Assembly (NCBI RefSeq): GCF_009687865.1
Contig: NZ_BLAE01000020.1
Location: forward strand, 62,001-126,000
Direction: 5' to 3'
Origin: Acrocarpospora macrocephala
GTDB lineage: Bacteria > Actinomycetota > Actinomycetes > Streptosporangiales > Streptosporangiaceae
Length of the DNA: 64,000 nt
The position numbers and the translations under genes are program-made. Under the pieces are notes generated by a model that was not told the DNA's origin, ran no database searches, and saw nothing but the letters and a program-made list of their open reading frames with translations. Below, piece by piece: positions 1 through 64,000 of this stretch (its first letter is position 1; the number at the start of each line of letters is the position of its first letter).

Positions 1-724
1 GCATGCCCACGCCTTCGGAATAGCTGGTTCCGTCCGCCGCGTCGGCGAAAGACTTACTCCGGCCGTCGGGGGCCAGCCCGCCCTGCGCGCTGAAGCCGAC
101 GAACACCCCCGGCGTGGCCATCACCGTGACACCACCGGCCAGCGCCAGCGAGCACTCACCCGACCGCAGCGCCTGCGCGGCCAGGTGCATCGCCACCAGC
201 GACGATGAACACGCCGTGTCCACCGTCACCGCCGGACCCTCCAACCCCAGCGTGTACGAGATTCGACCGGTCACGACGCTTCCCGCGGTACCGGTGCTGA
301 TGAAGCCCATCGCCTCCGGCGGGAGTTCCGCGGCCATCCCGTAGTCGTGATACATCACACCGGCGAAAACACCCGTGCGACTGCCCCTCAGCGAGGCCGG
401 GTCGATCCCGGCCCGCTCGACCGCCTCCCAGGACGCCTCCAGCAGCAGCCGCTGCTGCGGGTCCATCGCCAGCGCCTCATGGGGCGAGATCCCGAAGAAC
501 CCCGGATCGAACTGCGTGGCGCTCTCCAGGAAGCCGCCCTCAAGCACATAGCTGGTGCCCGGGTTATCCGGATCCGGGCTGTACAACGCCCCGAGATCCC
601 AGCCGCGTGTGGTCGGGAACTCGCCGATCCCGTCCCCGCCCTCGGAAACCAGCCGCCACAGATCCTCCGGAGAATGGATTTCGCCCGGGAAGCGGCACGA
701 CATGCCCACGATCACGATCGGATC
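1..724 (-). other. Gene C module 3: KS (partial, cut by the left edge)
   Basis: Only the first 241 residues of the KS are present, starting at [16 protein letters not shown] (residue 3823) and including the catalytic Cys 3994 in TACSSS. It is of the MYHDY type and shares [10 protein letters not shown] and the [12 protein letters not shown] stretch with the B6 KS. The rest of the module lies beyond base 1, so extender and reductive level are unknown. Confidence 0.93.
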
Positions 725-3700
725 GTTCGTCACCGGCGCCATCGCCGTGGGCACCACCACATCGGCGGTGGTGCCGGACAACTCGTTCAGGAGAAACTCC
801 GCCAGCGCCACCGGAGTCGGGTAGTCGAACACCAGCGTGGACGGCAGCCGCAACCCGGTCGCGGCGTTCAACCGGTTACGCAACTCCACCGCGGTGAGCG
901 AGTCGAAACCCAGCTCACGAAACTCCCGGCGCACCTCCACCGTCTCCGGCGAGGCGTGCCCGAGCACCATGGCCGCCTCGGTGCGCACCAGGTCCACCAT
1001 GGCCTCGGCGCGCTCGGCCGCCCCCAGCGGAGCCAGCCGATTCAGCAACGTCGCCGCCACCACCGAACCGGACGCCGCCGACCGCCGACCGGCCCGGACG
1101 AGACCTCGCAGCAACGCGGGGACCTCGCCGAAAGCACGCATCGCGGGCAGATCCATCCGGACGGGAACCAGCACCGCGTGCCCAAGGGACCCGAGTGCGG
1201 TGGCGACATCGAACAGCGCCATGCCTTGCTCGACGGAAAGCGGCGGCATGCCCGTCCGGGTGATCCGCCGCATGTCGACATCGCTCAGCGTGCCGGTCAA
1301 GCCGGTGTCCTGGGTCCAGGGACCCCACACCAGCGACAGGGCGGCCAAGCCCTCGGTCCGGCGTGACTGGGCGAGGGCGTCCAAGAACGTGTTCGAGGCC
1401 GCGTAGTTGGCCTGACCGGGCGAACCCAGGACACCCGACAGCGAGGAGTACAGGATGAACGCCGCGAGGTCCAGGCCCTGGGTGAGCTCGTGCAGGTGCC
1501 AGGCGGCGTCCACCTTGGGACGCAGCACCGCGTCCAGGCGCTCCGGTGTCAGCGAGGGAATCGTGCCGTCATCCAGCACACCGGCGGTGTGAATGACCGC
1601 GGTCAGCGGATGCTCCTCGTCCACACCGGCCAGCAGAGCCGCCACCTGATCCCGGTCGGCCATGTCACACACCGCGACCGTGACCTCGACACCGTGCGCG
1701 ATCAGCTCGGCCTGCAACTCCACCGCACCCGGAGCCTCCAAACCCCGGCGACTGGTCAGCAGCAGATGCCGCACCCCGCGCTCGGCCACCAGATGCCGGG
1801 CCAGATGACCGCCCAGACCACCGGTGCCACCGGTGATCAGGACTGTTCCGTCCGGATTCCATGGCTGTTCCGCCGCCTCCTGCGCCGGTGCCATGCGGGT
1901 CAGGCGCGGGACCCGCACCGTACTCTCACGCACCGCCGCCTGCGGTTCACCGGAGGCCAGCACCGCGGCCAGCGACGCTGAGGACAGTTCCGCATCGGTG
2001 TCGACCAGCACGAACCGGCCCGGGTTCTCCCACTGCGCCGACCGCACCAGACCCCACACCGCAGCAGCCGCCAGATCGGCGACCACCTCGCCCTCCCGCG
2101 CCTCGACCGCGCCCCGAGTGACGAACACCAGCCGCGAAGCCTCGAACCGCTCATCGGCCAAGCACTGCTGGAGCAGACCGAGGACGTGAGCGACCAGCTC
2201 GTGTGTCGACTCCACCACGTTCCCGGCGTCGGCCGACCCGACGGTGACCATGACCACGTCCAGCGCCGGATCCAGCGAGGCGAGCTCCCCGGTCAGCTCG
2301 ACCACACTCGCGTCGGCCGCCGGGACCGGCGCCTCCGAGAGCGAGATCCAGTCCAGCCCGAACATGGAGTCCCGCCCGGTCTCCGGGCCACTGCCGGCGG
2401 CGGCGAGCTGGTCGGCCGAGACCGGCCGCAGCACCAGTGACCGTGCCGACAGCACCGGCTGCCCATCGGCGTCCACCACGCTCACCGACACGGCGTCGTC
2501 GCCCACCTTGGCCAGGTGCACCCGCAGCAGTGCCGCTCCGGTGGCGTACAGGCTCACCTCCTGCCAGGAGAACGGCAGCCGCGTACCCGCCGTAGTGTCC
2601 AGCCCGGCGAAGGTGACCGCGTGCAGGGCAGCGTCCAGCAGCGCCGGATGCACCCCGAACGCACCGGCGTCCAGCTGCGCCTGCTCCGGCAAAGCGACCT
2701 CGGCGAAGACCTCACCGCCGGCGCCCTGCCAGGCCGCCCGCAGGCCCTGGAACACCTCGCCGTAGCCGAGCGGGCTGTCGGCCAGCAGGTCGTAGAAGCC
2801 GTCCAGCGGGATCGCGGTCGCGCCGACCGGCGGCCACACCGCCGCGTCGAACGGTGCGGCGGTCCGAGCTTGGGTGGCGAGCGTGCCGGTGGCATGCCGT
2901 ACCCAGGGGACATCGTCACCGGCCTCCGCCGGACGGGAGAAGACGCTCACGCTCCGGCGGCCGGTCTCCTCCGGGGCGCCCACCGCGATCTGCACCGCGA
3001 CCGCGCCGCCCTCGCTGAGAACCAGTGGAGCCGCCAGCGTCAGTTCCTCGACCAGGTCGCAGCCGACCTGGTCGCCCGCCTGGATCGCCAGCTCAAGGAA
3101 TCCGGTGCCGGGGAAGAACACCATCCCGGCCACCTTGTGGTCGGCCAGCCACGGATGCGACGACAGCGACAACCGCCCGGCCAGCACGACCCCGCCGGAA
3201 TCGGCCAGGCCCATGGTGGCGCCCAGCAGCGGATGGCGCACCGCCGCCAGTCCCGCCGCGGCTACATTCCCCACGCCCATACCGACACCAGCGGACCAGT
3301 ACCGGTGGTGCTGGAAGGCGTAGGTGGGCAGGTCCACCTGGCGTCCACCGGTCAGTACCGCCTGCCAGTCCACCGTCACGCCGCGGACGAACAGCTCAGC
3401 GGCCGAGACCAGCACCTGGTCCAGCCCGCCCTCGTCGCGGCGCAGCGTCCCGGCGATTACCGCATCTGCTGCGGCCTCGTCCACGCATTCGCCGATGCCG
3501 ATCGTCAGCACCGGATGCGGGCTCACCTCCACGAACGCCCGATACCGCTGCTCCAGCAACTGGCCGATCGCCGGGGCGAAGGCCACCATGTTGCGCAGGT
3601 TGTCACACCAATACGCCGCGTCGAGTTCCGTCCCCTCCAACCACAGGCCGGTCACCGTCGACAGCATCGGCACCCGCACCGCACGCCCAGCCACCCCCGC

Positions 3701-6700
3701 CAGGACTTGCGCCAGTTCCTCACCGATCAGATCGACCTGAGCCGAATGCGAGGCATAGTCCACCGCGATCCGCCGGACCCGCACCCCATCCTCGGTCAGA
3801 CGCTCCACCAGCTCCTCGACGGCTTGCACCTCACCGGCCACCACCACCGAATTCGGGCCGTTGACCGCCGCGACCGAGACCCGCCCATCCCAGGACGACA
3901 GCCGCTCCCACACCTGCTCGGCCGGCAACGCCACCGACGCCATCGCCCCCAGCCCGGCCAGCCGGTCGGCGATCAGGCGGCTGCGCAACGCCACCACCCG
4001 GGCGCCGTCCTGTAGGGACAGGCCACCTGCGACCACCGCGGCGGCGATCTCGCCCTGAGAGTGGCCGACCACGGCGTCGGGGCGGACCCCCAGCGACTCC
4101 CAGACGGCGGCCAAGGAGACCATCACCGCGAACGACACCGGCTGGACCACATCCACCCGATCCAGCCCGTCGGCCTGGCGGATCACATCCAGCAGCGACC
4201 ACTCCACGAACGGCTCCAACGCCGCCGCGCACTCCGCCATCCGACCCGCGAAGACCGGCGACTCCTCAAGGAGACGCCTGCCCATGCCGACCCACTGGGC
4301 TCCCTGGCCCGGGAACACCCACACCATCCGGCCGTCCACATCGGACACACCCCGGACCACACCCGTCGCCGACTCGCCGGCCTCGACCGCGGCAAGGCCC
4401 GCCAGCAACTCCGCATGGCCGGTCCCGACCACCACCGCACGGTGCTCGAACACCGACCGTGACGTCACCAGCGAAAACGCCGTGTCCACCGGACGCAGAT
4501 CGCTGTGCGTCGCCACGTACGCGCTCAGGCGACCCGCCTGATCGTGCAGCGCCTGGCCGGTCTTGCCCGAGACCACCCACGGCACCGCACCCGCCATCGG
4601 CGTGGGGTCTGTCACGCCCGGCTCGGCCTGCGGTGCTTCCGGCCCCGCTTCCAAGATCATGTGTGCGTTGGTGCCGCTGACCCCGAACGACGACACGCCC
4701 ACCCGCCGTGGACGACCCGTCTCCGGCCACTCCCGCTGCTCGGTCAGCACTTCCACCGAGCCGGAGTCCCAGTCCACGTGCGAGGACGGCGCGTCCACGT
4801 GCAGCGTCTTGGGCAGCACGCCGTGCCGCATGGCCATGACCATCTTGATCACACTGGCCACACCCGCCGCCGCCTGCGCGTGGCCGATGTTCGACTTGAT
4901 CGAGCCCAGCAGCAACGGGCGGTCGTCCGACCGGTCCTGGCCGTAGGTCGCCAGCAGGGCCTGCGCCTCGATCGGGTCGCCCAGCACCGTACCCGTACCG
5001 TGGGCCTCGACCGCGTCCACCTCCGACGGCGACACTCCGGCGTTGGCCAGCGCCTGACGGATCACCCGGCGCTGGGAAGGACCGTTCGGCGCCGTCAGGC
5101 CGTTGGACGCGCCGTCCTGGTTGATCGCCGAACCACGCACGATCGCCAGCACCTGGTGCCCGTGGCGCTGAGCCTCCGACAGCCGCTCCAGCATCACCAG
5201 GCCGACGCCTTCGGACCACCCGATGCCGTCCGCCGAGTCGGAGAACGCCTTGCACCGGGCGTCCGGCGCCAGCCCGCCCTGCTCGTCGAACTCCGCGAAC
5301 GCCGCGAGGGTGGCCATCACCGTCACGCCTCCGGCGAGTGCGCGTGAGCACTCCCCGTTGCGCATGGCCTGCGCCGCCAGGTGGATGGTCACCAGCGACG
5401 ACGAGCACGCGGTGTCCACCGTCACCGCCGGGCCCTCAAGACCGAAGGTGTAGGAGATCCGGCCGGAGGCCACACTGGCCAGCTGGCCGGTCATGATGTG
5501 ACCGAGAGACTCCTCGCCGAGCATGTAGCTTGAGGCGACGGCACCGATGTAGACGCCGGTGTCGCTGCCCCGCAACGAGTGCGGATCGATGCCGGCCCGC
5601 TCGAAGACCTCCCAGGCGGTCTCCAGCAGCAGGCGCTGCTGCGGGTCCATCGCCAGCGCCTCACGCGGCGAGATCCGGAAGAACTCCGCGTCGAACTGGG
5701 GCGCGTCGAAGATGAACCCGCCCTTCAGGCCCAGATCGGTGAAGCTCTCCCAGCCGCGGTCGCTCGGGATCGTCGTGATGGCGTCCTGTCCTCCGAGGAC
5801 CAGCTGCCACAGGTCCTCCGGGGAGTTCACCCCGCCGGGATAACGGCAGGCCATCGAGACGATGGCGATCGGGTCGTCCCCGGTCGAGACCGCGGCCACC
5901 GGCAGGATGGCGTCGCCGTGCGCGCCGAGCACCTCGCTCAGGAGGTGCTCTCCCAGCGCGGCGGGGGTGGGGTAGTCGAAGACGAGAGTGGAAGGCAGGC
6001 GCAGGCCGGTGGCCAGGTTGAGCCGGTTGCGCAGCTCGATCGCGGTCAGCGAGTCGAAGCCCAGCTCGCGGAACTCCCGCCGGACGTCCACCGCCGCAGG
6101 ATCGGAGTGTCCGAGGACGGCGGCGGCCTGCGCCCGGACCAGATCGACGACGAACCGGACGCGGTCGGCCTGCGCCAGACCGGCCAGCTGCCGCAGCAGC
6201 ACCCCTTCTCCGTCGGCGGGCGCCGACGCCGCCGTACGGCGGGTGCTCCGCACGAGCCCGCGCAGCAGCGGCGGGACCAGTTGGGCGGGCATCGCCGGCA
6301 GGTTCATCGGGACCGGGAGCACCAGCGGCGAATCCGACCCCAGTGACGTGTCGAACAACGCCATCCCCTGCTCGGGCGTGATCAGCAGTAGCCCCGTGGT
6401 GGTCATCCGCTGCACGTCTGCCTGCGTCATGCCCCCGGTCATCCCGGTGGCCTCCGCCCACAGCCCCCACGCCAGGGACAGGCCCGGCAGTCCTTGGGTC
6501 CTGCGGGTGGCCATCAGCGCGTCCAGCCACACGTTGGCCGCCGCGTAGTTGCCCTGACCGGCGTTGCCCATCACACCGGCCAGTGAGGAGAACACGACGA
6601 AGTCGGCCAGATCAAGATCTGCGGTGAGTTCGTGCAGGTTCCAGGCGGCGTCCACCTTCGGCCGCAGCACCGCGTCCAGCCGCTCCGGCGTCAGCGACGT

Positions 6701-9700
6701 GATGGTCCCGTCCGCCAGCACCCCCGCCGTATGGATCACAGCGGTCAGCGGATGCTCGGCGCCGATCCCGGCCAGCAGACCGGCCGTCGCTTCCCGGTCG
6801 GCCACATCGCAGGCGGCGATGGTCACCTGCGCGCCTCGCGCGGTCAGTTCCTGCTCCAGCTCGCGTGCGCCGGCCGCTTCCAGGCCCCTCCTGCTGACCA
6901 GCAGCAGGTGCCGTACGCCGTGCTCGGCCACCAGATGCCGGGCCAGTTCCGCACCCAGAACGCCGGTCCCACCGGTGATCAGCACGGTGCCTTCCGGGTT
7001 CCAGCGCCGGGGCATGGTCAGGACGATCTTGCCGGTGTGCCGGGCCTGGCTCATGAACCGGAACGCCTCACGACCCCGTCGCACATCCCACGCCGTCACC
7101 GGCAACGGCCGCAGCTCACCGGCCGCGAACAACCCCGCCAGCTCGATCAGGATCTCGTGCAACCGCTCCTGTCCGGCATCTGTCACGTCGAACCACTGAT
7201 AGACCAGTTCGGGGAACTGGTCCTGCTGGCGGATGTCCAGCTTGCCCAGCTCGATGAACCTGCCGCCCGGGCGCAGCAACCGCGCGGAAGCGTCGATGAA
7301 CTCGCCGGTCAGCGAGTTGAGGACCACATCGATCCCCCGGTCACGGAACCGCTCCTCGAACTCCAGGGTCCGCGAGGACGCGATGTGATCGTCCGGGATG
7401 CCCAGCGAGCGCAGCACGTCCCACTTGGCCGGGCTCGCCGTGGCGAACACCTCCGCCCCCAGCCGCTGAGCCAGCTGAATCGCCGCCATACCGGTGCCTC
7501 CGGCACCCGCGTGCACCAGCAGCGTCTCGCCCGGCCGCAACCCGGCCAGATCCATCAGCCCGTAATAGGACGTCAGGAACGCCACCGGAATCGTCGCCGC
7601 CTGCTCGAAGGAGATCCCGCCGGGGATCTTCACCAGAGCCGTGGCCTCGGCGACGACCATTGGGCCGAAGGCGCCCTCGGCCAGGCCCATCACCCGGTCG
7701 CCCGGGCGCAGGTCCTCGACCTCGGAGCCGGCCTCCAGCACCACGCCGGCGGCCTCGCTGCCCATCAGGCTGACCATGTCCTGGAACCAGCCCAGCGCGT
7801 TCAACCCATCCAGCAGGTCCCGGAAGTTGATTCCCGCGGCGTGCACCGCGACGCGCACCTGCCTGGCCCCCAGCGGTTCCGCCACCTTCGGGAAGGGAAG
7901 CAGTTCCAGCGCGTCCAGGCTGCCCTTGGCCTGGCTGCCCAGCCGCCACGGCACCCCGGCCGGAGGCACCAAACCCGCCCCCGACACCAGCGACGCCAAC
8001 CGCGACACCCGCGCCTCACCTGCACGCACCACCGCCTGCGACTCGTCCGAGGACAGAACCGCGAGCAGCACGTCGCGCAAAGCCGCGAGCGAGGACTCCT
8101 CACCATCCACATCGACCAGGACGAACCGGCCCGGATTCTCCGACTGCGCACTGCGGACAAGACCCCACACCGCCGCGGCCGCCAGATCGGCGACCGCCTC
8201 ACCCTCACCCGCCGACACCGCGTTCCGCGTCACGAACACCAACCGCGAATCGCCGAACCGCTCCTCGGCCAGCCAGCCCTGCAGCAGGCTCAGCACTTCA
8301 GCGGTCGCCTCATGCGCCGCCGCCACCGCGTCCGCCATCGGCTCGGTGACGACCTCGACCAGCACCGCTTCCGGCGCCGGACCCGCCTCGGCCAGCGCCG
8401 GCAGATCACGGTGAAGAGCGACCGACTCCCACGTCCCCGCAAGACCCAGCACGTCCGGCTCAGATCCGGCGAACCCGGCCACCGCCATCGACACCGGAAC
8501 GGCTTCGGGGACCTCCGGCAGCGGAGTCCAGTCCAACCGGAACAGCCCGTCCCGCGTCGCCGGTGCCCCACCCGCGGCGACCTGATCAGGTGAGAACGCA
8601 CGGAGCACCAGCGAGCTCACGGACAGCACTGGCTCTCCGGCGGCGTCCACCGCGCTCAGCGACACCGTGTCTTCGCCCACCTTGGCCAGCCGGACGCGCA
8701 ACAGCGCCGCTCCGGTGGCGTACAGGCTCACCTCCTGCCAGGAGAACGGCAACCGCGTACCCGCCGCGACGTCCAGCCCGGCGAAGGTCGACGCGTGCAA
8801 CGCCGCGTCCAGCAAAGCCGGATGCACCCCGAACGCACCCGCGTCCGATTGCGCCTGCTCGGGCAGTGCGACCTCGGCGAACACCTCGCCGCCCGCGCCC
8901 CACCAGGCCGCCTGCAACCCCTGGAACACCGGGCCGTAGACGAGCGAACTCTCGGCCATCCGCTGGTAGAAGCCGTCCAGCTCGATCGCGGTCGCGCCGG
9001 CCGGCGGCCACACCGCCGCATCGAACGGCACGGCTGGGGAGGCGGTGGTCGTCCGGGGTCCGGTGGCCAGCGTGCCGGTGGCGTGCCGTACCCACTTCAC
9101 CTCGTCGTCCGCGTCGGCGGGCCGGGCGTAGATGTTCACGCTCCGCCTGCCGGTCTCCTCTGGCGCGCCCACCGCGATCTGGACCGCGACCGCGTCGTTC
9201 TCGCCCAGCACCAGCGGCGCGACCAGGGTCAGCTCCTCGACCACATCGCAGCCGACCTGGTCACCCGCCCGGACCGCCAGCTCAAGGAATCCGGTGCCGG
9301 GGAAGAACACCATCCCCGCCACCAGGTGATCGGCCAGCCAAGGATGCGACTTCACCGACAGGCGGCCGGTCAGCAGCACGCCGTCCGAGTCGGCCAGACT
9401 CACAGCGGCACCCAGCAGCGGGTGCCTGGTCGCGGACAGGCCCAGCACACGGGCGTCACCGCTCTGCTGGGCGCTCGGCCAGAACCGCTGGTGCTGGAAG
9501 GCGTAGGTCGGCAGATCGACCCGGCGACCGCCCGGCAGCAGTGCCCGCCAGTCCACCGCCACGCCGCGGACGAACAGCTCGGCCGCCGAGACCAGCACCC
9601 GGTCCAGCCCGCCCTCTTCTCGGCGCAAAGTCCCAGCGATCACGGCGTCCACCGCGGCCTCGTCTACGCATTCCCCGATGCCGATCGTCAGCACCGGGTG

Positions 9701-12190
9701 CGGGCTCACCTCGACGAACACGCGGTGGCGCTGCTCCAGCAGTGCCCCGATCGCCGGGGCGAAGGCCACCGTGTTGCGCAGGTTGTCACACCAGTACCCC
9801 GCGTCGAGTTCCGGCCCCTTCAGCCACTGACCGGTCACGGTCGACAGCATCGGCACCCGCGCCGGCTGCGGCACCACCCCGGTCAGGACCTGGGCCAGTT
9901 CCGCACCGATCAGATCGACCTGAGCCGAATGCGACGCATAGTCCACCGCGATACGGCGAACCCGCACCCCCTCACCCGACCATCGCTCCGCCAAGTCTTC
10001 AACGGCCTGCACTTCACCGGCCACCACCACCGAGCGAGGGCCGTTGATCGCCGCGACCGACACCCGGCCGTCCCAGGACGACAGCCGCTCACGCACCTGC
10101 TCGACCGGCAACGCCACCGACGCCATCGCGCCAAGCCCGGCCAACCGCTCCCCGATCAGACGGCTGCGCAACGCCACCACCCGGGCACCGTCATCCAACG
10201 ACAGACCACCCGCCACCACCGCAGCCGCGATCTCACCCTGCGAATGACCCACCACCGCGCCGGGGCGAACGCCCAGCGACTCCCACACCGCCGCCAGCGA
10301 CACCATCACCGCGAACGACACCGGCTGGACCACATCCACCCGATCCAGCCCCGGAGCACCCTCGGTCTGCCGGATCACATCCAGCAGCGACCACTCCACG
10401 AACGGCTCCAACGCCGCCGCACACTCCGCCATCCGACCCGCGAAGACCGGCGACTCCTCAAGCAGCCGCCCGCCCATACCGACCCACTGCGCCCCCTGAC
10501 CCGGGAACACCCACACCGACTTCCCGACGACATCGGCCACGCCCTCGACCACGCCGCCAGCCGCGGGCTCACCCGAGGCAACCGCGCCCAAGCCCGCCAC
10601 CAGCTCGCCACGATCGCCGCCGACCACCACCGCACGGTGCTCGAACACCGACCGCGACACCACCAGCGAGGACCCCACATCCACCGGGTCCAGGTCGGCC
10701 GCCTCCACATGCGCCGCCAGACGACGCGCCTGACCACGCAACGCCTCCGGAGTCTTCGCCGACAGCACCCACGGCACCACACCCGGCGCCCGGTCCTGCG
10801 GAGTCTCCTCCCCTTCTGGTGTTTCCGGTGCTTGTTCGAGGATGATGTGCGCGTTGGTGCCGCTGATCCCGAACGAGGACACACCCGCCCGGCGCGGGTG
10901 ACCGTTCTGCTTCCACTCCACCGGCTCGGTCAGCAGTTCCACCGCACCGGCCGACCAGTCCACGTGCGAGGACGGTTCCGTCACGTGAAGCGTCTTGGGC
11001 AGCACACCATGCTGGAGGGCCAGGACCATCTTGATCACACCGGCCACGCCCGCAGCCGCCTGCGTGTGGCCGAGATTCGACTTGATCGACCCAAGAAGCA
11101 GCGGCCGACCCTCCTCCCGATCCTGGCCATAGGTCGCCAGCAGCGCCTGCGCCTCGATCGGGTCACCCAGCGTCGTCCCCGTACCGTGGCCTTCGACCGC
11201 GTCCACCTCGGACGGCGAGAGCCCGGCACCGGCGAGCGCCTGCCGGATCACCCGCTGCTGCGAAGGACCGTTCGGAGCGGTCAACCCGTTGGAAGCGCCG
11301 TCCTGGTTAATCGCCGAACTACGCATCACCGCCAATACCGGGTGACCGTTGCGCCGCGCGTCCGACAACCGCTCCAGCACCAGCATGCCCACGCCCTCGG
11401 ACCAGCTGGTGCCGTCCGCGGTGTCGGAGAACGCCTTGGACCGGCCGTCGGGCGCCATTCCGCCCTGCGCGCTGAAACCAACGAAGACCATGGGCGACGT
11501 CATCACCGTCACCCCACCGGCCAGCGCCAGGCTGCACTCGCCCGACCGCAGCGCCTGCGCCGCCATGTGCATCGTGACCAGGGACGACGAGCAGGCGGTG
11601 TCCACCGTCACCGCCGGGCCCTCCAACCCCAGCGTGTACGAGAGACGGCCGGACAACACACTGGCGGCCAGACCGGTGACACCATGGCCTTGGAGATCCG
11701 CCTGAGCGTGCATGACCAGACTCATGTAGTCCTGGCCGTTGGTGCCCACGAACACGCCGGTGTGGCTGCCCTTCAGCGAGACCGGGTCGATCCCGGCCCG
11801 CTCGATCGCCTCCCAGGACGTCTCCAGCAGCACCCGCTGCTGCGGATCCATCGCCAGCGCCTCACGCGGCGAAATGCCGAAGAACCCGGCGTCGAACTCC
11901 GCCGCGTCCGCCAGGAACCCACCCTGGTCGATCGCGCCACCCAGCCCTGCCGTCCCCTCCAGATCCCAGCCCCGATCGGCCGGGGACGGCGAGATCGCGT
12001 CCTCACCCTCGATCAGTAACCGCCACAAACCCTCAGGAGAACTGACCCCGGCCGGAAAGCGGCACGCCATCGACACGATGGCGATCGGCTCGCGCTTACC
12101 CGACTCCACCTCTTCGAGCCGCCGACGGGTCTCGTGCAGATCGGCGGCGATCGACTTGAGGTAGTCAACGAGCTTCAGGTCTTCCGACAT
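1..12190 (-). CDS. Type I modular polyketide synthase, gene C (3' partial), two modules plus start of a third
   Basis: The frame opens at ATG 12190, with GGAGG nine bases upstream, and stays open to base 1: 4,063 full codons with no stop. The N-terminal docking coil (1-33) matches that of gene B at 27 of 33 positions. Module C1 (34-2105) is KS-AT-DH-ER-KR-ACP; module C2 (2106-3822) is KS-AT-DH-KR-ACP; the KS of C3 starts at 3823 and is cut off after its catalytic Cys 3994. Both complete ATs carry GHSQGE and YASH, predicting methylmalonyl-CoA. Codon 58 is TTA, the only in-frame TTA found in the three genes by eye. The gene lies 40 bases after gene B and is very probably cotranscribed with it. 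It takes the chain from B9. The end of the gene, and any thioesterase, are outside the window. Confidence 0.97.
200..1850 (-). repeat. Duplicated block, copy 2: C2 KR-ACP to C3 KS
   Basis: Copy of the block at 33890-35540, with [32 protein letters not shown] and then [10 protein letters not shown] and GGFLESA in the next KS. The match may continue past base 200 to the window edge. Confidence 0.7.
725..5875 (-). other. Gene C module 2: KS-AT(methylmalonyl)-DH-KR-ACP
   Basis: KS Cys 2262; the KS shares [10 protein letters not shown] and SYTFGLEG with B3 only. AT: GHSQGE Ser 2711, YASH 2812-2815, methylmalonyl-CoA. DH: His 3018 in [10 protein letters not shown] and Asp 3186. KR: VLDDGTI, YSSLSG, Tyr 3596 in [13 protein letters not shown] Ser 3764. 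No ER. Predicted: methyl-branched trans double bond. The KR-to-next-KS stretch resembles B5-to-B6. Confidence 0.92.
5400..7945 (-). repeat. Duplicated block, copy 2: C1 ER-KR-ACP to C2 KS
   Basis: Copy of the block at 49460-51990: the same ER, the KR-to-ACP linker ([22 protein letters not shown]) and the same rare KS subtype downstream. It links the origin of gene C to that of gene B. Confidence 0.75.
5876..12091 (-). other. Gene C module 1: KS-AT(methylmalonyl)-DH-ER-KR-ACP
   Basis: Fully reducing module at the start of gene C. KS Cys 200 (TNGQDY type). AT: GHSQGE Ser 650, YASH 751-754, methylmalonyl-CoA. DH: His 955 in [10 protein letters not shown] and Asp 1128. ER about 1415-1724 with NFRD (AGINFRD), [14 protein letters not shown] and PDDH. 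KR about 1731-1925: TGGTGVLG loop, VLADGTI, Tyr 1882. ACP Ser 2047. Predicted: saturated methyl-branched unit. The AT-DH linker ([17 protein letters not shown]) matches B6 and B8. Confidence 0.93.
12017..12019 (-). promoter_or_regulatory. In-frame TTA leucine codon (codon 58 of gene C)
   Basis: The codon lies in the stretch [10 protein letters not shown] near the start of the first KS: TGG CGG TTA CTG ATC. Homologous positions in the other modules use G- or C-rich Leu codons or TTG. In Streptomyces TTA codons are read by the developmentally controlled bldA tRNA, so translation of gene C could be delayed relative to A and B. No other in-frame TTA was found by eye in the three genes. Confidence 0.8.
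12092..12190 (-). other. N-terminal docking coil of gene C
   Basis: Residues 1-33 ([14 protein letters not shown], then [16 protein letters not shown]) form the receiving coil for gene B. It differs from the gene B coil only at R5L, V14I, R19H, Q26E, R32K and H33R. Confidence 0.88.
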
Positions 12191-12230
12191 GGGCGAAGCC
12201 CTCCAGAGTATCCGCGCATGAGCCGGAAGA
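12191..12230 (-). promoter_or_regulatory. B-C intergenic gap: ribosome binding site of gene C
   Basis: The 40-base gap holds GGAGG (12204-12200), nine bases before the ATG at 12190, the same spacing as for gene B. A short hairpin GGGC-TTC-GCCC (12201-12191) overlaps the last two G of the Shine-Dalgarno and ends at the start codon. An upstream ATG at 12219 is out of frame. No promoter or terminator is seen, in line with an A-B-C operon. Confidence 0.75.
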
Positions 12231-12497
12231 TCACAGATCCTTGAGGCGGCCCAGCTCGCTTTCGATGAAGCCGAGAATGTCCTTGGTACTCGCCGATTCG
12301 AGCACTTCGGCGACTGTAATTTCACTAGTCTCCGTGCCGGTCTCACTCACCGTCGCCAGCAGGTGGCGCAGCCGGGTGACGATGCCGTTTCTCGCGACCT
12401 CGTTCAGCGCGTGGCCGGAAAGCGCCATCTCGAAGCGGTTGAGATCGGCCAGCAAGGACAGTTCCGTGGCCTTGTTCTCCCCGGGCGCGATTTCCGC
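12231..12497 (-). other. C-terminal docking segment of gene B
   Basis: Residues 16306-16393 follow ACP Ser 16268 and run from [16 protein letters not shown] to [14 protein letters not shown]. They have the same length and pattern as the gene A tail. The expected partner is the N-terminal coil of gene C. Confidence 0.85.
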
Positions 12498-15400
12498 CAG
12501 GAGATGTTCGGCGAGGCTCGCGGGGGTCGGGTAGTCGAAGATGACGGTGGCCTGCAGCCGCAGTCCCGTCACCGCGTTCAGCCGGTTGCGCAGCTCCACC
12601 GTGGTGAGGGAATCGAAGCCCAGTTCGCGGAACTCCCGTCCCGGCTGGATCGCCTCTGCCGACTCGTGTGCCAGGACCAGTGCCGCCTGCGTGCGCACCA
12701 GCTCCGTCACCAGCCGCACCTGCTCGGCCTCGTCCAGTTCCGCCAGGCGGCGGACCAGTTCTTCCCCGCCCCCTGCGGAGGTGGAGACCGCGGAGCGGCG
12801 GCCGACGCGGACCAAGCCGCGCATCAAGTGCGGGACCTCGCCCATCGCTCGCAGCACCGGCAGGTCCAGCCGCACTGGTACCACCATCGCCCGGGCCGAG
12901 GCGGTGGCAGCTTCGAACGCGGCAAGACCGTGCTCGGCCGACAGCGGCGGCATGCCCGGGCGGGTGACCCGCCGCAGCTCGGTGCCGCTCAACGTGCCGG
13001 TCATGCCGCTGTCCTGAGCCCACGAACCCCAGGCCAGCGACAACCCGGCCAGCCCCCGCGCGCGGCGCAGCTGGGCCAGGGCGTCCAGGAACGCGTTCGC
13101 CGCCGCGTAGTTGCCCTGACCAGGCGCACCGACGACACCCGCGAGCGCGGAGAAGACCACGAACCCGGCCAGGTCCATGTCCTGGGTGAGCTCGTGCAGG
13201 TGCCAGGCCGCGTCCACCTTCGGCCGCAGCACACTGTCCAGCCGCTCGGCCGACAGCGACGGGATCGTCCCATCGGCCAGCACACCGGCGGTGTGAATGA
13301 TCGCGGTCAGCGGATGTCCGGCATCGATCCCGGCCAGCAGGTCCGCGACCTGGTCCCGGTCGGCCAGGTCACAGGTGGCGATCTCGACCTCGGCGCCGTG
13401 CGCGATCAGCTCAGCCCGCAGGTCCACCGCGCCCGGAGCATCCAGGCCCCTCCGGCTGACCAGCAACAGGTGCCGAACACCGCGTTCAACCACCACATGC
13501 CGGGCGAACAGCGCACCCAGGCCACCGGTCCCGCCAGTGATCAACACTGTGCCGTCCGGAGCCCACGGACGGGCACCGTCCTCAACCGAGTCGATATCGG
13601 AGATGTCAGGGCTATCGGGCAGTACCCGCGCCAGCCGCGGCACCAGCATCTCACCCTCGCGCACCGCCACCTGCGGCTCGCCCGACGCCAGGACCCCGGC
13701 CAGCACCGGTGCGGAGATCTCGTGCTCGTCCGCATCGACCAGCACGAACTGGTCCGGGTTCTCCGACTGGGCGCTACGGACCAGACCCCACACCGCGGAA
13801 GCCGGCAGATCCGTGACCGTCTCACCGTCACCCGCGGCGATCGCACCCCGGGTGAGGAACACCAGCCGCGAATCGGCGAACCGCTCATCGGCCAGCCACT
13901 GCTGCACGACCCCCAGCACCTGGGTGGTCAGCATGTGCGCCGACTCCACCGCTCCAGCCGCCGGATCCGCGGCCACCTCCAGCACCACCACGGGCGGTAC
14001 CGCATCCGCAGTGGCCGCTCCCAAGCCGTCCAATCCGAACACCGCCACGTCGCCGGTCTCCCCGGTCTCCGGCGTACCCGCCACGGCCTTCCACTCGACC
14101 CCGAACAGCGATTCCCAGCCGATGCCGCGGTCCGACACGGCCAGTTCTCCGGCGGAGACCGGCCGCAGCCCCACCGACCGCGCCGACACCACCGGCGCAC
14201 CCGCCGCGTCGACCGCCGCCAGCTCCACCGAGTCGTCAGCGGTGCGGGCCAGCCGGACCCGCAACACCGACGCTCCGCCGGCCTCCAGGGACACCCCGGC
14301 CCACGAGAACGGCACTAGGCCACCCTCGGAATCGTCCAGCCCGGCGAAGATCACCGCGTGCAGCGCGGCGTCCAGCAAAGCCGGATGCAAACCGAACGTC
14401 CCCGCCTCCGACTGCGCCTGCTCGGGCAGCGCCACCTCGGCGAAGATCTCACCATCGCGCTGCCAGGCCGCCCGCAGCCCCTGGAACACCGGACCGTATT
14501 CCAGTCCTTGGTCTGCCAGCTCGTCATAGAAGCCGTCCAGTTCGACGGCGGTCGCGCCGGTCGGCGGCCAAACCGCCGCATCGAACGACCCTGCTGCCGG
14601 AGAACCGGTCGCGAGCGTGCCGGTGGCGTGCCGCACCCACGGCACATCCTCCCCGGCCTGCGCCGAGCGGGCGTAGACGTTCACGCTCCGGTGGCCCGAC
14701 TCCTCCGGCGCGGCCACCGACACCTGCACCGCGACCGCCTCGCCCTCGCCCAGCACCAGCGGCGCGACCAGCGTCAGCTCCTCGACCACATCGCAGCCGA
14801 CCTGGTCACCCGCCCGGACCGCCAGCTCAAGGAATCCGGTGCCGGGGAAGACCACCGTCCCGGCCACCGCGTGATCGGCCAGCCACGGATGCGTTCGCAG
14901 CGAGATACGTCCCGTCAGCACCATCCCATCGGAGTCGGCCAACCCGACCGCCGCGCTCAGCAGCGGGTGATCCGCGGCGGCCAGGCCCGCCGCCGCCACG
15001 TTCCCTCCGCCGGAACCGGCGCTGTCGGGCCAGTACCTGCGGTGCTCGAAGGCGTAGGTGGGCAGATCGACCCGGCCTCCCCTCGGGAGCACCGCCCGCC
15101 AGTCCACCGGCACCCCGTGCACGTGCAGCCGGGCCAGCGCCGTCATCACCGCCGTGTGCTCGTCTCGATCCTTGCGCAGCACCGGCACGAGCACGTTGTC
15201 GAACTCCGCGGCAAGGGTGTCCTGGGCCATCGCGGTCAGGACACCATCGGGGCCCAGCTCCAGATACGCCCGTACGCCCTGAGTCTCCAGCGTGCGGACG
15301 CCATCGGCGAAGCGGACCGCGCCACGGACCTGATCCACCCAGTAGCCCGGCGAGCACACCTGCTCGGTCGTGGCCGCCTGGCCGGTCAGGGTCGACACGA

Positions 15401-18400
15401 TGGGGATACGCGGCGGGTTGTAGGTGAGCCTGCTCGCCAGCGTGCGGAAGTCTTCCAGCATCGGATCCATCAACGGCGAATGGAACGCATGCGACACTCG
15501 CAGCCGCCGCGTCTTGACCTTCTGGGATTCCAGCGCGGCGGCGACCTCAAGCACCGCCTCCTCGACACCGGAGAGCACCAGCGAGGCAGGACCGTTGACC
15601 GCCGCGATCGACACCTCACCCGAACGCCCGGCCAGCAGATCGGCAACCTGATCCTCGGACGCTTGAACCGCGACCATCGCCCCACCCGCGGGCAGCGCCT
15701 GCATCAACCGCGCCCGAGCCGCCACCAGCGCACACGCATCACTCAGGGACAGCACCCCGGCCACGTGCGCCGCCGTGATCTCCCCGATCGAATGACCGGC
15801 CAGCACATCCGGCCGCACACCCCACGACTCCACCAGCCGGAACAATGCCGTCTCCAGCGCGAACAGCGCCGGCTGCGCCCACCCGGTCTGGTCCAGCGCC
15901 GCCGCTTCGGGCGTGCCCGGCTCGGCGAACAGGACCTCGCGCAACGAACGACCCTGCTCGAGCGAGGGTTCCAGCTCGGCGATCACCTCGTCCAGCGCCT
16001 CGGCGAACACCGGGAACCGGTCATACAGCTCGCGGCCCATCCCTGCCCGCTGACTGCCCTGGCCGGTGAACAGCACCGCCAGCTGCGGCTCCGCCCCGGC
16101 CACCGCGCGCACCACGCCCGCACCCGGCAGGTCCTCGGCCAGCGCGCCCAAACCGGCCAGCGCACTCTCGCGGTCGCTCGCCAGCACCACCGCGCGATGC
16201 TCGAACGCCGACCGCGTCGTGGCCAGCGCGAACGCCGTATCGGCCAGCGCAACCTCACCGCGCTCCCGCACCTGCGAGACCAGCCGCTCGGCCTGCGCCC
16301 GCAACGCCTGATCCGTCTTGGCCGAGACCAGCACCGGCACCACACCAGCGGGCGGCGCCTGATCCTCCACGTCCGGACCGGCCGGAACCTCCGGCCCCTC
16401 CTCCAAGATCACATGGGCGTTGGTGCCGCTGATCCCGAAGGAGGAGACACCCGCCCGGCGCGGACGGCCGGTCCGCGGCCATTCGGCGGGCTCGGTCAGC
16501 AGCTCCACCGCGCCCGAGGTCCAGTCCACGTGCGAGGACGGCGCGTCCACGTGCAGCGTCTTGGGCAGCACGCCATGCCGGAGGGCCAGCACCATCTTGA
16601 TCACACCGGCGACACCCGCCGCCGCCTGCGTGTGACCGATGTTCGACTTGATCGCGCCCAACAGCAGCGGGCGGTCCTCCTGCCTGTCCTTGCCGTAGGT
16701 CTCCAGCAGCGCCTGGGCCTCGATCGGGTCGCCCAGCGCGGTTCCCGTGCCGTGTGCCTCGACCGCGTCCACCTCGGACGGCGACACTCCGGCATTGGCC
16801 AGCGCCTGCCGGATCACCCGCTGCTGCGAAGGGCCGTTCGGCGCGGTCAGGCCGTTGGACGCGCCGTCCTGGTTGATCGCCGAACCACGGACGATCGCCA
16901 GGACCTGGTGCCCGTTGCGGCGGGCGTCCGACAGCCGCTCCAGGACCAGCATGCCCACGCCCTCGGAATAGCTGGTGCCGTCCGCCGTGTCGGCGAAGGC
17001 CTTGCACCGGCCGTCCTGCGCCAGCCCGCCCTGGGCGCTGAAACCGATGATCCCCAGCGGCGAGGCCATCACCGTCGCGCCACCGGTCAGCGCCAGATCG
17101 CACTCGCCCGAGCGCAGCGCCTGCACCCCGAGGTGCATCGCCACCAGCGACGAAGAACACGCGGTGTCCACCGTCACCGCAGGGCCCTCAAGACCCAGCG
17201 TGTACGAGAGACGGCCGGACAACACGCTGGCCGACAGACCGGTGACGCCATGGCCTTGGACATCCGCCTGAGCGCTCACGATCAAGCTTGCGTAGTCCTG
17301 GCCGTTGGTGCCGACGAACACCCCGGTGGAGCTGCCCTTCAGCGAGACCGGGTCGATCCCGGCCCGCTCGACGGCCTCCCAGACCCCTTCCAGCAGCAAC
17401 CGCTGCTGCGGGTCCATCGCCAGCGCCTCACGCGGCGAAATCCCGAAGAACCCGGCGTCGAACCCGGCCACATCAGGCAAGAACCCGCCCTGATCGGTCG
17501 CGCTGCTGCCCCGGCCGTCCGACCCGAACAGCATCTCCATGTCCCAGCCGCGATCGGTGGGGAAGGGGGTGATCGCGTCCTCGCCTTCGGACAGCAGCCG
17601 CCACAGCTCTTCCGGCGAGTTCACCTCGCCGGGGAACCGGCAGCTCATACCCACAATCACGATGGGATCGCCCGCGACTCCCGCCTTCTGCGCGGCCACC
17701 ACACCCGAGGCCACGGCCTGGTCCTGGCGACCCAGCAACTCCGACACCAGGAATCGGGCCAGCACGGCCGGCGTCGGGTAGTCGAACACCAGCGTGGCCG
17801 GCAGCCGCAGCCCTGTCGCCGTGTTCAACCGGTTACGCAACTCCACCGCGGTGAGGGAGTCGAAGCCCAGCTCGCGGAACTCCCGCCGCGCCTGGACCGC
17901 GTCCGCCGACGCGTGCCCCAGCACCACCGCGGCCTGAGCGCGCACCAGCTCGACCACCAGCCGCACCTGCTCGTTCTCGCCCAGCCCGACCAGCCGCCGT
18001 ACCAGCTCCGCGTCTCCGGCCACCGAGGTGGAGACCGCCGATCGGCGGCCTACGCGCACCAGGCCCCGCATCAGATGCGGCACCTCAGGGAACGTGCGCA
18101 GCACCGGCAGATCCAGCCGCACCGGCACCACCGCTGCCTGGCCCGACGTGGCAGCCGACTCGAACGCCGCGAGTCCTTGCTCGGCCGACAGCGGCGGCAT
18201 GCCCGCCCGCGCTATCCGGCGCAGCTCGATCGCGCCGAGGCCGCCGGTCATTCCGGTCTCCTGCGCCCACAAGCTCCAGGCCAGCGACAACCCGGGCAGC
18301 CCCTGCGCCCGGCGCAGCTGGACCAGCGAGTCGAGGAACGCGTTGGCCGCCGCGTAGTTGCCCTGACCGGCGTTGCCCATCACCCCCGCGAGGGAGGAGA

Positions 18401-21400
18401 AGACCACGAACGCCGCGAGGTCCAGGTCCTTGGTGAGCTCGTGCAGGTGCCAGGCGGCGTCCACCTTGGGACGCAGCACCGCGTCCAGCCGCTCCGGCGT
18501 CAGCGAGGGAATCGTGCCGTCATCCAGCACACCGGCGGTGTGAATGACCGCGGTCAGCGGATGCCCGGCCGGCACCTGCTCCAGCAGGGCAGCCACGTGG
18601 TCCCGGTCGGCCACATCGCAGGACGCGATCGTGACCTCGACGCCGTGCGCGATCAGCTCGGCCTGCAACTCCACCGCACCCGGAGCCTCCAGGCCCCGGC
18701 GACTGGTCAGCAGCAGATGCCGCACCCCGCGCTCGGCCACCAGATGCCGGGCGAACAGCGCGCCCAGACCACCGGTCCCACCAGTGATCAACACCGTGCC
18801 GTCCGGATCCCACGGCCGTTCGACCTCGGGGCCGGGCACCACCCGCGCGAGCCGGGCCACCCGCACCTCATCACCGCGCACCGCCACCTGCGGCTCGTCT
18901 GACGCCAGCACTCCGGCCAGCAGCGGTACGGAGATCTCCTGATCGTCCACATCGACCAGTACGAACCGGCCCGGATTCTCCGACTGGGCGCTACGGACCA
19001 GACCTCGAGCCGCGGCCACCACCGGATCCGGCGCCGCTTCGCCCTCGGTCGCGACCGCGCCCCGAGTAAGGAACACCAGACGCGAGTCGGCCAACCGCTC
19101 ATCGGTCAGCCACCGCTGCACCAGATCCAGAACGCGGGTGGTCAGCGCATGCGCCGACTCCACCACTCCGGCGACCGGATCCGAGACCAGCTCCGTCAAC
19201 ACCATGCCCGGGACCGGACCCGACTCCAGCAGGGACGAGAGATCCTCGTGGACCGAAAGTCCGCTCGACTCTCCGGCCGCGTTGTCGCCGGCTGCCCGCA
19301 ACGCCGCTGCGGCGCCCAGCGTGTCCCGGCCGAGCAGCCCCACCGTTGCCGGCGCCCCAGCGGCCTCCGGCGTACCGGCCATGGGGGCCCACTCCACCCG
19401 GAACAGCGTGTCCCGGCCGGCGTCACGGCCATCGAGTGCGAGCTGCTCGGTGGAGATCGGTCGCAGGACCACCGACCGGGCCGACACCACCGGCTCCCCG
19501 GCCGCATCCACCGCGAACAGGGAGAACGCGTCGTCCCCTGTCCGAGCCAGTCGTACCCGCAGCATCGAGGCGCCGCCCGCGTGCAGGCACACCTGACCCC
19601 AGGAGAACGGTTCCTGGACAGCCTCGGCATCGGCGATCGGCGTCACCTGCAGGACCGCGTCCAGCAACGCCGGGTGCAACCCGAACGAATCCGCTCCGCC
19701 GACGTGCTCCGGCAGGCTCAGCTCGGCGAAGATCTCACCGTCAGCACCCTGCCAGGCCGCCCGCAGACCCTGGAACGCCGGACCGTATGCCAGCCCTCGG
19801 GTGGCCAGCTCATCGTAAAGGCCATCCAGTTCGATGGCGGTCGTCCCGGCTGGGGGCCACATCGCCGTATCGAACGGCGCGGATTCCGGAGTACCGGTCG
19901 CGAGCGTGCCGGTGGCGTGCCGCACCCACGGCGTATCATCGGCCGCGTCCGCCGACCGGGCGTAAACACTCAGGCTTCGGCGGCCCTGCTCCTGCGTGGC
20001 GTCGGCCCATACCTGGACTGCGACGGCCTCGCCCTCGCCCAGCGCCAGCGGCGCGACCAGCGTCAGCTCCTCCACCACATCGCAGCCGACCTGGTCACCC
20101 GCCCTGATCGCCAGCTCCACGAACACGCTGCCCGGCACCACCGCGGAACCCGCCACCACGTAATCGGCGAGCCACGGCTGGGCGCTCAGCGACAACCTCC
20201 CGGTCAGCACCACCCCGTCGGAGTTGGCCAGCGGCATCGCCGCGCCCAGCAGCGGGTGCCTGGTCGCGGAAAGGCCCAGCACGCGAGCATCACCGCTCTG
20301 CTTGGCGTTCGGCCAGAACCGCTGGTGTTGGAAGGCGTAGGTCGGCAGGTCGACCCGGCGTCCACCGGTCAGTACCGCCTGCCAGTCCACCGCCACGCCG
20401 CGGACGAACAGCTCGGCCGCCGAGACCAGCACTCGGTCCAGCCCGCCCTCGTCACGGCGCAGCGTCCCGGCGATGACCGCGTCCACTGCGGCCTCGTCGG
20501 CGCATTCGCCGATGCCGATGGTCAGTACCGGGTGCGGGCTCACCTCGACGAACGCCCGATACCGCTGCTCCAGCAGTTCCCCGATGGCCGGGGCGAAGGC
20601 CACTGTGTTGCGCAGGTTGTCACACCAGTACGCCGCGTCGAGTTCCGGCCCTTCCAGCCACTGGCCGGTCACGGTCGACAGCATCGGCACCCGCACCGGA
20701 CGCGGAGCCACTTCCGCCAGGACCTGGGCCAGTTCCGCACCGATCAGATCGACCTGAGCCGAATGCGAGGCATAGTCGACCGCGATCCGCCGGACCCGCA
20801 CCTCCTCAGCAGCGAGGTGCTCGACCAGTTCCTCCACTGCGGCGACCTCACCGGCCACCACCACCGAGCGAGGGCCGTTGACGGCCGCGACCGAGACCCG
20901 CCCGTCCCAGACGGCCAAGCGCTCACGCACCTGCTCGACCGGCAACGCCACCGAGGCCATCGCGCCGAGCCCGGCCAGCCGGTCGGCGATCAGGCGGCTA
21001 CGCAGCGCCACCACTCGCGCGCCGTCCTGCAACGACAGACCACCCGCCACCACCGCGGCCGCGATCTCGCCCTGAGAGTGGCCGACCACGGCGTCGGGAC
21101 GGACTTCCAGCGACTCCCACACCGCCGCCAAGGAGACCATCACCGCGAACGACACGGGCTGGACGACATCGACCCGATCCAGCGACGGAGCACCCTCCGC
21201 CTGGCGGATCACGTCCAGCAGCGACCAGTCCACGAATGGCTCCAACGCCGCCGCGCACTCGGCCATCCGGCCAGCGAAGACCGGCGACTCCTCAAGCAGC
21301 CGCCTGCCCATACCGACCCACTGGGCTCCCTGGCCCGGGAACACCCACGCCGACTTCCCATCGACGTCGGCCACACCCTCGACCACGCGAGCCGCCGACC

Positions 21401-24400
21401 CGCCGACCTCGACCGCGGACAGGCCAGCCAGCAGCTCCTGACGGTCGCGTCCGACCACCACCGCGCGGTGCTCGAACGCCGACCGCGACACCACCAGCGA
21501 GAACGCCGTATCGACCGAATTCAGATCGCCGGCCTCCACGTGCGCCGCCAGACGACGCGCCTGACCACGCAACGACTCCTCGGTCTTCGCCGAAACCACC
21601 CACGGCACCACATCCGCAGCCGGAGCCCAGTCCTCCGCATCCGACCCGGCCTGCTCAGCCTCCGGCCCCTGCTCCAAGATCACGTGGGAGTTGGTGCCGC
21701 TGATCCCGAAGGAGGACACACCGGCCCGGCGCGGGTGGCCGTTCTGCTGCCACTCCACCGGCTCGGTCAGCAGCTCGATCGCGCCATCGGCCCAGTCCAC
21801 GTGCGACGAAGGCGCGTCCACGTGCAGCGTCTTCGGCAGCATTCCGTGGCGCATGGCCATGACCATCTTGATCACACCGGCGACGCCCGCGGCGGCCTGC
21901 GTGTGACCGATGTTCGACTTGATCGAGCCCAGCAGCACAGGTCGGTCCTCCGGCCGGTTCTGGCCGTAGGTCGCCAGCAGGGCCTGCGCCTCGATCGGGT
22001 CACCCAGCGTCGTCCCGGTGCCATGCGCCTCGACCGCGTCCACCTCGGCAGCGGACAGCCCCGCGACAGCCAGGGCCTGGCGGATCACCCGCTGCTGCGA
22101 CGGACCGTTCGGCGCGGTCAGCCCGTTGGACGCGCCGTCCTGGTTGACGGCGGAGCCGCGCACGACCGCGAGCACCTGGTGACCGTTGCGGCGGGCGTCC
22201 GACAGCCGCTCCAGCACCACCAAACCCACGCCCTCGGACCAGCCGGTGCCGTCCGCGGTGTCGGAGAACGCCTTGCACCGCCCATCGCCGGCCAGCCCGC
22301 CCTGCGCGCTGAAGTCGATGAACACCCCCGGCGTGGCCATCACGGTCACGCCGCCGGCCAGCGCCAGATCGCACTCGCCCGAGCGCAGCGCCTGCGCCGC
22401 CATGTGCATCGCCACCAGCGACGACGAACACGCGGTGTCCACCGTCACCGCCGGACCCTCAAGACCCAGCGCGTACGCGACACGGCCGGTGAGGATGCTC
22501 CCGGCGCTACCGGTGCTGACGAAGGCCATCACATCCGGCGAGAACTCACCGCTCATCCCGTAGTCGTGGAAGATCGCCCCGGCGTACACACCGGTACGGC
22601 TGCCCCGCAACGAGACCGGGTCGATCCCCGCCCGCTCGATCGCCTCCCAGGACGCCTCCAGCAGGATCCGCTGCTGCGGATCCATCGCCAGCGCCTCACG
22701 CGGCGAAATGCCGAAGAATCCCGGATCGAATTCGGCCGCGTCCGAGAGGAACCCGCCGTAGAAGTCCAGTTCGCCCTGCACCTGCCAGCCCCGGTCCCGG
22801 GGCACCGGGGAGATGGCGTCCTTGCCCTCGGCGACCAGCCGCCACAGATCCTCCGGAGAGCTCACCCCGCCGGGGAAACGGCAGGCCATCGAGACGATGG
22901 CGATCGGGTCGTCCGCCACCGAGGTGGCGACCACCGGGAGAATCGCGTCGCCGTGCACGCCGAGCAGTTCGCTGAGCAGGTACTCGCCGAGTGCGGTGGG
23001 GGTGGGGTAGTCGAAGACAAGGGTGGAGGGCAGGCGCAGCCCGGTGGCGTCGTTGAGCCGGTTGCGCAGCTCGAGCGCGGTCAGCGAGTCGAAGCCCAGC
23101 TCACGGAACTCCCGCCGGACATCCACCCCCTCCACGGAGGAATGCCCGAGGACGGCGGCGGCCTGCGCCCGGACCAGGTCGACCAGCAGGTGGATCCGCT
23201 GGGGGTGGGCCAGACCGGCCAGCTGCCGGGACAGCGCCTCGCCCGCGCCGCCGCCTCCGGCCGCCGACAGCGCGGCGGCCGTACGGCGAGTGCCCCGGAC
23301 CAGCCCGCGCAGCAATGGCGGCACCAGCTGAGCGGGCATCGCCGACAGGTTCAGCCGCACCGGGACCACGAGCGGTGAATCCGAGCCGATGGCCGCGTCG
23401 AATAGCGCCAGCCCCTGCTCGGTGCTGATCGGTGGAATCCCGGCGGTGGCCATCCGCTGCACGCTGGCCTGCGACATGCCCCCGGTCATCCCGGTGGCCT
23501 GTGCCCACAGTCCCCAGGTGAGCGAGAGCCCCGGCAGCCCCTGTACCCGGCGCTGCGCCATCAACCCGTCCAGCCAGGCGTTGGCCGCCGCGTAGTTGCC
23601 CTGCCCCGCGTTGCCTATCAGCCCGGCCAGCGAGGAGAACACCACGAACTCGGCCAGGTCCATGTCCTGGGTCAGCTCGTGCAGATGCCAGGCCGCGTCG
23701 ACCTTCGGCCGCAGCACCGCGTCCACTCGCTCCGGTGTCAGCGAGGGGATCGTCCCGTCATCCACGATTCCAGCCGCGTGAATCACCGCGGTCAGCGGAT
23801 GCTCGGCGTCGACCCCGGCCAGCAGGCCGGCCACCGCGTCCCGGTCGGCCATGTCGCAGGCGCTGATGGTGACCCGGGCGCCCTGATCGCTCAGCTCCTG
23901 GTGAAGCTCTGTCACACCGGGGGCGTCGGGGCCTCGGCGGCTGGCCAGCAGCAGATGCCGCACCCCGTGCGCGGCCACCAGGTGCCGGGCCACCTCCGCA
24001 CCCAGGCCGCTGGTGCCGCCGGTGACGAGCACGGTGTTTTCCGGGTTCCACCGGCGCGGCATGGTCAGCACGATCTTGCCGGTGTGCCGGGCCTGGCTCA
24101 TGTACCGGAACGCCTCACGGCCCCGGCGCACATCCCACGCCGTGAACGGCAACGGCCGCAACTCACCGGCCGCGATCAGCTCCATCAACTCGGCCAGGAT
24201 CTGCTGCAGCCGCTCGGCACCGGCGTCCAGCATGTCGAACCAGTGGTACGTCAGCCCGGGGAACTGCGCCTGGTCGCGGATGTCCAGCTTGCCCATCTCG
24301 ATGAACCGGCCGCCCGGACGGAGCAGTCGCGCCGAGGCGTCGATGGGCTCCCCGGTCAGCGAGTTGAGCACCACATCGATTCCCCGCTCACCGCGGACCG

Positions 24401-27400
24401 CGCGGAACTGCTCCTCGAAGTCCAGGGTCCGCGATGAGGCAATGTGATCGTCGGGGATGCCCAGCGAGCGCAGGACGTCCCACTTGGCGGGACTCGCCGT
24501 CGCGAACACCTCGACCCCCAGGCGCTGGGCCAGCTGGATCGCCGCCATGCCCACACCGCCCGTGCCGGCGTGCACCAGGAGCGACTCGCCCGGCTGCAGC
24601 CCGGCCAGATCCATCAGGCCGTAATAGGCGGTCAGGAACGTCACCGGGATGGTCGCCGCCTGCTCGAACGAAATCCCGTCGGGAATCTTGGACAGGACTG
24701 GGGCGCTGGTGACCACCGGGCCGAACGCGCCTTCGGTCAGACAGACCACCCGGTCGCCCGGGCGCAGGTCGTCGACCTCGGGGCCGACCTCCAGCACCAC
24801 GCCGGCGGCCTCGCCGCCCATCAGGCCGACCTTGTCCTGGAACCAGCCCAGCGCGTGCAGCGCGTCCAGCAGGTCACGGAAGTTGACTCCGGCCGCGTGC
24901 ACCGCCACCCGCACCTGCCCGGCCGCCAACGGCTCGACCGTCCCCGGGTAGTCAATGAGCTCCAGCGCGTCCAGGCTGCCCTTGGCCCTGCTCCCCAGCT
25001 TCCACGCCGTACCGGACGGAGGCAGCAGACCCGCCCCCGACGCCAGCGATGCCAACCGCGGCGCCCGCACCCCACCGCCACGCACCGCCACCTGCGGCTC
25101 GCCGGAAGCCAGCACCCCACCCAGCAACCCGCCCAGCGCACCGAGCCGCACCGACTCCTCATCCACGTCCACCAGCACGAACCGGCCCGGGTTCTCCGCC
25201 TGCGCGCTGCGCACCATCCCCCACGCCGCCGCGGCCGCCAGATCGGTGACCTCCTCGTCGTCGCCCGCCGCGACCGCGCCCCGGGTGAGGAACACCAGTC
25301 GCGACTCGGCGAACCGCTCCTCGGCCAGCCAGCCCTGCAACAGGTCCAGCACCCCACGGGTCACCTGATGCGCCGAGGCCACCGCGTCCACACCTGACGC
25401 GGTCTCGACCTCGGCCAGCACCACACCTGGCACCGGGCCCGCCTCGGCCAGCGCCGGAAGATCACGATGAACCGCGACCGAATCCCACGTCCCCGCAAGA
25501 CCCAGCGCGTCCAGCTCGAACGCCGCGAAGCCGACCATCGCCACCGGCACCGGATCGGCCACCGGAACATCGGAAAGCGCGGTCCACTCCAGCCGGAACA
25601 GCCCGTCGCGCTCGGCCGCCTGGCCATCGCCCACAGCGGCGATCTGGCCGGGCGAGAACGGGCGCAGCACCAGCGACCGCGCCGACAGCACCGGCTCCCC
25701 GGCGGCGTCCACCGCCGTCAGCGTGGCCGAGTCGGCAGCGGTCCGGCTCAGCCGCACGCGCAGCATCGCCGCCCCGGTGGCGTGCAGGCTCACCTCACTC
25801 CACGAGAACGGCAACCGGCCGCCTTCGGAATCGTCAAGACCGGCGAAGGTCACCGCGTGCAACGCCGCGTCCAGCAGAGCCGGATGCACCCCGAACGAAC
25901 CCGCGCTCGACTGCGCCTGCTCGGGCAGGACGACCTCGCCGAACACCGCACCGTCGGCGCCGCGCCAGGCCGCCCGCAGCCCCTGGAACACCGGGCCGTA
26001 TTCGAACCCGCCCGAAGCCAGTCCCTCGTACAGCCCGTCCAGCTCGATCGCGGTCGCCCCCTGCGGGGGCCAGACCGCCGCGTCGAACGGTACGGCAGTG
26101 GACACGCCGGTCGCGAGCGTGCCGGTGGCGTGCCGCGTCCACGGCACATCGTCGGCGGCTTGCGCCGACCGGGCGTAGACGGTCACGCTCCGATGGCCGG
26201 TGTCCTGGGCGGCGCCCACCCACACCTGCACCGCGACGGCATCGGTCTCGGTCAGCACCAGCGGCGCGGTCAGGGTCAGCTCTTCCACCAGATCACAACC
26301 GACCTGATCACCCGCACGGATCGCCAGTTCCAGGAATCCGGTACCCGGGAAGATCACCGTACCGGCCACCGCGTGATCGGCCAGCCACGGATGCGACGAG
26401 AGCGACAGACGGCCGGTCAGCAGCACCCCGTCGGAGTCGGCCAGACCCACGGCGGCGCCCAGCAGCGGATGATCCGTCACCGCCAACCCCGCCGCGGCCA
26501 CATTCCCCACCCGGGAAGCCGCCCCGGGCCAGTACCGCTCGTGCTGGAAGGCATAGGTCGGCAGGTCGACCCGGCGACCGCGAGGGAGCACCGCCTGCCA
26601 GTTCACCGATACGCCGTGCACGTGCAGCTGAGCCAGCGCCTCGATGACGACCTCGTGCTCATCCCGGTCCCGGCGCAGCACCGGCACCAGCACGTTATCG
26701 ATCTCCGCAGCAAGAGTGTCCTGGGCCATCGCGGTCAGGACACCGTCGGGGCCCAGCTCCAGATAGGCCCGTACGCCCTGAGTCTCCAGCGTGCGGACGC
26801 CGTCGGCGAAGCGGACCGCGCCGCGGACCTGGTCCACCCAGTAATCCGCCGAGCACACCTGCTCGGCCGTGGCCGCGTCTCCGGTCAGGGTGGAGACGAT
26901 CGGGATTCGAGGCGGGTTGTAGGTGAGCCTGCTCGCCAGCGTGCGGAAGTCCTCCAGCATCGGGTCCATCAGCGGCGAATGGAACGCGTGCGACACCCGC
27001 AACCGCTTGGTGCGCACCCCGCGCTTCGCCAGCGCGGCGGCGACCTCAAGGACCGGCTGCTCTACCCCGGAGATCACCATCGAGGCCGGGCCGTTCACCG
27101 CCGCGATCGACACCTGGTCTTCGCGCCCGGCCAGCACCTCGGCGACCTCCTCCTCGGAGGTCTGCACCGCCACCATCGCCCCACCTGCGGGAAGGGCCTG
27201 CATCAGCCGCGCCCGGGCCGCCACCAGCGCACACGCATCCGCCAGCGACAGCACCCCGGCCACGTGAGCCGCAGTGATCTCCCCGACCGAGTGCCCGGCC
27301 AGTACCTCCGGCCGCACCCCCCACGAGGACACCAACCGGAACAGCGCCATCTCCACCGCGAACAACGCCGGCTGCGCCCACCCCGTCTGATCCAGCAGCC

Positions 27401-30400
27401 CGGCTTGGTCGGCGAACAGCACCTCACGCAACGACCCGTCGAGCAGCGGGTCCAGCTCGGCGATCACCTCATCCAACGCCTGCGCGAAGACCGGGAAGCG
27501 GTCGTACAGCTCCCGGCCCATCCCCGCCCGCTGGCTGCCCTGGCCGGTGAACAACACCGCGAGCCTCGGCTCCGCCGCCACCCCGCGCACCACACCCGCA
27601 CCCGGCCGGTCCTCGGCCAGCGCCGCCAGCCCGGCCAGCAGACCATCACGGTCCCCGGCCAGCACCACCGCACGATGCTCGAACGCCGGACGGGTCGTGG
27701 CCAGCGAGAACGCCGTATCGGCCAGCGCCACCTCACCGCGGTCCTGTACATGTGAAGCCAGCCGCTCGGCCTGCGCCCGCAATACCTCTGCTGTACGGGC
27801 CGACACCAGCACCGGCAGCGCACCCGCGGCGGGCGCATCGTCCCGCGCCACCGTTCCGGCCTCGATCCGCGGAGTCGTCGGCCCCTGCTCGAGGATGACG
27901 TGGGCGTTGGTGCCGCTGATCCCGAAGGAGGAGACACCCGCCCGGCGCGGACGGCCAGTCTGTGGCCATTCGGCGGGCTCGGTCAGCAGCTCCACCGCGC
28001 CAGAGGCCCAGTCCACGTGTGAGGACGGCGCATCGACATGCAACGTTTTGGGCAGCACGCCATGCCGGAGGGCCAGCACCATCTTGATCACACCGGCGAC
28101 GCCCGCGGCGGCCTGGGTGTGACCGAAGTTCGACTTGATCGCCCCCAGCAACAGCGGACGACCCTCCGGCCGGTCCTTGCCGTACGTGGCCAGCAGCGCT
28201 TGGGCCTCGATCGGGTCACCCAGCGTGGTACCGGTGCCGTGCGCCTCCACCGCGTCCACCTCGGACGGCGACAACCCGGAAACGGCCAGCGCCTGGCGGA
28301 TCACCCGCTGCTGCGACGGACCGTTCGGCGCGGTCAGGCCATTGGACGCGCCGTCCTGGTTGATCGCCGACCCACGCAGGACCGCCAGCACCTCATGCCC
28401 GTTGCGGCGGGCGTCCGACAGCCGCTCCAGGACCAGCACGCCCATGCCCTCAGACCAGGTCGTACCGTCGGCGGTGTCGGAGAACGCCTTGCACCGCCCA
28501 TCAGGCGCCAACCCGCCCTGCGCGCTGAACCCGATGAACCCAATCGGGGTGGTCATCACCGTGGCGCCCCCGGCCAGCGCCAGACTGCACTCGCCCGAGC
28601 GCAGCGCCTGCGCCGCCATGTGCATCGCCACCAGCGACGATGAGCAGGCGGTGTCCACCGTCACCGCCGGGCCCTCCAGACCCAGGGTGTAGGACAGGCG
28701 GCCGGACAGCACGCTGGCTGACATACCGGTGATGGCATGGCCTTCCACGTCTGCCGCGGCGTTCATCATCAGGCTCATGTAGTCCTGACCGTTGGTGCCC
28801 ACGAACACGCCGGTGGAGCTGCCCTTCAGCGAGACCGGGTCGATCCCGGTCCGCTCGATCGCCTCCCACACCCCCTCCAGCAGCAGCCGCTGCTGCGGAT
28901 CCATCGCCAGCGCCTCACGCGGCGAGATCCCGAAGAACCCCGCGTCGAACCCGGCCACATCCGCCAGGAACCCGCCCTGAACATCAAGACCCGTCCCGGA
29001 CACCGACGCCAGATCCCAGCCCCGATCGGCCGGGACCGGCGAGATCGCGTCCTCGCCCTCGGACAGCAGCCGCCACAGCTCTTCCGGAGAGTTCACCCCG
29101 CCGGGGAATCGGCAGCTCATGCCCACGATCGCGATCGGATCGTCCGCCACTCCGGCTTTCTGCTCGGCCACCACGCCGGAGGCCACGCCCTGGTCCTGTC
29201 GGCCCAGCAGCTCCGACACCAGGAACTCCGCCAGCACGACTGGCGTCGGGTAGTCGAACACCAGCGTGGCCGGCAACCGCAACCCGGTCGCGATATTCAA
29301 CCGGTTGCGCAACTCCACGGCGGTGAGGGAGTCGAAGCCCAGCTCGCGGAACTCCCGCCGTACCTGGACGGTCTCCGGCGACGGGTGGCCCAGAACCACT
29401 GCGGCCTGAGCGCGCACCAGCTCCACCACCAGCCGGACCTGCTCGGTCTCGCCCAGCCCGGCCAGCCTGCGTACCAGCTCCGCGTCCCCGCCCACCGGGG
29501 TGGAGACCGCCGACCGGCGGCCCACCCGGACCAGGCCGCGCATGAGCTGCGGCACGTGGCCAAGCGTCCGCAGGACCGGGAGATCCAGCCGTGCCGCGAC
29601 TACCGCCGGCTGCCCCGAAGTGGCAGCCGCGTCGAACGCCGCGAGTCCTTGCTCGGCCGACAGCGCCGGCATGCCCGCCCGCGCTATCCGGCGCAGCTCG
29701 ATCGCGCCCAGAGCGCCGGTCATCCCGGTTTCCTGCGCCCACAGACCCCACGCCAGCGACAACCCGGGCAGCCCCTGCGCCCGGCGCAGCTGGGCCAGCG
29801 CGTCGAGGAACGCGTTGGCCGCCGCGTAGTTGCCCTGACCGGCGTTGCCCGTCACCCCGGCCATCGAGGAGAACACCACGAACCCGGCCAGGTCGCTGCT
29901 CCGCGTGAGTTCGTGCAGGTGCCAGGCCGCGTCCACCTTCGGACGCAACACGCTGTCCAGCCGCTCGGAGGTCAGTGACGGGATCGTCCCGTCGGCCAGC
30001 ACACCGGCGGTGTGAATCACCGCAGTCAGCGGATGACCGGCATCGACTTGCGCCAGCAGGGCCGCCACCGCGTCCCGGTCGGCCATGTCGCACGCCGCGA
30101 TCGTGACCTCCACGCCGTGCGCGATCAGCTCCGCCTGCAGCTCCACCGCACCCGGAGCATCCAAGCCCCGGCGACTGGTCAGCAGCAGATGCCGTACGCC
30201 ACGCTCGGCCACCACATGCCGCGCGAACAGCGCGCCCAGACCACCGGTCCCACCAGTGATCAACACCGTCCCAGCCGGATCCCACGGCCGCTCCGCCGTC
30301 TCCGCAGGCGCCAGCCGCGCCAGCCGCGGAACCCGCACCTCACCTCCGCGTACCGCCACCTGCGGCTCATCCGACGCCAGCACCCCGGCCAGCACCGAGT

Positions 30401-33400
30401 CAGGCAGCTCACCATCGACATCGGCCAGCAGGAACCGGCCCGGATTCTCCGACTGAGCACTCCGGACGAGACCGTGAGCCGCCGCCACCACGGGATCCGG
30501 CGCCGCCTCACCAGCGTCGGCCACGACCGCGCCCCGGGTGAGGAACACCAGCCGCGAATCGGCGAACCGCTCATCGGCCAGCCACCGCTGGAGCAGATCC
30601 AGAACCCGGGCGGTCAGCGCATGCGCCGACTCCACCACCCCGGCCGCCGGATCCGAGACCAGCTCCGTCACCACCACGCCCGGGACCGGACCCGACTCCA
30701 GCAGAGACGAGAGATCCTCGTGGACCGGCAGTCCGCCCGGCTCTCCGGCCGCGTCGTTCCCGGCGGTCCGCAACGCCGCCGTGGCACCCAGCGTGTCCCG
30801 GCCGAGCAGCCCCACCGACATCGGGGCCCAAGCGGCCTCCGGCGCACCGGCGATGGCGGCCCACTCCACCCGGAACAACGTGTCCCGCCCAGAGCCACGA
30901 CCGTCAAGAGCAAGCTGCTCGGTGGAGACCGGCCGCAGCACGACCGACCGGGCCGACAGCACCGGCGCACCCGTCGCGTCGACCGCGCTCAGCGACACCG
31001 CATCGCCGCCCGCCCCGGCCAGCCGCAGCCGCAGCATCGACGCGCCGCCCGCGTGCAGGCACACCTCGCCCCAGGAGAGCGGCGACCAGCCGCTTCCCGC
31101 CGTGTCCAGCCCGGCGAAAGGCACCGCGTGCAACGCCGCGTCCAGCAGCGCCGGGTGCAACCCGAACTCCCCTGCGCCGCTGACCTGCTCCGGCAAGCTC
31201 AGCTCGGCGAACACCTCGCCGTCGGAACCCCGCCAGGCCGCCCGCAGACCCTGGAACGCCGGACCGTAGGCGAAGCCCTCCTCCGCCAGTTCCTCGTACA
31301 GCCCGCCCAGCTCGATCGCGGTCGCGCCGGCCGGAGGCCACACCGCCGCATCGAACGGCACGGCAGGTGCGAGGCCCGTGGTGAGAGTGCCCGTGGCATG
31401 GAGCACCCACTGCCCATCGTCGTCGCCGTCCGCCAGGCGCGTGTGCACGCTCAGGCTCCGGCGGCCCTCCTGTGGTGCGCCCACCGACACCTGCACCACT
31501 ACCGCGTCCTGCTCGGCGAGAGCCAGCGGCGCGTTCAGCGTCAGCTCCTCGACCACATCGCAGCCGACCTGGTCACCCGCCCGGACCGCCAGTTCCACGA
31601 ACACGCTGCCCGGCACCACGACCGAGCCCGCCACCACGTGATCGGCCAGCCACGGCTGCGTACTCACCGACAACCGGCCGGTCAGCACCATCCCATCGGT
31701 ATCGGCCAGGCCCACGGCCGCCCCCAGCAGCGGGTGCCTGGTCGCGGACAGGCCCAGAACACGGGCATCACCGCTCTGCTTGGCGTTCGGCCAGTACCGC
31801 TGGTGCTGGAAGGCGTAGGTCGGCAGCTCGACCTGGCGACCGCCGGGCAGCACGCTCTTCCAGTCCACCGCGATGCCGCGGACGAACAGCTCAGCGGCCG
31901 AGACCAGGACCCGGTCCAGCCCGCCCTCGTCCCGGCGCAGCGTGCCGGTGATCACCGCATCTGCTGTGGCCTCGTCCACGCATTCGCCGATGCCGATCGT
32001 CAGCACCGGGTGCGGGCTCACTTCCACGAACGCCCGGTACCGCTGCTCCAGCAGCTGCCCGACCGCCGGGGCGAAGGCCACCGTGTTGCGCAGGTTGTCA
32101 CACCAGTACCCCGCGTCGAGTTCCGGCCCTTCCACCCACTGGCCGGTCACCGTCGACAACATCGGCACCCGCACCGAACGCGGAGCCACCCCTGCCAGAA
32201 CCTGCACCAGCTCCGCACCGATCAGATCAACCTGAGCCGAATGCGACGCATAATCCACCGCGATACGGCGAACCCGCACCCCATCCCCGGCCAGTCGCTC
32301 GACCAGTTCCTCAATGGCCGCGACCTCACCGGCCACCACCACTGAGCGAGGGCCGTTGATCGCCGCGACCGACACCCGCCCGTCCCAGGACGACAGCCAC
32401 TCACGCACCTGCTCGACCGGCAACGCCACCGAGGCCATCGCCCCGAGCCCCGCCAGCCGGTCGGCGATCAGACGGCTACGCAACGCCACCACCCGCGCGC
32501 CGTCCTGCAACGACAGACCACCCGCGACCACCGCGGCCGCGATCTCGCCCTGAGAGTGGCCGACCACGGCGTCCGGGCGCAGGCCGAGCGATTCCCACAC
32601 CGCTGCCAGCGACACCATCACCGCGAACGACACCGGCTGGACCACATCCACCCGATCCAGCCCCGGAGCACCCTCGGCCTGGCGGATCACATCCAGCAGC
32701 GACCACTCCACCAACGGCTCCAACGCCGCCGCGCACTCCGCCATCCGGCCCGCGAAAACCGGCGACTCCTCAAGCAGGGCAGCACCCATCCCCGCCCACT
32801 GCGCCCCCTGACCAGGGAACACCCACACCGACTTACCGACGACATCGGCCACGCCCGAGACCACCCGAGCCGCCGGCTCCCCGGCCTCGACCGCCGACAA
32901 GCCCGATAGCAGCTCGCCACGATCCTCGCCGACCACCACCGCACGGTGCTCGAACACCGACCGCGACACCACCAACGAGGACCCCACGTCCACCGGGTCC
33001 AAGGCGTCGGCCTCCACCTGCGCCGCCAGACGACGCGCCTGACCACGCAACGCCTCCGGCGTCTTCGCCGAGATCACCCACGGCACCACACCACCGGCAG
33101 GCTCTTCCACCTCCGGCCGCGTGACACCTTCCGGTCCTTGCTCCAGGATCACGTGGGCGTTGGTGCCGCTGATCCCGAACGAGGACACACCGGCCCGGCG
33201 CGGGTGGCCGTTCTGCTGCCACTCCACCGGCTCGGTCAGCAGTTCCACCGCGCCCGAGGCCCAGTCCACGTGCGAGGACGGCGCATCCACGTGCAGCGTC
33301 TTGGGCAGGACACCGTGCCGCATGGCCATGACCATCTTGATCACACCGGCGACGCCCGCGGCGGCCTGCGTGTGACCGAGGTTCGACTTGATCGAACCCA

Positions 33401-36400
33401 GCAGCAACGGCTGGCCCTCCGGCCGGTCCTGACCGTAAGTCGCCAGCAGCGCCTGAGCCTCGATCGGGTCACCCAGCGTCGTCCCGGTACCGTGCGCCTC
33501 GACCGCGTCCACTCCAGCGGGAGACAGCCCGGCGCCGGCCAGGGCCTGCCGGATCACCCGCTGCTGCGACGGACCGTTCGGCGCAGTCAGCCCATTGGAC
33601 GCGCCGTCCTGGTTGACCGCCGACCCACGCACGATGGCGAGCACCTGGTGGCCGTTGCGGCGGGCGTCCGACAGCCGCTCCAGCAGCACCATGCCCACGC
33701 CCTCGGAATAGCTGGTGCCGTCCGCCGCGTCGGCGAAAGACTTGCTCCGGCCATCGGGCGACAGGCCTCCTTGGGTGCTGAAGTCGATGAACGCCAGCGG
33801 GGTGGCCATGACGGTCGCGCCACCGGCCAGTGCCAGATCGCATTCGCCCGAGCGCAGCGCCTGCGCCGCCATGTGCATCGCCACCAGCGACGACGAGCAC
33901 GCGGTGTCCACCGTCACCGCCGGGCCCTCCAACCCCAGCGTGTACGAGATACGGCCAGTCGCGACACTCGCGGCGGTACCGGTGCCGACGAAGCCCAGCA
34001 CCTCCGGCGGGAACTGGGCGTTCATCCCGTAGTCGTGGTAGAAGATGCCGGCGAACACCCCGGTACGGCTGCCCCGCAGTGAGGTCGGGTCCATGCCCGC
34101 CCGCTCGATCGCCTCCCAGGAGGTCTCCAGCAGCAACCGCTGCTGCGGATCCATCGCCAGCGCCTCACGCGGCGAAATGCCGAAGAAGCCAGGATCGAAC
34201 TGCGCGGCGCTCTCCAGGAAGCCGCCCTCGCGTACGTAGCTGGTGCCCCGATGCTCGGTATCCGGGTTGAACAACGCCGCCAGATCCCAGCCGCGCGTGG
34301 TCGGGAACTCACTGATCCCGTCCCCGCCCTCGGCCACCAACCGCCACAGATCCTCCGGAGAATGGATTTCACCCGGGAAATGGCAGGCCATACCCACGAT
34401 CACGATCGGGTCGTCGCTCAACGGCAGGGCGGGCGCGGGAATGATCGCGTCGGCGTGCTCGCCGAGCAGCTCGGCCAGCAGGAACTCCGCCAGCACGGTC
34501 GGCGTCGGGTAGTCGAACACCAGCGTCGCCGGCAACCGCAAACCCGTCACGCCGTTCAGCCGGTTCCGCAGCTCCACCGCGGTGAGGCTGTCGAAGCCCA
34601 GCTCACGGAACTCGCGCCGGACCTCCACCGTCTCGGGCGAGACATGGCCCAGCACCATGGCCACCTCGGTGCGCACCAGATCCAGCAGAACCTCGGCGCG
34701 TTCGGCCGCCCCCAGCGGAGCCAGCCGCTGCAGCAGCGTCGCCGCCACCACCGAACCGGACGCCGCCGACCGCCGGCCACTCCGCACCAGCCCGCGCAAC
34801 AACGGGGAGACCTCGCCTTGGGCGCGCAGCACCGCCAGCTCCAGCCGGAGCGGGATCACCACCGGCCGCGTCACCCGGCCGGCCGCGTCGAACAGCGCCA
34901 GGCCCTGTTCCACCGACAGCGGCGGCATGCCCGTCCGGGCGATCCGCCGCATGTCGGCCTCGCTCAGCGCGCTGGTCATGCCGGTGTCCTGGGTCCAGGC
35001 ACCCCAGGCCAGGGACAGCGCGGGCAGCCCTTCGGCCCGGCGCGACTGGGCCAAGGCGTTCAGGAACGTGTTCGCCGCCGCGTAGTTGCCCTGCCCGGGT
35101 GCTCCCATGACACCCGACAAGGACGAGTACAGGATGAACGCCGCCAGGTCCACGCCCCTGGTCAGCTCGTGCAGATGCCAGGCCGCGTCCACCTTCGGAC
35201 GCAACACCCTGCCCAGCCGCTCCGGCGTCAGCGACGAGATCGTCGCGTCCTCCAGGACACCGGCGGTGTGCACGACCGCGGTCAGCGGATGAGCGGCGTC
35301 GACACCGGCCAGCAGGGCCGCCACCTGGTCCCGATCCGCCATGTCGCAGGCGGCGATGGTCACGTGCGCGCCGTGCGCGGCCAGCTCCCGCTCCAGCTCG
35401 GCTGCCCCGGCCGCGTCCAGGCCACGGCGGCTGGTCAGCAGCAGGTGCCGTACGCCCCGCTCGGTCACCAGATGCCGGGCCAGGCTGCCCCCCAGACCAC
35501 CGGTGCCACCAGTGATCAGAACTGTCCCGTCCGGATCCCACGGCCGTTCCGGCTCCTCGGCCGGTGTCACCCGGGCCAGACGAGGCACCCGTACCGCGCC
35601 TTCACGCACCGCCGCCTGCGGCTCACCGGAGGCCAGCACCGCGGCCAGCGACGAGGAGGACAGCTCCGCGTCGACATCGACCAGTACGAACCGGCCCGGA
35701 TCCTCCCACTGCGCCGAACGCACCAGGCCCCACACCGCCGCAGCCGCCAGATCGGTGACCGCTTCACTCTCACTCGCGGCCACCGCGCCCCGCGTCACGA
35801 ACACCAGCCGCGAAGCCCTGAACCGCTCGTCGGCCAACCACTGCTGCAGCAGGTCGAGGATGTGGGCGACCAGCTCGTGCGTCGCCTCCGCCACGTTCCC
35901 GGCGTCGGCCGACCCGACGGTGACCATGACCACGTCGGGTGCCGAGTCCAGTGCGGCGAGTTCTCCGGTCAGCTCGACCACGCTCGGGACGGTCTCCGTG
36001 CCCACCGCCTCCGGCAGCGCGGTCCAGTCCAGCCCGAACAGCGAATCGCGCGCTACGCCGCCACCGCCCGCATCGGCGAACTGCTCGGGGGTGAACGGAC
36101 GCACGACCAACGAGCGCGCCGACAAGACCGGCGCTCCGGCCCGATCGGCCGCCGACAACGACACGGAGTCGTCACCGGACTTGGCCAGCCGGACGCGCAG
36201 CAGCGCGGCACCACTCGCGTGCAGGCACACCTCTTGCCAGGAGAAGGGCAGCAGGCCACCCTCCACCACATTCAACCCGGCGAAGCTGACCGCGTGCAGC
36301 GCCGCGTCCAGCAACGCCGGATGCACTCCGAACGCGCCCGCGTTCGACGCCGCCTGCTCGGGAAGGGCGACCTCGGCGAAGATCTCACCGCCGGGGCCGC

Positions 36401-39400
36401 TCCAGGCCGCCCGCAGTCCTCGGAACGCCGGGCCGTAGCCCAGCCCTCGGGAGGCCAGTTCGTCATACAGTCCATCCAGCTCGATCGCGGTCGCGCCGGC
36501 CGGAGGCCACACCTCCGTGTCGAAGTGCGCAACGCCCCGAGTGTCCGTGGCGAGCGTCCCGGTGGCGTGCCGTACCCACTGCGCCTCGTCGCCGGCCTGG
36601 GCCGGCCGGGAGAAGACGCTCAGGGTCCTGCGGCCGGTCTCCTCCGGCGCGCCCACCGCGATCTGGACCACGACCGCCTCGTCCTCGGCCAGCACCAGCG
36701 GCGCGGCCAGGGTCAGCTCCTCGACCAGGTCACAGCCGACCTGGTCACCCGCCCGGATCGCCAGCTCAAGGAACCCGGTGCCGGGGAAGAACACCATCCC
36801 GGCCACGGTGTGGTCGGCCAGCCAGGGATGCGTGGCGAGCGACAACCTGCCGGTCAGCACCACTCCGTCGGAGTCGGCCAGGCCCACCGCCGCGCCCAGG
36901 AGAGGATGCTTCGTCGCCGCCAGGCCCGCCGCCGTCACGTTCCCCGCACCGGCGCTCGCACTGCCGTCAGGCCAGAACCACTGGTGCTGGAAGGCATAGG
37001 TCGGCAGATCGACCCGGCGCCCACCCGGCAGCAGTGCCCGCCAGTCCACCGTCACACCGCGCACGAACAGCTCGGCGGCCGAGACCAGGACACGGTCCAG
37101 CCCGCCCTCGTCCCGGCGCAGCGTCCCGGCGATGACCGCGTCCACCGCGGCCTCGTCCACGCATTCCCCGATGCCGATCGTCAGCACCGGGTGCGGGCTC
37201 ACCTCGACGAACACGCGGTGGCGCTGCTCCAGCAGTTCCCTGATCGCCGGGGCGAAGGCCACCGTGTTGCGCAGGTTGTCACACCAGTAGGCCGCGTCGA
37301 GTTCCGGTCCCTCCAGCCACTGGCCGGTCACGGTTGACAGCATTGGCATCCGTACCGAACGCGGAGTCACCTCCGCCAGGACCTGGGCCAGCTCCGCACC
37401 GATCAGATCGACCTGGGCCGAGTGCGAGGCGTAGTCCACCGCGATACGCCGGACCCGCACCTCCTCAGCGGTCAGTCGCTCGACCACTTCCTCAATGGCC
37501 GCGACCTCACCGGCCACCACCACCGAGCGAGGGCCGTTGATGGCCGCGACCGAGATCCGCTCGTCCCAGACGGCCAGTCGCTCACGCACCTGCTCGACCG
37601 GCAACGGCACCGACGCCATCGCCCCGAGCCCGGCCAGCCGGTCGGCGATCAAGCGGCTACGCAACGCCACCACCCGCGCGCCGTCCTGCAACGACAGACC
37701 ACCCGCCACCACCGCAGCCGCGATCTCACCCTGCGAGTGACCGACCACGGCGTCGGGGCGGACGCCCAGGGATTCCCAGACCGCAGCCAGGGAAACCATC
37801 ATCGCGAACGACACGGGCTGGACCACATCCACCCGATCCAGCGACGGGGCGTCTTCGGTCTGGCGGATCACGTCCAGCAGCGACCAGTCCACGAACGGTT
37901 CAAGCGCCGCCGCGCACTCCGCCATCCGGCCCGCGAAGACCGGCGACTCCTCCAGCAGTCGCCCGCCCATACCGACCCACTGCGCCCCCTGACCAGGGAA
38001 CACCCACACCGACTTACCGGCGATGTCGGCCACACCCGAGACCACGCCCGTCGCCAATTCACCGGCACCGACCGCCGACAGGCCCGACAGCAGGCCGCCA
38101 CGATCACGCCCGACCACCACCGCACGGTGCTCGAACACCGACCGCGACACCACCAGCGAGGACCCCACGTCCACCGGGTCCAGATCGCCGGCCTCCACCT
38201 GCGCCGCCAGACGACGCGCCTGACCACGCAACGCCTCCGGAGTCTTCGCCGAGACCACCCACGGCACCGCACCCGGCGCCTGTTCCACCGACTCCGATAC
38301 TGAAGCCTCCGGCCCCTGCTCCAAGATCACGTGCGCGTTGGTGCCGCTGATCCCGAAGGAGGAGACACCGGCCCGGCGCGGGTGACCGTTCTTCTGCCAC
38401 TCCACCGGCTCGGTCAGCAGCTCCACCGCACCAGAGGCCCAGTCCACATGCGAGGACGGCGCATCGACGTGCAACGTCTTGGGCAGCACCCCATGCCGCA
38501 TGGCCAGCACCATCTTGATCACACCGGCGACGCCCGCGGCGGCCTGCGTGTGACCGATGTTCGACTTGATCGAACCCAGCAGCAACGGACGATCCTCGTC
38601 CCGATCCCGGCCATAGGTCGCCAGCAGCGCCTGCGCTTCGATCGGGTCACCCAGCGTCGTACCGGTGCCGTGCCCTTCAACCGCGTCCACATCAGCGGGC
38701 GCGAGCCCCGCCCCGGCCAGGGCCTTGCGGATCACCCGCCGCTGCGAAGGACCGTTCGGAGCGGTCAGACCGTTGGACGCGCCGTCCTGGTTGACCGCGG
38801 AACCCCGGACGATCGCCAGGACCTGGTGACCGTTGCGGCGCGCGTCCGACAGACGCTCCAGCACCAGCATGCCGACGCCCTCGGACCAGCCCGCGCCGTC
38901 GGCCGCGTCGGAGTAGGACTTGCACCTGCCGTCAGGGGCCAGGCCGCCCTGCCCCGTGAAGTCGATGAACGGCCCAGGAGTGGCCATCACCGTCACACCA
39001 CCGGCCAGCGCGAGCGAGCAGTCACCGCCGCGCAGCGCCTGCGCCGCGAGGTGCATCGCCACCAGTGACGACGAGCACGCGGTGTCCACCGTCACCGCCG
39101 GGCCCTCCAGACCCAGGGTGTAGGAGAGCCGGCCGGTGGCGACGCTGCCGGCGGTGCCGGTGCCCATGAAGCCCATCACGTCGGCGGGGAAGGCCGTGCT
39201 GTTCGCGTAGTCGTGGTACATGACACCGGCGAACACGCCCGTGTGGCTGCCCCGCAGCGAGACCGGGTCGATCCCGGTCCGCTCGATCGCCTCCCAGGTC
39301 ACCTCAAGCAGCAGCCGCTGCTGCGGGTCCATCGCCAGCGCCTCACGCGGCGAGATCCCGAAGAACCCAGGGTCGAACTCGCCGGCCTCGTGCAGGAAGC

Positions 39401-42400
39401 CACCCGCCTGGACGTACTTGACGGCTTGGCCCTCGGCTTGAGAGAGCGCGTCACGGTGCCAGCCGCGTGTCGTCGGGAAGGGGGAGATGGCGTCCGCGCC
39501 CTCGGTGACCAGCCGCCACAGGTCCTCGGGAGAGTTGACCCCGCCCGGATAGCGGCACGCCATGCCCACGATCACGATCGGGTCGTCCGCCACCGGCAGG
39601 ATGACCGTGGGGATGACCGCGTCGGCGTCCTCACCGAGCAGCTCGGCCAGCAGGAACTCCGCGAGCAGCGTCGGCGTCGGGTAGTCGAACACCAGCGTCG
39701 CAGGCAACCGCAGGCCGGTCGCGCCGTTCAGCCGGTTACGCAGCTCCACGGCCGTGAGCGAGTCGAAGCCCAGCTCGCGGAACTCCCGCCGCACCTCCAC
39801 CGTGCCGGGGGAGACGTGCCCGAGCACGACGGCCACCTCGGTGCGCACCAGATCCAGCAGGACCTCGGCGCGCTCGGCCGCTCCCAGCGGAGCCAGCCGC
39901 TGCAGCAACGTCGCGGCCACCACAGAACCGGACGCCGCCGACCGCCTCCCTCCCCGCACCAGCCCGCGCAGCAGCGCCGGGATCTCGCCCTGCGTCCGCA
40001 ATGCCGACGGCTCAAGCCGGACCGGGATGAGCAGCGCGTGCTCCAGCGTGGTGGCGGCCTCGAACAACGCCAGACCCTGTTCTGGCGACAGCGGCGGCAT
40101 GCCCGCCCGTGCCATTCTGCGCATTTCGGCGTCGTCGAGTGTGCCGGTCATCCCGGCGTCCTGGCTCCACGCGCCCCAGGCCAGCGAGAGCGCGGGCAGT
40201 CCCGCCGCCCGCCGCTGCTGGGCCAGCGCGTCCAGGAAGACGTTGGCCGCCGCGTAGTTGCCCTGCCCGGCGTTGCCCATCACCCCGGCCAGCGAGGAGA
40301 ACAGCACGAACGCCGCGAGGTCCAGGCCCTGGGTCAGCTCGTGCAGGTGCCAGGCGGCGTCCACCTTCGGCCGCAGCACCGACTCCAGCCGCTCCGCCGT
40401 CAGCGCGGGAATCGTCCCGTCATCCAGCACACCCGCCGTGTGAACGACCGCGGTCAGCGGATGCTCGGCATCGATACCGGCCAGCAGCGCCACCACCTGA
40501 TCCCGATCCGCCACATCGCACGCCGCGATCTCGACGTCGACGCCGTGCGCGATCAGCTCGGCCCGCAGCTCCACCGCACCCGCGGCGTCCGAACCACGGC
40601 GACTGGCCAGCAGCAGACGCCGCACCCCACGCTCGGCCACCACATGCCGCGCGAACAACGCCCCAAGACCACCGGTGCCGCCGGTGATCAGCACCGTCCC
40701 CTCCGGATCCCACGAGCGCGCACCGCCCTCGCCAGGATCAGAGGCGCGTGTCACCCGCGCCAGCCGCGGCACCCGTACGCCATCCTCACGTACCGCTACC
40801 TGCGGCTCGCCCGACGCCGACGCGGCGGCCAGCACTCCCGGCAGGGCCGGCAGCGACTGCCCGGCCACGTCGACCAGGACGAACCGGCCTGGTTCCTCCC
40901 ACTGCGCGGACCGCACCAGTCCCCACACAGCGGCGGCCGCCAGGTCCGTCACGGTTTCGCTCTCGCTCGCCGCGACGGCACCCGTGGTCACGAACACCAG
41001 CCGGGAGCGGAGACAGCGATCATCGGCCAGCCAGGCACGCAGCAGGTTCAGCGCCGCGGCGGTCAACTCGTGAACCGATGCGACAACGTCGCCGTGCGCC
41101 GCGGAGCCGACCGTAACGGTCACCACCTCCGGCACCGTCTCCAGCGCCGCCAGGTCCGATGCCGGAGTCAAGGTCAGCTCGACCGAATCGAGATCGGCGG
41201 CGGCCGCCGGCCCGTCGGGCAACGCCGTCCAGGCCAGCTGGAACAGCGAGTCCCGGAGCGGGTCGCGACCACTGCCCCAGGCAGCCTGGTCGGCCGTGAC
41301 CGGACGCAGCACCAGCGACCGCGCGGAGAGCACCGGTTCCCCTGCGGCGTCCACCGCGATCACCGAGACCGTGTCGCCTCCGGTCCTGTCCAGCCGGACC
41401 CGCAGCACCGACGCGCCACCGGCGTGCAGGCACACCTCACCCCAGGAGAACGGCAACCGGCCGTCGGCATCGTCAAGACCGGCGAAGGTCACGGCGTGCA
41501 GCGCCGCGTCCAGCAGCGCCGGATGCATTCCGAACGAAGCCGCGCTCGACTGCGCCTGCTCGGGCAGGACGACGTCGGCGAACACCTCGCCGTCAGCACC
41601 TCGCCAGGCGGCCCGCAGTCCCTGGAACACCGGCCCGTAGTGGAAGCCGCCCGCGGCGAACCGGTCGTACAAGTCGTCCATCTGGATGGGTGTGGCGTCC
41701 TGCGGCGGCCACACCGCCGTGTCGAAGCCGGCGGCGCCGGGCCCGGCCGCGGCCAGCACACCGGTGGCATGCCGTACCCATGGTTCCTCGTCGGCGGCTT
41801 CGGCCGGACGGGCGTAGATGCTCAGGTTGCGGCGGCCGGACTCGGCCGCCGAGGCCACCCACACCTGCACCGCGACGGCGTCCCGCTCGCCGAGCACCAG
41901 GGGCGTGGTCAGGGTCAGCTCCTCGACCAGGTCACAGCCGACCTGGTCACCCGCCCTGATCGCCAGTTCGAGGAACCCGGTGCCCGGGAAGATGACCGTG
42001 CCGCCGACCGCGTGGTCGGCCAGCCACGGATGCGACCGCAGCGACAACCGCCCGGTCAGCAGCACCCCCGCCGAGTCGGCCAGCCCGACCGCGACACCCA
42101 GCAGTGGGTGCCTTGCGGCGGCCAGCCCCGCGGCCGCCACGTTCCCCGCCTGGGTAGCGCTGCCGTCGGACCAGAAACGCTGCCGCTGGAACGCGTACGT
42201 CGGCATGTCGATCCGGCGCCCGCCCTGGAGCACCGCCTGCCAGTCCACCGGCACGCCGCGCACGTGCAGCTGGGCAAGCGCCGCCATGATCGCGGTCTGC
42301 TCGTCCCGATCCTTGCGCAGGACCGGCACCAGCACCGGATCGGCGTCGGAGCTGTGGGCCAGGATGTCCTTGGCCATCGCGGTCAGTACGCCGTCCGGCC

Positions 42401-45400
42401 CGAGCTCCAGGTAGGCGGTCACTCCCTGCCGGTGCAGCACCCGCACGGCGTCGGCGAAGCGCACCGCGCCCCGCACCTGCTCCACCCAGTAGTCCGGCGA
42501 GCACAGCTGCTCGGCCGTGGCCTGCTCCCCGGTCAGGGTGGACACGATCGGGATACGCGGCGGGTTGTAGGTGAGCCTGCCGGCCACCGTGCGGAAGTCC
42601 GCCAGCATCGGGTCCATCAACGGCGAATGGAACGCGTGCGATACCCGCAGCCGCCGGGTCTTGCGCCCCCGCTCCGCCAGCGTGCCCGCGACTTCGAGTA
42701 CGGCCTGCTCAGCCCCGGAGATCACCACCGCGGCCGGACCGTTGACGGCGGCGATCGACACCTCGTTCTCACGACCGGCCAGGAGCTCGGCGACCTCCTC
42801 CTCGGAGGTCTGCACCGCCACCATCGCACCATCGGCGGGAAGGGCCTGCATCAGCCGTGCCCTGGCCGCGACCAGCGCGCACGCGTCCCGAAGCGACAGC
42901 ACCCCGGCCACATGCGCCGCGGTGATCTCCCCGATCGAGTGCCCGGCCAGCACGTCCGGTCGCACACCCCACGACTCCACCAGCCGGAACAGGGCGGTCT
43001 CCACCGCGAACAGCGCCGGCTGCGCCCATCCGGTCTGGTCCAGCGCCTCCGTACCCGGCTCGGCGAACAGCACCTCCCGCAGCGACCCATCGAGCAGCGG
43101 GTCCAGCTCGGCGATCGCCTCGTCCAGCGCCTGCGCGAAGACCGGGAAGCGGTCGTACAGCTCCCGGCCCATCCCCGCCCGCTGGCTCCCCTGACCAGTG
43201 AACAACACCGCCGGCTTCGGCTCGGCCGCAGCCAGCCCGTGCAGCACACCCGCGCTCGGGCGGTCTTCGGCCAGTGCCCGCAGGCCGGCGACCGCGCCCG
43301 CGAGGTCGGCGGCCACCACGGCCGCCCGATACTCGAACGCCGAGCGCGTGCTGGCCTGCGAGCACGCCACATCGCCGAGCCGCAGGTCAGGCTCACCGTC
43401 CAGGTACGACGCCAGCCGCCCGGCCTGCGCGCGCAACGCCTCCGCCGACCGGCCGGAAACCAGGACAGGCACGGCTCCGGCCGACGCGGACGGACCGTCC
43501 TCGGATTCCTGGTCGCCGGGCTCGGCGTCCGGTGCTTCGACCCGCTCGATGATCAGGTGTGCGTTGGTGCCGCTGATCCCGAACGACGACACCGCCGCAC
43601 GGCGAGGGTGACCGTTCTTCGGCCACTCGGCCGGCTCGGTCAGCAGCTCCACCGCACCGGAGGCCCAGTCCACGTGCGAGGACGGCTCGTCCACGTGCAG
43701 CGTCCTGGGCAGCATCCCGTGCCGCATGGCCATGACCATCTTGATCACACCGGCCACACCCGCCGCGGCCTGGGTGTGCCCGATGTTCGATTTGATCGAC
43801 CCCAGCAGCAGCGGACGGTCCTCCGGCCTGCCCTGCCCGTAGGTCGCCAACAGCGCCTGCGCCTCGATCGGGTCACCCAGCGCCGTGCCCGTGCCGTGGC
43901 CCTCCACCACGTCGACGTCAGCGGGAGCCAGCCCCGCGCCGGCCAGCGCCTGGCGGATCACCCGCTGCTGCGAAGGACCGTTCGGCGCGGTCAGCCCGTT
44001 CGACGCGCCGTCCTGGTTGACCGCCGACCCGCGCATGACGGCCAGCACCTGGTGACCGTTGCGCCGCGCGTCCGACAGCCGCTCCAGCACCACCAAGCCC
44101 ACACCTTCGGACCAACTGGTGCCGTCGGCGGCATCCGAATAGGACTTGCACCGCCCATCGGCGGCCAGCCCGCCCTGGGCGCTGAACTCCATGATCCCCA
44201 TCGGCGAGGCGACCACGGTCACCCCGCCCGCCAGCGCCAGCGCGCACTCACCCGAGCGCAGCGCCTGCGCCGCCAGGTGCATCGCCACCAGCGACGACGA
44301 ACACGCGGTGTCCACCGTCACCGCCGGGCCCTCAAGCCCCAAGGTGTAGGACAGCCGGCCCGAGAGCACGCTCCCCGACTGGCCCGTCACCATGAAGCCG
44401 CGGGCCTCATCTGACGGGATGTAGCCGGACGCGCTGGCGCCGACGTACACCCCGGTGGAGCTGCCGCGCAGCGACAGCGGGTCGATCCCGGCGCGCTCGA
44501 CCGCCTCCCAGGTGGTCTCCAGCAGCACCCGCTGCTGCGGGTCCATGGCGAGCGCCTCACGCGGCGAGATCCCGAAGAACCCGGCGTCGAACTCCGCGAC
44601 GTCGGGCATGAACCCGCCCTGGAAGTCCAGCTCGCCGTTCACCTGCCAGCCCCGGTCGAGCGGCAGCGGGGAGACGGCGTCGCGCCCCTCCGTGACGAGC
44701 TGCCACAGATCCTCCGGAGAGTGCACTCCGCCGGGGTAGCGGCACGCCATGCCCACGATCACGATCGGATCGTCGGCTACCGACGCGATCGGCGTCGCGG
44801 CGATGACATCGCCGTGCTCGCCCAGCAGCTCGGCCAGCAGGAACTCCGCCAGCACCACGGGGGTCGGGTAGTCGAACACCAGGGTGGCGGGCAGCCGCAG
44901 CCCGGTCGCGGCGTTCAGCCGGTTGCGCAGTTCCACCGCGGTGAGCGAGTCGAAGCCCAGTTCGCGGAACTCCCGGCGCACCTCCAGCATCTGCGGCGAG
45001 GTGTGCCCGAGCACCGTGGCCGCCTGGGCCCGGACCAGGTCGATCACCAGGCGGCTCCGGTCGGCGGGGGCCAGCCCAGCCAGTTGCCGCAGCAGCACCT
45101 GGTCGGCGCCCGATACCGGGGCCGCCGCCGTACGGCGGGTGCTCCGCACCAGCGAGCGGAGCAGCGGCGGGACCTCACCGAGCGCCTGCAACGCCGGCAG
45201 GTTGAGCCGGACCGGCGCGACCACCGGCGTGCCGCAGCCCAGGACCGCGTCGAAGAGTGCCAGGCCCTCGGCGAAGGAGAACAGGTGGAACCCCGCGGCC
45301 GCCAGCCGGCGGAGGTCGGTCTCGCTGAGCTCGCCGGCCATGCCGGCGTCCGCCGCCCACGGACCCCACACCAGGGACAGGCCCGGCATGCCCTGGGCGC

Positions 45401-48400
45401 GGCGGTGCTGAGCCAGCGCGTCCAGGTAGGCGTTGGCCGCCGCGTAGCCGCCCAGCCCCGGGCCGCCGACCAGCCCGGCCATTGAGGAGTACAGGACGAA
45501 GGCGGCCAGGTCGAGGTCCCGCGTCAGCTCGTGGAGGTGCCAGGCGCCATCGGCCTTGGGCCCGAACACGGTGGCCAGCCGGCGCTCGTCCAGCGACGGG
45601 ATCATGCCGTCGTCGCGTACGCCCGCGGTGTGGACGACCGCGGTGAGCGGGTGCTCCGCGGGCACGCCGGCGAGCAGCTCCGCCACCTGATCCCGATCGG
45701 CCAGGTCGCAGGCGGCGATGGTGACCTCGGCGCCGTGGGCGATCAGTTCGGCCGCCAGTTCCACCGCGCCCGGGGCGTCCATGCCCCTGCGGCCGGCCAG
45801 CAGCAGATGCCGGACCCCGTGCTCGGCCACCAGATGCCGGGCCAGGCTGCTGCCCAGGCCGCCGGTGCCACCCGTGATCAGCACGGTGCCGCCGAGATCC
45901 AGCCGCGGTGTGGCGTCTCCCCCTGGCGTCAGGCGGACCAGCCGGGGCACGCGGGCCACGTGGCCGCGAATCGCCACCTGGGGCTCGCCGCAGGCCAGCG
46001 CCTCAGGCAGCGCCGTCAGCGCGGTCTCCCGCTCGTCCACATCGACCAGCAGGAAGCGGTCGGGGTTCTCGGCCTGCGCGGCGCGGACCAGACCCCAGAC
46101 GGCCGCCGCCGCCGGATCCGTGACCGCCTCGTCTTCCGTGCCGGCGACCGCGCCCCTGGTGACCAGCACCAGCCTGGATTCGGTGAACCGCTCATCCGCC
46201 AGCCACTGCCGCAGGAGTTCCAGGACCCGGCCGGTGACCTCTTGTGCCGCCGCCGCGCCGACCGCCATCACGGGCGAGGTGATCTCGACGGCCACGACGT
46301 CCGGCACCCGGTCCGGCGAGGAGAGGCCGGACGCGGCCCAGCGCAGCTCGTCCAGTCCGGACCGGTTCAGTTCGGACCAGTCCAGCTCGACGCAGTCCAG
46401 CCCGGCCATCGCGTCCGTCGGGGAGACGACCGTCGGCGCGACCGCCCACTCCAGCGCGAACAGCGCGTCCCGCTCCAGCCCTTGAGCGCCGGAGACGAGC
46501 ATCTGGTCGGCGGACACCGGGCGGAACACCAGCGAGTCCGCCGTCAGCACCGGCGCGCCCTCGGCGTCCACCGCCGCCAGCGACACCGAACCGCTCCCGG
46601 TCCTGGCCAGCCGTACCCGCAACGCCGATGCGCCGCCCGCGTGCAGGCACACGCCGGCCCAGGAGAACAGCAGCCGCCCCTGGCCCGGCTCCACGAGGTC
46701 CAGGAACGAGGCCGGCTGCAACGCCGCGTCGAGGAGGGCGGGATGCAGGCCGAACGAGCCGGCGTCGCCGACCTCCTCGGGCACCGCGACCTCGGCGAAG
46801 ATCTCCCCGTCCCGCTGCCAGGCCGCCCGCAGTCCCTTGAAGGTCGGCCCGTAGCGCACGCCGCCCTCGGCCAGCTCGTCGTACAGCCCGTCCAGCGCGA
46901 TCGGCGTCGCGCCCGCGGGCGGCCACACGGTCGTGTCGAACCGTGCCGTACGCGCGCCGACGGCCAGCACGCCGGCCGCGTGCCGCACCCAGGGCTGGTC
47001 CGGCGTGTCGGCCGGTCGGGCGTAGATGGCCAGGTTCCTGCGGCCTGTTTCGTCGGACGCGCTCACCACCACCTGGACGGCGACGGCGTCGTCCGTGCCG
47101 AGCACCAGCGGGGCGGCCAGGGTGAGCTCTTCCACCCGGTCGCAGCCGACCTGGTCACCGGCCCGGATCGCCAGCTCGAGGAACCCGGTGCCGGCGAACA
47201 GGGCCGTGCCGGCCACCGCGTGATCGGCCAGCCACGGGTGTGTGCGTACCGACATCAGGCCGGTGAGCAGCGCGCCGTCGGAGTCGGCGAGCCCGACGGC
47301 GGCGCCCAGCAGCGGATGCCCCGCCGCGGCGAGGCCGAGCCCGCGGGCGTCGGCGATCCGCATCCCGCTCGGCCAGAACCTGTGGTGCTGGAAGGCGTAG
47401 GTGGGCAGGTCGATCCGGCGTCCGCCGGGTAGTACCGCCTGCCAGTCCACCGCCACGCCGCGGACGAACAGCTCGGCCGCCGAGAGCAGGACCCGGTCCA
47501 GCCCGTCCTCGTCACGGCGCAAGGTCCCGGCGACCACCGCGGTCACGCCCGCCTGGTCCACCGCCTGTTCGATCCCCAGCGTCAGCAGCGGATGCGGGCC
47601 GACCTCGACGAACGCCCGGTACCGCTCCTCCAGCAGCCGCTCGATCGCCGGCGCGAACTCCACGGTGCGCCGCACGTTCTCGTACCAGTAGCCGGTGTCC
47701 AGTTCGGTGCCGTCCAGCCATTGGCCGGTCGCCGTCGACAGCATCGGGATCCGCGCGGTACGGGGCGACACGTCCGCCAGCTCCGCCAGCAGTTCGTCCC
47801 GGAGGGCGTCGACCTGCGGCGAGTGCGCGGCGAAGTCGGCTCCGGCCAGCTGCCAGCGCATCACCCCGTCGGCCGACAAGCGGCGCTCCAGCACCCGCAT
47901 GGCCTCCGGGTCACCGGCCACGGTCACCACCCGGGGCCCGTTGACCGCCGCGATCGAGATCCGGTCCAGCAGATCAGCGGCGGCCAATGTCTCGCGAACC
48001 TGCTCCGCCGGAGCCATCACCGACAGCATCACCCCGCGCCCGGCCAGCCGATCGGCGATCAGGCGGCTGCGCAAGGCCACCACCCGGGCGCCGTCCTGGA
48101 GAGACAGGCCACCTGCGACCACCGCGGCGGCGATCTCGCCTTGAGAGTGGCCAACCACGGCGTCGGGGCGGACGCCCAGCGACTCCCACACCGCCGCCAA
48201 AGAGACCATCACCGCGAACGACACCGGCTGGACCACATCCACCCGATCCAGCCCGTCGGCCTGGCGAACCACGTCCAGCAGCGACCAGTCCACGAACGGC
48301 TCCAACGCCGCCGCGCACTCCGCCATCCGCCCCGCGAAGACCGGCGACTCCTCAAGGAGACGCCTGCCCATGCCGACCCATTGGGCTCCTTGGCCTGGGA

Positions 48401-51400
48401 ACACCCACGCCGACTTCCCGTCGACATCGGCCACACCCGCGACCACGCGAGCCGTCGGCTCACCGGCCTCGACCGCGGACAGGCCCGCCAGCAGTTCCTG
48501 ACGGTCGCGTCCGACCACCACCGCGCGGTGCTCGAACAACGCCCGCGACGCCACCAGCGAGAACGCCGTATCGAGATCGCTGTGTGCGTCGAGGTGGGCG
48601 CTCAGCCGACGCGCCTGCGCCGACAACGCCTTACCCGTACGGCCCGAGATCACCCAGGGCACTACCCCCGCAGGCTCGGCGACCGCCGGTTCGGCGACCT
48701 CCTCCGGCCCCTGCTCCAGGATCATGTGCGCGTTGGTGCCGCTGATGCCGAACGACGACACGGCGGCCCTGCGCGGGTGATCGGTCCGCGGCCACTCCCG
48801 CTGCTCGGTCAGCACTTCGACCGCGCCGGAGTCCCAGTCCACGTGCGAGGACAGCGCGCCCACGTGCAGCGTCTCGGGCAGCACGCCATGCCGCATGGCC
48901 ATGACCATCTTGATCACACCTGCGACGCCTGCGGCGGCCTGGGTGTGCCCGATGTTCGACTTGACCGACCCCAGTAGCAGCGGCTGATCGCGATCCTGAC
49001 CATAGGTGGCCAGCAGGGCCTGCGCCTCGATCGGGTCACCCAGCACCGTACCCGTACCGTGGGCCTCGACCGCGTCCACCTCGGACGGCGACAGACCCGC
49101 GACGGCGAGAGCCTTCCGGATCACCCGCCGTTGCGAGGGGCCGTTCGGTGCCGTCAGGCCGTTGGACGCGCCGTCCTGGTTGATCGCCGACCCGCGCACG
49201 ATCGCCAGCACCTGATGCCCGTGGCGCTGAGCATCCGACAGCCGCTCCAGCATCACCAGGCCGACACCCTCGGACCACCCGATGCCGTCCGCCGAGTCGG
49301 AGAACGCCTTGCACCGGGCATCCGGCGCCAGCCCGCCCTGCTCCCCGAGCTCCCCGTACCCCGCGAGAGTCGAGATGACGGTGACGCCGCCCGCCACCGC
49401 GAGCGAGCATTCCCCGTTGCGCAGGGCCTGCGCCGCCATGTGGATGGTCACCAGCGACGACGAGCACGCGGTGTCCACCGTGACCGCCGGGCCCTCAAGA
49501 CCGAAGGTGTAGGAGATCCGGCCGGAGGCCACACTGGCCAGCATGCCGGTCATGATGTGGCCGCGGGACTCCTCCCCTGGCAGGTAACCCGAGCCGACGG
49601 AACCGATGAAGACGCCGGTGTCGCTGCCCCGCAACGAGTCCGCGTCGACGCCCGCGCGCTCGAGGACCTCCCAGGTCGTCTCCAGCAGCAGGCGCTGCTG
49701 CGGGTCCATCGCCAGCGCCTCACGCGGCGAGATCCGGAAGAACTCCGCGTCGAACTCGGGCGCGTCGAAGATGAACCCGCCCTTCAGGTCGCCGTGGCTC
49801 TGCCAGCCACGGTCGGTCGGGAGCGGGGTGATGGCGTCCTGGCCCTCGATGACCAGCCGCCACAGGTCCTCCGGAGAGTTCACCCCGCCCGGGAAGCGGC
49901 AGGCCATCGAGACGACGACGATGGGGTCGTCCGACGTCGAGGCCGTGACCACCGGCAGGATGGCGTCGCCGTGCGCGCCGAGCACCTCGCTCAACAGGTA
50001 CTCGCCGAGCACGGTGGGGGTGGGGTAGTCGAAGACGACGGTGGAGGACAGGCGCAGCCCGGTGGCGGCGTTGAGCCGGTTGCGCAACTCGATCGCGGTC
50101 AGCGAGTCGAAGCCCAGCTCGCGGAACTCACGGCGCCCCTGCACCGCCTCCAGCGAAGGATGCCCGAGGACGGCGGCGGCCTGCGCCCGGACCAGATCGA
50201 CGACGAACCGGGCGCGGTCGGCCTGCGCCAGACCGGCCAGCTGCCGCAGCAGCACCCCTTCTCCGGCGGCGGGCGCCGACGCCGCCGTACGGCGGGTGCT
50301 CTTCACCAGCCCGCGCAGCAGCGGCGGCACCAGCTGAGCGGGCATCGCCGGCATGTTCAGCCGTACGGGGACCACGAGCGGGGAATCCGAGCCGATGGCC
50401 GTGTCGAACAGCGCCAGTCCGTGCTCGGTGGTGATGGGCGGCAGACCGGCGGCGGTCATCCGCTGGACGTCGGCCTGCGACATGCCCCCGGTCATTCCGG
50501 TGGCCTGGGCCCACAATCCCCAGGGAAGTGACAAGCCCGGCAACCCTTGCGCCTGGCGTTGGGCCATCAGCGCGTCCACCCAGGCGTTGGCCGCCGCGTA
50601 GTTGCCCTGACCGGCGCCGCCCAGCAGCCCGGCCAGCGAGGAGAACACCACGAACGCGGCCAGATCCAGGTCCTGGGTCAGCTCGTGCAGGTGCCAGGCG
50701 GCGTCCACCTTCGGCCGCAGCACCGACTCCAGCCGCTCCGGCGTCAGCGAGGCGATGGTTCCGTCATCGAGGATTCCGGCCGCGTGGATCACCGCGGTCA
50801 GCGGGTGCTCGGCGCCGATCCCGGCCAGCAAGCCGGCCACCGCGTCCCGATCGGCCATGTCGCAGGCGGCGATGGTCACGTGCGCGCCTCGCGCGGTCAG
50901 TTCCCGCGCCAGCTCACGTGCGCCGGCCGCGTCCGGGCCTCTTCGGCTGACCAGCAGCAGGTGTCGTACGTCGTGCTCGGCCACCAGATGCCGCGCGAAC
51001 ACCGCGCCCAGACCGCCCGTACCACCGGTGATCAACACCGTGCCCTCGGGGTTCCACCGCCGGGGCATCGTCAGGACGATCTTGCCGGTGTGCCGGGCCT
51101 GGCTCATGAACCGGAACGCCTCACGGCCCCGCCGCACATCCCAGGCCGTGACCGGTAGCGGCCGCACTTCACCGGCCGCGAACAGTTCCATGAGCTCGGC
51201 CAGGATCTGGCGCAGCCGCTCGGGTCCGGCGTCCAGGATGTCGAACCAGTGGTACGTCAGCCCAGGGAACTGGTCCTGGTCGCGGATGTCCAGTTTGCCC
51301 ATCTCGATGAACCGGCCGCCCGGGCGCAGCAACCGCGCGGAAGCGTCGATGAAGTCGCCGGTCAGCGAGTTCAGGACCACATCGATCCCCCGCCCGCTGA

Positions 51401-54400
51401 ACCGCTCCTCGAACTCCAGGGTGCGGGAGGAAGCGATGTGATCATCCGGGATGCCCAGCGAGCGGAGGACGTCCCACTTGGCCGGGCTGGCCGTGGCGAA
51501 CACCTCCACCCCCAGGCGCTGGGCCAGCTGGATCGCGGCCATACCGGTCCCCCCGGTGCCCGCGTGCACCAGCAGCGACTCGCCCGGCCGCAACCCGGCC
51601 AGATCCATCAGCCCGTAATAGGACGTCAGGAACGACACCGGGATCGTCGCCGCCTGCTCGAAGGAGACTCCATCGGGGATCTTGGTCACCCCGCCGGCAC
51701 CGGTGACCACCACTGGGCCGAAGCCGCCCTCGGTTATGCCGACCACCCGGTCACCCGGGCGCAGGTCGTCGACCTCGGGACCGACCTCCAGCACCACGCC
51801 GGCGGCCTCGCCGCCCATCAGGCCGACCTTGTCCTGGAACCAGCCCAGCGCGTTCAACCCGTCCAGCAGGTCACGGAAGTTCATCCCCGCCGCGTGCACC
51901 GCCAGGCGCACCTGACCGGCCTCCAACGGCCCGGCCGCCTGCGGAAATGGGAGCAGCTCCAGCGCGTCCAGGCTGCCCTTGGCCCGGCTGCCCAGCCGCC
52001 ACGGCACCCCACCACCCGGAGGCACCAGCCCCGCCCCCGACGCCAGCGGCGCCAGTCGCGGCACTCGCACCTCACCGTGCCGGACCGCCGCCTGCGGCTC
52101 GCCCGAGGCCATGAGCGCGGCCAATACCGCCGGCAGGGAGGACTCCTGGCCGTCCACGTCGACCAGGACGAAACGCCCCGGATTCTCCGACTGCGCCGAC
52201 CGCACCAGACCCCACACCGCCGCCGCAGCCAGATCGGTGATCTCCTCACCCGCACCGGCCGCCACCGCGCCCCGCGTCACGAACACCAGCCGCGAGCTCT
52301 CCAGCCGCTCGTCGGCAAGCCACCCCTGCAGCAGGCCCAGCACCGCAGCGGTCACTTCATGCGCGCAGGTCACCGCGTCCACGGCCGGATCGGTCACGAT
52401 CCCGGCCAGCACCACACCCGGCACCGGCCCCGCCTCGGCCAACGCCGACAGATCCGGATAAACCTCGACCTGATCCCTGGCAAGACCCAGCGTGTCCAGA
52501 CCGACCACCACCACCGGCACCGGGTCGGCCACCGGAGCGTCGGAAAGCGCGGTCCATTCCAGCCGGAACAGCCCCTCCCCCAGCGTCGCCTGGCCGCCAC
52601 CCGCGGCGGCGAGCTGATCCGGCGAGAACGGCCGCAACACCAGCGACCGCGCCGACAGCACCGGCTCCCCGGCGGCGTCCACCGCCGTCAGCGTGACCGA
52701 GTCGGCAGCGGTCCGGACCAGCCGCACGCGCAGCATCGCCGCGCCTGCGGCCTGCAGGCTCACCCCACCCCAGGAGAACGGCAGCCTGCCGCCCTCGGAA
52801 TCGTCCAGCCCGGCGAAAGCCACCGCGTGCAACGCCGCATCCAGCAACGCCGGGTGCAACCCGAACCCGCCGGCGCTTGACTGCGTCTGCTCGGGCAGTG
52901 CGACCTCGGCGAACACCTCACCGCCGGCGCCGCGCCAGGCCGCTCGCAGCCCCTGGAACACCGGGCCGTATTCGAACCCGCTGGTGGAGAGCCCTTCGTA
53001 GAGGCCGTCGAGGTCGATCGCGGTCGCCCCCTGCGGGGGCCACACCGCCGCGTCGAACGGCGCAGCGGGGGACGCGGCAGCCATGGTGGGAGTGCCGGCG
53101 GTCAGAGTGCCGGTGGCATGCCGTACCCACGGCACATCGGCGGCGGCCTCCGCCGACCGGGCGTACACGTTCACGCTCCGGTGGCCCGTCTCCTGCGCGG
53201 CGCCCACCCACACCTGCACCGCTACCGCGTCGTCCACACCCAGCACCAGCGGAGCGGTCAGGGTCAGCTCCTCGACCAGGTCACAGCCGACCTGGTCACC
53301 GGCCCGGATCGCCAACTCCAGCAACCCGGTACCCGGGAAGATCACCGTGCCGGCCACCGCATGATCGGCCAGCCACGGATGCGACGACAGCGACAACCGG
53401 CCCGTCAGCAACACCCCGTCGGAATCGGCCAGGCCCACCGCCGCGCCCAGCAGCGGATGACCCGCTGTCGCCAACCCCGCCGCGGCCACGTTCCCTATCT
53501 GGGAGCCTGCCCCGACGGGCCAGTACCACTGGTGCTTGAAGGCGTAGGTCGGCAGGTCCACCCGGCGTCCACCGGGTAGTACCGCCCGCCAGTCCACCGC
53601 CACGCCGCGCACGAACAGCTCGGCCGCCGAGACCAGAACCCGGTCCAGCCCGCCGCCGTCCCGGCGCAGCGTGCCGGCGATCACCGCATCTACTGCGGCC
53701 TCGTCCACGCATTCGCCGATGCCGATCGTCAGCACCGGATGCGGGCTCACCTCGACGAACGCCCGATACCGCTGCTCCAGCAGTTCCCCGATCGCCGGGG
53801 CGAAGTTGACCGTGTTGCGCAGGTTGTCACACCAATACGCCGCGTCGAGTTCCGTCCCCTCCAGCCACTGCCCGGTCACCGTCGACAGCATCGGCACCCG
53901 CACCGCACGCCCAGCCACCTCCGCCAGGACCTGGGCCAGTTCCGCACCGATCAGATCGACCTGAGCCGAATGTGAGGCATAGTCCACCGCGATACGGCGA
54001 ACCCGCACCCCGTCCTCGGTCAGACGCTCCACCAGCTCATCGACGGCCTGCACCTCACCGGCCACCACCACCGAGCGAGGGCCGTTGATCGCCGCGACCG
54101 ACACCCGGCCGTCCCAGGACGACAGCCGCTCACGCACCTGCTCGACCGGCAACGACACCGACGCCATCGCCCCGAGCCCGGCCAACTGGTCGGCGATCAG
54201 ACGGCTGCGCAGGGCCACGACTCGTGCGCCGTCCTGCAGCGACAGGCCACCCGCGACCACCGCGGCCGCGATCTCGCCCTGCGAATGCCCGACCACCGCG
54301 TCGGGACGGACCCCCAGCGACTCCCAGACGGCGGCCAAGGAGACCATCACCGCGAACGACACCGGCTGGACGACATCCACCCGATCCAGCGACGGGGCGT

Positions 54401-57400
54401 CTTCGGCCTGGCGGATCACATCCAGCAGCGACCACTCCACGAACGGCTCCAACGCCGCCGCGCACTCCGCCATCCGGCCCGCGAAGACCGGCGACTCCTC
54501 AAGCAGGGCAGCGCCCATCCCCGCCCACTGGGCTCCCTGACCAGGGAACACCCACACCGACTTCCCGACGACATCGGCCACACCCGAGACGACGCCACCG
54601 GCCGCGGGCTCATCCGAGGCAAGCACACCCAGGCCCGCCACCAGCTCGCCGCGGTCCCCGCCGACCACCACCGCACGGTGCTCGAACACCGACCGCGACA
54701 CCACCAGCGAAAACGCCGTATCGACCGGGTCCAGGTCATCGGCCTCCACCTGCGCCGCCAGACGACGCGCCTGACCACGCAACGACTCCTCGGTCTTCGC
54801 CGACACCACCCACGGCACCACACCACCGGCAGGCTCTTCCACCTCCGGCCGCGTGACACCTTCCGGTCCTTGCTCCAAGATCACGTGGGCGTTGGTGCCG
54901 CTGATCCCGAACGACGACACCGCCGCCCGGCGCGGATGGCCGTTCTTCTGCCACTCCACCGGCTCGGTCAGCAGCTCCACCGCGCCAGAGGCCCAGTCCA
55001 CGTGCGAGGACGGCGCATCGACATGCAACGTCTTGGGCAGCACCCCATGCCGCATGGCCAGCACCATCTTGATCACACCGGCGACGCCCGCGGCGGCCTG
55101 GGTGTGACCGATGTTCGACTTGATCGAACCCAGCAGCAACGGACGGTCCTCGTCCCGATCCTGACCGTAGATGGCCAGCAGCGCCTGCGCCTCGATCGGG
55201 TCGCCCAGCGTCGTCCCCGTACCGTGGCCTTCGACCGCGTCCACCTCGGACGGCGAGAGCCCGGCACCGGCCAGCGCCTGCCGGATCACCCGCTGCTGCG
55301 AAGGACCGTTCGGAGCGGTCAACCCGTTGGACGCGCCATCCTGGTTGACCGCCGAGCCACGGACGATCGCCAGCACCTGGTGCCCGTTGCGCTGAGCGTC
55401 CGACAGCCGCTCCAGCACCAGGATGCCCACACCCTCGGACCAGCTCACCCCGTCGGCCGCGTCGGAGTAGGACTTGCACCTGCCGTCGCCGGCCAGCCCG
55501 CCCTGGGCGCTGAAATCGATGAACGGCCCGGGGTTGGCCATCACGGTCACGCCACCGGCCAGCGCGAGCGAGCAGTCGCCGCCGCGCAGCGCCTGCGCTG
55601 CCAGGTGCATCGCCACCAGCGACGACGAGCAGGCGGTGTCCACCGTCACCGCCGGGCCCTCCAGACCCAGCGTGTACGAAACCCGGCCGGTCGCGACGCT
55701 GCCCGTGCTACCGGTACCGACGAACCCCATCACTTCTGGCGGGAACGACACGCTGTTCGCGTAGTCGTGATACATCAGTCCGGCGAACACCCCGGTACGG
55801 CTGCCGCGCAACGAGACCGGGTCGATCCCCGCCCGCTCGATCGCCTCCCAGGACGTCTCCAGCAGCAGCCGCTGCTGCGGATCCATCGCCAGCGCCTCAT
55901 GGGGCGAGATCCCGAAGAACCCGGGGTCGAACTCCCCCGCCTCGTGCAGGAAGCCGGCTTCGCGCACATAGCTCGTGCCCCGGCGGTCCCGATCCGAGCT
56001 GTAGAAGGCTCCCAGATCCCAGCCGCGCGTGGTCGGGAAGGGCGAGATCCCGTCCCCGCCCTCAGTCACCAACCGCCACAGATCCTCCGGAGAGGCGACC
56101 CCGCCCGGATAGCGGCAGGCCATGCCCACGATCACGATCGGGTCGTCGGCCACCGGCCGGGCCTCGGCGGGAACCACCATGTCGGCGTGCTCGCCGAGCA
56201 GCTCGGCCAGCAGGAACTCCGCCAGCAGCATCGGCGTGGGGTAGTCGAACACCAGCGTGGCCGGCAACCGCAGCCCGGTCGTACCGTTCAGCCGGTTGCG
56301 AAGGTCCACCGAGGTCAGCGAGTCGAAGCCCAGCTCGCGGAACTCACGACGCACCTCCACCGTCTCCGGCGAGAGGTGCCCCAGCACCATGGCCACCTCG
56401 GTCCGTACCAGATCCACCAGGACCTCGGCGCGCTCGGCCGCCCCCAGCCGCGCCAGCCGCTGCAGCAGCGTGCTGGCCGTCGCCGACTTTCCGATGGCGG
56501 ACCGGCGCCTTCCCCGCACCAGCTTCCGCAACAGTGGCGGTACTTCGCCCAGCGTGCGCAGCACCGCCAGATCCAGCCGGACGGGTGCCACGACCGGTTC
56601 GCCGGAACGGAGCGCCGACTCGAACAAAGCGACGCCCTGTTCCGGTGCGAGAGGCGGAGTGCCGGCACGGGCCAGCCGCGCCATCTCGCCATCGCTCAAG
56701 GTGCCGGTCATCCCGCTGTCCTGAGCCCACGCACCCCAGGCGAGTGACAGCCCGGGCAATCCGGCAGCCTGGCGGTGCTGGGTCAGCGCGTCGAGGAAGG
56801 AGTTGGCCGCGGCATAGTTGCCCTGGCCGGGAGCTCCGATCAGGCCCGCCGCCGACGAGAACACGACGAACTCGGCCAGATCAAGATCCGCGGTGAGCTC
56901 GTGCAGGTGCCAGGCGGCGTCCACCTTCGGCCGCAGTACCGGCTCCAGCCGTTCCGGCGTCAGCGAGGCGATGGTCCCGTCGTCCAGCACACCCGCGGTG
57001 TGGATCACCGCGGTCAGCGGATGATCGGCGTCCACCTCGGACAGCAAGGCCGCCACCTGGTCCCGGTCGGTCACGTCACACGCCACGACTGTGACCTCGA
57101 CACCGTGGGCGATCAGCTCGGCCTGCAGCTCCACCGCGCCCGGAGCGTCCAGGCCCCTCCGGCTGACCAGCAGCAGGTGCCGAACACCGCGTTCGACCAC
57201 CACATGCCGGGCGAACAGCACACCCAGGCCACCGGTCCCGCCGGTGATCAACACTGTGCCGTCCGGATCCCACGGCCGTTCGACCTCGGGGCCGGGCACC
57301 ACCCGTGCCAGCCGGGCCACCCGCACCTCACCACCGCGCACCGCCACCTGCGGCTCGCCGGAGGCGAGCACCCCGGCCAGCACCGACTCGGACAGCTCCC

Positions 57401-60400
57401 CATCGACATCCACCAGGACAAACCGCCCCGGATTCTCCGACTGCGCCGACCGCACCAATCCGCATGCGGCAGCCGCCGCCAGATCGGTGACCGCCTCACC
57501 CTCACCCGCGGCCACCGCACCCCGCGTCACGAACACCAGCCGCGAATCGCGATACCGCTCGTCAGCCAGCCATCCCTGTACCACGGTCAGAACGCGCGCG
57601 GTCAGCTCGTGCGCCGACTGCACCACCGCGCCGTCGCAGATCATTTCGGTCACCACGACACCCGGTGCCTGGTCCGCGTCCCCGAACACCGACGCGAGGT
57701 CGAACGTGTGGATGTCCACCGTCGGCGGGACGGGTTCGGTGGACGGCGCCACCCGCGCCGTCGGCAACGCCGTCCACTCCACCCTGAACAGGGGGTCTCG
57801 CTCGCTCCTGCGGTCATCCGCACCGGTGTCGCCCGTGATCGGGCGCAGGATGAGCGACCGCGCCGTAAGTACCGGCTCACCCGCCGCATCGGCCACCGCC
57901 AGCGAGACGGCATCGCCCTCTGTCCTGGCCAGCCGTACCCGCAGAGCCGACGCGCCACCGGCGTGCAGGCACACCTCGCCCCAGGAGAACGGCAACCGGA
58001 CGCCCTCGGCATCGTCAAGACCGGCGAAGGTCACCACGTGCAACGCCGCGTCCAGCAGAGCCGGATGTACGCCGAAGGAGCCGGCGTCCGACTCCAGCCG
58101 GCTCGGCAGGCTCACCTCGGCGAAGATCTCGTCAGCACGCCGCCAGGCCGCCCGCAGGCCCTGGAACAGCGGCCCGTAACTCAGCCCGCTCTCGGCGAGT
58201 TGCTCGTACAGCCCGTCCAGCTCGATCGCGGACGCGCCCTGCGGCGGCCAGACTTCGGTATCGAGTCGCTCCGCGGTCTGGCCGCCGGCGGCGAGGACGC
58301 CCACCGCGTGCCGTACCCACGGCTCGTCGTCGGCGGCCTCCGCCGACCGGGTGTAGATACTCAGGTCACGTCTGCCGGACTCCTCCGCGCCCACCCACAC
58401 CTGCACTGCCACGACGTCGGTTTCGCCCAGGACGAGCGGCGCCGCCAGGGTGAGCTCCTCGACCAGGTCGCAGCCGACCTGGTCACCGGCCCGGATCGCC
58501 AGCTCCAGGAACGCGGTGCCGGGGAACAGCACCCGCCCGCCCACGACGTGATCGGCGAGCCAGGCCTGCGACCGCAACGACAGCTGGCCGGTCAGCAGCA
58601 CGCCGTCCGAAGCGGCCAGCGCCACAGCGGCGCCCAGCAAAGGATGCCCTGCCGCGGTCAGCCCCAGGTTTCGAGCGTCGCCCATGCGCTGGGTGCGGGG
58701 CCAGTACAACTCGTGCTGGAACGGGTAGGTGGGCAGGTCGACGTGGCGACCGTGCGGGAGCACCGCCTGCCAGTCGACCGGCACCCCGTGCACGTGCAGT
58801 TCTGCCAGCGCCATCATGGACGCCGCCGACTCGTCGCGGTCCTTGCGCAATACCGGGACGAGCACGGCATCCGCGTCGAGCGTGTCGCCGGCCATGGCGG
58901 TCAGGACGCCGTCAGGGCCCAGCTCCAGATACGCCCGTACGCCCTGGGCGTGCAGCGTGCGGACGCCGTCGGCGAAGCGGACCGAGCCGCGGACCTGGTC
59001 CACCCAGTAATCCGGCGAGCACAACTGCTCGTCCGTGGCCAGTTCGCCGGTCACGTTCGAGACCACGGGAATTTCCGGCGGACTGTAAGTCAGCGTCCGG
59101 GCCAGGGCGCGGAAGTCCGCCAGCATCGGGTCCATCAACGGCGAATGGAACGCATGCGACACCCGCAACCGCTTGGTTCGCACCCCACGCTCTTCCAGGA
59201 CGGCCGCGACGCTGAGGACCGGGCCCTCAACCCCGGAGATCACCACGGCGTTCGGGCCGTTCACCGCCGCGATCGACACCTGGTCTTCGCGTCCGGCCAG
59301 CAGATCGGCAACCTGATCCTCGGACGCCTGGACCGCGACCATCGCCCCACCCGCGGGCAGCGCCTGCATCAACCGCGCCCGGCCCGCCACCAGCGCGCAC
59401 GCGTCGCTCAGTGAGAGCACCCCGGCCACGTGCGCGGCGGTGATCTCCCCGATCGAATGGCCGGCCAGCACATCCGGCACCACGCCCCAGGACTCGACCA
59501 GCCGGAACAGGGCCGTCTCCAGCGCGAACAGCGCCGGCTGCGCCCACCCCGTCTGATCCAGCAGCTCCGTCTCGGCGAACATGACGTCGCGCAGCGGCCT
59601 GTCGAGCAGCGGGTCCAGCTCCGCGATCACCGCGTCCAAAGCCTTGGCGAATACCGGGAACCGGTCGTACAGCTCCCGGCCCATGCCCGCGCGCTGGCTG
59701 CCCTGACCGGTGAACAGCACCGCCAGTTGCGGCTCCGTCGCGGCCTCCGCGCGCACCACGCCCGCACCCGGCAGGTCCTCGGCCAGCGCGCCCAAACCGG
59801 CCAGCGCACTCTCGCGGTCGCTCGCCAGCACCACCGCGCGATGCTCGAACGCCGACCGCGTCGTGGCCAGCGCGAACGCCGTATCGGCCAGCGCCACCTC
59901 GGGATGGGCCTGCACATGCGAGGCCAGTTGCCCGGCCTGCGCCCGCAGCGCCTCTGCCGTACGGCCCGACACCAGCACCACACCAGCGGCCGGAGCCGGA
60001 TCCTCCGCACCCGGTTCGGCCGGAACCTCCGGCCCTTCCTCCAGGATCACGTGGGCGTTGGTGCCGCTGATCCCGAACGACGACACGGCGGCCCGGCGCG
60101 GACGACCGGTCCGCGGCCACTCCACCGGCTCGGTCAGCAGCTCCACCGCGCCCGCCGACCAGTCCACATGCGAAGACGGCGCATCCACATGCAACGTCTT
60201 GGGCAGCACCTCATGCCGCATGGCCATGACCATCTTGATCACACCCGCCACGCCGGCGGCGGCCTGCGTGTGACCGATGTTCGACTTGATCGACCCCAGC
60301 AGCAGCGGGCGGCCCTCCGGCCGGTCCTGCCCGTACGTCGCCAGCAGCGCCTGCGCCTCGATCGGGTCGCCCAGCGTCGTACCCGTACCGTGCCCCTCGA

Positions 60401-61412
60401 CCACATCCACGTTGGCGGGCGTGAGCCCGGCGCCGGCCAGTGCCTGCCGGATCACCCGCTGCTGAGAAGGACCGTTCGGCGCGGTCAACCCGTTCGACGC
60501 GCCATCCTGGTTCACCGCGGAACCACGGACGACCGCCAGCACCTGATGCCCGTTGCGGCGCGCGTCCGACAGCCGCTCCAGCACCAGCATGCCGATGCCC
60601 TCAGCCCACCCCGTGCCGTCCGCCGCGTCGGCGAACGGCTTGCACCGCCCGTCGGCCGCGAGCCCGCCCTGGGCGCTGAAGTCGATGAACATGCCTGGCG
60701 TGGCCATCACGGTCACACCACCGGCCAGCGCCAGGCCGCACTCGCCCGAGCGCAGCGCCTGCGCCGCCAGATGCAACGCCACCAGGGAGGAGGAACACGC
60801 GGTGTCCACCGTCACCGCCGGGCCTTCCAGCCCCAGCGTGTACGAAATCCGGCCAGTCGCGACGCTCCCCGCGGTGCCGGTGCTGGCGAAGCTCCGCACT
60901 TCCGGCGGGAATTCAACACTCGGGCCGTAGTCGTGATACATCACACCGGCGAACACACCGGTACGGCTGCCCTTCAGCGAACCCGGCTCGATCCCCGCCC
61001 GCTCGAAAGCCTCCCACGACACCTCCAGCAGCAACCGCTGCTGCGGATCCATCGCCAACGCCTCACGCGGCGAAATACCGAAGAACCCCGGATCGAACTC
61101 CCCTGCCCCGTGCAGGAACCCGCCCTCACGCACATAACTACTGGTCCCCCGGCGCTCCCGATCCGCGTTGAACAGCCCGGCCAGATCCCAGCCGCGGGAC
61201 GTCGGGAATTCCCCGATCCCGTCCCCACCCTCGGCCACCAGCCGCCACAAATCCTCCGGAGAGTTGACGTCACCCGGGAAGCGGCACGCCATCGACACAA
61301 TCGCGATCGGATCGTGCCTGCCCGACTCGACCTCCTGGAGCCGTCGACGGGTCTCGCGCAGATCGGCGGCGACCGACTTAAGGTAGTCAACGAGCTTCCG
61401 GTCTTCCGACAT
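12231..61412 (-). CDS. Giant type I modular polyketide synthase, gene B, nine extension modules, 16,393 aa
   Basis: A single uninterrupted frame of 16,393 codons (about 1.7 MDa) encodes nine complete cis-AT extension modules. Start: ATG at 61412 with GGAGG nine bases upstream, followed by the standard N-terminal docking coil ([13 protein letters not shown]). Modules by residue: B1 34-1756, B2 1757-3828, B3 3829-5547, B4 5548-7276, B5 7277-9000, B6 9001-10757, B7 10758-12834, B8 12835-14581, B9 14582-16305; the tail 16306-16393 is a docking segment. Every module is KS-AT-DH-(ER)-KR-ACP; ER occurs in B2 and B7. All nine KSs keep the TACSSS Cys and the HGTGT and KSNxGH His residues. Its length resembles the nine-module mycolactone synthase MLSA1. 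It extends the chain received from gene A and passes it to gene C. Frame integrity was checked at more than 45 catalytic codons spread over the gene, all in phase. Confidence 0.97.
12498..17669 (-). other. Gene B module 9: KS-AT(malonyl)-DH-KR(Ser to Ala)-ACP
   Basis: Last module of gene B. KS Cys 14752 (TNGQDY type). AT: GHSIGE Ser 15208, HAFH 15308-15311, malonyl-CoA. DH: His 15514 in [10 protein letters not shown] and Asp 15681, intact. The KR has VLADGTI and Tyr 16102, but the catalytic Ser, 13 residues before the Tyr, is Ala 16089 (FSALAG where every other KR has FSS or YSS; codon GCG at 13148-13146). ACP Ser 16268. If the KR is dead the unit stays a beta-ketone and the DH has no substrate; reduced activity is the alternative. 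Confidence 0.9.
17155..20320 (-). repeat. Duplicated block, copy 2: B8 DH to B9 KS
   Basis: Copy of the block at 28640-31800, with the same linkers and spacer in the same order. The catalytic DH His present in copy 1 is Tyr here, so the substitution most simply arose after the duplication. Boundaries are approximate. Confidence 0.8.
17670..22910 (-). other. Gene B module 8: KS-AT(methylmalonyl)-DH(inactive?)-KR-ACP
   Basis: KS Cys 12995 (IFHDY variant). AT: GHSQGE Ser 13446, YASH 13547-13550, methylmalonyl-CoA. The DH reads [14 protein letters not shown]: the catalytic His is Tyr 13751 (codon TAC at 20162-20160). Asp 13918 remains, in [10 protein letters not shown]. Its paralogue B6 has LADH at the same place. 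KR: VLDDGTI, Tyr 14353, FSSLAG intact; ACP Ser 14519. Loss of the His should stop dehydration, so the module is predicted to leave a beta-hydroxyl of the B-type KR configuration next to a methyl branch. Confidence 0.9.
22911..29141 (-). other. Gene B module 7: KS-AT(malonyl)-DH-ER-KR-ACP
   Basis: Second fully reducing module of gene B. KS Cys 10923 (TNGQDY type; KSNFGH). AT: GHSVGE Ser 11375, HAFH 11475-11478, malonyl-CoA. DH His 11680 in [10 protein letters not shown], Asp 11848. ER about 12136-12451, with [18 protein letters not shown] and PDDH. KR about 12458-12650 with [15 protein letters not shown] and Tyr 12607. ACP Ser 12776. Predicted: saturated, unbranched two-carbon unit. Confidence 0.93.
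28640..31800 (-). repeat. Duplicated block, copy 1: B6 DH to B7 KS
   Basis: About 3.1 kb, from the AT-DH linker [18 protein letters not shown] through DH, the [10 protein letters not shown] spacer ([16 protein letters not shown]), KR, ACP, the linker GRQDQ-VASGVVA-QKAGVA, and into the KS of the next module. It is closely repeated at 17155-20320. The duplicated unit runs from DH to the next KS rather than following module borders. Boundaries are approximate. Confidence 0.8.
29142..34412 (-). other. Gene B module 6: KS-AT(methylmalonyl)-DH(variant)-KR-ACP
   Basis: KS Cys 9172 (FYHDY variant; KSNLGH). AT: GHSQGE Ser 9620, YASH 9721-9724, methylmalonyl-CoA. DH: His 9925 in [18 protein letters not shown] and Asp 10091; this active-site stretch differs from the usual T-V-I-F-P-G-T-G-F form and is shared only with B8. 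KR: VLADGTI, Tyr 10529, FSSMAG intact. ACP Ser 10695. DH motif residues are complete, but the variant and the type of the next KS leave it open whether dehydration occurs. The DH-to-next-KS stretch is duplicated as B8-B9. Confidence 0.9.
33890..35540 (-). repeat. Duplicated block, copy 1: B5 KR-ACP to B6 KS
   Basis: KR ([32 protein letters not shown]), ACP and the start of the next KS ([27 protein letters not shown]) recur in the same order at 200-1850. Boundaries are approximate. Confidence 0.7.
34413..39584 (-). other. Gene B module 5: KS-AT(methylmalonyl)-DH-KR-ACP
   Basis: KS Cys 7446 (MYHDY type). AT: GHSQGE Ser 7893, YASH 7994-7997, so methylmalonyl-CoA. DH: His 8201 in [10 protein letters not shown] and Asp 8369. 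KR: VLEDATI (LED instead of LDD, with the last Asp kept), YSSLSG, Tyr 8777, and FLN instead of FLD after the NYAAAN motif. ACP Ser 8942 is encoded AGC, while the other ACPs use TCG or TCC. Predicted: methyl-branched trans double bond. From its KR into the next KS the module resembles the C2-to-C3 junction. Confidence 0.92.
39585..44771 (-). other. Gene B module 4: KS-AT(malonyl)-DH-KR-ACP
   Basis: KS Cys 5704, of the SGY type ([12 protein letters not shown]). AT: FTGQGSQ, GHSIGE Ser 6159, HAFH 6259-6262, so malonyl-CoA. DH: His 6467 in [10 protein letters not shown] and Asp 6635. KR: VLDDGTI, Tyr 7053, FSSLAG intact. ACP Ser 7218. No ER. The KS-AT linker (about [16 protein letters not shown]) differs from all other modules. 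Predicted: two carbons and a trans double bond, within the run B3-B6 of non-ER reducing modules. Confidence 0.93.
44772..49928 (-). other. Gene B module 3: KS-AT(atypical)-DH-KR-ACP
   Basis: The most divergent module. KS Cys 3983; the KS has [10 protein letters not shown] instead of [10 protein letters not shown] and is followed by SYTFGLEG, features shared only with the C2 KS. The AT begins like the methylmalonyl ATs (GHSQGE, Ser 4423), but from about residue 4458 it changes, and the specificity motif reads FAAH (4527-4530) inside [12 protein letters not shown] keeps His 4731 and Asp 4895, but the last position of HxxxGxxxxP is Ala 4740 instead of Pro. KR has VRDDGMI in place of VLDD and GGYAAANAY around Tyr 5323; Lys, Ser, Tyr and Asn are present. 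ACP Ser 5489. The extender cannot be assigned with confidence; a double bond is the likely reductive outcome. Confidence 0.9.
49460..51990 (-). repeat. Duplicated block, copy 1: B2 ER-KR-ACP to B3 KS
   Basis: The ER, KR ([23 protein letters not shown]), ACP and the following KS ([26 protein letters not shown]) are closely repeated in the same order at 5400-7945 in gene C. Boundaries are approximate and read from the translations. Confidence 0.75.
49929..56144 (-). other. Gene B module 2: KS-AT(methylmalonyl)-DH-ER-KR-ACP
   Basis: Fully reducing module. KS Cys 1928 (MYHDY type). AT with FPGQGAQ, GHSQGE (Ser 2377) and YASH at 2478-2481, the methylmalonyl-CoA signature. DH His 2684 and Asp 2858 intact. 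ER about 3140-3448 with NFRD, the HAGTGGTG cofactor loop and SPAKWD/PDDH residues; it is nearly the same as the ERs of A, B7 and C1. KR about 3455-3650, ILDDGTI, Tyr 3605. ACP Ser 3770. Predicted result: a saturated, alpha-methyl-branched unit. From the ER to the next KS the sequence is closely repeated in gene C (C1 to C2). Confidence 0.93.
56145..61313 (-). other. Gene B module 1: KS-AT(malonyl)-DH-KR-ACP
   Basis: First extension module of gene B, accepting the fully reduced chain from gene A. KS Cys 206 sits in TACSSS; the KS is of the MYHDY type. The AT has FTGQGSQ, GHSIGE (Ser 653) and HAFH at 753-756, the malonyl-CoA signature. DH: His 955 in [10 protein letters not shown] and Asp 1121 in HPALLDAAL, both intact. 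[10 protein letters not shown] loop, VLDDGTI (B-type), SS/Tyr 1533/Asn intact. ACP Ser 1698. No ER lies between DH and KR. Predicted product of the cycle: two carbons added and a trans double bond. The DH and KR calls rest on motif integrity; actual dehydration is inferred. Confidence 0.93.
61314..61412 (-). other. N-terminal docking coil of gene B
   Basis: Residues 1-33 ([14 protein letters not shown], then [16 protein letters not shown]) precede the first KS and have the heptad pattern and charge of the dimeric coiled-coil docking helices that receive the upstream PKS tail. The partner should be the tail of gene A. Confidence 0.88.
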
Positions 61413-61451
61413 CGGGGCTGACCTCCGAAGTGTTCCGAGGCCAGCCCAGAA
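61413..61451 (-). promoter_or_regulatory. A-B intergenic gap: ribosome binding site of gene B inside a strong hairpin
   Basis: The 39-base gap holds GGAGG (61426-61422), nine bases before the ATG. An inverted repeat pairs GGGCTGGCCTC (61447-61437) with GAGGTCAGCCC (61425-61415): eleven pairs including one G-T wobble, extended past one G-G mismatch by three more pairs around a CAC loop. The 3' arm covers most of the Shine-Dalgarno, and the 5' arm begins four bases after the stop of gene A. No T-run follows, so it does not look like a terminator. Translational coupling to gene A is inferred. Confidence 0.75.
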
Positions 61452-61718
61452 TCACAGGTCTCTGAGTTGGCCCAGTTCGCTCTCGATGATGCCGAGGATG
61501 TCCTCGGTACTCGCCGATTCGAGCATGTCGGCAACCGCGATTTCACTAGTCTCTGAACCGCTCGCGGTCACCTTCGCCAACAGCTGCCGCAGCCGTGTCT
61601 CGATACCGTTCCGCGTGATTTCGTCGAGCCCGACCTCGGAAAGCATGTCCTCGAATCGGTCGAGGTCGGCCAGCAACGACGGCTTCTCGGCCGCGGTTTC
61701 CCCGGGAGCGATTTCCGC
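61452..61718 (-). other. C-terminal docking segment of gene A
   Basis: After the ACP the protein continues for about 88 residues of helix-rich, charged sequence, from AEIAPGE through [12 protein letters not shown] and RLRQLLAKV to the end, [14 protein letters not shown]. Such tails in actinomycete PKSs form a dimerising helical bundle whose last helix binds the N-terminal coil of the next protein. It should pair with the N terminus of gene B. It differs from the gene B tail at several positions, including STEDIL versus STKDIL in the last helix. Confidence 0.85.
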
Positions 61719-64000
61719 GAGGAGATGTTCGGCGAGGACAGCGGGCGTGGGGTAGTCGAAGATGAGGGTGGCGGGTAGACGCAGCCCGGTGGCGGCGTTG
61801 AGCCGGTTGCGCAGTTCGATCGCGGTCAGCGAGTCGAAGCCCAGCTCGCGGAACTCCCGACGGACTTCCACCGCCGCGGGGTCGGAGTGTCCGAGGACGG
61901 CGGCGGCCTGAGCGCGTACCAGGTCGGCCAGTAGGCGGACCTGCTTGGGGTTGCTGAGACCGGCCAGCTGCCGGTACAGTGCCTCGCTCGCGCCACCGCC
62001 CGCCGCCGCCGACGCGGCCGTGCGGCGGGTGCCGCGTACCAGCCCGCGGAACAGCGGCGGCACCTGCCCTTGCGGCAGTGCGGACGGGTTCACCCGTACC
62101 GGGACGACGAATGGTGAATCCGAGCCGATGGCCGTGTCGAACAGGGCCAGCCCCTGGTCGGTGGTGATGGGCGGCAGCGCGGCAGCGGTCATCCGCTTCA
62201 CGTCGGCCTGCGACAGCCCCCCGGTCATTCCGGTGGCCTGCGCCCACAACCCCCACGCCAGGGACAAGCCTGGCAGTCCCTGGGCCCGGCGGTGGGCCAT
62301 CAGCGCGTCCAGCCACACATTGGCCGCGGCGTAGTTGCCCTGACCGGCGTTGCCCATCACCCCGGCGAGGGAGGAGAACACCACGAACCCGGCCAGGTCC
62401 AGGTCCTGAGTCAGCTCGTGCAGGTGCCAGGCGGCGTCCACCTTCGGCCGCAGCACCGACTCCAGCCGCTCCGGCGTCAGCGCGGGAATCGTGCCGTCAT
62501 CCAGCACACCAGCGGTGTGGATCACCGCGGTCAGCGGATGCTCGGCGCCGATCCCCGCCAGCAGCGCCGCCACCTGGTCCCGGTCGGCCACATCGCAGGC
62601 GGCGATGGTCACCTGCGCGCCCAGTTCCTGCTCCAGCTCGCGTGCGCCGGTCGCTTCCAGACCTCTTCGGCTGACCAGCAGCAGGTGTCGTACGCCGTGC
62701 TCGGCCACCAGATGCCGGGCCACCTCCGCGCCCAGACCGCCGGTGCCACCGGTGATCAACACGGTGCCGTCCGGGTTCCAGCGGCGCGGCATGGTCAGGA
62801 CGATCTTGCCGGTGTGGCGGGCCTGGCTCATGAACCGGAACGCCTCACGGCCCCGGCGCACATCCCACGCCGTGACGGGTAGCGGTCGCAGCTCGCCGGT
62901 TGCGAACAGCCCTGCCAGCTCGGTCAGGATCTCCCGCAACCGCTCAGGTCCGGCGTCCATCACATCGAACCAGTGATACGTCAGCCCGGGGAACTGCTCC
63001 TGGTCGCGGATGTCGAGCTTGCCCATCTCGATGAACCGGCCACCCGGGCGCAACAGACGAACCGAAGCGTCGATGAACTCCCCGGTCAGCGAGTTCAGGA
63101 CCACATCGATCCCCCGGTCACGGAACCGTTCCTCAAACTCCAGGGTGCGCGAAGAGGCGATGTGATCATCGGGGATACCCAGCGAGCGGAGGACGTCCCA
63201 CTTGGCCGGGCTGGCCGTGGCGAACACCTCGACCCCCAGCCGCTGGGCCAGCTGGATCGCCGCCATGCCCACGCCGCCCGTCCCGGCGTGCACCAGCAGC
63301 GACTCACCCGGCTTCAACCCGGCCAGATCCATCAGCCCGTAATAGGCGGTCTGGAACACCACCGGGATCGTCGCCGCCTGCTCGAAGGAGATCTTGTCGG
63401 GGACCTTCACCAAGGCCCTGGCCTCCATGACGACCACCGGACCGAACGCGCCCTCGGCCAGACCCATCACCCGGTCACCCGGGCGCAGGTCGTCCACCTC
63501 GGGGCCGACCTCCAGCACCACGCCGGCGGCCTCGCCGCCCATCAGGCCGACCTTGTCCTGGAGCCAGCCCAGCGCGTTGAGTCCGTCCAGCAGGTCCCGG
63601 AAGTTGACTCCCGCGGCGTGTACCGCGACTCGTACCTGTCTGGCACCCAGTGGTTCCGCCGCCCTCGGGAAGGGAAGCAGTTCCAGCGCGTCCAGGCTGC
63701 CCTTGGCCTGGCTGCCCAGCCGCCACGGCACCCCGCCGGCCGGAGGCACCAAGCCCGCCCCCGACACCAGCGGCGCCAACCGCGGCACGTGCACCCCACC
63801 GGCGCGCACTGCTACCTGCGGCTCATCGCTGGCCAGCACCCCGGCCAGAACCGGCCCGGACAGCTCGCCATCGACATCCACCAGGACGAACCGGCCCGGA
63901 TTCTCCGACTGCGCACTACGGACCAGACCCCACACCGCCGCCGCAGCCAGATCGGTGATCTCCTCACCTTCGCCGGCCGAGACCGCGCCGCGCGTCACGA
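61452..64000 (-). CDS. Type I modular polyketide synthase, gene A (5' partial): ER-KR-ACP end plus C-terminal docking segment
   Basis: This is the C-terminal end of a PKS that enters from the right edge; the reading frame is open to base 64000, so no start is in view and the GTG at 63998 is an internal Val codon. Counting from 63998, the visible order is the structural half of the KR region (1-90), ER (about 95-403, with a GTGGVG nucleotide-binding loop and the SPAKWD Lys and PDDH Asp expected of active ERs), KR (about 409-600, VLDD motif, catalytic Tyr at 556), ACP (GFDSL, phosphopantetheine Ser at 723) and a docking tail. The module therefore reduces its beta-carbon fully; its AT and DH lie outside the window. 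The stop is 39 bases before gene B, and the docking tail should hand the chain to B1. The gene is seen as PKS with near certainty; product identity is unknown. Confidence 0.97.

Follow-up and report, generated by a model that had tools for sequence, protein, structure and literature searches.

Introduction

The best match of known structure to the acyltransferase (AT) described here is the third-module AT of the ansamitocin polyketide synthase (PKS; PDB 6j0u, 6l3m, 6l3n), which we take to be specific for methoxymalonyl-ACP. In the concanamycin methoxymalonyl-ACP ATs (Haydock, as relayed in an excerpt of PMC4207774) a hydrophobic M-x-W replaces the R-x-R that precedes the His motif. Selectivity motifs of methoxymalonyl ATs have been termed poorly defined, and the predicted methoxymalonyl AT of tetromadurin carries YASH (both in an excerpt of PMC7489565), while for bafilomycin methoxymalonyl and methylmalonyl ATs are described, in an excerpt of PMC3679948, as lacking any significant difference. 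FAAH has been tied to a predicted methoxymalonyl AT before: AT24 of the Amycolatopsis lexingtonensis hexaene cluster has it too, and there, in the excerpt of PMC8944477, methoxymalonyl is likewise a prediction. The mycolactone (excerpt of PMC2569948) and azalomycin F (excerpt of PMC9899208) systems have near-identical modules within one assembly line, as does the locus described here, and for both of them domain replacement between such modules has been discussed.

We analysed a window of 64,000 nucleotides (C20:62001-126000) of a 12.1 Mb genome (G000), in which one AT departs from its neighbours over about half its length. We consider it highly probable that this AT, in module 3 of a PKS of 16,393 aa, is a natural hybrid whose extender is methoxymalonyl carried by a stand-alone ACP and not CoA-linked methylmalonyl.

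Results

Module 3 and its acyltransferase

The window holds a type I PKS gene (gene C; 12231..61412, minus strand), an open reading frame of 16,393 aa in which a motif scan found nine KS, nine AT and nine ACP motifs, giving nine modules. Module 3 (module B3 of an earlier, sequence-only reading; 44700..50060, minus strand, limits approximate) has the order KS-AT-DH-KR-ACP. Its Pfam domains, from a query starting inside the KS, are ketoacyl-synt, Acyl_transf_1, PKS_DH_N, PS-DH, KR and PP-binding, and the motif scan found no ER motif in the module. The KR carries RDD, and those of other modules LDD or similar. In the DH, Ala replaces the Pro of HxxxGxxxxP (47178-47231, residues ~4727-4745); this Pro is kept in the DH of seven other modules, module 8 being unmatched by the scan, and given the substitution dehydration in module 3 may be impaired.

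The AT domain (PF00698; 47451..48407, minus strand; 304.3 bits, mean pLDDT of the model 84.6) retains both the Ser of GHSxG and the lid His of an Acyl_transf_1 domain, in GHSQG and FAAH respectively. The nucleophile motif GHSQGE (residues 4421-4426; 48135..48152, minus strand) lies in the part common to the sister modules. In the alignment, FAAH (residues 4527-4530; 47823..47834, minus strand), which holds the catalytic His, replaces YASH, and M-R-W (residues 4518-4520; 47853..47861, minus strand) replaces the R-x-R motif, whose role in carrier recognition is taken from the excerpt of PMC4207774. The reading frame, residue numbers and positions of GHSQGE and FAAH were all as the sequence-only reading had given them.

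An exchanged block within the AT

The module 3 AT was compared, as DNA and in 15-codon windows, with ten sister methylmalonyl-type (YASH) ATs from genes B-E. Best-sister identity was 0.87-1.00 for 15-codon windows starting at residues 4322-4449, which agrees with the earlier claim of near-identity to the methylmalonyl neighbours up to GHSQGE; it was 0.51-0.80 for those starting at 4459-4579, where the sisters among themselves are at 0.78-0.94, then 0.71-0.89 at 4589-4619 and 0.91-0.96 at 4629-4669. The inter-domain linkers beyond the AT are more variable, between sisters as well.

A change-point scan of approximately residues 4326-4678, in which 253 columns are invariant in all ten sisters, placed the exchanged block at residues 4459-4636 (47505..48038, minus strand). 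The module 3 AT departs from the sisters at 39 of these columns, with 37 mismatches among the 118 inside the block against 2 among the 135 outside, and none of 1000 permutations was as extreme. The limits proposed from sequence reading, 4458-4632, were almost exact, and the subdomain swap inside the AT that they were thought to mark is borne out; however, 'unrelated sequence' was too strong a description, since the segment is still AT and is 59-61% identical to the neighbouring ATs over 191 aa. In the structural model the block takes in the small ferredoxin-like subdomain and the C-terminal half of the AT core (subdomain names being our interpretation of the model's secondary structure), and its 3' limit falls after the core's last short strand and ahead of the next helix. 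The nucleophile remains outside the block, in the sister-type part, and the N-terminal flank (4332-4456) is 98% identical to that of sister module 8. By its sequence, the module 3 AT is a natural hybrid in which a methylmalonyl-type frame holds an MXW...FA[AG]H-type block ~178 residues long. The block boundaries suggest that modules otherwise kept nearly alike exchanged sequence, through recombination or gene conversion, to give this hybrid.

Recurrence in other genomes

The whole of module 3 recurs over ~5 kb in three other genomes, at DNA identities of 97.5% (G127), 95.1% (G106) and 86.9% (G340), with dN/dS for the block of 0.23, 0.18 and 0.25 respectively. Because of this recurrence, and because the change-point lies far beyond permutation, assembly error and chance were rejected as sources of the hybrid. 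Among the matches listed for 345 genomes of the order (sorted by E-value, with nine candidates scored per genome), the block is matched at 85% or more only in G000, G106, G127 and G340, twice each in G106 and G340. The 345 records of the plasmid collection that match the block segment are all below 60% identity, and no named locus among the 80 matches listed from the genome scan, outside which very near relatives of the window's genome may lie, is closer than 55% over the segment.

A block ~85% identical to that of module 3 also stands in the unusual terminal module of a second PKS locus (G106 C107 ~51000-54740, L215; G340 C1 ~7390800-7394770, L214). By eye, this module comprises a KS, an eroded AT (GHSGGE), an ACP, another AT that is a hybrid of the FAAH type, and an end resembling a thioesterase. 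The eroded-AT/ACP stretch was found in two of the seven genomes searched, and not in G000 or G127; in G340 the single FkbH lies 0.9 Mb from the locus.

Carrier motif and methoxymalonyl gene set

Where CoA-type ATs have RXR(X)5YASH, the signature of methylmalonyl-CoA ATs, the module 3 AT has MRW(X)6FAAH, its spacing of six residues instead of five being that of the ansamitocin AT. Only one of the 31 readable ATs on contig C20, that of module 3, has the MRW/FAAH motif, and no second AT with an MXW-FAAH motif was found elsewhere in the window's genome. FAAH is also present in ATs without MXW (L030, L031), and FAAH alone was therefore dropped as a diagnostic.

A search of the window's genome for FkbH returned two places, one of them on C20. 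There, at C20:177911-181960, FkbH stands with an O-methyltransferase (OMT; PF01596), an acyl-CoA dehydrogenase, an ACP and a 3-hydroxyacyl-CoA dehydrogenase, an fkbG/H/I/J/K-type set upstream of PKS gene A and on the same strand, with the OMT on the other strand. Thus the methoxymalonyl-ACP gene set that the sequence-only reading had raised is present on the contig, ~69 kb from the module 3 AT; the distance from FAAH to FkbH is 71 kb in G106 and 72 kb in G340, and in G127, where the two are on separate contigs, the remaining lengths fit in direction and sum to ~70 kb if the contigs are assumed to adjoin. The five genes, including the OMT beside fkbH, are 81-97% identical in G106, G127 and G340, and 56-67% identical in one Actinosynnema pretiosum stretch (L222). 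A second FkbK/J/I/H-like set (G000 C32:33635-36794, L213) is 38-47% identical to that on C20; the ATs of the PKS beside it, over the contig's first 56 kb, have YASH, YAAH or HAFH and lack MXW, and some of them carry GYSLGE.

The OMT gene is convergent to fkbH and outside the operon, and in seven fkb stretches from six MXW genomes, all with FkbH, I, J and K, it has no match in two (L223, L225). Both observations would suit an AT that takes hydroxymalonyl-ACP, with the OMT acting later or elsewhere, as would the proposal that MXW-like hydrophobic motifs belong to ACP-linked extenders generally, ZmaA taking hydroxymalonyl-ACP (excerpt of PMC4207774). However, the OMT adjoins fkbH in G106, G127 and G340 and occurs in the other five stretches, both A. 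pretiosum ones included, and the ZmaA-type hydroxymalonyl signature pairs GYSFG with GAAH (same excerpt), whereas module 3 has GHSQG and FAAH. We regard hydroxymalonyl as very unlikely, and methoxymalonyl-ACP remains our preferred extender.

Phylogeny of the two halves of the AT

In a quick first tree of the segment with all columns (109 rows, after removal from 112 of three rows more than 97% alike to a kept row), module 3 fell in a set of 11 rows, all MXW, with support 97. The trees omit five of the 80 scan loci in which the stretch that was read has no GHSQG (L082, L108, L111, L127, L147); L082 has an MXW-FAGH motif. Later trees used 61 of the 112 rows, chosen by hand. In a careful tree of the core (4460-4588, all columns) a single clade (99/86) took in 16 MXW rows, including A. 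pretiosum L137, and the grouping of the block with its own neighbours was rejected (p 0.025). Without motif columns two changes are required for the 16 MXW rows; a branch (100/82) has on one of its sides the outgroup, module 3 and ten further MXW rows, and p is 0.41 for the MXW clade and 0.16 for own-neighbour grouping. A quick motif-free tree of 4458-4628 put module 3 with its neighbours (97), while a constrained MXW tree was 18 lnL higher, and own-neighbour grouping had p 0.47. In the tree of the N-terminal flank (4332-4456) the MXW clade was rejected (p 8e-7) and the flank grouped with its own neighbours. Because the block and flank trees disagree, we conclude that the two halves of the AT, as judged from these alignments, differ in their closest kin, with the kinship of the block depending much on motif columns. 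The placement of the segment with MXW rather than methylmalonyl ATs, to which the sequence-only reading had looked, thus stands when all columns are used and is left without resolution by the motif-free trees.

Since the motif-free trees allow the block to lie with its neighbours, and the methylmalonyl type is seen in GHSQG and throughout the N-terminal half, the AT could still take methylmalonyl-CoA (or malonyl-CoA), in which case the block would be a recombination remnant or neutral variation. Against this, R-x-R has been lost and M-x-W gained, 37 of 118 sister-invariant columns in the block have changed, the block is kept in three other genomes under dN/dS of 0.18-0.25, and the syntenic methoxymalonyl set has, as far as was found, no other MXW-motif AT in the genome. 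We give this account a very small probability beside the methoxymalonyl-ACP reading.

Survey of MXW loci and FkbH

The genome scan gave 80 named loci among the matches listed. [ML]xW with FA[AG]H occurs in 14 of them (L082 included; L078, L083 and L143 have LCW or LAW), spread over 13 genomes, with L129 on the contig of L075. The test for FkbH neighbours took in 50 of the 80 loci, namely every MXW locus except L129 and 37 hand-picked controls with other motifs; the controls lay on contigs of at least 70 kb save L112 (15 kb), omission of L109 left 36, and same-contig status was judged by hand from contig sizes and coordinates. FkbH was present in all 13 MXW genomes, and on the same contig within ~131 kb for seven of 13 loci (L070, L071, L073, L077, L083, L098, L137); L072 and L075 are on long contigs without FkbH, and L078, L079, L082 and L143 on contigs of 17-94 kb. 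Among controls, FkbH was present in 23 of 35 genomes and within 150 kb on the contig for four of 36 loci (L100, L117, L142, L148). The association gave a Fisher p of 0.004 for loci and 0.012 (one-sided) for genomes, the rows being related by descent and not independent.

Other genes of the contig

Genes G and F (G000 C20:13263-22559 and 31925-40402) carry features of the start and end of a PKS line: gene G opens with a loading module of the KSQ type (VDTGQSSS) and gene F ends, by eye, in AT-ACP-thioesterase. These ends suggest that the assembly line begins at gene G, continues past the contig end and resumes at gene A. Sugar and tailoring genes (G000 C20:22867-31908, 146876-149462, 181954-183069) encode a GDP-mannose 4,6-dehydratase family protein (a PF16363 match just below the TIGR01472 cut-off) and, by eye, a dTDP-glucose dehydratase, an aminotransferase, a C-methyltransferase, two glycosyltransferases and a P450; the product of the cluster is probably glycosylated.

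Discussion

The MRW/FAAH motif, the match to the ansamitocin AT, the fkb set and the all-column tree together argue for methoxymalonyl-ACP as the extender. The idea of an unusual extender, put forward from sequence reading, is thereby supported and can be narrowed, on motif and gene content, to a predicted methoxymalonyl-ACP. FkbH-, FkbJ-, FkbK-, FkbI- and FkbG-type proteins would make glyceryl-, hydroxymalonyl- and then methoxymalonyl-ACP, which would dock where the small subdomain has its hydrophobic M-x-W patch (R-x-R in CoA-type ATs); the methoxymalonyl unit would pass to the catalytic Ser and on to the module 3 ACP, placing one alpha-methoxy carbon in the chain. This gives a likely extender for one position in a very large polyketide.

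Ethylmalonyl- or another alkylmalonyl-CoA, which would be favoured by the genome's sole crotonyl-CoA reductase-family protein over the TIGR01751 cut-off (on C10) and by the occurrence of non-YASH/HAFH motifs in ethylmalonyl and alkylmalonyl ATs, we consider extremely unlikely and unsupported by gene content, motif alignment or tree: no crotonyl-CoA reductase over that cut-off, the other gene raised by the sequence-only reading, is on C20 (off one end of which the cluster runs), the rows with TAGH or GAGH (L112, L141, L081, L091, L110), presumably motifs of the ethylmalonyl kind, keep R-x-R and group apart from the block, and the tylosin module 5 AT (8jpu), which we take to be ethylmalonyl-specific, scores 140 bits with the segment against 177 bits for the ansamitocin AT.

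With methoxymalonyl-ACP as the probable extender, we see the chances as evenly balanced that the ~178-residue block is a specificity cassette, mobile between modules, whose swap alone changes the specificity of an AT from methylmalonyl-CoA to methoxymalonyl-ACP. The locus offers natural exchange boundaries for changing extender and carrier (CoA to ACP), and the sister modules supply internal controls. Loss of activity at the junctions is frequent in engineered hybrid PKSs, so junctions that have been maintained naturally in species of two genera offer designs that can be tested directly. The sharp natural boundaries are the useful part, the methoxymalonyl AT kind itself being already known.

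Like the module 3 AT, the ansamitocin AT has GHSQG and a tryptophan motif (LRW) six residues before its His motif, and the two folds match over 411 residues. It differs in having FAGH instead of FAAH, is ~55% identical over the segment, and has an N-terminal flank unlike the window's modules. A. pretiosum L137, which is 94.6% identical to the 6l3m segment, belongs to the same segment clade as module 3, and its contig carries FkbG/H/I/J/K-type sets at distances of ~71 and 47 kb. In Amycolatopsis eburnea, a relative of A. lexingtonensis, a locus (L073) also has MRW(X)6FAAH, with FkbH ~131 kb away on the same contig, and is 51% identical to module 3 over the segment. The concanamycin ATs share with module 3 a hydrophobic M-x-W in place of R-x-R, and the two motifs are close, MXW(X)5YASH there (excerpt of PMC4207774) and MRW(X)6FAAH here. 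Our search of the open PMC literature found no paper on a hybrid acyltransferase or subdomain swap, and one may be in print elsewhere. Mycolactone shares with this locus AT specificity altered by recombination; however, the exchanges described there (excerpt of PMC2569948) are between acetate and propionate ATs, whereas in module 3 the difference covers roughly half of the AT and extends to the type of carrier.
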